Under the pieces are notes generated by a model. That model worked only from the letters and a program-made list of their open reading frames with translations. It was not told the DNA's origin and ran no database searches. A DNA stretch of 64,000 nt, from positions 186,001-250,000 of the forward strand of contig NZ_JAUOTP010000002.1 of NCBI RefSeq assembly GCF_030546695.1. The letters are read 5' to 3'. A program made the translations under genes and the position numbers. This document shows positions 1 through 64,000 of the stretch, one piece after another. Numbering within the stretch: the first letter of the stretch is position 1; every line of letters begins with the position of its first letter. This DNA comes from Sphingomonas natans (GTDB lineage Bacteria > Pseudomonadota > Alphaproteobacteria > Sphingomonadales > Sphingomonadaceae).

Positions 1-263
1 CTGGCACAACTGCCAGTAGCCTCATCCAGCACTGTCGTGGCCGCCGGCCGTATCGAGGATCCCGTCCCCGGGAATATTGCCAGGAGGGCGGCTGCGGCGT
101 CCATCCTACCGGCAGCGCGGTGCGAACCATGTCCGCGGCATAACATTTCTGCGCCACGATGGCGCGTTCCCGACATCATCGCGATCACCCTTCGGCCCTC
201 GATATGTGTCTGGTTTGTGTCTACAATCTCGCGACGGTCCGTGTCACGACTTGGGAGAGGATT

Positions 264-1910
264 GTGGCAGAATACGATTATCCGGGCTCAAGCCCCACCT
301 ATGGCGTTACCGTGGAAAGCGGCGACGTGATGAGGATATTGTCCAACGGTTATGCATCGTCGATCACGATCAACCAGGGCGGGATCCAGTACATACAAGG
401 CGGCGATGCTCTTGGCGTGACGGTGAATAGCGGCGGGGCCGCGCAGGTCGATTCAGGCCACGCCTCAAGCGTTACTATCAACACCGGCGGTGTTGTGCAC
501 GTCGATGGCGGGCGGATCGACAATCCCTATATAAACGGAGGAACTCTGTATGTAGGCGCCGGCGCGACGGAAGCGCAGGCGAACGTTGCGCACGGGGGCA
601 CAGAGTATTTAGGCGGCAGCACGATCGCTGCGACGGCATATGACGGGGGGCGCATTGTCCTTGATCAGCCCGGCTATCAGGGCGACACGGTTACGACCGC
701 CAGCCTGACACCCAATTATATCGGATTGCTTACGATCAACGGTGGGGGAACGCTGGAGATCAAGAATGGGGTTACCTCGGGGCTTTACCTCCAAGGGGGG
801 AACGTCGTCATCGATCCGGTGCGGTATGACAGCTCGGTGACGGGTAGTTACGATCGGCAGATTGGCATTCTTACGATCCAGGGAAGCACAGCGTCGTACC
901 GACTACATGTTTTCGACCAGCAGAATCTCGGATTCAGCCTGTCTGCCGATCCATCCGGTGCGGTAAGCGTCGCTGCCGTGCAACGGCCGGTCTGTTTCTT
1001 ACCCGGCACCCGCATTGCCACCTCGACCGGGTACATCGCGGTCGAAGCAATTGTCCCTGGACAGTTCGTCCGCACCAGCGACGGCCGCGATCGCCGCGTG
1101 GTCTGGGTAGGGGGCGGACATGTCTCAGGGAGGGACACCGATCATCCGATTATCGTTCGGCGTGGAGCGTTCGGCGACGGGGCCCCCTTCGCAGATCTCA
1201 GTGTGACTTCAGGCCACTCGTTCCTGGTCGATGGGCTGCTCATCCCTATTGGCCAATTAGTGAACGGCACGTCCATCGCACGGCAGCGCGAGATCACGTC
1301 TTATGAATATTTTCACGTCCAGCTCGAGCAGCATGCAATCCTGCTCGCCAATGGCGCCGAGGCCGAAAGCTATCGTGATGATGGCAATCGCCGCGCATTT
1401 GCGTGGAATGCCGGCGATCTGGAAGCAGACAACACGCCGTTCGCCCCGATTGTCTGCGACGGACCGTCCGTCGATTCGATATGGCAGCGCTTGGCCGCAA
1501 GAGCGGGTCTAACTTGGGATCGGCTGGATAGTGATCCCGATCTACACGTCATCGTCGGCGGTCAGCGCATTGCCCCCTCTCGCCAGCATGATGACACTTA
1601 TCTTTTCGAGATCGAGGCGTGTGGCGAGATGATTCTTGCGTCAAAGTCCGTCATTCCTGCCGAGATTGGCATGTGCAGGGATCACCGGAGGCTCGGCGTC
1701 GCGATCCGCCGCTACTGGATCGAGGATGCGACGAGCCGAGACATGGTCCCGTTTCACTCCTCGGCGCTGACCAATGGCTTCTACGCTCCTGAAGAGAAAG
1801 ACGGGATCCGATGGACGGACGGCTCCGCTGCGTTGCCGGCGCATGAGCGGCAGCAAGGCCGCCGCGTGACCCTAGGCGTCGAATTGGGCTGTCGCGCGCG
1901 CTATTTCTAG
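264..1910 (+). CDS. Hint-domain protein with AIDA-like repeats
   Basis: Predicted 548-residue surface or secreted protein. Residues about 12-140 hold six or seven imperfect repeats of 17-19 residues (for example VTVNSGGAAQVDSGHASS followed by VTINTGGVVHVDGG), the kind found in AIDA-type autotransporter passengers. Around residue 244 a Hint fold begins at CFLPGTRIATSTG, with a later SGHSFLVDG block, as in Hint_2 proteins of alphaproteobacteria. The C-terminal 150 residues contain a GFY-APE/WTDG block. No translocator barrel and no classical signal peptide are seen. I chose GTG 264 because GGGAG lies 6 nt upstream; an upstream in-frame ATG at 159 lacks this. It is convergent with the next gene. 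Autoprocessing is inferred from the family and is not shown here. Confidence 0.75.
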   Translation: MAEYDYPGSSPTYGVTVESGDVMRILSNGYASSITINQGGIQYIQGGDALGVTVNSGGAAQVDSGHASSVTINTGGVVHVDGGRIDNPYINGGTLYVGAGATEAQANVAHGGTEYLGGSTIAATAYDGGRIVLDQPGYQGDTVTTASLTPNYIGLLTINGGGTLEIKNGVTSGLYLQGGNVVIDPVRYDSSVTGSYDRQIGILTIQGSTASYRLHVFDQQNLGFSLSADPSGAVSVAAVQRPVCFLPGTRIATSTGYIAVEAIVPGQFVRTSDGRDRRVVWVGGGHVSGRDTDHPIIVRRGAFGDGAPFADLSVTSGHSFLVDGLLIPIGQLVNGTSIARQREITSYEYFHVQLEQHAILLANGAEAESYRDDGNRRAFAWNAGDLEADNTPFAPIVCDGPSVDSIWQRLAARAGLTWDRLDSDPDLHVIVGGQRIAPSRQHDDTYLFEIEACGEMILASKSVIPAEIGMCRDHRRLGVAIRRYWIEDATSRDMVPFHSSALTNGFYAPEEKDGIRWTDGSAALPAHERQQGRRVTLGVELGCRARYF

Positions 1911-2008
1911 CGGTGCGTCAATTGATTGGGCGACACCGCGCCAACGGCTGCCCCTGTTATTTTAACGCCGATGTGTGTCCACCTGTGAGATTGGCCATCT
2001 TGCAGATG

Positions 2009-2033
2009 GACGCCGCGTGTCATCGTCGGCGTC
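2009..2033. terminator. Inverted repeat between convergent genes
   Basis: A perfect 7-bp inverted repeat (GACGCCG / CGGCGTC) with an 11-nt loop fills the end of the gap between the Hint gene and the convergent FkbM gene. On the plus strand it is followed by TTAAATT rather than a true T run, so it is only a weak terminator candidate. Confidence 0.3.
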
Positions 2034-2954
2034 TTAAATTCGCCGAAGCAGGACTCCCTGTTGATAGCCAAGCCCGATCAGGTCATCGTTGCTGACACGC
2101 TGAGGCACACCCGACGAAAGAACAAACGGCTCGAGACCCATAGCCGAAATGTCGCGGACGAACGCGGCGATATCGAAGCCGGCCAGACGGATCTGGTCGG
2201 GCGCCCATTCCATGACGATCTGGAGTTGTGGGTTGGCCGTGATTGTTGCCCGTGCGCCCGCCAGCGCGAGAGGCTCGGCGCCTTCGACATCGATCTTCAT
2301 AAAATCGACCCGCCCAGAGAGATGATCGAGCAAGCCGTCGATACGGATCATCGACACCTGGAATGCTTCCTCAGGCGGTTCACGCATTTCACGCGTGAAC
2401 TCGTCGCCGCATGCCGCCACGCTCGTATTGCCGGCTCGCCCCACGCGATGAAACAGTGTCAACTCGCCTTCGCGGTCGCTCGCAGCGACGTTCCATACCG
2501 CGCTCCGTTCATGCAACGCATTAATAAGAATGTTGTCGGCGGCCAGTGCGTGCACGAAAGGATTGGGTTCTAGGGCAATCACTTTTCCATCAAGTGCGTA
2601 CTTGGCCATGAGGCAGGTGAAGTAGCCCAGGTTCGCGCCGACATCGATGCAATGGCTGTCGGGCTTGATCTCGCGCACAAAAAAAGAAGTGAGGTCGGGC
2701 TCGTAACGGCCTTCTGCAATCAGCCAGGGGCTAATGAGCTTGTCGTCGGCGTGAACGTATAAAATAAAGATGTGCACACCGGCGATGATTCGGAGGAGCA
2801 CGCGATTATTGCCGACGTACGTGGCACTACTGCCGAGGCTGATGTGATCCAGACGCGCGACGATGTCATGCAGCCGCTGAAGCCGGCGTTCCGCCCTCAC
2901 GCTTGGGAACAGCCCCCCTGCCTTCCGGACGACCGAACGCAATGTCAAAACCAA
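2034..2954 (-). CDS. FkbM family methyltransferase
   Basis: Predicted 306-residue SAM-dependent O-methyltransferase of the FkbM family. Motif I is HCIDVGANLGYF at residues about 101-112, followed by the acidic EPNP block. The family signature MKIDVEGAE lies near residues 222-230. The substrate is unknown; a capsule sugar hydroxyl is likely from context. The N-terminal 90 residues are not assigned to a domain. The start used is TTG with a purine-rich stretch upstream; a later start is possible. It stands alone on the minus strand, divergent from the PKS operon. Similar FkbM proteins occur four more times in the window. Confidence 0.8.
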   Translation of the reverse strand: MVLTLRSVVRKAGGLFPSVRAERRLQRLHDIVARLDHISLGSSATYVGNNRVLLRIIAGVHIFILYVHADDKLISPWLIAEGRYEPDLTSFFVREIKPDSHCIDVGANLGYFTCLMAKYALDGKVIALEPNPFVHALAADNILINALHERSAVWNVAASDREGELTLFHRVGRAGNTSVAACGDEFTREMREPPEEAFQVSMIRIDGLLDHLSGRVDFMKIDVEGAEPLALAGARATITANPQLQIVMEWAPDQIRLAGFDIAAFVRDISAMGLEPFVLSSGVPQRVSNDDLIGLGYQQGVLLRRI

Positions 2955-3530
2955 AGGCCCTACCCTTCCCAGCGGTTTAGTACTTCAGAACGGTTCAAGC
3001 TCGCATTATTTGACTAATCAGCGGCGCGGGCAGAGAAATGCCATAAACTGGCTCGGACCCGCCTAGCAACTCCTTCATACCCTTTGCTGCGGTATTGCCA
3101 AATGGCACGCCCGTGGCACCGATAGGCTCGCCCACCGCTGGATAGCGGAACGACTCTTGCGCAATCCCGCATCACGGCGCCAGCGCTCACGATGCGGCTG
3201 TTTAGCTGATTGCGGATCACCACTGCGCCTCTTCAATATCGCCGCCCACGCTCTGCGGAGCTTCCACTTAGTCCAGCTTGGCTTTGACGATGTGGTCGTT
3301 GCTACTTTCGCCGCCGCAAGGCGGACGAAAGGGCACTGCCCGTGTGCTCAGCTTAACCATCGCGGAACCAGCCCGCCCTGGTCAGCGCTTAATCAGACCG
3401 AACGAAGGACGATCTCTGGACGGCACCTTTATAACACGCGCCAGCAGGGATAATTCAGCGACCGGGCGTAGCAAGCTAGCTCGCATGGGTTGCCGCTGGA
3501 GAGCGCTCCGCTATAGCACCTTCAATAAGT
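2955..3530. promoter_or_regulatory. Divergent intergenic region before the PKS operon
   Basis: About 576 nt without a credible gene, separating the divergent FkbM and PKS genes, so promoters for both should lie here. It holds a strong hairpin (3305-3331) and a weaker one at 3135-3148 (CCGCT-GGAT-AGCGG). I could not identify -35/-10 boxes with confidence. Confidence 0.5.
3305..3331 (+). other. Strong hairpin with GCAA tetraloop upstream of PKS
   Basis: CTTTCG+CCGCC pairs with GGCGG+CGAAAG around a GCAA tetraloop, giving an 11-bp stem with one bulged A (3325). It lies about 200 nt before the PKS start and has no T run on either side, so it is not a simple terminator. It may be a structured leader element or an intergenic palindrome. 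Confidence 0.4.
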
Positions 3531-6500
3531 ATGGCTCTGTCGGTTGAGCCGTGTCGGAGCGTCGTTTTGAATAGATCGCGTCACGATTTCGGCGTCTCGG
3601 GGGGAGACGACGAAGCCTCCCAGGCCGGAGCGATCGCGATCGTTGGCGCGGCCTGCCGTCTTCCAGGTGCGCCCGATCTGGACTCGTTCTGGCAGCTGCT
3701 GATCGAGGGCCGCGATGCCGTCACGGAGATACCGGACGATCGCTGGAACAAGGCGCAACTGCTGCACCCCGAAAAGGGTCATCGCGGTAAAGCCTATACG
3801 TTCGCGGCCGGCACACTCGGCGACGTCTCCGGCTTCGACCCCGCATTTTTTGGCATCAGTCCGCGCGAAGCGACCCAGATGGATCCGCAGCAACGCCTGC
3901 TGCTGGAGCTGGCTTATGAAGCAATCGAGGACGCCGGAATCGACATGGTCGAACTGGCCGGACGAAATGTCGGCGTGTTCGTCGGTGGATCGTCGTGGGA
4001 CTATCTGAACCTCAACGTCGCCGACGTTTCGACGACGGATCCCTACTCGATGATCGGCGTCACGCTTTCCATCCTTTCCAACCGCATATCTCACGTCTTC
4101 GACCTGCATGGGCCGAGCTTCACGATCGATACCGCCTGTTCCTCGTCACTCGTCGCGCTCCATCAGGCATGCGAAGCGATCCGTGCGGGCCAGATTGAGG
4201 CGGCTATCGTTGGCGGGGTCAGCCTATTGCTCGCGCCGCAGAGCTTCGTCGGATTCTGTGCAGCCTCGATGCTCTCTCCCAAGGGCCGCTGCCACGCGTT
4301 CGGCGCCGATGCCGATGGGTATGTACGCTCCGAGGGCGGCGGCATCGTTATCCTCAAGCCGCTGGCGGATGCGATCGCCGCGGGCGACCCGGTCCGCGCG
4401 GTGATTCGCGGCACTGGCGTCAATTCAGATGGGCGGACGACTGGCTTATCGCTGCCGAACCGCGATGCGCAGGCCGCGTTGCTGACGCAAGTCTACGGCC
4501 GCTTCGGCATCGATCCCGAGTCTTTGTCGTATCTTGAGGCTCACGGCACCGGCACCCAGGCCGGCGATCCGATCGAGGCCAATGCGCTCGGCAGCGTTCT
4601 TGGCAGGCCGCGTACGAATCCGCTGCCGATCGGCTCGGTCAAGACTAATATCGGCCATCTTGAGGCAGGCAGCGGGATGGCCGGCCTGCTCAAGGCGATG
4701 CTGGTGGCACAGCATGGAGCGATCCCGCCTTCTCTCCACAGCGCGGCGGCCAACCCCAATATCGCGTTCGACGAGCTTAACCTGCGGCTGGCACACGATT
4801 TAGAGCCATTGCCTGAGGGGCGACGGACGATCGGTATCAATTCGTTCGGCTTCGGCGGAACCAATGCTCACGCCGTGCTTGAATCTCGTTCGCTCTTTTC
4901 CGTGGCAGAAAAGGACGTCCGCAGACCTTCTGGAGACGGAGTGCGGCGGGACGACGCGCTGGAGGTGCTTCCGCCCCTCTTATTAGCGGCTCGGTCAGAT
5001 GCTGCGCTTGTCGCTGTGGCGACACAGTGGCGCGATGTAATTCGCCGCACGGCCCATGATCGCCCCGCTCTTGCCGCCCTCTTTCGCGGCGCGGCGCGGC
5101 ACCGCAGTCAGCACAAGCGTCGCCTTGTCGCGCTTGGCGCAGACGCGAGCGAACTCGACGCTGCGTTGAGTGCGCATATTGAGACCCGTGCCCATAGCCG
5201 GCTGGTCACCAACACAGCCGTCGCGGGTAAGATCGCGTTCATCTTTTCCGGCAATGGCAGCCAATGGGCGGGCATGGCATCTGACGCCATGGCCGGCAGT
5301 GCCGCTTTCCGTAATGCGTTGAGCATGGTCGACGCGGCGCTCCGTCCTCATCTTGGCTGGTCGGTGATCGATATGCTCGCTGCGGCCGACGCAGATCGCC
5401 TGCGCAATACGGACGTAGCCCAGCCATCGCTCTTCGCCGTTCAAGTGGCGCTGACGATCGCGTTGCGCGACTATGGCATCGAGGCCCAAGCGGCCATGGG
5501 CCATTCGGTTGGCGAAGTTGCTGCTGCGTGGGCAAGCGGCGCGCTGGATCTGGAAAGTGCGGCGCGCGTGATCTCGGCGCGTAGTCGCGCTCAGCAGGCG
5601 CGCCATGGCATTGGCGCGATGGCGGTGCTCGGCTTCGGTGCAGAGAATGCAGCAAAGGCGCTAGCTGAGGCTGGATTTGACCTGCGGGGCATCGAGATCG
5701 CAGCGCATAATAGCGGGGCTGCGGTCACAGTCGCCGGTCCGATAGACGTGATCGAGGCTTTAGAAGAAGAGAGCAAAGCGCGCGGCTGGCGCTTCACGCG
5801 CCTCGATCTCGATTATGCCTTTCATAGCGCCGCGATGGATCCGATCGAGTCGGATATCCGCGCCGATCTTGCCGATCTGGCACCTGGAAAGAGCGATACG
5901 CTCTTTGTTTCCACCGTCACGGGGCAGGCGCTGGACGGCACCGAACTAGACGCCGGCTATTGGTGGCGCAACGTGCGGCAGCCCGTCCTTTTCGCAGAGG
6001 CGGCCAAGGCGCTGGTCGCGGACGGCTACCGGATCTTCGTCGAGGTCGGGCCGCATCCCGTGGTGCAAGCCTATCTGAACGATGCGCTTCGGCTGGGTGA
6101 CAAGGAAGGTCGCGTCGTGCCGACGCTCTCGCGCCGCCCGATCAAGCACGATCCGATCGCCGCCATTGCAGCGCGTGTCCACGCCGCCGGCGGAGACATT
6201 CGCGGCGGCGCCGTCTTTGCGGACATGGCCGAATTACAGGGCTTGCCCCGTTATCCCTGGCAGCGTGAGCGCTTTTGGGTGCCGCGTACCAACGAGTCGA
6301 CCGATCCTGCGACCGTGCCGTACGATCATCCATTGCTCGGCCAGCGCGTCGGTCCGCAACCGCTAGAATGGGTGCGCCATCTCGGGATCGAGCAGCTGCC
6401 ATGGCTGGCCGATCACGTTGTCGGTGGTGCGGCGGTCATGCCGGCTGCTGCGATGCTCGATCTGGCGCTGGCCGCGGCACGCCAGCGCAAGCCGGGCGCA

Positions 6501-9500
6501 CTCGCATTGGAACTGCTGGAAGTCGAGATCGGCCGCGCGCTGGTGCTCGAACCGCATGTGATGCGCGAGCTTCGCCTGCGCGTCAGTGCCGCCACCGGTG
6601 AGTTTGAATTCGCATCGCACCCGCGCCTGACCGACGATCCGTGGACGATCCACATGTCCGGTCGACTGGTGGAGAGCGATTCGCTCGCGTCGTCGGGCAG
6701 CGTAACTGCCACCGAAACTGCGGCCTCCGCACACCTTTCCGGTGCCAGCCTTTATGCGCTAGCCTCGCGTCTAGGCCTCGATTACGGCCCAGCCTTCCGG
6801 GTGGTCGACAGCATCGACATCACCGGTGAGGACAGCGCGGTCGTTCGCTTCTGCGATGCCCCCGATCTCGGCGCGGGTTATCTACTAGCCCCCAATCTGC
6901 TCGACGGCGCGCTACAGGGCCTGCTCGCGCTCGCAGCCGATCGATTGGGCGAGGATATGGGCGTACTGCCGTGGCGATTCGGCAGGATTCGGCTGCTGAC
7001 GCCCGAAGGTGCGGTGCCGGTTGAGGCGCGACTTGCCGTTACCCGCGTTGGTCCGCGTTCTGTACGCGCCAATGTCGCGTTGATCGATGCCGGCGGTGCG
7101 ATCATCGCCGAATTGGTCGATTGCTGGTTCGTGCGCGTCGCGATGAGCCGCGGCTCACGTAACGACGAGCATTACTTTCATCCTGCGCTCGTGACGAGCC
7201 AGCTCCGGGGCAGCGTTGCTGCGACAGCCGAGTTGTCGATCGCCACCGTCATTGGCTCCATAGCGGAACCAGCCGTCGAGGAAGGTCGCCTGCTCGCCGA
7301 TGCCTTCGCCTCGGCGATTGCCGCCGAGACGCTCCGCAGTTTGGTTCCCGGCTCCGGTCGGCTGTTTCCACAGGACCTGTTCCGAACTGGTCAGGTGTCT
7401 CCAGAAAGCCGCCCGCAATTTGATCAGTTGCTCCGTTGGCTCGCTGCGGACGGCCTCGCCGAACAGGATGGCGATGGATCATGGAGCTTCGCGACGCAGG
7501 ACCTTCCACCTTCTGATGCGATCCTGCGCACCCTGCTCTACGATGCGCCGCTTGCGGTGGCTGATGTGGCTTTGCTGTCGCTCGCCGGTCAGACGCTTCC
7601 GGTGTTGCTGCGAGATGGGTCCGGTGTTGCGCCAGCTTTGCCGCCCGCGCTCTGGGACCAGTTCCTCAGTGATTCCCCCTCCGGTGAAGCCGGTATTGAG
7701 GCGCTCGTTGCGGCTGTCGTCCGAGCAGTGGCGAGCCGGCCCAAAGGTCACCCCTTCCGAATTCTTGAGGTCGGTGCGCGACGCGGTCGCCTGTCGCGCG
7801 AATTGCTCCGCCGCCTCGACGATCCCGAGCTTCGTCTCGTCGCGGCAACCACCCCGGACGATTTGCCCGCGCTTGCCGAAGCACTATCCAGTGAGCCGCG
7901 CGCCGGGGCGATCGGCTGGTCCCCGGGCGAAACGCTCGACGACGACCCATTCGACCTGATCGTTGGCATGCATTCGCTGAGCCTCGCCGACGATGGCGGC
8001 GCCAATGTCGCCAGCCTTGCGGCGCCGTTGGCACCGGGCGGATTCGTGCTCCTCGCCGAGCCCGGTGCCAACCGCGTATGGCCGCTGCTGCGCCCGTTCC
8101 TCGCCCCGCCGAGCGACGCTGGTCGCTGGACGGCGCTCCTTGCACGTGCGGGTTTCGAAAGCCTGCAATCGCGCCCGATCGCGGGAGGCCTCTGGCCGAT
8201 GGATCTCATCGCAGGAAAGCTCTCCCGCGTGCAGTCCGCTGCGCCTGCCCCAACTCGCCCGATCCATGTAGTCTCGGCAGATGGTGACGAATTGGCTGAA
8301 GCCATAGCGGGTCGGGTGGATCGAGAAGTCCGCGTTTGCGGACTCGACGACATTGGCACTATCACCGGTGCTGTCGCGATCGTGTTCGGGACGCGATTGC
8401 CCAGACTCGAGGAGCGGCTAGCGCTCATTGCCGGGCTGTCGGCGCTGCCGATCGACGCAAAGCACGATATCACGCTGATCGTGCATGGCCGCGCCGACGG
8501 GGATACCGATGCGGCGGCTTTGATGGGTGCCCGACGCGTACTCGCGAACGAAGCGGCGCACGTTCGTTTGCGCCTAGTCCGTCTCGATCCCGATCTGCCG
8601 CTCGACGCGGCCGCCGCCTACGCGGCAGCGGAGCTTGCGTCGCCAGATGACGAGAACGAGATCGCGTGGACGACGCATGGGCGTGTCGTCACTCGCGTCA
8701 GGAACGGTCTGCCTGACGCAGAAGCAGTAAAGAGCGGGGCGCTCCGGCTCGCGATTCAGAGGCCAGGCTTGCTCGATTCGCTTGGCTGGCAGGAAGGTGA
8801 CGTCACTGCGCCTAAGGCGAATGAGGTGGCGATCGAAGTGAAAGCTGCCGGCCTTAACTTCAGGGATGTCATGTGGTCGATGGGCCTGCTTCCCGACGAG
8901 GCCCTGCTTGACGGCTTTGCGGGTCCGACGCTGGGCTTGGAGTGCGCAGGGCTAGTCACCGCCGTCGGTGAAGGCGTGACGGCCTTCGCGCCCGGCGATC
9001 GGGTGATGGCGTTCGCTCCTGCTTCTCTCTCAACGCGGACCGTCACCGCGGCACATGCGATTATGCGGATGCCGGCGGGCCTCGACTTCGCCGCTGCCGC
9101 AACCGTGCCGGTTGCGTTCCTTACCGTAGCCTATTCGCTAGGCCACCTCGCCCGGATCACCTCCGGCGAGACCGTGCTTGTGCACGGCGGCGCCGGCGGC
9201 GTGGGCCTCGCCGCGATCCAATATGCGCTTCATCGCGGCGCACGCGTCCTCGCAACGGCGGGCTCGCCCGCTAAGCGCGCTCTGCTCCAAAATCTTGGTG
9301 TCGAGGCGGTGCTCGACAGCCGTTCGCTGAGTTTTGGTGACGACGTGATGCGGCTGACCGGCGGAGAAGGCGTCGATGTGGTGCTCAATTCGCTGAGCGG
9401 AGAAGCGATGCGGCGCAGTCTCGGCCTTGTTAAGCCCTTCGGGCGGTTCCTGGAGCTGGGCAAGCGCGACTTCTATGAAAATAGCAGCGTAGGTTTGCGG

Positions 9501-10970
9501 CCGTTCCGCCACAATGTCAGCTATTTTGGGATCGACGCGGATCAGTTGCCTCTTAAGCAACCAAAGCTTGCCGCAGACTTGTTCGACGAGATTGCAACAC
9601 TTTTCGCGGAGGGCGCTCTCCGTCCGCTACCACACCGGACGTTCGATTATGCTGATGCCGAGAGTGCATTCCGGCTCATGCAGAGCGCCGGCCATATCGG
9701 CAAGATCGTGCTTACGCCGGGGCCGGTGGCGCCGCGTCGCATAACGACCGCTTGCACCTTCGCCGCGGGACCAGGCGTCTATGTCGTCACGGGCGGGCTC
9801 GACGGATTTGGTCGCGAGGCAGCCCGCTGGCTAGCCCGCAATGGTGCGCGCAAGATTGGCCTGCTGTCCCGCCGCGGACCCGCCATTGAGGGCGCCGACG
9901 CCCTCCTCGCGGACTTCGCTCAAATGGGAGTCGCTGCCAAGGCCTATGCTGTCGATGTCGCTGACGAGGCGAAGCTGGCCACCACGCTCGATATGATCCG
10001 CGCAGATCTGGGACCGATCTCGGGAGTGGTCCACGCAGCCGTTGCTATGGACGACGCGCTCCTCAGTGCATTGGATGCCGGACGCTTCGAGCGCGCGCTG
10101 GCCCCGAAGCTCCGGGGCGCCCTGGCGCTAGACCGGCTGACCCGCCAGGATCCAATCGACCTGTTCCTGTTATTCTCTTCAGTAACGACACCGCTCGGCA
10201 ATCCGGGCCAGGGCAATTATGTCGCCGCCAATGCCGCGATAGAGGCGCTTGCCGAGCGCCGTCACGCAGAAGGGCTGCCCGCGCTTGCCATCCAATGGGG
10301 GCCGATCGGAGACGCCGGCTATCTCGCCCGCGAACTCCAAGTAAGCGAGATGCTGACCAAACAGCTCGGTGGCGCGCATCTCTCCGCACAGGAGGCTCTC
10401 AATCGCATACCGACATTGCTGGCTTCCGGGATTCCGGTCGCGGGTGTCGCAACGGTGCGCTGGGGCGCCATGAAGAGCCGCCTACCGCTCGTCGCCTCCC
10501 CCCTCTTCTCGGAGATGGCATTGTCCGGAACCGACGAAGCAGGCGAGATTGATCTCGCGGCCCTGCTTTCTGATCTCAGTCCGGAGGAAGCGCGCGAGCG
10601 CGTCACCGCCCTACTCGTCGAGGAGGTCGCGCGGATCATGAAGCTTGCGCCAGAACGCGTCGAGGCACAGCGCCCGCTCGCCGAGCTTGGCATGGACAGT
10701 CTGATGGCAGTCGAGCTTCGCCTTGCCGTCGAACATCGCTTTGGCCTGTCGATCCCGCTGCTTGCCCTGTCCGAAGGCGCGACGCTGTCGGCGATGGCTG
10801 GACGGATCATCCGCGGCTTGGGAAGCGAAGGGGATGGCGCCCCGACCGACGAGACGTCGAAGCTCTTGGAGCGCCTTGCTCTTCACGAAGGGTCCAGCGG
10901 CATCCCCACCGCAGAGGCAATACCGGCTGCGGAGCCCGGTATGGCCGCAGTTGCCGCGGGAGCGCCTTGA
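3531..10970 (+). CDS. Type I polyketide/fatty acid synthase, RkpA-like
   Basis: A 2479-residue fully reducing single-module synthase. The order is KS (about 34-455; catalytic C203, H338, H376), AT (about 568-860; GHSVGE with S659, and AFHS with H765, suggesting malonyl use), DH (about 930-1200; H962 and D1125 in LLDGALQ), a methyltransferase-like region (about 1400-1560), ER (about 1740-2060; glycine-rich loop near 1884), KR (about 2080-2290; Y2230) and ACP (serine S2390 in GMDSL). The methyltransferase region reads LEVGARRGR instead of a glycine-rich SAM loop and is probably inactive. No thioesterase is present. The next gene is an alpha-oxoamine synthase that can release a thioester by decarboxylative condensation with an amino acid. 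Architecture and context match S. meliloti RkpA, implicated in the capsule lipid. The start lacks a clear Shine-Dalgarno sequence. Confidence 0.9.
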   Translation: MALSVEPCRSVVLNRSRHDFGVSGGDDEASQAGAIAIVGAACRLPGAPDLDSFWQLLIEGRDAVTEIPDDRWNKAQLLHPEKGHRGKAYTFAAGTLGDVSGFDPAFFGISPREATQMDPQQRLLLELAYEAIEDAGIDMVELAGRNVGVFVGGSSWDYLNLNVADVSTTDPYSMIGVTLSILSNRISHVFDLHGPSFTIDTACSSSLVALHQACEAIRAGQIEAAIVGGVSLLLAPQSFVGFCAASMLSPKGRCHAFGADADGYVRSEGGGIVILKPLADAIAAGDPVRAVIRGTGVNSDGRTTGLSLPNRDAQAALLTQVYGRFGIDPESLSYLEAHGTGTQAGDPIEANALGSVLGRPRTNPLPIGSVKTNIGHLEAGSGMAGLLKAMLVAQHGAIPPSLHSAAANPNIAFDELNLRLAHDLEPLPEGRRTIGINSFGFGGTNAHAVLESRSLFSVAEKDVRRPSGDGVRRDDALEVLPPLLLAARSDAALVAVATQWRDVIRRTAHDRPALAALFRGAARHRSQHKRRLVALGADASELDAALSAHIETRAHSRLVTNTAVAGKIAFIFSGNGSQWAGMASDAMAGSAAFRNALSMVDAALRPHLGWSVIDMLAAADADRLRNTDVAQPSLFAVQVALTIALRDYGIEAQAAMGHSVGEVAAAWASGALDLESAARVISARSRAQQARHGIGAMAVLGFGAENAAKALAEAGFDLRGIEIAAHNSGAAVTVAGPIDVIEALEEESKARGWRFTRLDLDYAFHSAAMDPIESDIRADLADLAPGKSDTLFVSTVTGQALDGTELDAGYWWRNVRQPVLFAEAAKALVADGYRIFVEVGPHPVVQAYLNDALRLGDKEGRVVPTLSRRPIKHDPIAAIAARVHAAGGDIRGGAVFADMAELQGLPRYPWQRERFWVPRTNESTDPATVPYDHPLLGQRVGPQPLEWVRHLGIEQLPWLADHVVGGAAVMPAAAMLDLALAAARQRKPGALALELLEVEIGRALVLEPHVMRELRLRVSAATGEFEFASHPRLTDDPWTIHMSGRLVESDSLASSGSVTATETAASAHLSGASLYALASRLGLDYGPAFRVVDSIDITGEDSAVVRFCDAPDLGAGYLLAPNLLDGALQGLLALAADRLGEDMGVLPWRFGRIRLLTPEGAVPVEARLAVTRVGPRSVRANVALIDAGGAIIAELVDCWFVRVAMSRGSRNDEHYFHPALVTSQLRGSVAATAELSIATVIGSIAEPAVEEGRLLADAFASAIAAETLRSLVPGSGRLFPQDLFRTGQVSPESRPQFDQLLRWLAADGLAEQDGDGSWSFATQDLPPSDAILRTLLYDAPLAVADVALLSLAGQTLPVLLRDGSGVAPALPPALWDQFLSDSPSGEAGIEALVAAVVRAVASRPKGHPFRILEVGARRGRLSRELLRRLDDPELRLVAATTPDDLPALAEALSSEPRAGAIGWSPGETLDDDPFDLIVGMHSLSLADDGGANVASLAAPLAPGGFVLLAEPGANRVWPLLRPFLAPPSDAGRWTALLARAGFESLQSRPIAGGLWPMDLIAGKLSRVQSAAPAPTRPIHVVSADGDELAEAIAGRVDREVRVCGLDDIGTITGAVAIVFGTRLPRLEERLALIAGLSALPIDAKHDITLIVHGRADGDTDAAALMGARRVLANEAAHVRLRLVRLDPDLPLDAAAAYAAAELASPDDENEIAWTTHGRVVTRVRNGLPDAEAVKSGALRLAIQRPGLLDSLGWQEGDVTAPKANEVAIEVKAAGLNFRDVMWSMGLLPDEALLDGFAGPTLGLECAGLVTAVGEGVTAFAPGDRVMAFAPASLSTRTVTAAHAIMRMPAGLDFAAAATVPVAFLTVAYSLGHLARITSGETVLVHGGAGGVGLAAIQYALHRGARVLATAGSPAKRALLQNLGVEAVLDSRSLSFGDDVMRLTGGEGVDVVLNSLSGEAMRRSLGLVKPFGRFLELGKRDFYENSSVGLRPFRHNVSYFGIDADQLPLKQPKLAADLFDEIATLFAEGALRPLPHRTFDYADAESAFRLMQSAGHIGKIVLTPGPVAPRRITTACTFAAGPGVYVVTGGLDGFGREAARWLARNGARKIGLLSRRGPAIEGADALLADFAQMGVAAKAYAVDVADEAKLATTLDMIRADLGPISGVVHAAVAMDDALLSALDAGRFERALAPKLRGALALDRLTRQDPIDLFLLFSSVTTPLGNPGQGNYVAANAAIEALAERRHAEGLPALAIQWGPIGDAGYLARELQVSEMLTKQLGGAHLSAQEALNRIPTLLASGIPVAGVATVRWGAMKSRLPLVASPLFSEMALSGTDEAGEIDLAALLSDLSPEEARERVTALLVEEVARIMKLAPERVEAQRPLAELGMDSLMAVELRLAVEHRFGLSIPLLALSEGATLSAMAGRIIRGLGSEGDGAPTDETSKLLERLALHEGSSGIPTAEAIPAAEPGMAAVAAGAP

Positions 10971-10979
10971 TCTGGCCGC

Positions 10980-12353
10980 ATGCTCGTGCGACCGATCCTC
11001 CATATGACTGATTCCTTCGGACTTTCCGGCGCTGCCAAGGCCCAGCTCCTTGCGCGGCTCTCGGCGCGGCAACCCGGGCCACATATTGAAGCTCTTCCGG
11101 AGCCACGTGCGCCCTTAGGCCGCAGCGACGTCGCAGGCGACATCGCGATGGTCCAGCGGGCGGGCGATGCACTCGGAATCGCCAATCCCTATTTTCGCGT
11201 CCACGAAGGCATCGCCGGGGCCCGATCGACGATAGAGGGCCAAATCTACGATAACTTCGTGTCCTACAATTATCTCGGCCTCAACGGGAGTCCGCGGGTC
11301 TCCGACGCCGCAAAGAACGCGATCGATCGTTACGGCACCTCTGTTTCGGCAAGTCGTATTGTCTCGGGCGAGCGCCCGATCCATCTGGCGCTGGAGGAGA
11401 AGCTCGCCGCCATTTACCGGACCGAGGATGCGCTGACGTTGGTCAGCGGCCACGCGACGAATGTCACCGTCATCGGCCATCTCGTCGGCCGCGGCGACCT
11501 GATCGTGCATGATGCGCTGTCGCACAATAGCATCGTCCAGGGGGCGCTGCTGAGCGGCGCCCAGCGAATTGCCTTCCCGCACAACGACATGGACGAGCTG
11601 GATCGTCTGCTCGGACAGGCGCGGTCGGGTGCCGATCGAGCCCTGATCGTGGTCGAAGGCCATTACAGCATGGACGGCGACATTCCCGACTTGGCCCGCC
11701 TGATCACAATCGCCCGCCGCCACCGCGCGCACATCATGGTCGATGAGGCACATTCGCTCGGCGTGCTGGGCACCAAGGGCCACGGCATCTTCGAGCATTC
11801 CGATGTTGATCCCGGCGAGATCGATGTGTGGATGGGCACGCTATCCAAGACCCTTTCGGGCTGCGGTGGCTACATCGCCGGCAGTCGCCAGCTCATCGAA
11901 TATTTGCGCTATTCGGCCCCGGGCTTCGTATATTCGGTCGGCCTGCCACCCCCCATCGCCGCCGCCGCGCTGGCCAGCTTGGAGATGATGGCAGCCGAGC
12001 CTGAGCGGATCGCCCGGCTCCAGGCGAACAGCGCACGTTTCCTCAAGACGGCTCGCGCGCACGGCCTCGATACTGGACTGTCGATTGGCAGCGCGATCGT
12101 GCCTGTAATGACTGGCAGTTCGATCGTAGCTGCTCGGGCTGCCGACGCGCTGTTCGCGCGAGGCATCAATGTCCAGCCGATCATCTATCCCGCTGTGCCA
12201 GAACAGGGCGCGCGGCTGCGCTTCTTCATCTCGAGCCTCCACGAGCAGGAACAGCTCGATCGTGTTGCTAGGAGCGTCGCCGAAACGATCGCTGAATTAC
12301 GCGATATGCCAGTCGATCTCACTGATCTGGCGAACCGGCTTGCGGCGCGATAG
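10980..12353 (+). CDS. Alpha-oxoamine synthase (AONS/SPT-like), RkpG-like
   Basis: A 457-residue PLP-dependent enzyme of the alpha-oxoamine synthase family (8-amino-7-oxononanoate synthase, serine palmitoyltransferase). It has the VDEAHSLGVLG block with D255 and H258 and the PLP lysine K290 in GTLSKTLSGCGGY. Family members condense an acyl thioester with an amino acid, releasing CO2, to give an aminoketone. Nine nt after the PKS and without any biotin gene nearby, it most likely takes its acyl chain from the PKS ACP, giving a sphingoid-like base. It also resembles RkpG, which is needed for capsule in S. meliloti. Which amino acid is used cannot be read from sequence. A second in-frame ATG at 11004 is an alternative start. 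Confidence 0.85.
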   Translation: MLVRPILHMTDSFGLSGAAKAQLLARLSARQPGPHIEALPEPRAPLGRSDVAGDIAMVQRAGDALGIANPYFRVHEGIAGARSTIEGQIYDNFVSYNYLGLNGSPRVSDAAKNAIDRYGTSVSASRIVSGERPIHLALEEKLAAIYRTEDALTLVSGHATNVTVIGHLVGRGDLIVHDALSHNSIVQGALLSGAQRIAFPHNDMDELDRLLGQARSGADRALIVVEGHYSMDGDIPDLARLITIARRHRAHIMVDEAHSLGVLGTKGHGIFEHSDVDPGEIDVWMGTLSKTLSGCGGYIAGSRQLIEYLRYSAPGFVYSVGLPPPIAAAALASLEMMAAEPERIARLQANSARFLKTARAHGLDTGLSIGSAIVPVMTGSSIVAARAADALFARGINVQPIIYPAVPEQGARLRFFISSLHEQEQLDRVARSVAETIAELRDMPVDLTDLANRLAAR

Positions 12354-12377
12354 GAGACGGCGCCGGTAAGGTACTGG

Positions 12378-13607
12378 ATGTCAATGTCGTCCTCATCGAC
12401 CCAAGAGCCCGAGATTATCCTCGATTTATCGCGCCTGTTGTCCCGCGTTTTCCACGCGACGCCGACGGGAGTGGATCGCTGCGAGATGGCCTACGCTCGG
12501 GGATTCCTGGCTGCGGCGCCACAGCGACTCCGCTTTGCTGCAGTCCATCCCAGCGGATTTTACGGCAGGATTCCAAGCGCCAGCGTGCTGCGCTTTCTCG
12601 ATGCAACAGAAGAGAGGTGGGATCATCAAGGCTTTGCGTCCGTCTGGGAGATGCGCCGCTTTGCGATGAGCACCCTGACCGCTCTTCGCCCACGGATACA
12701 TCAGCGCGCGCCCGACGCGCCACGACCATTCTACGTTCAGGCGTCCCCTAACAATCTGACAAAACCAGATCTCGTGGCCAGCATTCTTAAACGAGAGCGC
12801 GCGCGATTCGTTTGTCTCGTCCACGATTTGATCCCCCTCCAATATCCTGAATATGCCCGGCCCGGGGGTGCGGCAGAGCATAACGTTCGCATTCGGACGA
12901 TCCTAGATTATGCGGACGGGGTGATTGCCAATTCTCAGGCGACGCTGGAAGCGCTCCAGCCGTGGATGCATATTGTCGGCCGGGAGCCGGCAACCGTTGT
13001 TGCTCATCTTGGCACGCACCTGCACCAGCAGGCAAACTCTCCCCGACGGCCGAATGCCCGCCCTTATTTCGTCTGTATCGGGACCATAGAGCCACGAAAA
13101 AATCATCTGCTGCTGCTCAACCTGTGGCGACGCATGGCCGAGGAGTACGGCGCGCTCGCGATACCGCGCCTGATCATCATCGGGCGCCGCGGCTGGGAAA
13201 ACGAGCAGGTGGTCGATATGCTAGAGCGTTGCCCGGCTCTGAAAGACTGCGTCGAGGAGGAGGGACGGCTTTCCGATAGAGAAGTCGCCGCGCTGTTGCC
13301 GGGCGCGTGCGCGTTATTGATGCCGTCCTTCGCCGAAGGATATGGCATGCCGATTGCGGAAGCCCTCAGCCTGGGCGTGCCAGTCATTTGCAGCGATCTT
13401 CCGGTGTTTCGTGAAGCGGGAAGCGGCATACCGGAATATCTCGATCCCCTCGACGGGATGGGGTGGCTTCGCGCCGTCTCAGATTATGCGCAGCCCGACG
13501 GCAAAGATCGAATGGCGCAGTTAGAGCGTCTTAAGCGATGGGCGGCGCCTACGTGGCCCCAGCATATCGCCATCGCTCTCAAACTGTTGCATAGGACCCG
13601 TGCATGA
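12378..13607 (+). CDS. Glycosyltransferase family 4
   Basis: A 409-residue GT-B glycosyltransferase of family 4. The C-terminal domain has the usual hinge block IGTIEPRKNH, and the nucleotide-sugar site SFAEGYGMPIAEALSLG near residues 316-332. The N-terminal domain carries VHDLIPLQYPEY, typical of mannosyl/rhamnosyl-transferase-like members. Cytoplasmic, probably adding a capsule residue. The start ATG follows AAGG by 7 nt. Its stop overlaps kpsM by 4 nt (ATGA), so translation is probably coupled to the exporter permease. The donor sugar cannot be assigned. Confidence 0.85.
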   Translation: MSMSSSSTQEPEIILDLSRLLSRVFHATPTGVDRCEMAYARGFLAAAPQRLRFAAVHPSGFYGRIPSASVLRFLDATEERWDHQGFASVWEMRRFAMSTLTALRPRIHQRAPDAPRPFYVQASPNNLTKPDLVASILKRERARFVCLVHDLIPLQYPEYARPGGAAEHNVRIRTILDYADGVIANSQATLEALQPWMHIVGREPATVVAHLGTHLHQQANSPRRPNARPYFVCIGTIEPRKNHLLLLNLWRRMAEEYGALAIPRLIIIGRRGWENEQVVDMLERCPALKDCVEEEGRLSDREVAALLPGACALLMPSFAEGYGMPIAEALSLGVPVICSDLPVFREAGSGIPEYLDPLDGMGWLRAVSDYAQPDGKDRMAQLERLKRWAAPTWPQHIAIALKLLHRTRA

Positions 13608-14422
13608 GTACCCGCCCCCTGACCGCCGCGCGTGAAACGACGTTTCTAGAAGCGCTTGCTACCCAAGCGCGCGTCATCGGGGCGCTGATTTTGCGCGAAC
13701 TTCATACGCGCTATGGCCGGGAGAATGTCGGCTACCTCTGGATGATCGGCGAGCCGATGCTCCTTGCAACCGTGATCGGCTCACTCCACGGGGCCAGTGG
13801 ACATGGCAATCCGTACGGTGGCGACATGAAGCCCGTGCCCTTCGCGGTTCTGGGCTACACGACATTCATTCTGTTCCGGGGAATCGTCAATCGCGCAGAA
13901 GGCGGTGTCGAGGCCAATGCATCGCTTCTCTACCACAAACAAGTTACCGTGTTCGATATCAATCTGGCCCGGGGATTTCTTGAGTTTGCAGGCGGTTTCG
14001 CAACATTCGCCATATTGATGAGCTTGCTCGTTCTCGTTGGCATGGCAGACTGGCCTGCGCGCCCACTACCGCTCCTGATGGCATGGTTTCTTATGTTCTG
14101 GTATGCAATGGGTCACGCCTTTCTTATTTCGGCGATCACCTATGAAAATCGGACGGTCGGCCGGCTTGTCCATCCCTATAGTTATTTCATGGTCGGGTTA
14201 TCCGGTGCGTTTCTGCCATTGCACTGGCTCCCGCATCCCTATCGGGAATGGCTCGCCTGGGTGCCATTGACGAGCGTTTTTGAACTGGTGCGATACGGCT
14301 GGTTCCAATCTGCTAATTTGGACGAATTTTCAGGTCGGTACTTGATCGGCTCCTGTATGGTGCTGACGTGGGTTGGCCTCGTCATGATGCGTAGACTGCG
14401 CGAGCATATCCATCTGGCTTGA
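13604..14422 (+). CDS. kpsM: Capsule ABC exporter permease KpsM
   Basis: A 272-residue ABC-2 type inner-membrane permease of group 2/3 capsule exporters. The N-terminus has the amphipathic RVIGALILRELHTRYG block that precedes the first membrane helix, followed by about six hydrophobic segments, the last ending near residue 265. Length matches KpsM/BexB/CtrC. It should pair with the KpsT ATPase encoded far away at 51952-52614 on the opposite strand, and moves lipid-linked polysaccharide to the periplasmic face. It overlaps the upstream GT4 by 4 nt and lies just before kpsE. Confidence 0.88.
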   Translation: MSTRPLTAARETTFLEALATQARVIGALILRELHTRYGRENVGYLWMIGEPMLLATVIGSLHGASGHGNPYGGDMKPVPFAVLGYTTFILFRGIVNRAEGGVEANASLLYHKQVTVFDINLARGFLEFAGGFATFAILMSLLVLVGMADWPARPLPLLMAWFLMFWYAMGHAFLISAITYENRTVGRLVHPYSYFMVGLSGAFLPLHWLPHPYREWLAWVPLTSVFELVRYGWFQSANLDEFSGRYLIGSCMVLTWVGLVMMRRLREHIHLA

Positions 14423-14455
14423 AGTCGGTATCGGTTGAGGATCATAGGTAACGCG

Positions 14456-15628
14456 ATGAATATGCATGGCATTATGAAGCCGGCGTTGGACGAAACGGAT
14501 CTTCGTCGATCGAGTACGCTCGACAATGTCAAACGCTGGATCTGGCAACGCCGCGTATTCGGACTGTTTGTGGCTTTTCCGACGATCGTATTGGCTGCAT
14601 ATTTGTTTTTGATCGCGTCCGATCAGTACGAGTCGGAAGCGCATTTCATCGTCAAGTCGGCCAATACCACTACGGTGCCAGGCACCGGCATTTCTCAAGC
14701 ATTGAGCATGGTGACCGGTTCCACCTCATCAAGCGGTGATGCAACGAGTGTTGCCGATTACCTGACGTCGCACGATGCAGTCTCTGCACTTCGCGCGAAG
14801 CTCGGCCTCGTCGAACGGTTTCATCGCCCTGAGATCGATTACTTAAGCCGGCTCCGGAAGGATGATCCCACGCCAGAGCAACTTTTGAAATATTATCGCA
14901 AGCAAGTCGCTGTCCATTATGATGGCGACACCGGTATTACGACGGTCAAAGTACATGCCTTCACGCCCACAGACTCTTATGCGATCGTTCGCCGATTGCT
15001 CGAACTGGGTGAACAACGCGTCAATTTCCTCAACCATCGATCCTATAACGATGCGATAGAGACATCGCGCAAGCAGCTCGCCGATGCGGAGGCTGCCCTC
15101 GCGAATGCGCAAGGCCGGCTGACCAGTTACCGACAGACGCGGCGTGATATCGATCCCGAGGTTTCCGGACGTGCGCAGATCGGTCTCGTTTCCACGCTGA
15201 CCGGTCAGCTCTCGGGCGCCCGCGCGCAATTGTCCGCCATGGGATCGATGATCGATCACAACAGTCCTCAGTATCGTGCGCTGGCTTCGCATGTGTCCGC
15301 ACTCGAGGCGCAACTCGCCGCGCAATCGGGAAGGCTAACCGGGGGCAGCAACACAATCGCGGCGGGCATCGGCGGCTATGAAGACCTGCAAATCCGTCAG
15401 CAGTTTCTCGCCAAGCGATACGAGGCGGCTGCAGCGAGCCTCGACAAGGCGCAGGACCAGGCCCTGCGGCAGCAGCTTTATCTGGTCCGCGTCGTGGATG
15501 CCAACATGCCGGTCAAGGCGCTCTTCCCCGAGCGGTGGAAGATCCTTGCGACCGTCACGATCGCGCTGCTCCTTGCTTATTCGATTGGCTGGCTGATCGT
15601 CGCCGGTGTCCGTGAGCACGCGGCCTGA
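14456..15628 (+). CDS. kpsE: Capsule export inner-membrane adaptor KpsE
   Basis: A 390-residue polysaccharide co-polymerase/membrane-periplasmic adaptor (PCP-3) of the KpsE/BexC/CtrB type. One membrane helix lies near residues 35-58 and a second at the C-terminus (about 361-383). A long periplasmic coiled-coil region with many Gln/Ala/Arg heptads lies between them. It links the KpsM/KpsT transporter to the outer-membrane channel. I chose ATG 14456 (AGGT 6 nt upstream) over the in-frame TTG at 14435. It is 33 nt downstream of kpsM. Confidence 0.88.
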   Translation: MNMHGIMKPALDETDLRRSSTLDNVKRWIWQRRVFGLFVAFPTIVLAAYLFLIASDQYESEAHFIVKSANTTTVPGTGISQALSMVTGSTSSSGDATSVADYLTSHDAVSALRAKLGLVERFHRPEIDYLSRLRKDDPTPEQLLKYYRKQVAVHYDGDTGITTVKVHAFTPTDSYAIVRRLLELGEQRVNFLNHRSYNDAIETSRKQLADAEAALANAQGRLTSYRQTRRDIDPEVSGRAQIGLVSTLTGQLSGARAQLSAMGSMIDHNSPQYRALASHVSALEAQLAAQSGRLTGGSNTIAAGIGGYEDLQIRQQFLAKRYEAAAASLDKAQDQALRQQLYLVRVVDANMPVKALFPERWKILATVTIALLLAYSIGWLIVAGVREHAA

Positions 15629-15653
15629 GGCCGGCCTTCGTTCGGGGTCGGAA

Positions 15654-16232
15654 ATGAGCAGCGAAGCAGCTGTCCCCAGACCGGCGGCCTTTCTCGATCG
15701 GGACGGCGTGATTAACATCGACAATGGTTATACCTACCGTCCCGAGATGCTCGTCTTCACGCCGACCGCGATCGAGGCGATCCGCAATCTTAATCAGGCG
15801 GGATATCTCGTCATCGTCGTCACGAACCAATCCGGCGTTGCGCGCGGGCTTTACAGCGTCTCAGATATCGAGCGATTTCACGAAGCGATGCAGGCAGAAT
15901 TGCGTCGGCACGGCGGTTGGATCGATGCATTCTATTATTGTGCGTATCACCCGAACGGAATCGTAGCGGAATTCGCACGCGAACACGAGGATCGGAAGCC
16001 AAGCCCCGGCATGCTCATTCGGGCGATGAACGAGTGGCCAATCGATCCGAAACTCAGCTTCATGGTCGGCGACAAAGATAGCGATGTCGAAGCCGCACAC
16101 AGAGCGGGTATCGCAGAAATCAAGGTGCCGGCCAACGTTTGCGATCTCGCTGCGACGGTTTACCCCTTGATTTCGAAATTGGACAGGCGCGCCATTCGCA
16201 CAGCCGGAGAGATGCATGACCCTCGAAGCTGA
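15654..16232 (+). CDS. gmhB: D,D-heptose 1,7-bisphosphate phosphatase GmhB
   Basis: A 192-residue HAD-superfamily phosphatase, matching the length of E. coli GmhB. It removes the 7-phosphate from D-glycero-D-manno-heptose 1,7-bisphosphate on the way to ADP-heptose. FLDRDGVIN is the catalytic Asp motif, VVTNQSGVARG is motif II, RKPSPGM follows the loop, and MVGDKDSD is motif IV. The zinc-binding loop is altered: E. coli has CPHH...CDC, while here the sequence reads CAYH...HED, so the two distal cysteines are gone. GTG 15606 gives a 16-residue extension overlapping kpsE; ATG 15654 fits the family length. hldE is two genes downstream. Confidence 0.85.
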   Translation: MSSEAAVPRPAAFLDRDGVINIDNGYTYRPEMLVFTPTAIEAIRNLNQAGYLVIVVTNQSGVARGLYSVSDIERFHEAMQAELRRHGGWIDAFYYCAYHPNGIVAEFAREHEDRKPSPGMLIRAMNEWPIDPKLSFMVGDKDSDVEAAHRAGIAEIKVPANVCDLAATVYPLISKLDRRAIRTAGEMHDPRS

Positions 16233-17403
16233 TCCAGCCCAAGGTGCGAATCTTGAAGCCTACCACGAAGCAGTCGTCGAGCGGGCGCTCCCATTGTGGG
16301 CGGATGACGGCTTCGATCGACAACGTAATCGCTTCCGCGAGCGACTGGACTGGGGGGGCAAGCCTGTCGACGTCCCGCACCGGAGCATGGTTCAAGCACG
16401 CCAGATCTACGTTTTTGCTCATGCGGCGAAGTTAGGGTGGTTTCCCGACGGCGGCCCACTTGCCGAAGCGGCGATGAGTTCGCTCATTCGAACCTTTGGC
16501 AGGGACAGCGACGGCACCACCTTCTTTCTCTTCTCCGCCGATGAGAATGGGAGCATCGTCTCCGACGTGCGAGACGCTTATGCTCACGCATTCGTTCTGT
16601 TCGCCATTGCTTCGCTCTATCAGCTCAACAACGACCCCAGGCTGCTCGATCTGGCCGATCGTATCGTCTCCTTCATCGACAGAAATCTCGAGGATCCGAG
16701 CCATGGCGGCTTATTCGATTCGCTTCCGCTAAGGGACGGCATCAAGCGGCAGAATCCGCTGATGCACCTGCTCGAGGCATATCTTTTTCTGGACTCGGCG
16801 GCTTCAGGCCGCGGCTATATCGATCGCGCATCGGCGATTATCGACCTTTTTAAGCAGCGGCTCTTCAAAGCCCAACCTGGCGTCCTGCTAGAATATTTCG
16901 AGGCGGATTGGCGGCCGCATCCCGATCCGATCAGGGCATCCGTATTCGAGCCCGGCCACCATTTCGAGTGGGTGTGGCTTCTCGATCGCTTTGAGCAGGT
17001 TACGGGCGCGGACCAGAGTAGCTGGATTGAGGCACTGTATCGCACAGCATGCGAAAGCGGCTTCGCGCCCAACCAGCTCATCTTGGATGAAGTCGACACG
17101 GCGATGCTGCCAGTGAAGTGCTCGCATCGGGTGTGGCCGCACACCGAAGCGATCAAGGCCGCTGTTGCCCGCCACGAAAGGGGAGATCGTTCCGCGGCAG
17201 CGTTCGCCGATCGGATGGCCGGCCGGCTCTTGCAGCACTTTCTGGACCGCCCTTTCGCAGGCGGATGGCTCGACCATCTCGATCGTGGCGGCCGGGCTCT
17301 CGTCGATTATGTACCCGCGAGTTCTCTGTACCACCTGTTCCTCGCGGCCACCGAGGCCATGCGGATTACGTCAGTCGCCTCTCGCCTCCAGCCGACGATC
17401 TGA
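16216..17403 (+). CDS. AGE-family sugar epimerase/isomerase
   Basis: A 395-residue (alpha/alpha)6-barrel protein of the N-acylglucosamine 2-epimerase/mannose isomerase family. Recognisable blocks are RSMVQARQIYVFAHAA near residue 57, DAYAHAFVLFA near residue 118, and SHRVWPHTEAIKA near residue 298. Family members catalyse 2-epimerisation of N-acylglucosamine or aldose-ketose isomerisation (D-mannose/fructose, YihS). The gene overlaps gmhB by 17 nt and lies 13 nt before hldE, inside a heptose-nucleotide set that lacks gmhA. It might therefore act in heptose supply, but this is inference. The ATG at 16216 has GGAGA about 6 nt upstream. Confidence 0.8.
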   Translation: MTLEADPAQGANLEAYHEAVVERALPLWADDGFDRQRNRFRERLDWGGKPVDVPHRSMVQARQIYVFAHAAKLGWFPDGGPLAEAAMSSLIRTFGRDSDGTTFFLFSADENGSIVSDVRDAYAHAFVLFAIASLYQLNNDPRLLDLADRIVSFIDRNLEDPSHGGLFDSLPLRDGIKRQNPLMHLLEAYLFLDSAASGRGYIDRASAIIDLFKQRLFKAQPGVLLEYFEADWRPHPDPIRASVFEPGHHFEWVWLLDRFEQVTGADQSSWIEALYRTACESGFAPNQLILDEVDTAMLPVKCSHRVWPHTEAIKAAVARHERGDRSAAAFADRMAGRLLQHFLDRPFAGGWLDHLDRGGRALVDYVPASSLYHLFLAATEAMRITSVASRLQPTI

Positions 17404-17416
17404 GTATCGGTGCGCG

Positions 17417-18892
17417 ATGCTAAGCTATCTCGATATCTTTCCTAACTTTCGTGTCGCCGTTATCGGCGACGTCATGCTAGACTGCTACATGTCCGGCGAG
17501 GTCAGCCGCATTTCACCGGAGGCCCCGGTCCCGGTGATGCGCGTGCTTTCGGAAAATGCCGTTCCTGGCGGAGCTGCGAACGTCGCTGCAAACCTGGCGA
17601 CGTTGGGGATGGGCAGCAATCTAGTCGGGTTGGCCGGCCCGGATAGCGCCCGCGACGAGCTTGTCGAATGCCTGCGCACGAGGGGCGATGTCAATTGCAG
17701 TGGCGTGCTTGCGGTTCCGGGCCGGCGGACGACCCGCAAACTCCGCATAATTGGTGCCCATCAGCAGATTGTCCGCGTCGACCATGAAGACGTCGAGCCT
17801 TGCGCCGGTACGGTCGAGGCTCGCCTCATTAAGGCCGCGCTCGACGCGATCGACGGGGCGCAAGTCGCCATCCTCTCGGATTATGGGAAGGGCGCCTGCT
17901 CGGACGCAGTACTCCGCGCTGTCATCGATCACTGCAACGGTACCGGCAAGACGCTCCTCGTCGATCCGAAGCGCCGGGATTTCGCAGCGTATCGTGGCGC
18001 CACCGTCCTGACGCCGAACCGGAAGGAACTGGCCGACGCTACAGGGCTGCCATGCGAGACCGACGAGCAGGCAGCGCTCGCAGTGGCGGCAGCCCAGGAG
18101 GTTTGTGGCGCGGATATCGTATTAACTCGGTCTGAAAAGGGCATGTCCTTTTTCCCAGTCAACGGATCGCCGACGCATCTCGCGACGGTCGCGCAGGATG
18201 TGTTCGATGTATCGGGTGCCGGCGATACAGTGGTTGCAGTGCTGGCCGCCTCGGCCGCTGTCGGTATGCCCTTCGTCGAAGGGATGCGGCTTGCCAACCA
18301 CGCAGCCGGGATCGTTGTGTCCAAGGTCGGCACGGCCAACGTAAGCCGCGACGAGCTTGCCGCATCGATCAGCATCGATGTTGCTCATCCCGATGTCCAT
18401 GACGGTCGCTTGACGACGCTTGAGGATGCCCTCGCGCTACGCCGTCAATGGGGGCACCAGAAGCTCACAGTGGGATTTGCCAACGGGTGCTTCGACCTTC
18501 TCCACCCAGGACATGTGTCTCTGATCCGCCAGGCAGCGGACTCCTGCGATCGATTGATCATGGCTTTGAATTCCGACGCTTCCGTCAGGCGCTTGAAAGG
18601 ACCGACGCGTCCCATTCAGGACGAGAATGCACGAGCCGCCGTCATGGGCAGCATCAAAGGCGTCGCTATTGTCGCGCTATTCGATGAGGATACGCCGGGC
18701 GAGCTCATTAAGGCGCTTCAGCCCGACGTGCTCGTCAAGGGATCTGACTACACGATCGACCGGGTCGTTGGCGCCGACCTAGTTCAAGCACGTGGCGGGC
18801 GTGTGGTGCTGGTCAATCTCGAGGAAGGGCATTCGACCTCGCGACTCGTCAGTCGCTCGACGGATAGCGGCGCTCAAGTCGCAGCGGCCTGA
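17417..18892 (+). CDS. hldE: Bifunctional heptose kinase/adenylyltransferase HldE
   Basis: A 491-residue two-domain enzyme. The N-terminal ribokinase/PfkB kinase domain (about 1-320) has GDVMLDCYMSG, GGAANVAANLATLG and the catalytic DVSGAGDTVVAV loop. It phosphorylates heptose 7-phosphate at O-1. The C-terminal cytidylyltransferase-like domain (about 350-485) has NGCFDLLHPGHV with the HxGH motif and makes ADP-heptose. The open frame runs back to 17165, but the conserved N-terminus starts at ATG 17417, just after the AGE gene. Full length and complete compared with E. coli HldE (477 residues). Confidence 0.92.
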   Translation: MLSYLDIFPNFRVAVIGDVMLDCYMSGEVSRISPEAPVPVMRVLSENAVPGGAANVAANLATLGMGSNLVGLAGPDSARDELVECLRTRGDVNCSGVLAVPGRRTTRKLRIIGAHQQIVRVDHEDVEPCAGTVEARLIKAALDAIDGAQVAILSDYGKGACSDAVLRAVIDHCNGTGKTLLVDPKRRDFAAYRGATVLTPNRKELADATGLPCETDEQAALAVAAAQEVCGADIVLTRSEKGMSFFPVNGSPTHLATVAQDVFDVSGAGDTVVAVLAASAAVGMPFVEGMRLANHAAGIVVSKVGTANVSRDELAASISIDVAHPDVHDGRLTTLEDALALRRQWGHQKLTVGFANGCFDLLHPGHVSLIRQAADSCDRLIMALNSDASVRRLKGPTRPIQDENARAAVMGSIKGVAIVALFDEDTPGELIKALQPDVLVKGSDYTIDRVVGADLVQARGGRVVLVNLEEGHSTSRLVSRSTDSGAQVAAA

Positions 18893-20938
18893 GTGGCTGG
18901 CGACCGGGGCGATCGGGGGCTGCCTCGGAGCGTGGGCAAGATCAGTACATTGCTGCGAAACATCGTCGAACTCGTCGGTTCCAGACTACCCACGCGCTCG
19001 CGCGCGGGGCTGGTCCAGAGGCTTGTGGCGCGTGCCAATGCAGAACGCGACACACAACGCTACCTGACGGCCTCGGCGTTTTATGAGGAGGCTCTTCGAC
19101 TTTCGCCGAGCAATGCCCGAGTCCATATCCAATGCGGCCACATGTACAAGGAGGCCGGTGATTTTGCGCGAGCAGAAGTCCATTATAACCGGGCCTTGTT
19201 CTTGCTGCCGGATGATCCCGATTTGAGTCTGCAGCTCGGTCATTTCTACAAGCTCGCCGAGCGTCCGACAGAGGCAGCGGACGCCTATCGCCGAGCTGCA
19301 GCGCAGCGCCCCGGCTGGGTGGAAGCCGAAGAAGAGCTGAAGCGCATCTCGCAGGCTGATTTCTGGCGGGTCCTGGGCGAATCGCCGGTCGAAGGCGTCG
19401 TACCTGAGTTGCTGCCGGCAGGCCGTCTAACCGCACCACAGCAGCTACGCGAAGGGTTACATGTAACGAGGCTCGGCGGGACTCGGCTCCGGAGCGCGAA
19501 CGGCGATCGCAGGGCGCTCCGCGGAGTAGAGGCAGTGCGCGGTTTCGTGATCTGCTCGACCTTGTTGAAGGAGGTCACTCTCGCCGTCGATGGGCACATC
19601 GTCGCCCGGGAGCCCCTCCACGCTCACGAACTCGCAAGGCAGTCGAAGTACGTGTTCAATATCTGGCACGACTTCTCGACGGCTTCCCTTGGAGAAGCGC
19701 AGATCGAGCTGCGAGTTTCCGACGGTCGCGGATGGAGCCGCACTCATCGCGTCGTGCTGGAAATAGCGTTGCCGCGAAGCGACCCCCTGGCAGCCGCGTC
19801 CGATGCGATCATTCCGCTCCCCGTGCCCGCCGAGCAGCTCTTGGAAGATGCGATAAACGCTCGTCCAAGCGTGGTGCGAACCGCGGCTCGCGCGATCTTC
19901 ATGGAACCGCCCAAAACCATCCTCGTACAGCGCGCCGATCAATTGGGGGATCTTGCCTGCTCCGTACCCGCCCTTGCGCGACTGCGATCCCACTTCCCCA
20001 AAGCCCAGATCGTCGCTTTGCTGGCCCAATCGAATGCCGATCTGGGTCGCACGCTGCCGATGATCGACGAGGTGATCGTCGCGCCGTTCATCGAGGATGT
20101 CGCCGACGGTCCGCGGACGATGACCGCATCCGCCCAAATGGAATTGCGCCGAACGCTATCGCGATACTGTTTCGACATCGCGCTCGATCTTGCCGAAACG
20201 AGCGGCTCGCGCCCGTTGCTCCTGCTTTCCGGGGCCCGATTTCTCTATGGCTTCAAAGCGCGCGAATTTCCATGGATGACGGCAGGCTTCGAGCTCGGTG
20301 CTCGCGATCCGGGGAATGATCATGAAATGGCGGCAACGGCACAGAAGCTGGTAGCGCTGGTAGACAGTCTTTCCACCCTCGTGGGAAACAATAGCGAGCC
20401 AGCACCGCGGGCATTGCCGGCAACGTTGCTCGCGCCCTTCGGAATAGACGGCACGACCCGCTTTGTTGTGCTCCATTCGGGAGCGCGCCTCGCGTACAGC
20501 CGCTGGCCGGGCTTCCGGGCGCTGGTAAAAATACTGGTGGAGCGCACCGACCTAACGGTCGTGACAATGGGCGAGGACATTGCCGATCTGCCCGACCACG
20601 AACGGCTGAAACGCATTTCCGGCCTGTTACCCTTCGATGCGTTCGACGCCTTGCTAGGGAACGCCATGGCCTTCGTAGGCAACGATTCAGGTCCGAAGCA
20701 TCTCGCTGCGCTACGCGGTATTCCGGTCGTGAGCCTTCATATGGCAAGGTTGAATTGGAGCGAATGGGGACAGACCGGGATCGGTTCGATTATTAGCAGG
20801 CAAGTTCCGTGCGCAGGATGTGGCATCGGCCCACGCGAAGAGGAATGCGGCAAAGCGTTTGCTTGCATCCGCGCCATCCAGCCTGAAGAGGTCTTTAAGG
20901 CTCTGCTGGACTTACTGCCCGCCCAACAAGCAAACTAG
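18893..20938 (+). CDS. TPR-GT9 heptosyltransferase-like protein (paralogue 1)
   Basis: A 681-residue three-part protein. Residues about 40-160 are TPR repeats. Residues about 175-300 are a beta-rich module with RALRGVEAVRGF and KYVFNIWHDFS. Residues about 325-680 are a GT-B glycosyltransferase of family 9, the ADP-heptose:LPS heptosyltransferase family, with LVQRADQLGDL at its start and GNDSGPKHLAALRGIPVV in the donor domain. A cysteine cluster, PCAGC then ECG and FACIR, closes the enzyme as in many heptosyltransferases. It directly follows hldE (GTG at the stop), so ADP-heptose is the likely donor. Paralogues lie at 25479 and 27570. An alternative GTG is at 18932. Confidence 0.82.
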   Translation: MAGDRGDRGLPRSVGKISTLLRNIVELVGSRLPTRSRAGLVQRLVARANAERDTQRYLTASAFYEEALRLSPSNARVHIQCGHMYKEAGDFARAEVHYNRALFLLPDDPDLSLQLGHFYKLAERPTEAADAYRRAAAQRPGWVEAEEELKRISQADFWRVLGESPVEGVVPELLPAGRLTAPQQLREGLHVTRLGGTRLRSANGDRRALRGVEAVRGFVICSTLLKEVTLAVDGHIVAREPLHAHELARQSKYVFNIWHDFSTASLGEAQIELRVSDGRGWSRTHRVVLEIALPRSDPLAAASDAIIPLPVPAEQLLEDAINARPSVVRTAARAIFMEPPKTILVQRADQLGDLACSVPALARLRSHFPKAQIVALLAQSNADLGRTLPMIDEVIVAPFIEDVADGPRTMTASAQMELRRTLSRYCFDIALDLAETSGSRPLLLLSGARFLYGFKAREFPWMTAGFELGARDPGNDHEMAATAQKLVALVDSLSTLVGNNSEPAPRALPATLLAPFGIDGTTRFVVLHSGARLAYSRWPGFRALVKILVERTDLTVVTMGEDIADLPDHERLKRISGLLPFDAFDALLGNAMAFVGNDSGPKHLAALRGIPVVSLHMARLNWSEWGQTGIGSIISRQVPCAGCGIGPREEECGKAFACIRAIQPEEVFKALLDLLPAQQAN

Positions 20939-20973
20939 GCCACGTCCGTCATGACGCGCCGGCCACGATGACC

Positions 20974-22056
20974 TTATTTCAGCCGTGCGCCAACTTGCGC
21001 GCGCCACTTGTCAGTGCAGTCCTTCAGGAAATATAGGCCGGCACTGCTAATACCTTGCTCGTACATCTGTCGTAGCTCGTCTCGCATGCCGCCGGCACTG
21101 AAAACCTCGTTGCGATCTGGCACATAGAGCCACGCGAAATGGGGCTCGATTTGATCTACAAAGGCATCGATCGGAACGCCGGCGACGTCGCGGATGTGGT
21201 GCGGCAGAAATTCGACGCTCAATGCCTGCGCTTTCGACAAGATTCGTGGCATCCCCTTGAGCGCGAAGAACTCTGATCCTTCGATGTCCATAATGATTAG
21301 ATCGTAGCTTTTCCCACCGCAAATTTCATCAAGCGGAAAACAATCGACCATCACCTGCTCGGGATCGTCATAGAGGTAGAAGTCGCGGTCGACCAAAGGC
21401 TTCCTCTTCGATCCGCCGCTGTTTTCCCGATTGATCAGAAACGGAATCTGCCCCCGGGTTTCACCGGCCGCAACCTTGTGGAGAGTGACATTCCAGCATG
21501 CATTCACGCGAAGATTGGCTTCGGCGAGGCGCTGCGTGGAGGGGTTGGCCTCCACCGCGTCCAGCGAGGAACAGAGCTTGGAAAGTGGCACGGCCAACGA
21601 GCCGATGTGCGTTCCAACCACCAGCACATTGCTATCGGGCTGAATGAAAGTCGCAGCCAGTGCGAGTTCATCTTCTCCATATTCGCCGGTCTGGAGCAAT
21701 GCGCCGGTGACGGCACTATCCTCCGGATCTACCACGAAAAGGCCGCGCTTCGCCTCGACGACTAGGCCGAAAGCGTTAGGGCCGAACGATGCGAGCTGTC
21801 GCCGGCGGTCCCGGCCGGCGGCCGCGCGCCCTTCCCAGCTAGAAAGATCCACCGGCTCGCCGCGGTTCAACCGCTGGAACTCGTCGGTCGACATCAGGTA
21901 GCGACCCAAAGCCGCCCGATCGGAGAATCCCATTTCCACATGATATTGTACGAGCGCTGGTTCCGGAGTCCTGCCCAAGATCAGCTCGATCGCAGCTGTC
22001 ACGTCTTCCGCTGTGATCCCCATAGCGTCGGCAACTCTCCGTCTCAGTCGGCGCAC
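20974..22056 (-). CDS. DUF4214-FkbM methyltransferase fusion
   Basis: A 360-residue protein. Residues about 12-56 look like a DUF4214 module (AIELILGRTPEPALV and LMSTDEFQRL), common in large secreted or glycan-associated proteins. The rest is an FkbM-type SAM methyltransferase with the NVLVVGTHIGSLAVPL motif I equivalent near residue 145 and the signature LIIMDIEGSEFFALKG near residue 255. The N-terminal fusion is unusual and matches the separate small protein at 34962-35138. The start is uncertain: GTG 22056 or ATG 22023, neither with an ideal Shine-Dalgarno sequence. Convergent with the TPR-GT9 gene, 35 nt away. Confidence 0.75.
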   Translation of the reverse strand: MRRLRRRVADAMGITAEDVTAAIELILGRTPEPALVQYHVEMGFSDRAALGRYLMSTDEFQRLNRGEPVDLSSWEGRAAAGRDRRRQLASFGPNAFGLVVEAKRGLFVVDPEDSAVTGALLQTGEYGEDELALAATFIQPDSNVLVVGTHIGSLAVPLSKLCSSLDAVEANPSTQRLAEANLRVNACWNVTLHKVAAGETRGQIPFLINRENSGGSKRKPLVDRDFYLYDDPEQVMVDCFPLDEICGGKSYDLIIMDIEGSEFFALKGMPRILSKAQALSVEFLPHHIRDVAGVPIDAFVDQIEPHFAWLYVPDRNEVFSAGGMRDELRQMYEQGISSAGLYFLKDCTDKWRAQVGARLK

Positions 22057-22140
22057 CTATGGATGCCGCTCCGCGGCGAAGCAAGGCGCCTTCAAGAAGC
22101 GCGCGTTGAGTAGCTCGCCGAGTTATTCAATGTCGCCAAC

Positions 22141-22158
22141 CCAGCCGGGGCTGGTTTT
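22141..22158 (+). terminator. Terminator-like hairpin in a divergent gap
   Basis: CCAGC-CGGG-GCTGG followed by TTTT. It sits about 75-90 nt upstream of the plus-strand methyltransferase, in a divergent gap, so it might be a leader attenuator rather than an operon end. The stem is short (5-6 bp). Confidence 0.3.
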
Positions 22159-22231
22159 CCGCTCGTAGCCGAGTAGGGGTGCGGCGTCGTTTAGAGTGAA
22201 ATCGATCGTATCAAGCAAGCGGGAGACCGGG

Positions 22232-22909
22232 GTGTCGTTGCTGAGCAAATTCTATGAGACGTCCCCGTACGAAGGATTCGATCCCTCCGATTACCCTTCG
22301 GATCTTCAGGGTTGGGGATCGGACGATCCCATCTTCCGGGACCTCATCGCAGCCATCCGTCCCAAGGTGATCGTCGAAGTCGGGACTTGGAAGGGCGCGT
22401 CCGCCATACACATGGCCGGGATCACCAAGGAACTCGGGCTCGATACGACCATCATCTGCGTCGATACGTGGCTCGGATCGCCCGAACATTTTCTCGCCCA
22501 GCAACCCGGCTGGAGAGAGTCGCTGCTCCTACAGAACGGCTTCCCGCGGCTCTATTACACCTTCCTGAGCAATGTGATCCGCGCGGGCTTTACCGACCGG
22601 ATCATCCCGCTCGCGAACACGTCGGATAATGCGGCCGTGATATTGGGGAGCGTCGGGATAAAAGCCGATCTCGTTTACATCGACGCTGCGCATGAAGAAG
22701 AGCCGGCCTACCGCGATTTCCAGAACTATTGGCGCTTGCTCAGCGATGACGGAGTTCTGCTGGGCGACGATTATATTTCGTGGGATGGCGTGACAAAAGC
22801 GGCGAACCGCTTTGCCGTTGACGTTCAATGCCCGATCGTGGGCAAATGGAGTAAGTTCGTCATTTCCCGCAATCCTGCCGTCCGGCCCAGTATCGCATTT
22901 GGCGCGTAA
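22232..22909 (+). CDS. Class I SAM methyltransferase (Methyltransf_24 type)
   Basis: A 225-residue class I methyltransferase. Motif I is VIVEVGTWKGASAIHMA near residue 50, CVDTWLGS follows, and DLVYIDAAHEEEP is the post-II/III block of the Methyltransf_24 and cephalosporin hydroxylase-like group. LLGDDYISWDG is motif IV-like. The substrate is unknown; sugar O-methylation is plausible. I chose GTG 22232 because GGGAG lies 6 nt upstream; the longer frame from GTG 22196 lacks a site. About 350 nt precede hldD downstream. Confidence 0.75.
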   Translation: MSLLSKFYETSPYEGFDPSDYPSDLQGWGSDDPIFRDLIAAIRPKVIVEVGTWKGASAIHMAGITKELGLDTTIICVDTWLGSPEHFLAQQPGWRESLLLQNGFPRLYYTFLSNVIRAGFTDRIIPLANTSDNAAVILGSVGIKADLVYIDAAHEEEPAYRDFQNYWRLLSDDGVLLGDDYISWDGVTKAANRFAVDVQCPIVGKWSKFVISRNPAVRPSIAFGA

Positions 22910-23256
22910 AAATGGTGCTTACGGAGTACGCAGGCGGGCGTTAGCGTCGCATACGGTTTCAATAGGCGACCCATAAGCTCCCTCGTTTACTTTCGTCATC
23001 GTCATATCGGCGCGACGCTGATCGCGTTGACGTTTTTGCTGCCGCGACCCGGCCTGCCGGCTTCGACGCCATTGCGGAGAACGGCAAGGATAATGATGCC
23101 GTAACGCCGGCGCTCTACAGGCCGGAACAGTCTGCGCGCGAAACGCTTCGTCCTTGCCCTTGTGTGGACGGTTGCAATCCGCCTGCCGGTCGGACAATGG
23201 CAGGGTCTCGGCCGTTAGGCCTCCGCACCTGCACGGGCAACAAGAGTGATAGCAGC
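22910..23256. other. Intergenic stretch before hldD
   Basis: About 347 nt with no credible gene. The open frame upstream of hldD extends back to 23164, but the conserved Rossmann N-terminus begins at 23257. A small CCGGC-CT-GCCGG palindrome occurs near 23049-23060. A promoter for hldD may lie here but none was recognised. Confidence 0.4.
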
Positions 23257-24237
23257 ATGATCGTCGTGACCGGCGCCGCCGGCTTCATCGGCTCGAATAT
23301 CGTATCGACGCTAAACGAGCGAGGACGCGACGACATCGCGGTATGCGACTGGGTCGGGTCGGGCGCCAAATGGCGCAATCTGGCCAAAGCCGGCTTCGTC
23401 GACTGGATCAGTCCGCCGGATCTCCTAAGCTGGCTTGAGCGTCGGACCGACGTTGACGCCATCATCCACATGGGCGCCATTTCCAGTACGACAGCGCGGG
23501 ACGGTGATGCTGTCATCGCGACCAATTTCCGTCTCTCGCTGGACCTCTTAGAGTTTTGCACGAATCGGGAGACCCCGTTTCTCTACGCCTCCTCTGCAGC
23601 TGTGTACGGAGATGGAGAGCTGGGCTTCGACGATGACGCTTCTCCGGCTGCGGTACGAGCGCTGCGGCCGCTCAATTTGTATGGTTGGAGCAAGCGCCAG
23701 TTTGATTTCGTCGTGGCCGATCGGATCGCCCGCGGTGCGCCGTTTCCTCCGAGCTGCGTTGGTCTGCGATTCTTCAATGTCTTTGGGCCGAACGAGTATC
23801 ACAAAGACGAGATGCAGAGCATCGTAGCCAAGATTGCAGGGCCGATCGGACGGGGCGAAGGTATCACCTTGTTTAAGAGCCACCGTGAGGGGATCAACGA
23901 TGGCGATCAGCGTCGGGACTTCATCTACGTCAAGGACGCGGTGGCGCTCGCCCTTCACCTTCACGACCGGGGCACCACTGGCATTTACAACGTCGGGACC
24001 GGGCAGGCCCGCTCGTTCCGGGAACTCGCTATCGCGACCTTCGCGGCTTTTGGCCGCTCGCCCCAGATCGATTACGTCGATATGCCGGAGAGCATTCGCG
24101 ATAAATATCAATATTTTACGCAGGCATCGCTTGAGCGAGTTCGAAACGCAGACTTTGCGACGCCGTTTTTCAGCCTCGAAGAGTCGGTGGCCGATTACGT
24201 GCAGTCTTACCTCGACCGAGCCGATCCTTACCGGTAA
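23257..24237 (+). CDS. hldD: ADP-L-glycero-D-manno-heptose 6-epimerase HldD
   Basis: A 326-residue extended SDR. It has the NAD(P) loop TGAAGFIGSN at the N-terminus, a characteristic short catalytic-site block (SSAAVYGDGE), the catalytic YGWSK, and the long HldD region ending in DQRRDFIYVKDAV. It epimerises C-6 of ADP-D-glycero-D-manno-heptose to the L,D form used by GT9 heptosyltransferases. Length and blocks fit E. coli HldD (310 residues). The gene ends 3 nt from the convergent TPR gene. With gmhB and hldE, three of the four ADP-heptose genes are in this window. Confidence 0.92.
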   Translation: MIVVTGAAGFIGSNIVSTLNERGRDDIAVCDWVGSGAKWRNLAKAGFVDWISPPDLLSWLERRTDVDAIIHMGAISSTTARDGDAVIATNFRLSLDLLEFCTNRETPFLYASSAAVYGDGELGFDDDASPAAVRALRPLNLYGWSKRQFDFVVADRIARGAPFPPSCVGLRFFNVFGPNEYHKDEMQSIVAKIAGPIGRGEGITLFKSHREGINDGDQRRDFIYVKDAVALALHLHDRGTTGIYNVGTGQARSFRELAIATFAAFGRSPQIDYVDMPESIRDKYQYFTQASLERVRNADFATPFFSLEESVADYVQSYLDRADPYR

Positions 24238-24240
24238 CGG

Positions 24241-25479
24241 CTAGGCAACAGACCTGCTCGCCGCGCCCAGATGCGCGACAATGTGCGCGCGCGAGGGATC
24301 GCCGAAAAAGCCTGTCGAGCAGGACGCAAGCGAAAAGGCGTCTTCGGCGAGAGCCTTGATCCGGAGACCGACCTGCGCATTCCAGCCGAGCGTCTGGCAA
24401 TGATCAAATGCTTCCCCGGCTCCCTTCAGATCGCCGCTCAACCCGAGCAAATCGCCCAGGATGATCCATTCGGACGAGTCGCCCGGCGCCAGGCGAGTGA
24501 GCGCGCGTTGGGAAGCCACGGCCGCATCGACGTCGCCGGTGCTGAGCGCCGTGTCCCGGGCAGCCCAAGCCCATTCCCTGGTATGGAGATCTTGAGCCCT
24601 CCCGATCAGGCTTTGCAGCGAGCCCGCCGCCCCGCGAAAATGAACGATCCGGACGATCTGGCGCGCCGCATAGGGCGGTGCCTGCACCGTTAGCGCGATG
24701 AGCCAGGCCACCTCTTCGTCCACAGCAAGAGGCTCGACACTGGCGACCCGAATGAAAGCCGGTAAGTCGCGCCCATCCCGGACGAGCCGGATGACATTCG
24801 ACAGACAAGGGCCGAGCCCTCCCCAACCGAGCCGGATCGTCTGAGCGAAGGCATCATCCCAACCGAGAGCTGCCAATTCTTCAAGTCTGCGCGCAAGCCG
24901 TTGCACGCGATCATAGACAACGATCATCGTCATCGCAGCAGGATCGGCGTCGATCCGCCGAACCTCGCGTGGAAGGCTCCAACGCGCGACATCGGACATC
25001 AGCCGTGAAAGGGCGACCATGTCGGAGTCGGAGCCAGCTTGTAGCATCGCCGGAAGGACCAATGCCAGATCGCTGCTCACCCGCGCGTAGCCTGCGAGCG
25101 AGAGCGGTTCCGCTTGCGGGATTGGTTCGCTGGAAACCCGCAGCGGTGGGGTCACCGCCAGCAGGCGTCGCAACTCCAAAAGACCCGTTTCAACCATCGA
25201 CGCCGGAGCGACTGGCTCATCCCGAAGAGCGGGAGCTCGCCACAGGCCGGTCTTCTCAGAAATCGCTGCTTGCCAGCGCAGAGCCTCCGGGGAGAGCCCC
25301 TGTTCAAGCGCTGCGACGCCGAAGAGCAATAGCGCGCTCTCGCGCTCGCCTGCAACTAATGCGAGTTCGGCTAAATCCAGGATATCCTGTAGCGGCGCAT
25401 TGGCGGTCAGCATCGCGGCATTCCGGCGGAACGCGTCGTCAATGAGAGTTCGGGTCAAGTCGGTCGGAGGCCTCACCAT
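24241..25479 (-). CDS. Helical/TPR-like protein of unknown function
   Basis: A 412-residue protein, not assigned to a family with certainty. It is rich in Ala/Leu helices, with TPR-like patterns near the N-terminus (ILDLAELALVAGERESALLLF) and near residues 330-390 (AAVASQRALTRLAPG). No signal peptide or catalytic motif was seen. ATG 25479 overlaps the stop of the upstream TPR-GT9 gene by 1 nt (TAATG), so coupled translation and a joint role with the heptosyltransferases are likely. The longer frame to 25599 lies inside that gene and is not used. Confidence 0.6.
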   Translation of the reverse strand: MVRPPTDLTRTLIDDAFRRNAAMLTANAPLQDILDLAELALVAGERESALLLFGVAALEQGLSPEALRWQAAISEKTGLWRAPALRDEPVAPASMVETGLLELRRLLAVTPPLRVSSEPIPQAEPLSLAGYARVSSDLALVLPAMLQAGSDSDMVALSRLMSDVARWSLPREVRRIDADPAAMTMIVVYDRVQRLARRLEELAALGWDDAFAQTIRLGWGGLGPCLSNVIRLVRDGRDLPAFIRVASVEPLAVDEEVAWLIALTVQAPPYAARQIVRIVHFRGAAGSLQSLIGRAQDLHTREWAWAARDTALSTGDVDAAVASQRALTRLAPGDSSEWIILGDLLGLSGDLKGAGEAFDHCQTLGWNAQVGLRIKALAEDAFSLASCSTGFFGDPSRAHIVAHLGAASRSVA

Positions 25480-27563
25480 TACCCCGCTTCCGATCGAGCA
25501 GGATCCGACAGCGGAACGGATTCGGCCAAGACGGTTTTGATAGCCTGCATTACCTCCGCCGTCGTAATATTGCGCAAGCAGACGAAATCTGCCCCGCATT
25601 CCTCGGCATCATAGTGGATCATGCAACCCGCGCAGGGAACCTTGCGCGAGATGATGTATCCGCTGCTTTCCTGGCCCCACTCATTCCAGTTAGTGCGCGC
25701 CATGTGGATGCTCACCACCTCGGCCCCGCGAAGCGAAGCAAGATGTTTCGGCCCCGAATCATTGCCGGCGAAAACCGCGCAATTCGCGAGCAATGCGTCG
25801 AATGCATCGTAACTGAGCCTGGGTGGCATCAGGCTGAAGCGCCCGGAATTTTCGAGCTCAGCGGAGAGGCCAGGACCTTTGCTTTGATCATCCCGCAGCA
25901 TGACGACATCCAGGTCGGTCTCGCGCAAAATCGCTTCGGCCAAGGCATTGAAATAAGGCCAACGACTGAACAACAGGCGAGCGCCATCATGCACCACGGC
26001 ATAGCGGCGGCCCGGACGCAAACCCAGACTAGCGAGGGCCTCGTCAGAAGGGTGTGTTCGACGCACGACGTTCGGTTCGCTGCGTGCAAGAGCACCCAGC
26101 CATTCCATCATGCCCAGCATCTTGTTCGTGTGCGGCACGACTTCATAGCCGTTCCAGCGATCGTGCGTATTGCCTTCCAGATCGAGACTGAGGCCCGGCA
26201 CGTCGTCGCCCGCCCGGAAGCCGTACAGAAAAGGCGCGCCGCTCAGCAGCAGAACGCGGCGAGCCCAGCCGTTTTCCGACATGTCGATCGCCATGTCGAA
26301 CCGGTAAGGCTTGAACATCTCGACCAGTTCACGCTGCTTTTCCAGCGGCATTATCCGCCGGCGCTGGTCCCAGTCTTCGGGAAAATCCGTGACCAGAACC
26401 TCATCGAACAGACCGAGATCGCTCGCCAGATCCCGGTTGGCGTTGCTGACAAGCCCTACGATCCGCGCTTCGGGAAAGAGCGAACGCAGCCGCCGCAAAG
26501 CGGGAACGGAGACGACCATGTCGCCCAGCTGGTCGATCCGCTGCACCAAGATCGTACGCGGTGCCTCCGCCAGCAAAGCTCGTCGGGCCGAACGAATTTG
26601 CGAAGGCCGTTCGTTTATCTGCTGTTCGATCGGGCGAGGATCACCAGCGTCGATTTCGACGATGCCGTCGAGCTGGGGATATTGCGCCTCGGTAAGCGCC
26701 GGCTGAATCACGATCTCCTCGTGATGTGTGTAACGGCGGTTTTTGACATCCGTGATCCGGATGCCCACGTCATACCGTCCGGGCAGATCGAGACTGAAAT
26801 CGATCCACGCGTTGAAGATGTATTTCATCAGCTCGGGCCGATGCTTTTCCCGCTTGATCTCATGGCCGCCATCAAGCGGCCCGCGATGACGCGCGATGCC
26901 GTTTACCAGGATCAGCACTTCGACGAGCGGCGTCGGCGAAATGCAGAATCCGCGGACGGCCTCGACGCCGCGAAGAGTTCTCCTCGTGCCCCAGTTGCTA
27001 CGCTCGGAGCGTCCGAGACTCCGGATTTCGATACCTTCTCGATGCGCATGTAACAATTCGGCCGGGGGCCGCGGGAGAAGGTCGCGTTGGACCGTGAAAC
27101 CGAGCGACGCCGACAATGCTGCAGCCTCAGCGCCGACGTCCAACACCACTGTTTCGGCATAGGTCGCCGGCTGATCGGAAAGGCCATCCAGCCTCACGAG
27201 TTCCTCTCGCACCTCCGTCCACTCCGGTCGGAGCGAAAGCGCGCGTTGATAGGATGTGACCGCTTCCTCGCGCCGTCCCGCGACTTTCAAAAAATGACCG
27301 AACTGCAGCGCGAGATCGGCATCCTCGGGCATCAGCCGCTCGGCGGAGCGATAATGCTGCTCGGCTCGCGCAAGATCCCCGCCTTCCTTGAACATATGGC
27401 CAGCCTGAACGTGAAGGTCCCCACGGTGTGGCAAAAAGCGTAGCGCTTCTACGTAAAGCGCTGCCGCTTCGAGGAAGCGCCCTGCATCGCGGCGCTCGTT
27501 GGCGCGCGCGACGAGTTCGCGAGCCAGGCGGCGTTGCGGAATGAATTTAGGAATCAACGGCAT
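25479..27563 (-). CDS. TPR-GT9 heptosyltransferase-like protein (paralogue 2)
   Basis: A 694-residue protein with the same three-part build as the proteins at 18893 and 27570: TPR (about 15-130), a beta module with TLRGVEAVRGF and KYIFNAWIDFS (about 190-300), then GT9 (about 330-690). GT9 blocks include LVQRIDQLGDMVVSVPALRRL and GNDSGPKHLASLRG. The cysteine cluster is PCAGC, ECG, VCLR. It probably transfers heptose or a related sugar from an ADP donor in the cytoplasm. It lies 6 nt after paralogue 3, consistent with tandem duplication. Confidence 0.82.
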   Translation of the reverse strand: MPLIPKFIPQRRLARELVARANERRDAGRFLEAAALYVEALRFLPHRGDLHVQAGHMFKEGGDLARAEQHYRSAERLMPEDADLALQFGHFLKVAGRREEAVTSYQRALSLRPEWTEVREELVRLDGLSDQPATYAETVVLDVGAEAAALSASLGFTVQRDLLPRPPAELLHAHREGIEIRSLGRSERSNWGTRRTLRGVEAVRGFCISPTPLVEVLILVNGIARHRGPLDGGHEIKREKHRPELMKYIFNAWIDFSLDLPGRYDVGIRITDVKNRRYTHHEEIVIQPALTEAQYPQLDGIVEIDAGDPRPIEQQINERPSQIRSARRALLAEAPRTILVQRIDQLGDMVVSVPALRRLRSLFPEARIVGLVSNANRDLASDLGLFDEVLVTDFPEDWDQRRRIMPLEKQRELVEMFKPYRFDMAIDMSENGWARRVLLLSGAPFLYGFRAGDDVPGLSLDLEGNTHDRWNGYEVVPHTNKMLGMMEWLGALARSEPNVVRRTHPSDEALASLGLRPGRRYAVVHDGARLLFSRWPYFNALAEAILRETDLDVVMLRDDQSKGPGLSAELENSGRFSLMPPRLSYDAFDALLANCAVFAGNDSGPKHLASLRGAEVVSIHMARTNWNEWGQESSGYIISRKVPCAGCMIHYDAEECGADFVCLRNITTAEVMQAIKTVLAESVPLSDPARSEAG

Positions 27564-27569
27564 CGTTGT

Positions 27570-29657
27570 TCAAGCGTTTCGCGCATCGAGGCCGCCAGCG
27601 CGCACCGTCGCATCAAATACCTCGCTCACCGAAATATCACGAATGCAGGAGAAATCCTGGCCGCACTCTTCGGGATCGTGAAAAAGCGCACAGCCCGCAC
27701 AAGGTACGCGCCGACTGATGATGACTCCGCCTCGTTCCTGCCCCCACTCCTTCCAGTTGATGCGCGCTGTGAACAGGGTCACAGCTGGCACGCCTCGAAA
27801 CGAGGCCAGATGCTTCGGCCCGGAATCGTTCCCGACGAGCACTGCGGCATGGGAGACAAGTGCGTCGAAATCGTCGAAGCTTAACCGCTCGTCGAGCAGA
27901 ATGAAGCGGGCATCGTCGAGCAAGCGCTGAGACAGCCCCTCTCGCGCCGACGGATCCTCAGTCATCATAACGATCGTAGCGTCCGTTTCATCCAGCAGCC
28001 GCACGGCCAGTTCCGCATAGCGAGGCCAGCGTGAGAATTCGATGCGTGCGCCCATGTGAAGTACGGCATAGCGGTCGTTTCCGCCGATCCCGAACCGATC
28101 GACGCGTGATCGATCTAGATCCTCACGCCGAACCACCTCGAAGCTGTCGCGCAGAAGCGCTCCCAGCGTTTCGACCAATGCCAGTGTTTTAGCCGAATGG
28201 GGCACCCGATCGAGCCTATTGCGCTGGTCATGGGTGTTCAGCCCAAATTCCGCGGTCAGCCAGGGCCAGTCGCCACCACCGACACCATAGAGGAACTTAG
28301 CGCCCGACAGCAGCAACAATGGCCGCGACACGTCCGACTGGGACAGATCGATAGCAAGATCGAAAGCGTACGGCTCCAGTCGCTCCCGCAGGGCCTCCTG
28401 TTCGACAAGCGGCATCAGGCGGCGGCGTTCGACCTTGTCGTCCGGAAAATCGATCACGATGATCTCGTCAAACAAATCGAGCGTGCGCGCCAAATCGGCA
28501 TTCGCAGCCGTCATCAGACATACGAAGCGCGCGGAGGGCATGAGCTCCCTCAAACGCTTCACCGCGGGCGTAGAAGAGATGATGTCGCCAAGTTGGTCGG
28601 TCCGCATCAGCAACACGTTTTTCGGCCGTTCCGAAAACAGCGAACGCTCCGCTGGGCGCACGATGCTCGGGAGAGCCCGGATCTTTCGCTCCAGGGATAC
28701 AGGATCGGGTTCACGGACCGGCACTTCGGCATCCGAGCCCGAATTTTCTTCGAATGGCGAAGGCGCGATTACGACGGCTTCTTCGAAGCTGTAAATCTCA
28801 TGCTCTATGTCAATGCACCGGATCGTCGCAGTGTATCGGCCCGGAACCATCCCAGACACATCGATCCACGCATTAAACACATATTTAAGCGACCGGTTCG
28901 TATCGCGCGCATGATAGAGCTCGTATCCGCCGCGCAATGGACCGCGATATGCTGACAGCCCGTTGAACAGGACCTGTATCTCGGTGACCGGCCGGGGCGA
29001 AATGCAGAATCCTCTGACAGCCTCTACGCCTCGCAACACGCGAGTGTTGCCCCAGAAGCTCCGTTCGGAACGACCGAGACGCTTAATCTGCAGACCTTCC
29101 GGATAATCCTGCAACAGAGCGGCAGCCTGTCGCGGCGCAAGCTCGGGTATCAGCCGCGCAATCTGGTCGGAAGTTAAAGTATCTGCTGAGCCGAACAGAT
29201 CGACCGGCAGCGCGAGTGAGTCATTCGCGGCCCTGTCCGTTCCCTGTGCATCCTGCGGGCCGCGAGCAAACTGTAGCTCCTGCAACTCCCGTTCGGCGGC
29301 AAGCCAGCCGGGCTGCAGCGCCAAGGCGCGTTCGTAGCTGCGTGCCGCCTCGTCCAAACGTCCGGACACCTTATAAAAATGGCCGATCTGGAGCGCGAGA
29401 TCCGCATCGTCGGGTAGCAGCCGCAGGGCAGTTGAATAAGCGCGCTCGGCGCGTTCCAGAAAACCCGCCTCCTTCAACATATGGCCATGCTGGACATGGA
29501 GGCCGGCTCGCTGCGGCATCAGACGGGCCGCTTCTGCGTAAAAGGTAGCCGCCTCAGCGAAACGACGCTCTTCGCGCGCTTTATCACCCTGCTGGATCAA
29601 GTGCTTTACGATCGTGCGCGATCTGAAGCGAGAAGAGCGCAATCTGTCGAAAAACAT
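27570..29657 (-). CDS. TPR-GT9 heptosyltransferase-like protein (paralogue 3)
   Basis: A 695-residue TPR-beta module-GT9 protein. TPR units cover about residues 20-140. The beta module has VLRGVEAVRGF and KYVFNAWIDVS. GT9 begins at VLLMRTDQLGDIISSTPAVKRL and includes GNDSGPKHLASFRGVPAV. The cysteine cluster is PCAGC, ECG, SCIR. It is clearly a paralogue of its downstream neighbour and of the 18893 gene, with the same domain order. It is the first gene of its tandem pair; about 100 nt separate it from the coiled-coil gene upstream. Confidence 0.82.
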   Translation of the reverse strand: MFFDRLRSSRFRSRTIVKHLIQQGDKAREERRFAEAATFYAEAARLMPQRAGLHVQHGHMLKEAGFLERAERAYSTALRLLPDDADLALQIGHFYKVSGRLDEAARSYERALALQPGWLAAERELQELQFARGPQDAQGTDRAANDSLALPVDLFGSADTLTSDQIARLIPELAPRQAAALLQDYPEGLQIKRLGRSERSFWGNTRVLRGVEAVRGFCISPRPVTEIQVLFNGLSAYRGPLRGGYELYHARDTNRSLKYVFNAWIDVSGMVPGRYTATIRCIDIEHEIYSFEEAVVIAPSPFEENSGSDAEVPVREPDPVSLERKIRALPSIVRPAERSLFSERPKNVLLMRTDQLGDIISSTPAVKRLRELMPSARFVCLMTAANADLARTLDLFDEIIVIDFPDDKVERRRLMPLVEQEALRERLEPYAFDLAIDLSQSDVSRPLLLLSGAKFLYGVGGGDWPWLTAEFGLNTHDQRNRLDRVPHSAKTLALVETLGALLRDSFEVVRREDLDRSRVDRFGIGGNDRYAVLHMGARIEFSRWPRYAELAVRLLDETDATIVMMTEDPSAREGLSQRLLDDARFILLDERLSFDDFDALVSHAAVLVGNDSGPKHLASFRGVPAVTLFTARINWKEWGQERGGVIISRRVPCAGCALFHDPEECGQDFSCIRDISVSEVFDATVRAGGLDARNA

Positions 29658-29754
29658 GCGGTAAGAGGCGCCTCGATCGGAAACCGAGCCGTAGCTTTGC
29701 CGGGCTGGTTACGTCAATCGGAGTTTAAGATCCATCAAGCCACGGGGAGCATGA

Positions 29755-30135
29755 TCACGCGTCGGTGCGCGATGCCCTTCCCTGAAAATCATGGATGCGA
29801 TCGAGCAGGCCAGCTGCCGTACGGCCTAGCTGCTCGGCCTGCAGGTCGATGGTTCGCTGCAGCTTGAGAAGTTCGATCTCAAGCTTCGTCTGCGCGCGAA
29901 GGCGATCTTCCTCGGCCTTGCGCAGCTCCTGTTCAAGTGCGCGAACGCGCTCATCCGCGCTGGCCTGGTCTATGCCTCGGTCGCGTCGCAAATCATCAAT
30001 CAATGCGTGCAAATCTGCACATTCGCGGCGGCGATCTTCCTCGCGCGCCTCCGAGCCAGCAAGTCCGTCGCGCAACGCTTGGACCGCTTCTTCAAGCCGC
30101 CGAACGTCTCTTGCCCGCGCCAACCATCGCCGCAT
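29755..30135 (-). CDS. Small coiled-coil protein
   Basis: A 126-residue protein that is almost entirely charged heptad-type helix from residue 12 to 110, rich in Glu, Arg, Leu and Ala. No membrane segment, signal peptide or catalytic motif. ATG 30135 lies 2 nt after the stop of the GT9 C-domain gene, with AGGA 8 nt upstream; this supports it over the TTG at 30141. It may be a scaffold or length-setting partner for the adjoining glycosyltransferase genes, but no function can be assigned from sequence. Confidence 0.55.
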   Translation of the reverse strand: MRRWLARARDVRRLEEAVQALRDGLAGSEAREEDRRRECADLHALIDDLRRDRGIDQASADERVRALEQELRKAEEDRLRAQTKLEIELLKLQRTIDLQAEQLGRTAAGLLDRIHDFQGRASRTDA

Positions 30136-30137
30136 CG

Positions 30138-30695
30138 TCAAAATCCTGCCTGCTGAACGCCCGCGATCTGCCGTATCGCCCGATCCGTTTTCCGCGCCAT
30201 CGCCAGCATGACCGCATCTGCGACAACCGCCGGTTCGATCAAGCGAAGACAGGCGCGATCGTAAGGACTTTGGCTATTATGGTCCAACTGGCACGGCGAA
30301 CAGCCAATCGCGCGTGAGACAAGGATCACGTTGTCGCCAAGCGGTCGCCATTCGGCGCGTTGATGCGACCCGCCGAACACGCACACCGTAGGAACGCCGA
30401 ACGAGCCACTGAGATGGGCGATGCCAGAATTGTTGCCGATGACGCAGCCGGCGCCCTTGAGCTCTTCGACCAGGGCCGCCCAAGAGAGTCGGCCGCAATC
30501 GTTGAAAACGCGATCGGCTGGGTGCGGCCGTACGACATCGTTTGCGCGCAACCTTTGGCTCGCCGTGCCCACAACACATATTGTCCGGTCGTGCTCGACC
30601 CGGTCGAGCAGGCATCCGATCAAAGCGCCGTAATGCTCAGCCGGCCAATCTCGTATGTCGCTATTCGAGAAAGGGGCGAGGATGATATTCTTCAT
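30138..30695 (-). CDS. GT9 donor-domain protein (C-terminal half only)
   Basis: A 185-residue protein corresponding only to the C-terminal (ADP-sugar-binding) Rossmann domain of a GT9 heptosyltransferase. It starts IILAPFSNSDIRDWP, has GNNSGIAHLSGSFGVPTV, and ends in CSPCQ...CLRLI. The missing N-terminal acceptor domain is found in the upstream gene (30692-32185), which it overlaps by ATGA. The two proteins together match the single 695-residue protein at 48586. This is either a genuine two-subunit enzyme or an old split gene. Both halves keep intact reading frames and conserved motifs. Confidence 0.78.
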   Translation of the reverse strand: MKNIILAPFSNSDIRDWPAEHYGALIGCLLDRVEHDRTICVVGTASQRLRANDVVRPHPADRVFNDCGRLSWAALVEELKGAGCVIGNNSGIAHLSGSFGVPTVCVFGGSHQRAEWRPLGDNVILVSRAIGCSPCQLDHNSQSPYDRACLRLIEPAVVADAVMLAMARKTDRAIRQIAGVQQAGF

Positions 30696-32185
30696 CGCGC
30701 CAGCATCTCTCCTAACACCCCGAACCGGCCCAGCCGGTTTGCCACAAGCTCGATCAGTAAGAGCTGATATTCGGACTGATGCAGAACGCTCGCACCGCCC
30801 TCGCGAATCAGCCGGCCGCCATAGAAACTGAAGCTAAACGCCGCTGCATCGCCTACTGTCCAAATTCTGAACTCGAAGGAAAGGCTCGGTTTCTCTACTA
30901 TGAAGGCTAGCTTCCCCACGTGGTCGCTTGGCGAAATGATTCGTTGCACGATTGGTTTCGCATCGATCGCAACGTCCAACGTCAAAAGGCCGGTCTCGCC
31001 CCGGTTGGGCTCGATAAAGGGCTCAAATTCATAGCGACCGGGCCGCAAGTGAAAATAAGGCCCCCACACGAGAGCCGACGCCCGATCAATCGTTTTGCTT
31101 ACGAACTTGAGGCGAAATTCGCTAGCATCGGCAGAAGCCTGCCACGAGAAGTCGCGATGTCGCAGCACATCCTCTCGGGCCGCCTCAGCTTCGTTGCGCG
31201 TTTGATTGATGGGCAGAAAGATGTCCAGAAACGGGAATTGCGAGCGGGCCCCGACTCCCGCACGCAACTTGGCATCCACCTTGGTTAGTAGGAAGCGCGT
31301 ATCGGTATCGGTGCGCATATCGATCGCGAGATCGAACGTGCCGAGCCGGAGTTGCTCGAACAGAGCGGTTTTGCCCGGAACGTCCACCTCCTCCTCTGTG
31401 GAATTCCGCGGAAAGATATCGAAAGCGATGACTTCGTCCGCCAGACTCGAATTGCGCGCCATCTCGACATTCCATGAGCCGACAATGAGCGTAATGTGCG
31501 CGCCGGGAAACCGCGCTCGAGCCTTCTCCAGTGCGCTTAGTGACATGATGAAGTCACCGAGATGGTCCAGCTTCAGGATCAAAATCCGTCGATGCGGCGG
31601 CTGCGACACGGATTCGACCCTTGTCCGCTTGGGCTCGAATGCGTAGTCGGGCTCCGCACTTCGGATCTTGCTTGGCGCGAGCGGCGGACCGAGCCTCCAT
31701 GTCGGACGATCAATTTTCTCGAGAATTAGGAGAATGTCGCTCGCACCGGATGGGGGATGGTCGGCCGCCACCCCATAGTCATAGCCATTATCGTCGTCGC
31801 ATAGCAGTCGGACGCGATAACTGTTCGCCTCGAGGGCTTCCTCGACTTCAGCCATCAGCGAGTTGGGCGTGTACAGGCGACGTTGCCGCGGGTTCCACCT
31901 TGATGGCAGGCTGAGCAAACGCTCATAGAGGAAGGTGTGTGGCACGGTGATAATAAGATGGCCGCCGGAGCGTAAGACCGCGAACCAAGCGCGGAACATG
32001 GCCCGATAGTCGGCTACATCCTGAAGAAGTCGTGGAGCTAACAGCGTCGCTAAGCCGTCGCCTTCGACGAATAGGCGATCGGCTGACACTTCAACCCACG
32101 GACTATGAATGTAAGGAGCAGCCCGGTGTTGTTCGGTAATGCTCGCGGGGAAAGCGCCTACCTCCGGCTTTTGTGAGACGTCCAC
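30692..32185 (-). CDS. Partial methyltransferase, GT9 N-domain and beta module
   Basis: A 497-residue protein with three parts. Residues about 55-155 are the C-terminal half of a SAM methyltransferase (FAVLRSGGHLIITVPH, SLPSRWNPRQRRLYTP) without any SAM-binding motif I. Residues about 195-340 are the N-terminal Rossmann domain of a GT9 enzyme (ILILKLDHLGDFIMSLSALE). Residues about 370-470 are a beta module with WGPYFHLRPGRYEFE. The GT9 donor domain is encoded by the next gene, overlapping by 4 nt. The start is GTG. The methyltransferase half resembles the type of protein that begins at 63376. Catalytic methylation by this protein is unlikely. Confidence 0.75.
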   Translation of the reverse strand: MDVSQKPEVGAFPASITEQHRAAPYIHSPWVEVSADRLFVEGDGLATLLAPRLLQDVADYRAMFRAWFAVLRSGGHLIITVPHTFLYERLLSLPSRWNPRQRRLYTPNSLMAEVEEALEANSYRVRLLCDDDNGYDYGVAADHPPSGASDILLILEKIDRPTWRLGPPLAPSKIRSAEPDYAFEPKRTRVESVSQPPHRRILILKLDHLGDFIMSLSALEKARARFPGAHITLIVGSWNVEMARNSSLADEVIAFDIFPRNSTEEEVDVPGKTALFEQLRLGTFDLAIDMRTDTDTRFLLTKVDAKLRAGVGARSQFPFLDIFLPINQTRNEAEAAREDVLRHRDFSWQASADASEFRLKFVSKTIDRASALVWGPYFHLRPGRYEFEPFIEPNRGETGLLTLDVAIDAKPIVQRIISPSDHVGKLAFIVEKPSLSFEFRIWTVGDAAAFSFSFYGGRLIREGGASVLHQSEYQLLLIELVANRLGRFGVLGEMLAR

Positions 32186-32288
32186 GCTTTCAATCTTTCC
32201 TCTTCAAGTTGCTTAGATAGGCCCTCGTACGTCTCAAGTCCATGTCGGCGGCTTCAGCATATTGACCGGGACCGATTGTGCCGCCCCC

Positions 32289-33248
32289 TTAGGAAAACGG
32301 CGCCGGAGGAGTCGGATCCCGTCGCTCGAGATTGAAAAGTTCATCGATCGTTTCTTCAAGCGGGATGAGAGGTTTCCAGTCCAGCACGGAACGCGCACGC
32401 GACGCATCCCCCACCGCGCGCGGAATCTCGACGGCTCGAACGCGATCCGGTGATGAGATGATGGTGAGGGGTCTTCTCGCGCGTTCAATTAACCGATCCA
32501 GCAGTTCGAAAACCGCGATCGGCTGGCCCGACGCGATATTGAGGATCTCACCTTTCCACGCCGGACGCTGGAGAGCGAGAACATAGGCTCGCACAACATC
32601 GCGCACGTCTAGAAAATCGCGAACGGCGGAAAGATTACCCACCTTGATCTCTGCCGGTCCACGTCCCTGTTCGGCAGCCACGATTTGGCTGATAAAGTTC
32701 GGGACGACAAATCGGTTCGATTGTCCGGCTCCAATATGATTGAAGGGACGGAAACGAACGACTGCCAGTCCCATATGCGCAAACTGCCCCATCAGGAGAT
32801 CAGCCGCCGCCTTTGCAGAAGCGTAGTAATTCAGAGGATTGAGCACAGCGCCTTCGTCAAGCGGGTCGTCAGTTTGACTGAAGGACTTGCCGTAGACTTC
32901 AGAACTGCCGACGAAAGCCATCCTGCAATCGGGGCTATAACGCAAGGCAGAGCGGGCAACATTCATACTTCCCTGCAAGATAACTCGAAAGGCAGCTTCG
33001 GGATCAATGTCGGCATCGGGTACGAACGACAAGGACGCGAGGTGGAATATTGCCGCGGGTGCGAACGTCCGTACGAGTTCGTCGACCTGCTGCGCGTTGG
33101 TAGTGTCCAAAGCCTGATCGACGCCACTGCGCAGCCGAGCCGAAGTTGCGACGATGACGGCTTGTGGCATCGCGGAGCGCAAGGCGTCTATGAGGTGGCG
33201 GCCGACGAAGCCACCAGCACCGGTGATCACGATTGGACGATCAGTCAT
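32289..33248 (-). CDS. rmd: GDP-6-deoxy-D-mannose reductase Rmd
   Basis: A 319-residue extended SDR. It has the NAD(P) loop TGAGGFVGRHL, the SSEVYG catalytic serine region, and YYASAKAAAD as YxxxK. It is closest to GDP-4-keto-6-deoxy-D-mannose reductases, which use the Gmd product (gmd at 38263) to make GDP-D-rhamnose; the distinction from other NDP-sugar SDRs rests on FNHIGAGQSNRFVVPNF. I start at ATG 33248, where the Rossmann fold begins; the open frame extends to 33305 without conserved sequence. Confidence 0.75.
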   Translation of the reverse strand: MTDRPIVITGAGGFVGRHLIDALRSAMPQAVIVATSARLRSGVDQALDTTNAQQVDELVRTFAPAAIFHLASLSFVPDADIDPEAAFRVILQGSMNVARSALRYSPDCRMAFVGSSEVYGKSFSQTDDPLDEGAVLNPLNYYASAKAAADLLMGQFAHMGLAVVRFRPFNHIGAGQSNRFVVPNFISQIVAAEQGRGPAEIKVGNLSAVRDFLDVRDVVRAYVLALQRPAWKGEILNIASGQPIAVFELLDRLIERARRPLTIISSPDRVRAVEIPRAVGDASRARSVLDWKPLIPLEETIDELFNLERRDPTPPAPFS

Positions 33249-33480
33249 GCGGACACTGCCGCCGCCGAAGATCGCGCAGCAACACGATAACCGAGCAGCA
33301 CTCAATATCTTGTAGGCTGCGCGTCACCCGACGTCCGAACGCGCTGTCATAGAAAGCCCCCAACAAATTAAGCGTCGTTCCTGCCCTCGCAAGGCCACCG
33401 GCCATTGCCGTTACTGGACCCAATGCGCAAGCTCTGCGCTCAGCAAAATCGATGGGCATAAGGCTGATGCCTGGCGCGAC

Positions 33481-34965
33481 CTACTTGAGTCGCCGCATAA
33501 CTTCATTCCAACGGGACGCAACATCCGCTGGCTCAAGCGAACCGGGCAGCGGGGTCCCACGCGACCGCTCATATGAGGCAAGCCGCTGCTGATAAAGGGC
33601 TAGGGCGAGATGTAGTTCGTCCCGTTCAGCCGCACCATGTTCGAGCGAGGTAAGCAGTCCGGCGCGGACCTCATTGTCGGCGGCAACCGCGGCCTCTAGC
33701 GAGGCACCGTGACTGAGAGATGCCCTGAGCGCCTCTTCCACGGTCGCGAGCTCAGCTTCAAGTGTCGAGCAGCGATTTAAAACCTCACGTGATTCCCCAA
33801 GAAATCTCTCGTGATCTTGGGCCCTCTGCTCCGCCTCCGCCGCTAGTCTGTCCCGATCACGCCGCCATCGGCCATGTAGAGCGCCAGCCTGCGACAAAAA
33901 CGCCCGATAGCGTTCGGCGAACTCCGCGATGCGCCTTATACCCAGGTCGAGCAGGACATCAGGCGCCCTGACGATTGATCCGTCGTGGGCGGCCAGGTGG
34001 AGCAGCGAAGCCACCATTTGTTCGACACGTTCCAGATCGAGGACGAGGAGGTCGGGCGCCGCGATCGTTGATTTCGCGCCTGCGACCGAAAAGGGAAGAC
34101 CCGAGTGAGCCGTGACGGCTGTCTCCAGTGCGGCGCGCTCTTCGGCGCCCTCGGCCAACCCATCGAGGCTCACGACCAGATCGGCGTCCAGTCGGGCCAG
34201 ATGCTCCAAATAAATGTGAAGGACCAGAAAGCAAATCAAGACATCGTCGTTGGGCCGCAGGCCATCCGTATCCGCGAGTTCCGCACTGCGGGCAAACCGC
34301 TGCAGAGTGTTTGCGACCGGGTCGGCAGAGGTGCTGAACACCGTCGTTAAAACACTGCGGAGAAAATAATCGTTCCCAGCCGCGAACTGGTCGGAATAAG
34401 AAAACCACTGAGCGAGCAGAGGTCTGACCAGCGCGATATGGAGGCCGCCATGCGCTCGTTTTAGCGCACCAATCCGCGCGAGGCTGCGCGTGCAACTCAG
34501 CACTGGAACGCGGCCCGCGACGTGGGCGGCGTTGATCAGACTTGCCGTGTAGCACCGTTCCGCATCCGAGAGCACCGGGTCGCCGATCTCGTCCTTTGCC
34601 GGGAAAAAGCGAGCGAGCGCCATCCCTGATTCATAATGGCAAACGCCTCCGTCGGCCGCGATCAAGGGCGCAAACTCTATGAAGTATGGGGCGGTCGGCG
34701 GGTGATGCGAATTCCACTTGTCATGAGAGTGATTCAGCGTGTCCAAACTCAGCGTCGCCAGATATTCGTTAAAAATCTCGTAATATGCACAGAATTTGGT
34801 ATTGGTTCGGAAAAGCGACCAGAGCCACGTGGAACCAGTTCGAAATGAAGAATGAACAAAGATAGCAGAGCGCGCCTCAGAGGCTCCGTTTTCGGCCGCT
34901 TTGACATTGACTGTCGCGGGTGATCGGCGACGGCGATCGCCCACTTTAACCACCGCTTTGCTCAA
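33481..34965 (-). CDS. Sulfotransferase-like protein with C-terminal coiled coil
   Basis: A 494-residue protein. Residues about 36-52 (VHSSFRTGSTWLWSLFR) resemble the 5'-phosphosulfate-binding loop of PAPS-dependent sulfotransferases, followed by YYEIFNEYL. LSCTRSLARI and IALVRPLLAQWFSYSDQF fit the later 3'-phosphate region. Residues about 350-475 are a long charged coiled coil. It may sulfate the polysaccharide, but the sulfotransferase assignment rests on these motifs alone. The TTG start overlaps the stop of the 58-residue DUF4214-like gene (TTGA), implying coupling. Confidence 0.65.
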   Translation of the reverse strand: MSKAVVKVGDRRRRSPATVNVKAAENGASEARSAIFVHSSFRTGSTWLWSLFRTNTKFCAYYEIFNEYLATLSLDTLNHSHDKWNSHHPPTAPYFIEFAPLIAADGGVCHYESGMALARFFPAKDEIGDPVLSDAERCYTASLINAAHVAGRVPVLSCTRSLARIGALKRAHGGLHIALVRPLLAQWFSYSDQFAAGNDYFLRSVLTTVFSTSADPVANTLQRFARSAELADTDGLRPNDDVLICFLVLHIYLEHLARLDADLVVSLDGLAEGAEERAALETAVTAHSGLPFSVAGAKSTIAAPDLLVLDLERVEQMVASLLHLAAHDGSIVRAPDVLLDLGIRRIAEFAERYRAFLSQAGALHGRWRRDRDRLAAEAEQRAQDHERFLGESREVLNRCSTLEAELATVEEALRASLSHGASLEAAVAADNEVRAGLLTSLEHGAAERDELHLALALYQQRLASYERSRGTPLPGSLEPADVASRWNEVMRRLK

Positions 34966-35138
34966 TCCGCACCGTTTTGATACTTAGATTTGTACTCGTC
35001 GCTGTGAACCGCCGCAAGGATTAGATCGGTTCGTTCTCTATGATCCGCTATCATCTGCGTAATAACCTGTTCGCTCTCGGGCAGCCGACCCAGAACTACG
35101 CGATACACCCAGATCACCTGATCTCTCGTCATCGACAC
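34962..35138 (-). CDS. Small DUF4214-like protein
   Basis: A 58-residue protein read directly from the sequence. From GTG 35138 it reads MSMTRDQVIWVYRVVLGRLP..., then ends in AAVHSDEYKSKYQNGAD. The pattern YRVVLGR...LI.AAVHSDEYKSKY matches the DUF4214 helical module that precedes the FkbM domain of the 20974-22056 gene. GGAG lies 7 nt before the GTG, and the TGA overlaps the TTG start of the sulfotransferase-like gene. Stand-alone copies of this module are unusual. The function is unknown; glycan or partner-protein binding is a guess. Confidence 0.65.
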   Translation of the reverse strand: MSMTRDQVIWVYRVVLGRLPESEQVITQMIADHRERTDLILAAVHSDEYKSKYQNGAD

Positions 35139-35238
35139 GACATTTCTCCACCATATCGCTTGTTCGCGGGACGTGTCACTGAGCCCTCTCTCGGGTCAAC
35201 GACCGCTTGAGTGCCCTCGCATAACGTTCATGATTAGC

Positions 35239-35697
35239 TCAGGGCCGCACGCGCACATCTTCCCGCCTCGCATCGCCGCGATTTTCCGCCTTGTGCAGTT
35301 GTAGCTTTTGCTCAAACTCCAAAGCAACCGCCGCCACCTCCGCACGTTCTTCTTCTAGTCGCGCTTCATACTCGCGGGCGATCTTTTCGATCTCTCTCCG
35401 CAGGTCATCCATCGCCTCCCGTTCTCGCAAGGCCTGGTCTAGATCTGCGAGTGTGACAGTGAGCTTCGACTGGAGTTCTCCGACCGCAGAACGCAAGCGA
35501 TCCCGTTCAAAGCGCAGTTCCTCTTTTTCCAGCCTAAGTGATCGCTGATCAGCTCGAAGATCGACGATCGCCTCACCGAGCTTTAATAGCTCCAGCGCAT
35601 CGCGACTCCAGACATCTCGCTTCACCTGCGATGCCGGAACAGGCGGTCGCGCCGGATCGTGGAGGCCTGGTACCCCGCCGTGTTCCTTTTCGTCCAT
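35239..35697 (-). CDS. Coiled-coil protein
   Basis: A 152-residue protein with a proline-rich, flexible N-terminus (about 1-30) and a long charged coiled coil from about residue 40 to 135 (repeating Leu/Glu/Arg heptads). No signal peptide, membrane segment or catalytic motif. ATG 35697 follows a GGTGAGT stretch; an in-frame GTG at 35706 is the alternative. It lies between the two-domain glycosyltransferase gene and the DUF4214-like gene on the same strand. It is comparable to the coiled-coil protein at 29755 but shows no obvious shared motif. Confidence 0.55.
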   Translation of the reverse strand: MDEKEHGGVPGLHDPARPPVPASQVKRDVWSRDALELLKLGEAIVDLRADQRSLRLEKEELRFERDRLRSAVGELQSKLTVTLADLDQALREREAMDDLRREIEKIAREYEARLEEERAEVAAVALEFEQKLQLHKAENRGDARREDVRVRP

Positions 35698-35733
35698 ACT
35701 CACCACTCTTATTCCTCTGCAACTGGGCCGTCG

Positions 35734-38172
35734 CTACGCGCCGAGTTCCGCAAGTCGAGCCGCCTGCCGCTGCTGCACGCTGGCCAATCCGAATTCGGCT
35801 TCCAAACGCTTCTTCGCGCGCCCGACTAACGGACCGTGCGTGCCGGCGCCCTCGAAGACAGTCTGCATTTGCCACGCTGCATGACAGAGGTCCGGATCGG
35901 CCCACACGCGCCCTTCCCCATGCGGATACTCCCCTGCCTGGAGCGGCACCAGCCGATAATCGACTGGGAAGCCAGTCGCGTCGCTCACCAGCTCGGTTGA
36001 AGCGGAATAGTCGGTTGAGATCACCGGTACACCCAATGCCATTGCTTCGGCGATCAGCAAGCCGAGGCCTTCGCTACGATGAAGCGACACGACGCAATCC
36101 GCGCAACCGATCAGGCCCAACATTTCCGCCCGACCGAGTTCGCCATCGATAAACCGGATATCCATGTCCGTCGGCACGGCAATGCGCAGGCGAGCGAGAG
36201 CACCTGGCACTAGCGACGAGTTGACGCACTTGATGACCAGGGAGACGTCGCGTGCCCGCGATGTCCCGCCGAAAGCGAGCTTGAAAGCGTCGATCACGGC
36301 CAGAGGATTTTTGCGGCCGCTAAAGGAAAGGAAATCAAAAGAGAACATAAAGACAAAGCGGCCGGACGGTAATCCGAAATGGGCCCGTTCAAACGTCTTG
36401 GCGCGGTCAAATCGCAGCGCTATCGGCATGTATTGGACCGGCTTATTGACGCGCGATATCAAGGCGCTTTGAATGAAGCGCGTTGGCGCCCAGATCTCAT
36501 CCACGCGATCAAAGGCCGAAAGCCAAGCCTCCGGAAAGCTCGACAGTTCCCAGAAAGGAACGCAGATCCGGTACGCGTCCTGACGGAGGCGATCGCGCAT
36601 ACCCTCCTGAACATATGGGAGCTGATCGGCATTAATGTTGAAGATCTGCACCCTGCCGCTCGCAGATTCGCTTAGCAGGTGTTCGCAACTATTATTGTTT
36701 CGCGTAGAAGCGACATTCAGAGATACGTCTAAACCCTCGCTATTGTAAGGCCCTTCGGCGAAAGACTGCAGCGTCAGCCGTCCCACTTCTCCGACGCCTG
36801 TGTCGGCACGAAGATATCCTATCACGGAAACGTCAATCGCCTTGGAATCGCGCGATGGAAGAGCTCGTCGGGGCCGCCGTCGCGCAGAAGCAATGCGATC
36901 GACCGATGGTTGGACGAGGCGCGGATCAATCCCCGCATCGTGCGCATGGCCAAGAAACCAGTGCAACAAACCCTGCACTCCGCTCACGTCGTGCAGGTTA
37001 AAGGATTCGCGCAAATACGGCGATTCTAACCAGAGCCGTTTCATCAAATTTGTGCAGACGATCCCTTGGGGAGCATTCGCCACGCCGGCCGCCGGCGCAC
37101 TTAGGTAGCCCGCAAAGGTGGCAAAAGGATCCCCGTCCCAGACAGGAAATTCCTCGCGGAACAGCTTGCGCGCCACAAGCGGGATGCTGGCACCGCTCTC
37201 AAACTTTCCAAAAGCGTAATTACCACGCGGAACGCGACCCAGTCCGTTCTTGACGAGGTCTGACTTGTAATTATCTAGTAACCCGAGAAGCGATCCACCA
37301 TTATTACTGGCGAACATCAGCGTATGTTTGGACAATTGCTCAGAGGCGCGAGGATCAAAGCCGCTGAAGTGGAAAAAGACAAGAGGCTCGCCGTCGACTA
37401 GCCAAGCGCCATCATCCATCGCTAATTCCCGCTGAGACAGATTCCAATAAGCGACGTTTAGCGCGGTCTGTCGCAGCACGATGGTACGGTCTAGGAAGCC
37501 TGGGACCAAGTCCATGAATTTTTGATCGACGAATACGCCCTCATCTTGAGCATTGAGGCATTGATAACGGAGCCGACGCGCCCACCACCGCAACACATCC
37601 TCAACCGCATCTGATTTGCGGAAAGCCGCAAATCCAAGATTGTAGACGCCTGCTTTCATAAATGAAATATCGTCCGGAGGAAGCAAGTTTTCCGCCGGAC
37701 GTGTTACATGCGGTGTAAAGACCGCATTGTCTCCTCTATTCAAAAGATCAAACACCGAAGTCAACGGGGAATATATCTTGATGTCAGGATCGAAATAGAT
37801 GACGGAGTCATAACCGGCCGCAAAAAGGTGAAGAAACATATACGGCTTTACGGCCGTATTGAACTCCATGATATCGTAGCGAAACGCGAACCCCTGCAGT
37901 TCCGTGATGCCAACCTTGGCGACGGGGACAATCGTGCAAGCATCGGGATAGAAGCCTGTAAGGGTAACTTCCTCATCAGCAAGACACAAAAAGTGATCGG
38001 CGTCCGGATGATGTGCAACGGATGATTCAATCAACGTTCGGGTGTAAGGCATGTAGTTATTGGAGCTGATCGTAAAGATTGCAGCTTTCGAGGAGCCGAC
38101 GCCCTCATGGTCCGAGATAGCCATCACGTAGCTCAATCCCCGTATCTCTAGGCCCAGCGCTTTGCGGCGCAT
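35734..38172 (-). CDS. Two-domain glycosyltransferase (GT-A plus GT4)
   Basis: An 812-residue probable bifunctional glycosyltransferase. Residues about 30-330 form a GT-A-like domain with a DxD-type motif (VIYFDPDIKIYSPL) and an N-terminal AAIFTISSNNYMPY strand. Residues about 440-810 are a GT4 GT-B domain (VIGYLRADTGVGEVGR, DEIWAPTRFIQ, EGLGLLIAEAMALGVPVIS). It may build two linkages in one repeat unit. Local base composition is clearly lower in GC than the flanks. The start is ATG 38172; ATG 38124 is also possible. Donors are not known, though gmd is 91 nt upstream. Confidence 0.8.
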   Translation of the reverse strand: MRRKALGLEIRGLSYVMAISDHEGVGSSKAAIFTISSNNYMPYTRTLIESSVAHHPDADHFLCLADEEVTLTGFYPDACTIVPVAKVGITELQGFAFRYDIMEFNTAVKPYMFLHLFAAGYDSVIYFDPDIKIYSPLTSVFDLLNRGDNAVFTPHVTRPAENLLPPDDISFMKAGVYNLGFAAFRKSDAVEDVLRWWARRLRYQCLNAQDEGVFVDQKFMDLVPGFLDRTIVLRQTALNVAYWNLSQRELAMDDGAWLVDGEPLVFFHFSGFDPRASEQLSKHTLMFASNNGGSLLGLLDNYKSDLVKNGLGRVPRGNYAFGKFESGASIPLVARKLFREEFPVWDGDPFATFAGYLSAPAAGVANAPQGIVCTNLMKRLWLESPYLRESFNLHDVSGVQGLLHWFLGHAHDAGIDPRLVQPSVDRIASARRRPRRALPSRDSKAIDVSVIGYLRADTGVGEVGRLTLQSFAEGPYNSEGLDVSLNVASTRNNNSCEHLLSESASGRVQIFNINADQLPYVQEGMRDRLRQDAYRICVPFWELSSFPEAWLSAFDRVDEIWAPTRFIQSALISRVNKPVQYMPIALRFDRAKTFERAHFGLPSGRFVFMFSFDFLSFSGRKNPLAVIDAFKLAFGGTSRARDVSLVIKCVNSSLVPGALARLRIAVPTDMDIRFIDGELGRAEMLGLIGCADCVVSLHRSEGLGLLIAEAMALGVPVISTDYSASTELVSDATGFPVDYRLVPLQAGEYPHGEGRVWADPDLCHAAWQMQTVFEGAGTHGPLVGRAKKRLEAEFGLASVQQRQAARLAELGA

Positions 38173-38262
38173 TGACTAATCTCTGCGCCCGCTCGATGCT
38201 TCGAGTGGGCAGCGATCCATGACACTCCCATCAACGATTTTCCGTCCTTTCGCTCAATGCGC

Positions 38263-40577
<2,315 letters not shown>

Positions 40578-40638
40578 CGATTATTTCCTGACACGGCATC
40601 GGTCCGCCACGCCTGTCGGGAGCTGCTAAGCCACTGGT

Positions 40639-41559
40639 TCATTCGTGCTGTCCCTCGTACCAATCGAGCGTCGAACGAACTCCTTCCAAAAGGGAGATAC
40701 GGGGCGCCCAACCGGTGGCGCGTAACCGCTGCGAATCCATGACCTTACGCGGCGTTCCGTCGGGCTTAGAGCCGTCAAATCGGAGCTGCCCCGTGTACTC
40801 AATCGCTTCGGCGATGACCTCGGCAAGCCCGCGAATACTCACCTCCTCACCGCTGCCACAATTGATATGCTCGTATCCAAAATAGGTGTCATGACAGTGG
40901 ACGACTGCCGATGCGAGATCGTCGACATGCATGAACTCCCGCAGCGGCGTGCCCGTCCCCCAAATCTCGACGTCCGGGCTGTTATTCCGCTTCGCCGCGA
41001 CGAACTTGCGAATGAGCGCCGGCAACACATGACTGCTCTGTAGATCGAAATTGTCACCAGGACCGTAAAGATTGCATGGCATGACAGACACATACTTGCG
41101 GCCAAACTGCCGCATGTAGGCTTGGCAAAGCTTCAGTCCAGAAATCTTGGCCACGGCATACCATTCATTGGTAGGCTCCAAGGGTCCAGTTAGAAGGCTG
41201 TCCTCGCGAATGGGCTGGTTAGCCATTTTTGGGTAAATGCATGATGAGCCTAGGAAAACCAGCCTATTGACGCCCGCCAGATGCGCGGCATTTATGGTGT
41301 TGGTTTGGATGCAAAGATTGTCATAAAGAAAGTCGGCGGGCAGCGTGTCATTGGCCAGGATGCCGCCAACCTTCGCAGCCGCAAATATGATAGACGAGGG
41401 CTGATTTTGCTGCATCCACGCTTCAACAGCAGCCTGGCTGCGCAGGTCGAGCTCGCTGCGGTCGACGGTGATGACCCGCCGACCCAGCGTACGCAGATGA
41501 CGGGTAATGGCACTGCCCACCATCCCGCGATGACCCGCCACCCAAATTGCCTCTTGCAT
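40639..41559 (-). CDS. fcl: GDP-L-fucose synthase
   Basis: A 306-residue SDR epimerase/reductase. It has [17 protein letters not shown] at the N-terminus, FAAAKVGGI and LGSSCIYP, catalytic [13 protein letters not shown], and [13 protein letters not shown], all typical of Fcl/WcaG. It converts the Gmd product to GDP-L-fucose using NADPH. The conserved N-terminus starts at ATG 41559. It is the first gene of the long minus-strand group ending near 24241, so its promoter is expected in the 166-nt divergent gap to the FkbM-discoidin gene. Confidence 0.92.
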
Positions 41560-41725
41560 CACCCAATCCCTTGCCGATGCATGCGCGCTAGCATCCGGTC
41601 CCTCGTTCTCCAACCGCGATCTTTTCCGTTGCGCGAATGCCCAAGATCTTGGATGCAGCGGGAATCTCGCCCATCCAGCGCAGCTCGCGAAGCGTTTTGG
41701 TCGGCGCTTTGGAGACCAGGTTTAG

Positions 41726-42826
41726 ATGGTGGCACTTTCGTCGATTTTAGCAGATCACGGCTACCGGCCCCGCGCGGTTCTTCACATCGGAGCCAACACC
41801 GGCGCTGAACTGGAAGAGTATCGTAGTATCGGGATTGGCAGCGGCCTGCTGATCGAGCCGGTAAGCCGTACGTTTGCCTTGCTCGAGGAAAAGATTGCAA
41901 ACTTCCCCGGCTTCGTAGCGGAGCAAGCGCTTATCAGCGACGCAGATGATCAGGAGCTTACGATCCGGATCAGCTCGAACATGGGGGAATCGTCTAGCAT
42001 TTTGGCGCTCGGAACTCATGCCCAGCATTTCCCTGGCATCACCGTTACCGATGAGGAGACGCTCATCTCCAGGCGGCTGGACAGCCTCCTGATTCAGCGC
42101 GCGGAGATCAATCGATATGATCTCTGGGTCGTGGACGTAGAGGGCGCCGAGCTTCACGTTTTGCGTGGAGCGCGTGAGGCCCTTCGGGCCGCCAAGATCA
42201 TCATGATCGAGATCCACGACGAGGCCACACACGAAGGAGCGCCGCACTGGAGCGAAATACAATCCTTCCTGGAGCCGTACGGCTTCAAAATGAAGGCCAT
42301 GAACATCACCCGTTACGGCTTCGGCGACGCATTGTTCGTGCACAACAGTGTGAGCGTGCGTGCGCTCGGACCCTCGGCTGACGACAATTTGATCGATATT
42401 GGCAGCAAACGCCCGTGCTCGCAGAGCAGCCTATCAATTTGGTCACAATCAGATGATGCCGCTCGCGCGTTGACGAACGAGGACGAGGATTTTGCTTTTC
42501 ATACCGAACTGGAAGATAATCCTTGGTGGTGCGTGGACCTGGAAGAAGTTCGCGCTGTCAGTCTGATCCGCATCTTTAATCGAGAGGGCGCCCGCGAGCG
42601 CGCCTTTTCACTTCGGGTCGAAATTTCAAACGACGGCCAGAATTGGACAAACATTCACGAGAACAACGGATGGTATTTCGGCGGGTCCGCAACCGGTCCG
42701 CTTGACTTAAACCCGAAGACAGAACACTTTCGATATCTTCGTTTGAGCTTGCCGTCGCGAAATTATCTTCATCTGCAGCGCGTCGAGATTTTTGGGCCCC
42801 GCATGGTGACTGCGCCCGAGCGTTAG
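41726..42826 (+). CDS. FkbM methyltransferase with C-terminal discoidin-like domain
   Basis: A 366-residue protein. The FkbM domain (about 12-205) has VLHIGANTGAELEEY as motif I and LWVVDVEGAELHVLRGA as the signature. The C-terminal part (about 230-362) resembles an F5/8 type C (discoidin) carbohydrate-binding domain: WWCVDLEEVRAVSLIRIFNR, then FSLRVEISNDGQNW and FRYLRLSLPSRNYLHLQRVEIFG. The combination suggests a methyltransferase that grips the glycan it modifies. ATG 41726 follows AGG by 5 nt. Its end overlaps the convergent GT90 gene by 4 nt. Confidence 0.8.
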   Translation: MVALSSILADHGYRPRAVLHIGANTGAELEEYRSIGIGSGLLIEPVSRTFALLEEKIANFPGFVAEQALISDADDQELTIRISSNMGESSSILALGTHAQHFPGITVTDEETLISRRLDSLLIQRAEINRYDLWVVDVEGAELHVLRGAREALRAAKIIMIEIHDEATHEGAPHWSEIQSFLEPYGFKMKAMNITRYGFGDALFVHNSVSVRALGPSADDNLIDIGSKRPCSQSSLSIWSQSDDAARALTNEDEDFAFHTELEDNPWWCVDLEEVRAVSLIRIFNREGARERAFSLRVEISNDGQNWTNIHENNGWYFGGSATGPLDLNPKTEHFRYLRLSLPSRNYLHLQRVEIFGPRMVTAPER

Positions 42827-43758
42827 CGTCGGACAAGTTCTTTCGCGTTGCTTTCGCCGATGTCGGTCGATGCGAAGCGCATGAGCTGCTCACAATTGCT
42901 TCGAATTTCTGTCTCGTAGCACTGGGTCGCCGCCAGCGCCTGCCCATTCCGCGCTATCCACTCACACCGCGCCTCATTTGCAAGACACCATTCGATTTTT
43001 TCCTCGATGTCCGACAGATCTGCTTTTATCGGCACATAATGCTCCCAGGGGCGCACCCTATCGTAAAACCACTGCTCGTAAGGCGACGCGACCTTCAGCA
43101 CGCAGCAGCCGAGAATCATTTTTTCGAGGAAGCTCCAGGCGTTTGCATGCCCGTCGATATCGATTGAATACCGATATTTGCTGAAATCGGCCATATGCCA
43201 CATCTCGCCCATTAGCTGTTCCGCCGCCAGGAACGCGTTGATCTCACCCGGCGAATAGACGCTGGCCATTGTCGGATGAGCGCCGGAAAGGCGAACATCG
43301 GCGGCACTAAGGTCTCGACAGGCCAACGCCATTTTGACCCGCGGAATATCGGAGGGTGATTGGAAGTTGCCACCGCCCGTCACCGAACCGCGCCATGCGA
43401 TCATCGCTCGGCGATCGGCCCAAACCGGCGCATACTGCTGCGCCTCCCAGCGCAGCTGCGCGTAGCCACGATGATTAATGTAGTAAACATCGGGCATTAA
43501 GCCTACGGCGCCTTGCCCTTGGACATTTCGCCCGAAGGCGAGCGATCGCACGCCCGTCAGCGCCCGGTCCCAAGTCTGCACGAAAACAGTGTAGATGTTT
43601 CCCGGGTCGAAACCGTAGACACAGGGGTCGCGATTTAGCTCGGCGGCCAACGCCTCCATGTACAAAGTCACCGCATAGGTGGCGCCGGCGTTCAAAAGCC
43701 ACCCCGGAGCGCTCACCTGCACTCTGCCGCCGGCGATCCGGACCATGACCCCCCACAT
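42823..43758 (-). CDS. CAP10-type glycosyltransferase (GT90)
   Basis: A 311-residue protein of the CAP10/GT90 family, first described for fungal capsule xylosyltransferase and common in bacterial glycan loci. Diagnostic blocks are MIAWRGSVTGGGN, FSKYRYSIDIDGHANAWSF, KMILGCCVLKVASPYEQWF, and HYVPIKADLSDIEEKIEW. It probably transfers a sugar in the cytoplasm; donor unknown. ATG 43758 lies 1 nt after the stop of the upstream gene (TGAGATG); ATG 43746 is also possible. The frame reaches back to 43854 inside the neighbour, which is not used. Confidence 0.8.
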   Translation of the reverse strand: MWGVMVRIAGGRVQVSAPGWLLNAGATYAVTLYMEALAAELNRDPCVYGFDPGNIYTVFVQTWDRALTGVRSLAFGRNVQGQGAVGLMPDVYYINHRGYAQLRWEAQQYAPVWADRRAMIAWRGSVTGGGNFQSPSDIPRVKMALACRDLSAADVRLSGAHPTMASVYSPGEINAFLAAEQLMGEMWHMADFSKYRYSIDIDGHANAWSFLEKMILGCCVLKVASPYEQWFYDRVRPWEHYVPIKADLSDIEEKIEWCLANEARCEWIARNGQALAATQCYETEIRSNCEQLMRFASTDIGESNAKELVRR

Positions 43759-43759
43759 C

Positions 43760-44749
43760 TCAGGCGTTCCAATAAGCCGGCGGCACAGCTGCCCAGCGTG
43801 CGCCATCCAGAATGAAGTCGATGTCGCCACCGTCGCGACGCGTAAGACCCGCAATCAGTTGATGCATCGCTGCCGCGTCGGCCTCGCTCCCTGCGAGCCG
43901 GCCGCCGGGCGGCAATTGATCCAAAGCCCAAGCGAGCACGGCCGGAAGATCGGGATGATCCCGCATTTCATGCATATAAAGGAGCCGTGGCTGGAAAGGC
44001 GCTAAATCCGGCCACTCTGTGTGCGGGTTCGCAACCGGGTTTGCGAGCGCCTCCTGCTCCTCGGCGGGCGGCAGGCCGATCGCTATCACGTCCAGCCGGT
44101 CGAGATCGGCAGCCAGCGCGGTAAACATCCGCTCCCGGTCATGAGCCAGCACGAGAATGGGCGCTCCCTCATCGAGATCGTTCAGAAACGCGATGTCGAT
44201 CGGAAGATCCATATGGGAGGCGGTGGCTGATGGCGCCGGATCGGCCCCACCGCCGCAGGATTCCAGATAGCGAAGCGGATGAAGGTGAGGAGCGGCACGC
44301 TGCTGCAGTTCTAGGAAGCCGCATCGCGCGGCCTCGATCTGCGCAGGCGTGAAGGAGATGCCAGCACTCTGGCCCAAGCTCCGCATCGACTCCAGCGGAT
44401 CGCAAAGCACGCGCTCGATAGAAAGCACCGCCAGGTCCGGTCGAAGCGCGCCCTGCCGCCCCGCTTCGGCGTAACATTGGCGCTTCGCCGCGGAGCCCGG
44501 AACATGAGCCGTGACTGCAAGCCGCACTGCATCAAGCGTTTCCGATCGGATCTGTACTCGCAAGATGGCGTCTTCGGGCGCCGGGTCGCTGGGACCGGTA
44601 ATCAGCCTGGCGGCAATCGGCGGATCCCCAGCGCGGAGTATCCGGCTGCAAAATTCGAAAACCGCGCTGTCTGCCGGATGCGACAACCCGGTGAAAACCA
44701 CCTCACGCACATGCTCCAGCTCGGTCGAGCCTTGTTCGTCGGAGTTCAT
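43760..44749 (-). CDS. Protein of unknown function, transferase-like
   Basis: A 329-residue protein I do not recognise. The first half ends in SIERVLCDPLESMRSL and AGISFTPAQIEAA, a pattern reminiscent of the C-terminal part of sulfotransferases, but no phosphosulfate loop is visible. The second half (about 185-325) alternates hydrophobic strands and helices and has ALDQLPPGGRL, reminiscent of the motif-V region of SAM methyltransferases, again without a SAM loop. It is 1 nt upstream of the GT90 gene, so co-expressed. It might be a composite of two degenerate enzyme halves. Confidence 0.5.
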   Translation of the reverse strand: MNSDEQGSTELEHVREVVFTGLSHPADSAVFEFCSRILRAGDPPIAARLITGPSDPAPEDAILRVQIRSETLDAVRLAVTAHVPGSAAKRQCYAEAGRQGALRPDLAVLSIERVLCDPLESMRSLGQSAGISFTPAQIEAARCGFLELQQRAAPHLHPLRYLESCGGGADPAPSATASHMDLPIDIAFLNDLDEGAPILVLAHDRERMFTALAADLDRLDVIAIGLPPAEEQEALANPVANPHTEWPDLAPFQPRLLYMHEMRDHPDLPAVLAWALDQLPPGGRLAGSEADAAAMHQLIAGLTRRDGGDIDFILDGARWAAVPPAYWNA

Positions 44750-44896
44750 GGGATCGTGCGGAACCAGCGCGCCAGTTTAGCGGAACCGAGCACAGTGCAG
44801 CGCACGCAAGCCATCACAATCTCATCTTTTTCGATTGGCTCGCCGACCAGGAAGCTATCTGTTGCTTCGACGGCAGGGTTAGGGGCATTTAGCCTC

Positions 44897-46324
44897 ATGC
44901 TCAAGCGCTTTAACGTGTCGGACCAGCTGCATTTCGCGGAGCTGTCGGGCGATTACAATCCCATTCATGTCGATGCCGATCACGCCCGGCGGACGGTTGC
45001 CGGCACATTGGTCGTCCATGGGATACATCTGCTACTTTGGGCTCTGGACACCTTCGCCGCGGAACGCGCCGCAAGTGATGAGATCAAAAACCTGCAGGTG
45101 CAGTTTTCGCGCTTTGTGCACGTCGGCGAACTCGCTGAGGTCCAGGTCAGCCGCGAAACGGACAAGGCTTTCCAACTTCGTATTACGGCGGGGGGGCTGC
45201 TGCGGGCTCTCATCACCCTGACGATCGGCCCGGAGGATCCCGCACCTGTACCGGCTCCCGCGGAAGGAGCGCAATCCCATACGCCATCCCGCCCGATAGA
45301 TTGGCCCATTGCCGAGTGGGTAGCGAAGCAAGGGATCGTTCCGTTCGCTAAGGACGCGGCGACCGTCGCCTCTGCATTTCCCGCCGCAGCGCGCTGGCTC
45401 GGCGCCTCCCGCCTGGCCGGCCTCGCTACGACAACCCGCCTCGTCGGCATGGTCCTTCCGGGACTTCATTCAATTTATGTGGGACTTAACCTCCGCTTCC
45501 ATGCGAGCGGCGCCGAAGTGTCTGCGATACGCTTTCATGTTGATGAGCCCCGACACGGCCTGCTCACCTTGCAGGTGGCCGGAGCCGGCCTGGTGGGGTC
45601 GGTCCAATGTGTAGCTCGCGCCGCACCGGTCGCCCAACCGCGCATGGTTGATCTGCTCGAAAAGGTCGGACGCGCCGATTACGCCGGTGCAACCATACTG
45701 GTGGTAGGCGGATCGCGCGGCCTGGGCGAGCTCGTCGCCAAGCTTCTAGCAGCGGGCGGGGCTGACGTTACAATCAGCTACAGCCGAGGTCGTGACGATG
45801 CGGAAGCCGTAGCAACCGAAATCCGGAAAGCGGGGAGTATGTGCCGAACGATGCACTTCACCGTACAGGAACCCGCGGCGCCGCAGCTCGCGGCTGTGGA
45901 CTGCGCCTTCGACTATATTTATTATTTCGCGGCGCCGACGATCGCACGCCCAAACTCCGCCTTTTTCGACGGCGATCGTCTCGCCGATCTCCAGGCCTAC
46001 TTCGTGGGTGGTCTATGGAACTTGGCGTCGGCGATCCGACACCAAAAGGGCGGCGCTACCCTTTTCTATCCTTCGACAACGTTCCTTGACGATCGACCTG
46101 GGGGCATGGCCGAATATGTCATGGCAAAGGCAGCCGGCGAGCTGCTGTGTGACGAGATCAACCGGACGATGTCCCCTCTTCGCATCGTTTCGCGACGGCT
46201 ACCGCCGATTGCTACCGACCAGACGGCGGGGCTGACCGGCCTCGCGCCGGCGGTCGATACTATCCTGCCGATCATCGCCGCGGTTCAGCGCGGAAGCGAG
46301 CCAGCCCTGACGACGACGCGGTAG
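44897..46324 (+). CDS. MaoC dehydratase-SDR fusion protein
   Basis: A 475-residue fusion. Residues about 5-120 are a MaoC/hotdog (R)-hydroxyacyl dehydratase with HFAELSGDYNPIHVD containing the catalytic Asp/His. A middle part (about 130-250) may be a second, degenerate hotdog. Residues about 255-470 are an SDR with ILVVGGSRGLGE, PSTTF and catalytic YVMAK. It probably acts on a carrier-protein-bound 3-oxo/3-hydroxyacyl group. The discrete ACP and FkbH genes lie tail-to-tail 29 nt away. S. meliloti rkpH is also a capsule-linked SDR. The frame is open from 44477; GTG 44795 is an alternative start. Confidence 0.75.
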   Translation: MLKRFNVSDQLHFAELSGDYNPIHVDADHARRTVAGTLVVHGIHLLLWALDTFAAERAASDEIKNLQVQFSRFVHVGELAEVQVSRETDKAFQLRITAGGLLRALITLTIGPEDPAPVPAPAEGAQSHTPSRPIDWPIAEWVAKQGIVPFAKDAATVASAFPAAARWLGASRLAGLATTTRLVGMVLPGLHSIYVGLNLRFHASGAEVSAIRFHVDEPRHGLLTLQVAGAGLVGSVQCVARAAPVAQPRMVDLLEKVGRADYAGATILVVGGSRGLGELVAKLLAAGGADVTISYSRGRDDAEAVATEIRKAGSMCRTMHFTVQEPAAPQLAAVDCAFDYIYYFAAPTIARPNSAFFDGDRLADLQAYFVGGLWNLASAIRHQKGGATLFYPSTTFLDDRPGGMAEYVMAKAAGELLCDEINRTMSPLRIVSRRLPPIATDQTAGLTGLAPAVDTILPIIAAVQRGSEPALTTTR

Positions 46325-46352
46325 ATTCCGAGCGGTTGTGCCAAGCACGTCT

Positions 46353-46595
46353 TTAGCCGATCTTCGCCGCCACGACGCGCTGAAGATCGCCAACGTTCTT
46401 GAGCGTGTCGATCTCCGAGGTCTTCATCTTGATATTCCAGTGATCCTCGACTGCGACGATCAAGCTGATGTGCTTGATCGAGTCCCATCCTTCGACATCG
46501 TCCGCCATCGTTTCCGGCGCCAGCACGATTGAATCGTCGCCGAAAAGATCACGGAAAATGTCGGTCAGCTCCGCCATGATGGCCTGATCGTCCAC
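46353..46595 (-). CDS. Discrete acyl carrier protein
   Basis: An 80-residue acyl carrier protein. The phosphopantetheine serine is in EGWDSIKHI, about residue 41, followed by the acidic helix ISLIVAVEDHW. It starts at GTG 46595, 1 nt after the fkbH-like stop, with AGGAG 8 nt upstream; the open frame extends upstream only into fkbH. Pairing with an FkbH-like enzyme suggests it carries a glyceryl unit or a derivative. It could alternatively serve the MaoC-SDR protein encoded tail-to-tail, or the PKS. Confidence 0.82.
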   Translation of the reverse strand: MDDQAIMAELTDIFRDLFGDDSIVLAPETMADDVEGWDSIKHISLIVAVEDHWNIKMKTSEIDTLKNVGDLQRVVAAKIG

Positions 46596-46596
46596 G

Positions 46597-48585
46597 TCAT
46601 TCGCTCCTGATGGTGATGGGGAAATCGTGTGCGGTCTCGGCAACATCCCGTCGGTACAAGCGCTCCGTATCGCCGGGCTGACCCGGTAGAGGCGTGAACC
46701 CCAGCCGGTCATAATGATCCGCTACCATTCCGTTTTGTGCTGTCCTACGGAAACAACCGACGAGTTCGGTCGCGCCGTGCGCAATTGCCTGCTCCACGAC
46801 GACGGCCAAGGTTGCCTCTTCGACACGACGGCCAAGCACGCGACAACTCATCAACCAAGTGTCGAGGAAACAAAGACCGGCACCATCGACGCGGCCGATT
46901 ATCACCGCGATGATCCCATTGTCGCCGAAGCGATCGGTAAGACGGAACTGCAATCCGAACGCCGAAGGATCGGTCATCACGGCGGCAACCTCGTCCTCGG
47001 TGTAGCGACGCGTCGTCAGATTGAACTGGTTGGTCTTGTTAATGAGCTGCACAGTACGAGCCAAACCCACCCGATCGAATGTTCGCCAAGAGAGCGCCAT
47101 CTCGAGCGAAGCGAGATAACCATTCAAATCTGTCGCTTTGGTCCGAGAGGCTTCCCGCTCCCTATTCGTTTCGTACAAGGCCGTCCTGCCTCGATCTTCT
47201 GCCGTGATTGTAAGCCCTTCGAAGTAGCCGGCGTCCGCGAGGCATCGCGCAAACAGTGCCGGATCCTCCGGCAATTCGGGCACCGACACCATCGGAAGCT
47301 CCCGCCGAACCAGGTTCCGCTCGAAGGGATTGTCATCGACGAAAACGAGCGAATCCAGGCCGATGTTGAGCTGGCGGGCAATCTCCTTGAGGTTGCTCGC
47401 TTTGTCGTCCCAATTGGCTACGAAAGCTGAGAAACGGGAGCGCCGCAACACCATGTCCGGATGGTGTTCGAACGGCGAAAGGGCATTGGATTCATCGTTT
47501 TTGGAGCAAGCTGCCAGGAGTATGCCGCGTCGTTCCAGCCCAGCCGCATAGGTCTGAAACGCGGCGAACGCTTCCCCAAGCGGATCACCCTGCCCCACGA
47601 CGATGCCTTGGAGACCATCGTCCCCGATCACGCCGCCCCACAAGGTGTTGTCCAGATCCAGTACCAACGCCTTCGAGGCCCGCCCTTGTCCAGCAGCTAG
47701 CAGCCGGGCCACCAGATCGCCGTACAGCGGCGCCGCGCGCGGTGTTATCTCCTGCTTCGCTCGATGCCAAAGAACAGGATCATGCCAAGCATCGAGACCG
47801 AGCTGCGTTGCCCATGCATCGATCGCCAGCAAACCGACGCCCTCCGCACCGACGATTGCTCTCAAACGGGCGTTCATTTCAGCAGCGATCGCTGCGCGCG
47901 ATCCCGGCAAGTTCTGCTCATTCGATCCCAAAAGCGGCGGAAAGACCGGAAGCACCGTCTGCTGAATGATCTGTGCGCCGAACGCAGCGCGCGCTGAACG
48001 CCAGAGACTCTGGAGGAGATCACAGCGCTGATGCACAACGGCCTCGGCACTCTCTGGATTAAGAGCCGGATCGACATCGCCGACGAGATGACCGGCATCC
48101 AACGCGAAAAGGATGGCAGTCGGGGCAAAGCCGTACAGCCCGGAGGCGGGATTGGCGAGTTCTTGGCGATACTGCCCATAATCGGGCTCGTAGAGCGTAA
48201 TCCACAGACCGCGCCTGAGCCCAGCGACACGTAACGCACTTGCGAGTTGGGCCGTTGTCGACGAAGCCAAGACAGCAAGACGGATTGGACGCGTGGCGAG
48301 GTTCACCGGTGGCCCATCGCCGAACAATCGCATGAGCGCCTTGTCGAGACGACCGACGCGGACAAAATCTAGCTTCACGCCTGCCAGCGCAACCAGCGCG
48401 TTCCAAGCCGCCTCGCCGACTTCCGACCGCTCGATCTCGGCGATACGGACGGACCAGTCATCTATAGATGGCAACCAATAGAGGTTAGCGCTGGGCCCGG
48501 ACGGAGAGGTCAAGAAAACACCTTGGATGATCGGATGGATCGGCTCAAACGCCTGCGCGGCCTTACGCCTGCCCTCGTGAAGCAA
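46597..48585 (-). CDS. FkbH-like HAD-IIIC phosphatase/glyceryl-transfer protein
   Basis: A 662-residue FkbH-like protein. The HAD core starts at VLDLDNTLWGGVIGDDG (about residue 300) with SLVFVDDNPFERNLVR as motif III/IV. A GNAT-like C-terminal part (about 490-650) has QLINKTNQFNLTTRRY and WLMSCRVLGRRVEEA, the standard FkbH C-terminal block. The N-terminal 280 residues are the variable FkbH N-domain. FkbH proteins take 1,3-bisphosphoglycerate and load a glyceryl group onto an ACP; the ACP is the next gene, 1 nt away. The start is TTG immediately after the upstream stop. Confidence 0.85.
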   Translation of the reverse strand: MLHEGRRKAAQAFEPIHPIIQGVFLTSPSGPSANLYWLPSIDDWSVRIAEIERSEVGEAAWNALVALAGVKLDFVRVGRLDKALMRLFGDGPPVNLATRPIRLAVLASSTTAQLASALRVAGLRRGLWITLYEPDYGQYRQELANPASGLYGFAPTAILFALDAGHLVGDVDPALNPESAEAVVHQRCDLLQSLWRSARAAFGAQIIQQTVLPVFPPLLGSNEQNLPGSRAAIAAEMNARLRAIVGAEGVGLLAIDAWATQLGLDAWHDPVLWHRAKQEITPRAAPLYGDLVARLLAAGQGRASKALVLDLDNTLWGGVIGDDGLQGIVVGQGDPLGEAFAAFQTYAAGLERRGILLAACSKNDESNALSPFEHHPDMVLRRSRFSAFVANWDDKASNLKEIARQLNIGLDSLVFVDDNPFERNLVRRELPMVSVPELPEDPALFARCLADAGYFEGLTITAEDRGRTALYETNREREASRTKATDLNGYLASLEMALSWRTFDRVGLARTVQLINKTNQFNLTTRRYTEDEVAAVMTDPSAFGLQFRLTDRFGDNGIIAVIIGRVDGAGLCFLDTWLMSCRVLGRRVEEATLAVVVEQAIAHGATELVGCFRRTAQNGMVADHYDRLGFTPLPGQPGDTERLYRRDVAETAHDFPITIRSE

Positions 48586-50673
48586 TCAAGCGTTGCGCGA
48601 TGATCCCTGTCGGTCGAAGATCGTACTTTCGACGACCCGCCAGACGTCCTCGGGGCTGATGTCGGACATGCAACGCACACCGATTTCGCATTGACTGGCC
48701 GAAGCCTTCGAGCACTCTTTGCAGGCAATATCCGCTGCCGCCCAACTGCTCCGAACGCCGACGGGACCCCACCTGAGCGGATCATGCGAAGCCCCGAAGA
48801 TGGCAACGGTAGGAAGGCCGACGCGCCCGGCAAAATGGGTCGTCCCCGTGTCGAGACCGATAAAACCATCAAGCTTGGCAAGAACCTCACCGAGATCCTC
48901 GATTCGGCAACAACCAGTAAGATCGATCGTCCGCCCCCCAGCACTGAGTTCCGCTATCAGCGCCCGGACCTGCTCTGAGTCGCTTGGTCCTCCTAAGAAC
49001 ACGATATCCACGTTTGGTTGATCGAGAAGCCGGCGGCAGAGCTCTACGAAAGCGTCGTGCGGCCATAGCTTGGTTTCCTTATTCGCGCCGATCGCAACGC
49101 CTATGAACTGACGCTCTCGCCTCAGCAGGCGTCGCTTACGCTGCACGAGTTGCTGGACCGCCGCTGCTGCCGTTGAATTTTGCCGCGGCTCCCGCAGTCG
49201 ATCGACGATCTCTGTTGAAGAGGTGACGAGACTCGGCGCATGCCGGAGCGCCACCATTGCGGCGAGATCGATCAGCTGAAGCTCAACATGCTCAACCGGC
49301 AACTCGGGAGAGCGAGCCTGCATGCAGTGGAGCTCGACAGATGCGATTCTTAAGCGCGTGGGATCGCCGCTCCCTTCGCCCATCGCGGGCGCGACCTCGA
49401 CGCGGATCGGCTCCGCACTATCCACAAGTTCAATCTCGAAAGGCGTTTCGAAGAGTCCTGATTCGCAAACAGCCTGTGCCGTCGAGATCCGAGCCACCAC
49501 CTGCCCCGGACGAGCCCCCCCTATCGTGAGTGTGAGTGGCACCCAGTCTTCTGGCTCACCCACCCACACGCGCAGGACACCGCGATATCGGCCAGCACGA
49601 AGGAGAAACGGCGCCGAGCGGGCAATACGTCCGACCGACGTCAGCTCGCACTGCATCGCCAGGACAACCGGCTCGTCGCCCGATTTGAAAAGGTGGGAGG
49701 CCTCTCCACCTCCTCCTGTGAGCCACACTCGTGCCTCTGTGTGACTCACGCCCGTATGACCCTGGACCTCCACTAGGAGGTCTACCTTCGGCTGGCTTGT
49801 CGAACATAAGAGGTTAAAGGGCGCACGGCCGATCGTCGTCCAACGACCCCATGGCTCCCAGTCAAGCCAACCTGGACCGAACGCCATTTCGGATCGATCG
49901 ATTGTAACGAGAGGCTCAGCCGTCAAAGCGGGTGTGCCGCCAGCGATTGATTGCCGCATGTGAATGGCGCGAAGGGCGGCACCGAGCGGTCGATTGTCCG
50001 GAAACCCTTCATCACTCGGCGCCCATACGGCATCGGTCGAGAGTTCGATGTCCACCCGGCCCACCGTACCGGACAAACAAAGCCCCTTCTCGTCGACCGT
50101 ATGCCCCATTCCACCCTCAAGATCACAGGGGCGAAGACTAAGGCTCGTCATGCCGGTATCGAATCCGCGATGCGTCACGGGCAGGGCGACGTCTAGATAA
50201 CTGTAGGTCAGCAGGTCGCCAAAACCGGCGCGGACGTCCGCCTCGAAGATCTTGAGAAGCGCGCGTGTATCTTCGTCACGCCGAAGGTCGATCGCCAGGT
50301 CAAACCTCGGCAGCGCAAGTGCACGCAGCCCATCAATCGCCTCCCGACGACGTTGCTCGCGCGTATCACGATCCATATCGCCGAGGCTGTTTTCAGCAAA
50401 GAGATCGACCGGGTAGATCTCGTCAGCAATCTCCAGCCTGCGGGCTAACCCAACATTCCATGGCCCACAGATCAAAGTGATGTGCGCGTCGGCAAACGAT
50501 TTTCGCAGGAGCATCAAGGCCGGCGCAGCGATCAGGAGATCCCCGATATGATCAGGCTTGATGCAGAGAATACGGCTGACAGGCCGTTTGACGGGCGCCC
50601 CTCCAACTACCACCGCCCGAACGCGAGGGGCGTCAGCGTCGGGAAGTGCAATCGCCGCCACCCGCCTGGTCAC
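48586..50673 (-). CDS. GT9-type glycosyltransferase with large beta insertion
   Basis: A 695-residue GT9-like enzyme. The N-terminal Rossmann domain (about 30-165) has ILCIKPDHIGDLLIAAPALML and FDLAIDLRRDEDT. A long beta-rich insertion (about 170-505) holds a SAPFLLRAGRYRGVLRVWV element. The C-terminal donor domain (about 525-690) has IGVAIGANKETKLWP and GLDTGTTHFAGRVGLPTV, with a CKEC...CEIG..C cysteine cluster. It is the single-chain equivalent of the split pair at 30138/30692. The gene is 2 nt after kpsD and abuts the FkbH-like gene, so its synthesis is tied to export and FkbH/ACP. Donor probably an ADP- or other NDP-sugar. Confidence 0.78.
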   Translation of the reverse strand: MTRRVAAIALPDADAPRVRAVVVGGAPVKRPVSRILCIKPDHIGDLLIAAPALMLLRKSFADAHITLICGPWNVGLARRLEIADEIYPVDLFAENSLGDMDRDTREQRRREAIDGLRALALPRFDLAIDLRRDEDTRALLKIFEADVRAGFGDLLTYSYLDVALPVTHRGFDTGMTSLSLRPCDLEGGMGHTVDEKGLCLSGTVGRVDIELSTDAVWAPSDEGFPDNRPLGAALRAIHMRQSIAGGTPALTAEPLVTIDRSEMAFGPGWLDWEPWGRWTTIGRAPFNLLCSTSQPKVDLLVEVQGHTGVSHTEARVWLTGGGGEASHLFKSGDEPVVLAMQCELTSVGRIARSAPFLLRAGRYRGVLRVWVGEPEDWVPLTLTIGGARPGQVVARISTAQAVCESGLFETPFEIELVDSAEPIRVEVAPAMGEGSGDPTRLRIASVELHCMQARSPELPVEHVELQLIDLAAMVALRHAPSLVTSSTEIVDRLREPRQNSTAAAAVQQLVQRKRRLLRRERQFIGVAIGANKETKLWPHDAFVELCRRLLDQPNVDIVFLGGPSDSEQVRALIAELSAGGRTIDLTGCCRIEDLGEVLAKLDGFIGLDTGTTHFAGRVGLPTVAIFGASHDPLRWGPVGVRSSWAAADIACKECSKASASQCEIGVRCMSDISPEDVWRVVESTIFDRQGSSRNA

Positions 50674-50675
50674 AA

Positions 50676-51836
50676 TCAGTTTTTCTGCGTCAGCACTCGC
50701 GCCGTTACGAAAGGCGTGAAAAGCTGATTGATGATGCTGACCATCTTCGTCGGCCGATTGGCAGCCGCATTGGCGATATAGATCACGTCCTTGTCGCGGA
50801 TAGCAAACTTCTGGGCCAGGAAATAACTAGCCGGCTCCATCATATTCAGGCGATAGATAACCGGCTGTGCCCTCGCATCTGACTGCGCCATGGGATCATA
50901 ACGGAACAGAAAGACGGCGGAAGGATCAGCGCGCTCATCCTGCGGCCCACCGGCGCGGGCTACCGCCTCTGCGAGCGACAGGTCGCCGGTTTCGAATGCA
51001 ACTTGCGAAACGCGGGTCGTTGCCCCGAGCACGATGAAGCTGCGAGGCCGCTTGATGAGCTCGATGCGATCACCGGGGATCAGAACGAGATCATCGGCTG
51101 CACCGGCACGAATGCGGCCCAGACGCTCCTCGACCGTCTGGCTACCGCGATTGAAGCGAACCAGCGTGTCCTCGGAAGAATTGGCAGCTCCGCCTCCAAG
51201 AGCGATCGCGTCGAGGAGCCGCTCCCGTTGCAAGGTCAGTTCGAACCTACCCGGCTTGCGAACGTCGCCGCCGACATAGACAGTGCCGCTCAGGTTCGAC
51301 CGGACGGCAACCACGGCTTGCGGGCTCTGCGACTTGCCGCGAAGTCCGCGGACGATCATGTCCTGGATCTCCGGGGGAGTACGTCCGGCCACTTGCAGCC
51401 GGCCGATATATGGAAGACTGATGCCCCCCTGCCGATCCACAACGATCGCGGGAAAAGTCACATTTCGCGCGCCCGAATCGAAGCCCTGCCCTACTTCTCC
51501 GCCGCCGGACGTCCCGAAAAGCGAAACGCCGACCTCGAAAATGCCGATCCCCAAAACGTCACCGGGCCCGACCACATCGTTACGGCCCTCGGCAGCAAGA
51601 CCTGCAAGAGTGGGCGCCGCGCGATCGACAACGTCCGCCTTGGCCTCAATTTCCGCCAGAACGGGTGCCGTGATGTCCGCGATTCGAAAACCGATTGTGT
51701 TGCCGCTGCTGTTAACCCGGCGCTTTATTTCCCCCGCGGTGGGGCCGCTGGCAGGCAATGTTGCGCACGCGCTCAGCGATCCCAACAATATGGTGACAAG
51801 CCCCGTGCGGAGGGGAGCGGAGAGGCGGTAAAGCAT
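50676..51836 (-). CDS. kpsD: Outer-membrane polysaccharide export lipoprotein (KpsD/Wza, OPX)
   Basis: A 386-residue OPX protein with a type II signal peptide: positively charged start, hydrophobic core, and lipobox LSAC with the lipidated C24. The poly-export domain begins near VVGPGDVLGIGIFEV, and SLBB-like repeats follow (VYVGGDVRKPGRFELT and the later FIVLGATTRVSQVAFE). The length is that of Wza rather than the longer E. coli KpsD. It forms the outer-membrane channel docking on KpsE. The start was placed at ATG 51836 because the signal peptide begins there. It is followed at 2 nt by the GT9 gene. Confidence 0.88.
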   Translation of the reverse strand: MLYRLSAPLRTGLVTILLGSLSACATLPASGPTAGEIKRRVNSSGNTIGFRIADITAPVLAEIEAKADVVDRAAPTLAGLAAEGRNDVVGPGDVLGIGIFEVGVSLFGTSGGGEVGQGFDSGARNVTFPAIVVDRQGGISLPYIGRLQVAGRTPPEIQDMIVRGLRGKSQSPQAVVAVRSNLSGTVYVGGDVRKPGRFELTLQRERLLDAIALGGGAANSSEDTLVRFNRGSQTVEERLGRIRAGAADDLVLIPGDRIELIKRPRSFIVLGATTRVSQVAFETGDLSLAEAVARAGGPQDERADPSAVFLFRYDPMAQSDARAQPVIYRLNMMEPASYFLAQKFAIRDKDVIYIANAAANRPTKMVSIINQLFTPFVTARVLTQKN

Positions 51837-51951
51837 TAAGGTCGGAAATCCTCCGGACGTGCGCCTGAACATGAGGGCGAGCGCGTGCTTTCGGCGACGC
51901 CCTAACCAAGCCGGCTTCTAGTGCCCGCTCACCGCCGGATCAATCGAGCAT

Positions 51952-52614
51952 TCAGAAGGATCGCCGCTGCAGGCGGCTATGCACCTCGCTAGCCTCCTCG
52001 ATCGTGTCGAAAAAGACCACCGACCCCCCGTAAACCACGGCTCCGCGCTTGCAATATTGCTTGAGGGAGCCGGGATCGTGGGAGATCATGATGATCGATG
52101 CGTGATCGCGGCGGTGAAGCAGCGCCTCCTCCGATCGCGCCCTAAACCGCTCGTCGCCGGCGCCTGTAACCTCGTCGACCAGATAGCATTCGAAGTTGAT
52201 CGCAAGCGACACACCGAAGGCCAGCCGCGCACCCATGCCAGCCGAATAGGTTTGTACCGGCTGATGCAGATAGGGTCCGAGCTGTGCGAAATCTTCGACA
52301 AAATCCAGGAGTTCATCCTCGGGCTGATTATAGATGCGGGCGATAAAGCGAGCGTTGTCCGCACCGGTCAGACTGCCCTGAAAGCAACTGCCGAAGCCGA
52401 TAGGCCAGGACGTGTTCATCGTCCTGGTGATCGTGCCAGTGGATGGCTGCTCGACGCCGCCAATCAGCCTCATTAACGTCGATTTGCCGGCACCGTTCGC
52501 ACCGCAAATCCCGATGCTCTCCCCACGCTGGATGGTGAAATTCAGATTATTGTAAACGCGCTTCTCGAATTTCCTGATGTGATAGGTCTTGGAAACATTC
52601 TCGAATCGGATCAT
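51952..52614 (-). CDS. kpsT: Capsule ABC exporter ATPase KpsT
   Basis: A 220-residue ABC ATPase. It has Walker A GANGAGKST (about 38-46), the KpsT-type signature YSAGMGARLAFGVSLA, Walker B CYLVDEVTGAGD and the switch ISHD. It powers KpsM (13604) in exporting the polysaccharide. ATG 52614 begins MIRFENVSKTY, the normal KpsT start; the frame open to 52689 overlaps the divergent GT4 gene and is not used. Only 66 nt separate its start from that gene, so their promoters must overlap. Confidence 0.9.
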   Translation of the reverse strand: MIRFENVSKTYHIRKFEKRVYNNLNFTIQRGESIGICGANGAGKSTLMRLIGGVEQPSTGTITRTMNTSWPIGFGSCFQGSLTGADNARFIARIYNQPEDELLDFVEDFAQLGPYLHQPVQTYSAGMGARLAFGVSLAINFECYLVDEVTGAGDERFRARSEEALLHRRDHASIIMISHDPGSLKQYCKRGAVVYGGSVVFFDTIEEASEVHSRLQRRSF

Positions 52615-52680
52615 GCAAGCGGGACCTTGTAGCCAGATCGACGCTGCGGAAGCGCCGATCGCTGTTCCCATTAGCCGGTG

Positions 52681-53838
52681 ATGCCCCAAGCGCCAAATCT
52701 ACGACTGTGCGTTGACGGGCGGATGCTGGCTCCAGGGGGGACAGGCGTCTCCACATATGCACGGTCGATTGCTACGGCACAGCGGGGCATTTCCCCGTCC
52801 GCCCTCATACTCCACGATCAGTCGACGCAAGGTTGGTTGGCGGGAGGTCGGCTCCGTCGATGGGCACGCGCGCTGCTCCCCCTCTCAGCGCAAGCTCACG
52901 CCATAGGGGACCATATCCTTTTCGCCCCCGACCTTTATCGGCTCGCCCAAGTCTATTTCGATCTGCATGGCCGGCTCTTGGAAGTCCGCAGCCCGATAGA
53001 GGGCGGCATTATGCACTGGACCTACCCGGTGCCGCTTCGGCTAGTCGGCTGGCGCAATGTCTATACCATTCACGATGCGATTCCCCTGGCACATCCTGAA
53101 CTCAGTCAGATCGATCCGGTCCGGCATCGCAAGCTGCTTTCGCGGATCGTCGATCAGGCGGACGGCATAGTCACAGTCTCCAACGCTGCTCGGGGCGAAA
53201 TCGCGAACGAGCTGGGCATAGAGCCCGCGCAAATCGTGAATTGCAGCCAACCCGTCAGTCCGGCGTCCGACGGAGGACCTCCGCCGGCGGGGCTGACGTC
53301 TCGCAACTACCTCCTCGCGCTCGGCTCCGTCGAACCTCGCAAGAACGTCCAGCGCTTGCTGAAAGCGTATGCGGCTAGCCAAGTGCGGATGCCGCTCGTG
53401 GTCGCGGGCCCCGCGTCGCAACTCTATCCCGATCTGGAAGCCGCTATCGCAACGACCCCGGGGGCCATTCGCCTACCGGACGTCGCAGCGGGCGATCTCG
53501 GTCGACTGATATCCGGCGCTCGCGCGCTGGTCATGCCGTCGCTGGCCGAAGGCTTCGGCCTGCCGGTCGCCGAGGCGATGGCCTTGGGGACTCCGGTTAT
53601 AACAGCCTGCCGCGGCGCGCTGGCGGAGACTGCGGGGGGGGGAGCTTTGCTCATCGAACCGACAGACATTTCAGCGCTTGCGTGCGCTCTTCAGCAAATA
53701 ACAACTGATCCAGACTTGTGTCGTCGCCTCTCGGAGGCTGGGCTTCGGAATACCAGCCGTTTCTCGCCCGCAATGTTCGCTGGCGCTCTTGCTAGCTTCT
53801 ACGGTGATCTGCTTGCCGCCACGTCGCACTCACGATAG
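52681..53838 (+). CDS. Glycosyltransferase family 4 (paralogue a)
   Basis: A 385-residue GT-B enzyme. The N-terminal domain has GTGVSTYARSI and IMHWTYPVPLRLVGWRNVYTIHD. The C-terminal domain has LALGSVEPRKNVQRL and PSLAEGFGLPVAEAMALGTPVI, the GT4 donor site. It is closely related to the next gene, which shares the MHWTYP block. A GTG at 52678 immediately precedes the ATG. It is divergent from kpsT. Confidence 0.83.
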   Translation: MPQAPNLRLCVDGRMLAPGGTGVSTYARSIATAQRGISPSALILHDQSTQGWLAGGRLRRWARALLPLSAQAHAIGDHILFAPDLYRLAQVYFDLHGRLLEVRSPIEGGIMHWTYPVPLRLVGWRNVYTIHDAIPLAHPELSQIDPVRHRKLLSRIVDQADGIVTVSNAARGEIANELGIEPAQIVNCSQPVSPASDGGPPPAGLTSRNYLLALGSVEPRKNVQRLLKAYAASQVRMPLVVAGPASQLYPDLEAAIATTPGAIRLPDVAAGDLGRLISGARALVMPSLAEGFGLPVAEAMALGTPVITACRGALAETAGGGALLIEPTDISALACALQQITTDPDLCRRLSEAGLRNTSRFSPAMFAGALASFYGDLLAATSHSR

Positions 53839-53848
53839 CGCCGCGCGA

Positions 53849-55207
53849 ATGAATCGGATGCGAATCGGGATCGACGGCTACAATCTTGCTCTCCCAAATG
53901 GCACCGGCGTCGCGACATACGGCTACACGCTCGCATCCGTTCTCAAAGCAAGCGACTTTGACGTCGAAGGCGTCTTCGGCATCGATGCCGGAAAAGATGC
54001 CGCACTGCGCGAGATCCTATTCTTCGAAACGCTCGGCAAATCGCCGGTCGAGCGATCGCTCGAACAGCGCCGGCAGGACAAACGGGCGCTTCGTCGCCGA
54101 GCACTCAATCCGTTCGCCTCACCTCGGTTGGACGATGTGCCGCTGAGCGGGCGCGTGGTGACGCAACCGCTCGCGGATCGTCTCCCGGCGTTCGACCGCA
54201 TCATGAGCGCTCCGCGCCTTTTCGATCTCGCACATTGCCATTTCGCTTATTACGGTCGCCTACTGCCGATCAGGATGAGCACCCCGCCTCCGATCATGCA
54301 CTGGACCTATCCGATCCCAATACGGCTCGTTGGTGCCCGCAACATCTATACATTGCACGATCTGGTGCCGCTTCGGCTTCCCTACACAACGACGGATCCC
54401 AAGAGGCGCTATCGCCATTTGATTTCTAGGATCGCCGCAACCGCCGATCATCTGTGCACGGTGTCGGAGGCAAGTCGTAACGACATACTGACCGAGTTCG
54501 GAATGAACCCCGGGGATATCTCGAACACTTATCAAGCCGCCATCATGCCGCCAGGAACGCTCGCCAGGACAGTTGCCGAAGATGCCGCAGTGATCGAGAA
54601 CATTTTCGGCCTGCCTCATCGCGGCTATTTCCTGTTCTTTGGAGCCATCGAGCCCAAAAAAAACGTCGGGCGCCTCATCGAAGCCTATCTTTCGCTTGGG
54701 TTGTCGACACCGCTCGTCATCGTGGGCGGCCGAGGTTGGCAGAACGAGGGCGAACTGGCGCTTCTCGGCACCGCCGCCGGGACGAGCGATGAGGAAGATC
54801 AGATCGGCAGCGTGAACGCCCGCGATCCATCACGGCGCGTTATTCGGCTGACGCATCTCTCCCGGTCCTTGTTGTTAAAGCTGATCCGTTCCGCGCGCGC
54901 CGCCCTGTTTCCCTCCATCAGCGAAGGCTTCGGGCTTCCCATTTTGGAAGCGATGCAGCTCGGCACTCCGGTGCTTACCTCGAACATCAGTGCGATGCCC
55001 GAACTTGCCGGCGACGCTGCCGTCTTGGTCGATCCGTACGACACGTTTGCGATCGCTCAAAACATCGCGCACCTCGACACAGACCGGAGCCTGCGCGAGC
55101 GGCTGAGTCGCGCTGGTCCTCTTCGCGCCGAGCATTTTTCACCGGAGCGTTACAGCACGCGCCTCAGGACAATGTATTCCGAGGTGATGGCCGCGCCCCT
55201 CAGGTGA
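53849..55207 (+). CDS. Glycosyltransferase family 4 (paralogue b)
   Basis: A 452-residue GT4 enzyme with IGIDGYNLALPNGTGVATY, IMHWTYPIPIRLVGARNIYTLHD, FFGAIEPKKNVGRLIEAY and PSISEGFGLPILEAMQLGTPVL. It is a paralogue of the preceding gene with an insertion of roughly 60 residues before the hinge. The pair probably arose by tandem duplication and adds related sugars. I start at ATG 53849; the frame extends back to 53789 inside the neighbour. It overlaps the convergent gene by 8 nt at its 3' end. Confidence 0.83.
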   Translation: MNRMRIGIDGYNLALPNGTGVATYGYTLASVLKASDFDVEGVFGIDAGKDAALREILFFETLGKSPVERSLEQRRQDKRALRRRALNPFASPRLDDVPLSGRVVTQPLADRLPAFDRIMSAPRLFDLAHCHFAYYGRLLPIRMSTPPPIMHWTYPIPIRLVGARNIYTLHDLVPLRLPYTTTDPKRRYRHLISRIAATADHLCTVSEASRNDILTEFGMNPGDISNTYQAAIMPPGTLARTVAEDAAVIENIFGLPHRGYFLFFGAIEPKKNVGRLIEAYLSLGLSTPLVIVGGRGWQNEGELALLGTAAGTSDEEDQIGSVNARDPSRRVIRLTHLSRSLLLKLIRSARAALFPSISEGFGLPILEAMQLGTPVLTSNISAMPELAGDAAVLVDPYDTFAIAQNIAHLDTDRSLRERLSRAGPLRAEHFSPERYSTRLRTMYSEVMAAPLR

Positions 55208-56363
55208 TAAGCGCGGCTTTTCTGCAGACGATGCCACATGCCGAGAGACCGTTCGGTCCGACGATCAGCTTACGGTCGTCGATCCGGAATTCCGCGACGT
55301 CGTGCCCACGCGAGATCAAGATGATACAAATCCGCTCGATGTCGCCCCGAGCGAACGGCCCGACCGTCTCGCCGCTAGGATCATAATCGATGACATGCAC
55401 GGCCAGGCCACCGGGACGAAGAGCGGCCATCGCCGCTTCGATAAACCGAACGCCTGCGGCTGCGGAACCGAGCCGCGAACACAAGCCGTCGGTCCATAGA
55501 AAATCGTAGTTGACCACCTCCGGCGAGAGAGGGTCTAAAGCGGCGACCCGTGTGGAAACACCAGATCCGCCAAGCGCCTCTCGTTCGGGCGGAATGATCG
55601 CATCGACATCACAGCCCTCTGCCGTCAATTTCTCGAAGATGGCCTCCTCTTCGCAATCGAGCCCGGCGCCTCGCGCGCCAGGCCTCAAGAAGCCATACGC
55701 CCGCACGGCTTGAACGACATAGCTGCTCTTCCAGCGAGTCAGCGCCGTCGTTCGATCGTGAGCTCCGCCAAACCACTGCCGGGCGTCCAATCCGCGCAAT
55801 TGCAGATCCGTCGCGAGTTGGGTGACCGGCGTCTTCAGCGTTGCCGGCGCAAGCGACACGAGCTCCGGTGTGGCGAGGCTCTCTCCGCCGAAGGCAGTGT
55901 TGCGTGCTTCCGCCACCACCTCACGCATCTCGTTCGGGTCCGCCGGACGATCAAGCACCACCTGCAGGTCAGACGCCTCCGCGTCCGTGTCGCCGATTAT
56001 GCCGCCATACAGAGCGTAGATGACACCGTGAAAAGCCTCGAAACGCAACTGGTGAAAGCCATTGACTGCCACCAAGCGATTCAAGGCGATCCGTTCGGCC
56101 GTTGCGAGGCGCGCATGCTGTTCGCCAGCGGACAGCATGTGAACGCGCAGATTCAAGGTGCCCGTGGTGGCCTTCAGCGAACCGAAATGCACTTTGAAGT
56201 GCGCAATGCCCTCGGCGACCACTACGTAAGGCGTGTGAAAAGCGTAGTCGCCGTCGGGCGCCCCTTCGCCGCCAAGGCCATTGATCCGGCTAGCCATGCC
56301 AGGAACATAGGCGAACGGATCGAGCGCAAGTTCGCCCATCGGGGCACTGGTTTCGACGCTCAT
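55200..56363 (-). CDS. Beta module-methyltransferase-like protein
   Basis: A 387-residue protein. The N-terminal 140 residues look beta-rich, with YAFHTPYVVVAEGIAHFKV, a loose match to the GPY-x-x-L-x-A-G module seen elsewhere in the window. The C-terminal half resembles a SAM methyltransferase fold: GLDCEEEAIFEKL, VVNYDFLWTDGLCSRLG, and AMAALRPGGLAVHVIDY as the motif-V region. A canonical glycine-rich SAM loop is not obvious. The substrate is unknown. ATG 56363 follows AGGT by 5 nt, preferred over the GTG at 56369. Confidence 0.6.
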   Translation of the reverse strand: MSVETSAPMGELALDPFAYVPGMASRINGLGGEGAPDGDYAFHTPYVVVAEGIAHFKVHFGSLKATTGTLNLRVHMLSAGEQHARLATAERIALNRLVAVNGFHQLRFEAFHGVIYALYGGIIGDTDAEASDLQVVLDRPADPNEMREVVAEARNTAFGGESLATPELVSLAPATLKTPVTQLATDLQLRGLDARQWFGGAHDRTTALTRWKSSYVVQAVRAYGFLRPGARGAGLDCEEEAIFEKLTAEGCDVDAIIPPEREALGGSGVSTRVAALDPLSPEVVNYDFLWTDGLCSRLGSAAAGVRFIEAAMAALRPGGLAVHVIDYDPSGETVGPFARGDIERICIILISRGHDVAEFRIDDRKLIVGPNGLSACGIVCRKAALIT

Positions 56364-56489
56364 GATCACCTAATCGATACAGTCCGAACAGTGTCGCCCT
56401 CCTCCGAGAGCAATCCGCGACTGCCTCTACGCTCGCCCTCGGCGAGTGGCAACGCGCGGAAAGGCTCATCTTGACCGGGCTGTTGGGGT

Positions 56490-57737
56490 ATGTTTGACGG
56501 CCCCTGCCTTAGCAATGGACCATTGATGCTGAATTTGAATTTGGGGTTGCCCGAAACGATCGACGGGCGATCCTGCCTGCGCACCCTACCGGGTCCGTTC
56601 GGCCATGCCGTTTATGGTCCATACGAGCAGCTCAACGCCGGCGAGTATCTCGCGGGATTCCGGATCAGCAGCGACGAGCCAGCTTTGCCCGAAAAGGTGC
56701 TGCTCGCCGTGATTGACGTTTCGTGCGCCGGCGGCAAGCAATTGCTAGCCCGGCGGGAAGTTCGGAGCACCGATCTTGCGGACGGCAGCGCGTTCACCGT
56801 CCCGTTCACAGCCGCCGGTCCATGCCGTGCCGAATATAGGGTGTGGGTCAGCGGCAAGGCGTCTCTTCTGATCGAGGACAATCGTTCTGCCGTGCCGGTG
56901 ATGCGGTCAACGGATGGCGCGGTAACCTTGAGCGACGACGCGCACTTCCCGGAAGAGGCCGGCGCATCGGTTCCCTTTTTCGTCGAGAACCGGCAGTTCC
57001 TCCGGAATCTCTATGACCAGGGGATAGCGATCCGTATCGTCGATGGCGGCGTCCGCGCGGTTGTCGGCGGGATTGTACTCCACGGTCGCTCTCTCGACGA
57101 TCTCAGGTTCGTTGGTGAACTTTTCTTTGAAAATGCGTACAACTTCGGGGTCGATCGTCAGACGGCCGTCTTCGATGTCGGCATGAACGTCGGGCTGGCG
57201 GCGCTTCACTTCGCGCGCAAGGCAGAAGTCGCCGAAGTCCACGCCTTTGAGCCATTCCCGGAGACGTTCGAACGCGCAATAGCGAACATCGCGCTGAACC
57301 CGGCCTTGTCGGCCAAAATCAAGCCACATCATGTCGGACTGTCCGACCGAGACTTCGATGGGCCAATCCTGATCAACGACAAGGACGATTCGGGGGCGAT
57401 GACGACGGTCGGGGTCGAAGGCGGCGTCGCAGTTCAGCTTTCGTTGCGCGACGCCGGGCCACTTCTTGCCCCTCTTATCGAAGACGCGATCGGGCGCGGC
57501 CTCGAGGTAATTCTGAAGGTCGATTGCGAAGGCTCCGAGTTCGCGGTGTTCGAATCACTGCAGCGCAATGGTCTGCTCGGAAAGATCAGGGCGTTCCTCG
57601 TCGAATGGCATTCGATGTTCGACGGGAAAACCCAGGAAACGCTCCTCGCCCCGTTGCGTCAGGCCGGTTTCCTCGTTTTCGATCGATCGCCTCCGGTCGG
57701 GAACGGCTTCTTCTACGCAGTCCGGATCGTCGAATAA
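56490..57737 (+). CDS. Beta module-FkbM methyltransferase fusion
   Basis: A 415-residue protein. Residues about 1-150 form a beta-rich module with [19 protein letters not shown]. Residues about 220-410 are an FkbM methyltransferase: [17 protein letters not shown] as motif [16 protein letters not shown] as motif II, and [17 protein letters not shown] as the FkbM signature. It probably methylates a glycan hydroxyl, with the N-terminal module as a possible glycan-binding part. The 3' end overlaps kdsA tail-to-tail by 25 nt. ATG 56526 is an alternative start, but it would remove little. Confidence 0.78.
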
Positions 57738-58573
57738 GCGCCCCGCGCGGCGTCGCGGACCGCAATCAGTTCGGATAATAGCCGCTCGAGTTCCTCAAGC
57801 GGCATCGCGTTCGGCCCGTCCGACAGCGCCTTCTCGGGATCGGGATGCGTTTCCATGAACAGGCCGGCCACCCCGACCGCCACCGCCGCGCGCGCGAGCA
57901 CGGGCACATATTCGCGCTGTCCGCCCGAACTGGTGCCCTTCGATCCCGGCAGCTGAACCGAATGCGTCGCATCGAAGACGACCGGGCAATCGGTATCGCG
58001 CATGATGACGAGCCCGCGCATGTCGACGACGAGATTGCCGTAGCCGAAGCTCGTGCCCCGCTCGGCCACGGTGAACGCCGGATCGGCGATCCCGACCGCG
58101 GCCGCGGCGGCGCGCGCCTTGTCGATCACGTTGACCATGTCGCCCGGCGCCATGAACTGCGCCTTCTTGATATTGGCAGGCCGGCCGCTCGCCGCAACCG
58201 CCTCGATCAGGTCGGTCTGGCGGGCAAGGAAAGCCGGCGTCTGCAGCATGTCGACGACCTCGGCGACGGGCTTCACCTGCCCCACATCGTGGACGTCGGT
58301 CAGCACCGGCAATCCGGTCTCGGCGCGGACCTTCTCGAGGATCCGCAAGCCTTCTTCCATGCCGAGCCCGCGGAAGGACGCGCCGGACGAGCGGTTCGCC
58401 TTGTCGAAGCTGGATTTGTAGATGAGCAGGATGCCCAGCCGCTCGGCGATCCCGCGCAACGTCTCGGCGACCGACAGCGCCAATGCTTCGGTTTCGATCG
58501 CGCAGGGGCCCGCAATCAGGAACAAGGGCTCGTCGAGCCCGACGGGCCGCCCCAGCAGGGTCGTGCGGCTCAT
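57713..58573 (-). CDS. kdsA: Kdo-8-phosphate synthase KdsA
   Basis: A 286-residue enzyme condensing arabinose 5-phosphate and phosphoenolpyruvate to Kdo 8-phosphate. Diagnostic blocks are [50 protein letters not shown] and [14 protein letters not shown]. Length is normal. It overlaps the upstream FkbM gene by ATGA, and it belongs to the very GC-rich kpsF-kdsB-fkbM-kdsA group. The last codons overlap the convergent FkbM gene. Confidence 0.95.
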
Positions 58574-59445
58574 GCCTGCGCCGCGCGCCGCAAGGCCAGC
58601 ATCCGGTCCTCATCGGCGGCGCCGGCCAGGATCCGCTCGGCGGTCGTTGCGCGAATGCCGTAGCTCACGCTCAATTCTCCCAGCGTGAAGCCTTGCGCCA
58701 TGATGTCCTCCAGAAATGCCATCGGATCCTCATAGCGGACGGGCGAGAATTCGAGAAAGATGGTGAGCGGCCGCCCGCGTCCGAACAATCCGGCCATGCC
58801 GCGCCAGATCCGCTCCTCGGCGCCCTCGACGTCGATCTTGATGACATCGGCGTCGAGCAGATCGCCGAACCCGTCCAGCCGGCGCGAGATCATCCGGATT
58901 CCCTCGATCTCGTCGCCCGCATGGGTGATGAGATGCGCGTTCTTGGGCTCGCCGTCGGGCACGCGCAGCACAGATGCCTCGCCGTCCAGATCCCATAGCG
59001 GATCACGGTGGAGCGAGATGCGGTCGGCCAGCCCGGATCGCGCGGCGCTTTCGACGAGCAGATCGGCCATGATCGGGTTGGGCTCGAACGCATGGACCCG
59101 CCCGCTCGCGCCGACGCGCTCCGCCATCAGCAGCGAGAAATAGCCCAGATTGGCGCCGATATCGATTGCGACCATGCCCGGCTTGAGCACCGCCTCCAGC
59201 GCCTCGGTCAGCCACATCTCCCAATAGCCGTCGGCGACCAGGCTGCGCGACAGGCCCTCGTCGGACGGATCGATCAGCATCGGCGTTGTTTCGCGCACGG
59301 TCACCAGCGTCCGGCCCGCGTCGATCGGCTCGGCGCGCGTCAGCGCGCGGCAGCGCCGCTCGCGCAGGCGCCGGCGGATTCGCCGCGCGATCGAGGCCGC
59401 CTCCTCCAGGAAGGTCGGCGGCAGGCCCGGATAGGCGCGTGCCAC
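58570..59445 (-). CDS. FkbM methyltransferase within the Kdo operon
   Basis: A 291-residue FkbM methyltransferase with [17 protein letters not shown] (motif I, near residue 96), [13 protein letters not shown] (motif II) and [17 protein letters not shown] (signature). It starts at GTG 1 nt after the kdsB stop and overlaps kdsA by 4 nt, so it is translated with the two Kdo enzymes. This suggests, without proving, a methylated Kdo or a modification of the Kdo-containing part of the glycan. The region is markedly more GC-rich than the other FkbM genes. Confidence 0.82.
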
Positions 59446-59446
59446 G

Positions 59447-60247
59447 TCACTCGATCCCCCGGCACGCCAGCGCCGTCTCGATCACGGGCGCGTCCTCGGG
59501 ATTGTTGAGCTCCCAGATGTCGCAGCCTTTGGGATCGACCTCGACGACGCGCACCGGCACGCGCATGTCGAGGAAGCGGATCTGCTCCAGCCCCTCCAGC
59601 AGCTCCAGCGGCGAGGCCGGCGCAGCGGCATAGCCCTCCAGCGCGGAGCGGCGATAGGCATAGACGCCGACATGCAGGAACAAAGGCAGCGTGGGATCGC
59701 CGATGCGCGCCCGCGGGATATGCGGGATCACCGATTTCGAGAAATACAGCGCGTCGCCGCGGCTGTCCGTGGCGAGCGTTGTCCCCCCGACGCAGCCCTG
59801 CGCCTGATCCGCGAACAGGCGCCGCTGCACCTCGGGCGTCGCGCGGATCGCCGGGGTCGCCACCTGGATCGTCGGATCGGCCGCCATCGCCTCCAGCAAT
59901 GCCGTCAGGAAATGCGGCGGCGTCAGCGGCGCATCGCCCTGCAGGTTGACGAAGATGTCGATGTCGTCGGGCAGGGCCGGCAGCGCGGCGGCACAGCGCT
60001 CGGTGCCGTTCGCGCACTCCTCGGGCGTCATCGCGACCTCGGCCCCGAAGCCGCGCGCGGCTGCGGCGATGCGATCGTCGTCGGTCGCGATCACCAATGT
60101 CGCGATGTCGCGCACCTGACAGCCCGCTTCCCAGGTCCGCCGGATCAGCGGCTTCGCCTCCCCGCCTGCGCCGATCAGCAGGGCGAGCGGTTTTCCGGGA
60201 TAGCGGCTCGAAGCGTAGCGGGCTGGAATAAGGATTGCGGCGGTCAA
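59447..60247 (-). CDS. kdsB: CMP-Kdo synthetase KdsB
   Basis: A 266-residue CMP-Kdo synthetase. It has ILIPARYASSRYPGKPL, the VIATDDDRIAAAARGFGAEV region, and VNLQGDAPLTPP, where canonical KdsB usually has QGDEP. A later HVGVYAYRRSALEGY block fits the family. It activates Kdo with CTP. The usual length is about 250 residues. It starts at TTG overlapping the kpsF stop (TTGA), and is followed at 1 nt by the FkbM gene. Confidence 0.9.
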   Translation of the reverse strand: MTAAILIPARYASSRYPGKPLALLIGAGGEAKPLIRRTWEAGCQVRDIATLVIATDDDRIAAAARGFGAEVAMTPEECANGTERCAAALPALPDDIDIFVNLQGDAPLTPPHFLTALLEAMAADPTIQVATPAIRATPEVQRRLFADQAQGCVGGTTLATDSRGDALYFSKSVIPHIPRARIGDPTLPLFLHVGVYAYRRSALEGYAAAPASPLELLEGLEQIRFLDMRVPVRVVEVDPKGCDIWELNNPEDAPVIETALACRGIE

Positions 60248-61245
60248 GCGAGCCCCAGCCGCAGAAAGTCGTGAACATGAACGATCCCGACCGGTCTGTC
60301 CGTCCCATCATCTTCGACAGCGAACATGGCGGTGATTTTATGCTTGTTGAGAAGCGTCAGCGCATCTTCGATCAGGCAGCCGGGCGACACCCATTTGGGA
60401 TCGGGCGTCATCATGTCCGTCGCCTTCCCCTCGATCAGACTATCAAAATGGCGCCTCAGATCGCCGTCGGTGATAACGCCCACAAGTCGCCCATCGCGAT
60501 CCACGACGCCAGTCATACCGAAGCTGCGCGACGTCATCATCATGATCACGTCGCGCATCTCGCAATCTTCGGTCACGATCGGCATCGCCGCATCGCGATG
60601 CATGATCGCCGCTACCCGCATCATCCGCTTGCCGATCGCTCCGCCCGGATGGAGCTCCTCGAATCCCGCACGGGAAACGCCTCTGACTTGCATTGCCGCG
60701 AGCGCGAGTGCGTCGCCTACCGCCATCATCATCGCTGTCGATGTCGTCGGCGCGAGATTAGCGGGACACGCCTCCCCGACCGATGGCAACAGGATGCCGA
60801 CATCGGCCTGACGCATCAGAAGTGATTCGGCTCGGCCGGCGACAGCAATGATCGGCACACCAAGCTTCCTCGCATGGGCAACCACAGGCTGCAGTTCGCT
60901 CGTTTCGCCCGAATTGGAGAAAGCGATCAGCCCGTCGCCCGGCGCCAGCATGCCGAGATCGCCATGTGCCGCTTCTGCAGGATGAATGAAGACCGACGGA
61001 AGACCAGTGGACGACAATGTCGCCATCACTTTCCGCGCGACGTATCCTGACTTGCCCATTCCGGTCGTTACGACGCGTCCGCGCAACGACAGCAATATCG
61101 ATACCGCCTCAGCAAACCGGTCGTCCAGCGACGCCGAAAGCGCTAGCAAGCCATTAGCCTCGGTCGCGATCACCTGTCGACCGTAAGCGACGAGATCGGC
61201 CGGCGGCAGGTTTATGCGCGCAGGTGCGCTATCTTGAGCGGGCAA
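60244..61245 (-). CDS. kpsF: Arabinose-5-phosphate isomerase KpsF/KdsD
   Basis: A 333-residue isomerase converting ribulose 5-phosphate to arabinose 5-phosphate for Kdo synthesis. It has an SIS domain (about 40-185) with TTGMGKSGYVARKVMATLSSTG, HPAEAAHGDLGML and FSNSGETSEL, followed by two CBS domains (about 210-330). The start is TTG, well supported by a near-perfect site: AGGAGG (minus strand, 61251-61256) 5 nt upstream. It leads the Kdo operon. Confidence 0.92.
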   Translation of the reverse strand: MPAQDSAPARINLPPADLVAYGRQVIATEANGLLALSASLDDRFAEAVSILLSLRGRVVTTGMGKSGYVARKVMATLSSTGLPSVFIHPAEAAHGDLGMLAPGDGLIAFSNSGETSELQPVVAHARKLGVPIIAVAGRAESLLMRQADVGILLPSVGEACPANLAPTTSTAMMMAVGDALALAAMQVRGVSRAGFEELHPGGAIGKRMMRVAAIMHRDAAMPIVTEDCEMRDVIMMMTSRSFGMTGVVDRDGRLVGVITDGDLRRHFDSLIEGKATDMMTPDPKWVSPGCLIEDALTLLNKHKITAMFAVEDDGTDRPVGIVHVHDFLRLGLA

Positions 61246-61617
61246 ACGCTCCTCCTAAAATCTCTTGTCGAGCAGCCCCTTAGCTCGTTGGCGCCGCACT
61301 TGCGAGCAACTTCATGCTCAGGAGGGGCAAGGTCTTGAGCAGGCGCACGAGAGCGATGGAGCGTCGAAAAAGCGCGCTTTAGCCATCGGAAAGCACCATC
61401 TACAGTGCGGCGAGGAACGCGTATTTTTCCTGATGGGACAGGATGAATCCGTAGACGCCCGACGCCAGGCTGCCGATCTCGTGCGGCAGAACTCATTTTA
61501 CACGTCTTCGCGCTTGAAACTGGCGCTTGATCGCGTAGCCATCCTGCGGAACGATCGCCGCGCCCGAAGCGCGTTTTTTACCCGCTCAGTACCAAGACAG
61601 CACCCGGAACGAAAAAC
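61246..61617. promoter_or_regulatory. Divergent intergenic region kpsF / WcbI-TPR
   Basis: About 372 nt between two divergent genes. Short open frames here show no recognisable product. Promoters for the Kdo operon and the WcbI-TPR gene are expected in it, but I found no confident boxes or operators. Confidence 0.4.
61251..61256 (-). promoter_or_regulatory. Ribosome binding site deciding the TTG start of kpsF
   Basis: The minus strand reads AGGAGG-AGCGT-TTG. The full Shine-Dalgarno core at 5-nt spacing supports TTG as the start although no ATG or GTG is available at this point. Confidence 0.65.
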
Positions 61618-61632
61618 ATGGAAGTTGGGACA

Positions 61633-63219
61633 ATGAGGCGAAAGCAGGTAAGGGTGATAGGGAATTGCCAAGCTTGGGCAGTTGCTTCTTTTTATCGAGA
61701 TTTCGTCGGAGCCCCCAACGGCGAGGATGTCAAGGTCGTTGACGATCTCGGCTTGGACGCTGCGGCGCTTCGCGTCGCTGTGCAGGACGCGGATGTCGTA
61801 ATTGTCCAAGAGCGCGATTTCAAACACGGGCTTTCCAAAGAAGAATTAGGCGGCAACCTGGACGTCTTCGGTTTCCCTTTGGTGATGGCCGGCTTCATGT
61901 GGCCGCATGCCAATGAACCGCACATCAACAATGTAAGTGAATGGCCGATTTCCGACGGGCCTTATCCTTCGCAAATGGGTGACAGCTATCTTAATCGTCT
62001 TATCAGTAGGGGAGTTTCCCCCGAAGACGCCCTCGACCAGTATCTATCGCTAGACATTGCGAAGGCAGCGCATATCGATCGGTTGATGGAACTCTACCTC
62101 GATCGCCAACGTCAGCGTGATGCGGCAGTAGGGTTTAACATCGCTCCGATCATAGAAGCAGAGTTCAGAACCCGGAAGCTTTTCCTGACCGCCGAACATC
62201 CGGATGCGTGGCTGTTCGGCGTGATAGCGAAGCAGTTGTTCGAATCCATGAACGTGCCTGGAGACATCATCAGCAACGCGCTCAGCACGCTTACCCGTTC
62301 GCCCTTCCCGCCGACCGAACTCGCCCTCCACCCGGGTGTGATCAAGCACTTCGGGCTGACGTTCGCCGATCAAGATGACACGTATCGGTTTGCCGAAGAG
62401 GGGCGGATCACGTTCAGCGAATACGTGCTTCGGTACATGCGATACGAGAGCAATCCGAAACTACGCGAAGCAATCTACATGGCTGGAAAGGAAGATCCTT
62501 CCCTAACCCTCCAGAGGCTAGACCAGGCATTGGTGGGGTCGCCACAATCGATCCGGGCGCACAGTTCGCGAGCCGAGATGCTCCGGCTTCTCAATAGACT
62601 AACGGAAGCCGAGGCGGCGTATCATGAGGCCATTCTGCTTGATCCCGACAATGCGGATCTGTACGTCGAATTAGCTCGAATGCTCTCAAGAGCCGGACAA
62701 TGCGACCGTGCGGAAGAGTTCGCGCGTATCGCGATCGCCAAGGAACCGGCGCACGGCGGACCCTATGTCATGCTCGCAGAGGCGCTTATTTACAGTGGGC
62801 GCATCGCAGAGGCCCTGGAGCCGGGCAGACGCGGCATTCGACTGTCTCCCGGGGACGCGCATGGTCATCGCATGTACGCGATCGCGCTTCACGCAAGCGG
62901 GCGCCTTGAAGAAGCGGAACAGGTCGTTCGGCAGGGTCTCCTCATCCAGCCATCCAGTGCAGATCATCGAAATTTGCTGGCGGAAACGCTGGAAGGGCAG
63001 GAGCGGCGTAGCGAGTCTCTCGAAGCGTTAGAGGATGCCTTGGAAACGGGTTGCAAGAACGATCAGACTTATTCTCTCCTTGGCAATTTCCTCATGCGCG
63101 CCGGCGAACTGGATCGCGCGGAACAGGTCTTTTCCGAAGGAGCCGATCTCTATGGTCATTTCCGCCCGGATCTTCGCGATTGCGCACGGCAGGTCCAGCA
63201 GATGCGATCCATGGCGTGA
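61633..63219 (+). CDS. WcbI-like polysaccharide modification protein with TPR domain
   Basis: A 528-residue fusion. Residues about 4-270 match the WcbI family: VRVIGNCQAWAV at the N-terminus with the conserved GNCQ, then HINNVSEWPISDGPYPSQMGD and FLTAEHPDAWLF. Residues about 290-520 are TPR repeats of about 34 residues (AEAAYHEAILLDPDNADLY, LEEAEQVVRQGLLIQPSS). WcbI is needed for the 6-deoxy-heptan capsule of Burkholderia pseudomallei and is thought to act in its acetylation. Its presence beside heptose genes is consistent with a heptose-containing capsule. ATG 61618 gives five extra residues. Confidence 0.75.
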   Translation: MRRKQVRVIGNCQAWAVASFYRDFVGAPNGEDVKVVDDLGLDAAALRVAVQDADVVIVQERDFKHGLSKEELGGNLDVFGFPLVMAGFMWPHANEPHINNVSEWPISDGPYPSQMGDSYLNRLISRGVSPEDALDQYLSLDIAKAAHIDRLMELYLDRQRQRDAAVGFNIAPIIEAEFRTRKLFLTAEHPDAWLFGVIAKQLFESMNVPGDIISNALSTLTRSPFPPTELALHPGVIKHFGLTFADQDDTYRFAEEGRITFSEYVLRYMRYESNPKLREAIYMAGKEDPSLTLQRLDQALVGSPQSIRAHSSRAEMLRLLNRLTEAEAAYHEAILLDPDNADLYVELARMLSRAGQCDRAEEFARIAIAKEPAHGGPYVMLAEALIYSGRIAEALEPGRRGIRLSPGDAHGHRMYAIALHASGRLEEAEQVVRQGLLIQPSSADHRNLLAETLEGQERRSESLEALEDALETGCKNDQTYSLLGNFLMRAGELDRAEQVFSEGADLYGHFRPDLRDCARQVQQMRSMA

Positions 63220-63375
63220 GATGTAGGCGCTGAACACCATGGTACTGCTGGGTTTTGCGATCGTCGGCCAGCTTAGGTCGGGCCAGAGCCCCTGCGTCGC
63301 GGGTCAGGCGACGAACGATATGCTGGCTGATCAGGTCGGCCAACCCACGGTAAAATCACAAGGTGACGGACTAAC

Positions 63376-64000
63376 ATGATCAAATGGGTGCTGGCTGCTG
63401 ACAACGATGCGATCCGCACCGCCTGCGGGGAAAAGCGTGATCAACACATCACATCGACATCGCACGAAGGCTGCCTGATCTACGGTCCATATTTGGAAAT
63501 ACCCGCCGGTCATATGAGCGCTAGGCTCACGATCGCGGGGGCAGCCCGCGGCAACGCCACGATCGAGATCACAAGCAACGACGGCCAACGGACTTTGGCC
63601 AGAAGCAACGTCGATCTGGATCGATCGGGGGACAGCCTTTTCATAGAATGTGATCTCGACACGCCGGCTCTCCGCACCGAGATTCGCTTATTCGTTACCA
63701 AGGACAGCATTGTTTCGGTGTCCGGCCTCGAAATCGACGTTGAAATCCCGGAGCCGGCGTCACCGGCCCTCGACCGCCCAGTGGGGCAGGAATCCCGCAA
63801 GACGTTCGCCGACAAGGTCAGCAATGGCTTCATCGGTCGGTATCTGGGCGGCAGGTCGGTACTAGAAATAGGCTTCCGCGGCTATGGCGATCAGATCGTT
63901 TTGCCAATCGTGCCGCAAGCGATTGGGATCGATATTGACTATCAGGGATATGATGGCCGAGTTCTCCCCTTTGCGAATGAAAGCGTCGACAGCATCTACA
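63376..64000 (+). CDS. Beta module-methyltransferase, truncated by window end
   Basis: An open frame of at least 208 residues running off the window. Residues about 25-130 are a beta module with YGPYLEIPAGHMSARLTI. A SAM methyltransferase begins near residue 155 (SVLEIGFRGYGDQIVLP), with AIGIDIDYQGYDG and LPFANESVDSIY, so the SAM-binding half is intact here. AAGGTGA lies about 9 nt before the ATG. The missing C-terminal half should resemble the methyltransferase remnant in the gene at 30692-32185. The same beta module recurs in other proteins of the window. Confidence 0.75.
   Translation, partial: MIKWVLAADNDAIRTACGEKRDQHITSTSHEGCLIYGPYLEIPAGHMSARLTIAGAARGNATIEITSNDGQRTLARSNVDLDRSGDSLFIECDLDTPALRTEIRLFVTKDSIVSVSGLEIDVEIPEPASPALDRPVGQESRKTFADKVSNGFIGRYLGGRSVLEIGFRGYGDQIVLPIVPQAIGIDIDYQGYDGRVLPFANESVDSIY

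Follow-up and report, generated by a model that had tools for sequence, protein, structure and literature searches.

A type I polyketide synthase (PKS) and an alpha-oxoamine synthase (AOS) were found side by side at a capsule locus of Sphingomonas natans, and KpsS, an SDR, and an RkpI-like enzyme recur with such pairs, which are fused in some relatives, across Pseudomonadota. The KpsS proteins of module-bearing genomes form one group in a phylogenetic tree, whereas the KpsC tree rejects such a group. On these grounds, the PKS-AOS pair may supply the lipid for a capsule system that depends on an ABC transporter, although the full pathway is put forward tentatively, at slightly less than an even chance. 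The stretch of DNA analysed, hereafter the window, spans 64,000 nucleotides; "host" refers to the genome from which it comes.

The PKS-AOS pair and surrounding capsule genes

The RkpA/WcbR-type PKS (3531..10970, plus strand; 2479 aa) was identified by Pfam domains and active-site motifs, and has the Pfam domain order KS-AT-DH-(degenerate MT)-ER-KR-ACP. The motifs searched for in KS, AT, DH, ER, KR, and ACP were all intact, and the AT domain is of the malonyl type (GHSVGE, YAFH). Pfam detected no thioesterase in 3531-10970, and the first-pass annotation of a complete type I synthase devoid of this domain was thus upheld. The methyltransferase region scored 22.0 bits, under the Pfam cut-off of 27 bits, and its SAM motif is degenerate in the host and five aligned relatives; an active C-methyltransferase was ruled out by the degenerate motifs of all six aligned sequences.

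The RkpG/WcbT-type AOS (10980..12353, plus strand; 457 aa; Pfam, NCBIfam, tree, and structure model) begins 9 nt after the PKS. An ATG at 11004 is a possible alternative start, since the aligned AOS protein of genome G004 begins at that position. The PKS and AOS may dock with each other: the sequence L/V-A-x-R/Q-H is common to many PKS tails, and a helix lies at the N-terminus of the AOS. The AOS is followed on the plus strand by a GT4 glycosyltransferase (12378..13607, 24 nt downstream; Pfam), a KpsM-like ABC transporter permease (13604..14422, at -4 nt from GT4; Pfam ABC2_membrane, with a match to the NCBIfam KpsM model under its cut-off), and a KpsE of the BexC/CtrB/KpsE family (14435..15628, 12 nt after KpsM; NCBIfam TIGR01010, 249 bits, under the cut-off). 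These ORF positions and family matches agree with the gene order that had been read from the sequence at the outset. By tblastn, GT4 homologues lie close to the AOS in members of the genus and in Acidisoma; in G319 the homologue is placed between KpsS and RkpI.

On the minus strand of the window lie a KpsD-like polysaccharide export protein (50676..51872; Pfam Poly_export and SLBB, tblastn) and a KpsT-like ABC transporter ATPase (51952..52689), with 40% and 47% identity to two plasmid-locus KpsT-type proteins by tblastn. Just outside the window, on contig C6, are an RkpI/WcbQ-type membrane enzyme (C6:253045-254553), an SDR of the RkpH/WcbP type (C6:254574-255353), and KpsS (C6:255350-256729; PF05159 match at C6:255494-256411, and NF050054 matched under its cut-off), 55 kb from the PKS-AOS pair; KpsC is found at C6:182996-184432 (PF05159 match at C6:183515-184285). 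The host locus, therefore, contains both KpsS and KpsC homologues, as an ABC-dependent capsule with a beta-Kdo linker requires, and the SDR, RkpI-like protein, and KpsS alongside the PKS-AOS pair, as a module of the rkp/wcb type requires. A MaoC-SDR protein (44477-46324) was set aside as the module reductase, since an RkpH-like SDR is present in the locus; no solved structure matched the module SDR at E 1e-25.

Distribution of the module and the KpsS lineage

A close AOS was detected in six of seven same-genus genomes, the host included, the seventh genome being only 71% complete. Among 299 sampled genomes, a PKS adjoins the high-scoring RkpG-type AOS in all 14 that have one, with an LpxC-like gene between the two in one of the 14. 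RkpI and RkpG occur together in 11 of the 299, RkpI alone in 3, and RkpG alone in 3; because module loci were the training set of the search profiles, the search is biased towards them, and Fisher tests on the genome counts ignore ancestry. The first phylum searches scored at most five candidates per genome, and a plasmid search matched 667 records, with 10 regions compared among the 40 matches listed.

Some genomes depart from the pattern. RkpG and KpsS are present in G212, G272, and G274, where RkpI is absent with all candidates scored, whereas RkpI and KpsS are present without a high-scoring RkpG in G038, G044, and G319. In G070, the PKS-AOS pair adjoins KpsM/KpsE-like genes, with neither an RkpI nor a PF05159 (KpsS/KpsC family) match. 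All these genomes count against the pathway proposed below. The AOS clade also extends to actinobacteria and one cyanobacterium, with capsule genes not nearby. In G099 (locus L132), where capsule genes are likewise absent nearby, an RkpI-like protein adjoins the PKS-AOS pair; the His and Arg of the RkpI motif are missing from this protein, and it was therefore set aside as support.

The KpsS proteins of module loci constitute a lineage distinct from the KpsS of those sampled loci that lack the module. Physical linkage of KpsS, SDR, and RkpI could account for part of this pattern, and the labels also cluster more than expected by chance on the KpsC tree (5 changes, compared to a shuffled mean of 12.2). 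The module side of the KpsS tree comprised 26 rows from 24 genomes, the Methylobacterium and G086 rows being nearly identical, and the other side comprised 20 of the 51 PF05159-positive genomes with neither RkpG nor RkpI, namely 19 of those with the best PF05159 scores and G117, ten of the 20 being from one family. The G044 row is a partial sequence. Outside the tree are G108 (cut by fetch borders), G326 (weak match), G004, G005, and Caballeronia, in which KpsS was not found in 33 kb. In the matched KpsS and KpsC trees, 17 genomes with the module were set beside 19 others; the KpsC rows include fragments, and the KpsC row L169 was left out as too short.

The proposed anchor lipid and its alternatives

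In E. coli, KpsS attaches the first Kdo residue to the lipid, KpsC extends the linker, and KpsMTED exports the capsule. In the pathway proposed here, the PKS, with its intact domains, would extend an acyl chain with malonyl units, and the chain would stay on the ACP, since the PKS has no thioesterase. Hand-off of this chain from the PKS to the AOS is very likely. The AOS would condense the chain with an amino acid, serine being the likeliest, to form a 3-ketosphinganine-like aminoketone, which the SDR would reduce to a sphinganine-like amino-alcohol. RkpI would then transfer glycerol phosphate from phosphatidylglycerol (PG) to the 1-hydroxyl, producing a single-chain lipid shaped like lyso-PG. 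KpsS would set the first Kdo on the glycerol of this look-alike and KpsC would lengthen the linker, after which glycosyltransferases would add the polymer and KpsMTED would export the capsule. It is reasonably likely that the module lipid is the KpsS acceptor and the capsule anchor; that RkpI puts glycerol phosphate on this particular acceptor is possible, but not quite an even bet.

The initial proposal that the pair makes an aminoketone-derived lipid for the capsule gains indirect support from the adjacency or fusion of PKS and AOS, from the SDR in the module, and from KpsS, which, unlike KpsC, follows the module. Its further suggestion, an anchor in place of PG, needs revision: both KpsS and KpsC are in the locus, so the Kdo linker would be kept, and a phosphoglycerol transferase of the RkpI type points to a lipid that resembles lyso-PG. 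The lipid is, thus, probably the anchor, but within the standard Kdo-linker scheme.

RkpI retains a phosphoglycerol-transferase active site and has the LtaS/GacH-type fold and catalytic residues. Among the matches listed, its predicted model is nearest to GacH, LtaP, and LtaS, with GacH, a polysaccharide glycerol-phosphate transferase, as the single closest structure. LtaS-family catalytic domains are extracytoplasmic, and KpsS acts on the cytoplasmic side. It is conceivable, if unlikely, that RkpI has no part in building the anchor lipid made by the module; KpsS would then attach Kdo straight to the amino-alcohol or to PG, while RkpI would add glycerol phosphate to the polysaccharide or an exported lipid in the periplasm, like GacH and OpgB. 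The GacH match and the location of known family members point this way, as does the lack of RkpI in G212, G272, and G274. Loop-charge counts predicted the catalytic domain to be outside in 3 of 22 RkpI proteins, including that of the host, but inside in the other 19; this method placed two of four E. coli controls correctly, tied on OpgE and failed on OpgB, and the S. meliloti RkpI was left out, its start being unsure. Five of 16 further LTA-synthase-like loci contained the motif, with four predicted inside and one outside by loop charges. RkpI also accompanies KpsS and the SDR across differing polysaccharide loci, and KpsS retains RkpI without RkpG in G038, G044, and G319, indicating that a part in the anchor fits better than decoration.

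It appears rather improbable that the PKS-AOS product is no anchor at all but another lipid of the envelope, or a signal, needed indirectly for capsule export or retention. Such a role would suit the actinobacterial and cyanobacterial members of the AOS clade, as well as G070, whereas the tight gene order with KpsS, and the fact that the acceptor-using KpsS, but not KpsC, goes with the module, favour an anchor.

The AOS matched PF00155 and the bioF/KBL/SPT models (Pfam, NCBIfam), none over cut-off. Against the SPT models it scored 278-296 bits for two (cut-offs 500-640) and 215 bits for a third (cut-off 670), whereas a separate host SPT passes two curated SPT models; the AOS is, therefore, not SPT itself. 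The best match of the separate SPT among solved structures is the Sphingomonas wittichii SPT. The predicted AOS model is nearest to SPT and KBL among solved structures, and there is a small chance that alanine or glycine is used, giving a 1-deoxy or short-head aminoketone, with RkpI acting on another lipid. The residues compared do not separate serine users from alanine users and KBL is among the closest structures, but SPT is the top match, and the AOS has a serine at a position that in ALAS is tied to glycine restriction. The AOS is very improbable as the missing BioF of a biotin pathway, a case that the first-pass annotation had named against itself: bioB is present and the host's four AOS-type matches are the window AOS, one SPT, and two ALAS, but no bioD match was found in the host genome, the TIGR00858 score of 344.4 bits is 82 bits short of the BioF cut-off (426.45), and the pairing with a PKS is conserved, so that a biotin role was rejected on the cut-off and bioD.

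Relation to known capsule systems

PMC3908369 already ties the PKS-AOS pair to rkp/wcb capsule clusters, and rkpGHIJ are named in a reference title. The connection of a fatty-acid-synthase-like PKS with rhizobial and Burkholderia capsules is of long standing (PMC3908369). Cobetia wcbPQRT are described as capsule lipid biosynthesis genes in a 2025 paper, in which these wcb proteins are called still little understood (PMC11766843). A sphingolipid capsule anchor was not found in the open-licence literature searched, and may be in print elsewhere.

The locus is of the rkp/wcb kind already linked to capsules; new are the wider module with KpsS, SDR, and RkpI, and a concrete proposed job for every gene of this kind. 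With the recurring enzyme set and its matching KpsS, a long-standing question about these capsules can be put to the test. A broader and doubtful reading is that a wide branch of capsules is anchored on a purpose-built sphingolipid instead of a membrane phospholipid, with a PKS-made long-chain base, glycerol phosphate added by a cytoplasmic, inverted LtaS-like enzyme to give a synthetic lyso-PG, and a KpsS lineage of its own. If the jobs proposed for the genes are right, a bacterial sphingolipid would carry many ABC-exported capsules, the KpsS lineage would mark the anchor type, RkpI would be a phosphoglycerol transferase with a lipid-precursor acceptor, and capsule loci in genomes could be read by a simple rule.

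Group 2/3 capsules of E. coli have a (lyso-)PG-Kdo anchor and share KpsS, KpsC, KpsM, KpsT, KpsE, and KpsD homologues with the host, which differs in its extra PKS, AOS, SDR, and RkpI and in a KpsS that belongs to a different lineage from the KpsS of sampled loci lacking the module. The rkp-1 region of S. meliloti (rkpA, rkpG, rkpH, rkpI, and rkpJ), whose module genes are required for capsule, likewise has the PKS, AOS, SDR, RkpI-like enzyme, and KpsS, contiguous in Ak57 pSymB (AOS 48% and KpsS 45% identical to the host proteins); the rkp genes were reportedly studied in strain Rm41, and the strain compared here is Ak57. In the host, by contrast, the PKS-AOS pair and the KpsS-SDR-RkpI group are 55 kb apart, and the AOS is followed by GT4, KpsM, and KpsE. 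The wcb operon of a Paraburkholderia plasmid locus has KpsS, SDR, RkpI, PKS, an LpxC-like gene, and AOS in series (wcbPQRT being assigned by gene order), whereas an LpxC-like gene was not detected next to the pair in the host. GacH, LtaP, and LtaS share fold and catalytic residues with RkpI, which differs in its proposed acceptor, a lipid precursor, and SPT has the fold closest to the AOS, which reaches no SPT model cut-off. The same logic of an HR-PKS paired with an AOS is seen in FUM1 and FUM8 of fungal fumonisin biosynthesis.

The PKS-AOS pair and its capsule locus

The window is positions 186001-250000 of contig C6 in the host genome (4.56 Mb in 13 contigs), and encodes a 2479-residue type I synthase of the RkpA/WcbR type (PKS; 3531-10970), with domain matches to KS, AT, DH, ER, KR and ACP; the domain search found no thioesterase. 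The α-oxoamine synthase gene (AOS, 457 residues) starts 9 nt after it, and genes for GT4, KpsM-like permease and KpsE-family proteins follow in the order that the first-pass annotation had described. The gaps before these three genes measure 24, -4 and 12 nt. KpsD-like (50676-51872) and KpsT-like (51952-52689) genes lie on the minus strand. All PKS active-site motifs searched for were intact, the AT domain carries a malonyl-type motif, and the SAM motif of the methyltransferase region was lost in the host and in all five aligned relatives. The same locus contains four large glycosyltransferase family 9 proteins (18893-20938, 25479-27563, 27570-29657 and 48586-50673), three with TPR repeats, and a 615-residue ORF with both MaoC dehydratase and SDR/KR-like matches (44477-46324, plus strand).

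A tree built from 53 sequences placed the AOS in a 38-row clade (100/99) that also holds AOS proteins of capsule loci and PKS-AOS fusions from Planktothrix, Streptomyces and Tessaracoccus; the host SPT, the two host ALAS and the KBL and BioF of E. coli lay outside it. These fusions, and the 4-nt stop-start overlap in 10 of 16 measured pairs, argue that the AOS releases the chain directly from the PKS ACP. A short L/V-A-x-R/Q-H motif follows the ACP in many PKS C-terminal tails (~10700-10970 in the window, and relatives) and the AOS N-terminus is predicted to be helical; the two may form a docking pair. The predicted AOS structure (mean pLDDT 85.5) was closest to SPT and KBL, and the residues that we take to bind PLP and the carboxylate are retained. 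A serine occupies the ALAS position that is presumably tied to glycine restriction; the residues compared do not separate serine users from alanine users. An FA_hydroxylase gene (PF04116, a family that we take to include sphinganine hydroxylases) lies less than 7 kb from a clade AOS in the four loci scanned. A host bioB match exceeded its cut-off, bioD had no match in the host genome, no gene resembling BioF turned up beyond the four AOS found, and by gene content de novo biotin synthesis looks incomplete.

Composition and distribution of the lipid module

Plasmid records carrying homologous PKS-AOS pairs (10 regions fetched among 40 listed, with 667 records matching) were compared for neighbouring genes that recur in the host, which led to two further host genes on the same contig (C6). 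These encode an RkpH/WcbP-type short-chain dehydrogenase (SDR; C6:254574-255353) and, after it, RkpI (C6:253045-254553), a membrane protein that has a domain of the sulfatase fold, both downstream of KpsS (C6:255350-256729, minus strand), which lies ~5 kb after the window. KpsC (C6:182996-184432) lies ~1.6 kb before the window, adjoined by a PhyH-family dioxygenase (C6:181779-182801; L036:11779-12801) that shares 51% identity across 303 residues with one next to a Pseudomonas plasmid PKS-AOS pair and is a possible chain hydroxylase.

The gene order on S. meliloti Ak57 pSymB is PKS-AOS-SDR-RkpI-KpsS, which we take to be rkpA-G-H-I-J, and that of a Paraburkholderia locus is KpsS-SDR-RkpI-PKS-LpxC-like-AOS, presumably the wcb order. 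SDR and RkpI were present in all seven Pseudomonadota plasmid loci, and KpsS and PKS in six each; KpsS was not found in 33 kb from Caballeronia, nor PKS in 29 kb from an Acidisoma plasmid (L049). The latter carries AOS, SDR, RkpI, KpsS, KpsC, KpsM and KpsE, with an FA_hydroxylase-family gene adjoining AOS. Four further PKS-AOS loci, of actinobacterial and cyanobacterial (one cyanobacterium) origin, showed neither RkpI nor KpsS in the fetched stretches. In three Burkholderiales-type loci (L042, L043 and L152/L153), PKS is separated from AOS by an LpxC-like deacetylase, the L042 protein scoring over the NF009666 cut-off.

Among 299 genomes sampled across the phylum, RkpG (the AOS of this type; at least 620 bits, next score 590) was called in 14, RkpI (at least 300 bits, next 264) in 14, both with profiles trained on module loci, and PF05159 (KpsC/KpsS) in 68. 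RkpG and RkpI occurred together in 11 genomes, a co-occurrence with Fisher values of 3.6e-15 over all genomes and 7.4e-8 over the 68 PF05159-positive ones, ancestry being ignored, and of 1.5e-6 after one genus was collapsed, ancestry being otherwise ignored. All 17 genomes with either protein were PF05159-positive (G326 weakly, and elsewhere in its genome). PKS stood beside AOS in all 14 RkpG genomes, with an LpxC-like gene between them in G326. In the 11 genomes with both proteins, SDR was separated from RkpI by no more than a few kb in ten, and KpsS in nine. Within the host's genus, six of seven genomes have a close AOS and the same six have RkpI; in two, PKS, AOS, KpsS, SDR and RkpI lie inside ~15 kb, so the 55-kb split of the module in the host looks secondary.

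With every candidate scored, RkpI was not found in the RkpG genomes G212, G272 and G274, nor in six genomes of middling RkpG score. G272 (L143) and G274 (L171) each encode two KpsS-like proteins side by side, and perhaps the second replaces the RkpI step.

Phylogenies of KpsS and KpsC

In E. coli, according to the sections consulted of PMC7694667, KpsS places the first Kdo on (lyso-)phosphatidylglycerol (PG) and KpsC extends it. If the module lipid is the acceptor, KpsS is expected to track the module, whereas KpsC need not. In a KpsS tree of 46 rows, genomes carrying RkpG, RkpI or both supplied 26, and all of these lay on one side of one branch (97/92; 96% of bootstrap trees), separated from 20 rows of genomes with neither, and none of 500 label shuffles gave as low a value; the outside genomes were 20 of 51 eligible, ten of them from one family. 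G329, which shares a family with G326, groups with genomes lacking the module. In G038, G044 and G319 (L137-L139), KpsS and RkpI sit next to KpsM/KpsE, with at most one gene between them; these genomes have no high-scoring RkpG, and their KpsS nonetheless belongs to the module group.

When 36 matched genomes were compared, a single change again sufficed for KpsS (93/91, not starred; recovered in 92% of bootstrap trees), whereas KpsC, its rows partly fragments, needs five, at least three of them forced by starred branches, and a single module group for KpsC was rejected (p-AU 1.8e-43). KpsC was also clustered by label beyond chance (five changes, where shuffling gave 12.2 on average), and the contrast is therefore one of degree. 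Part of the KpsS pattern may come from the linkage of its gene to those for SDR and RkpI.

A proposed lipid acceptor and known capsule systems

From the observed gene content, motifs, co-occurrence, gene order and KpsS/KpsC contrast, we infer every chemical step of the following scheme. PKS, AOS and SDR would make a sphinganine-like amino-alcohol, onto which RkpI would move glycerol phosphate from PG, and the product would mimic lyso-PG and be the acceptor that a dedicated KpsS lineage uses. Phosphoglycerol dihydroceramide is reported, in the excerpt consulted, from Porphyromonas gingivalis, and phosphoglycerol head groups on sphingolipids thus exist. Against the scheme count the three RkpG genomes without RkpI and the three RkpI genomes without RkpG. 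G070 has two PKS-AOS pairs (L144, L145), one beside KpsM/KpsE-like genes, and neither RkpI nor a PF05159 match was found in that genome; an export locus can thus include an AOS lipid and lack a Kdo starter from the PF05159 family. The first-pass proposal, an aminoketone lipid anchoring the capsule in place of or besides PG, is supported in its direction, but "in place of PG" is better recast as a custom-built lyso-PG stand-in, with the Kdo-linker scheme kept.

No statement of a sphingoid capsule anchor was found in open-licence papers, and a term search of the text retrieved from a 2025 capsule-attachment review (PMC12220298) for polyketide, sphing, rkp and wcb returned nothing. Capsule clusters with rkpA/wcbR-type PKS genes are already in print (PMC3908369, in part). 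In the excerpts consulted, a 2025 paper treats wcbPQRT as an operon for capsule lipid whose function is little known, and interprets WcbQ as an LTA synthase with reference to the work on GacH (PMC11766843); in a 2023 paper, rkpI is listed among transmembrane proteins of biosynthesis/export (PMC9952627). As a locus type the host capsule locus is ordinary; its real interest is a testable answer to the role of the PKS-AOS pair in rkp/wcb-type capsules.
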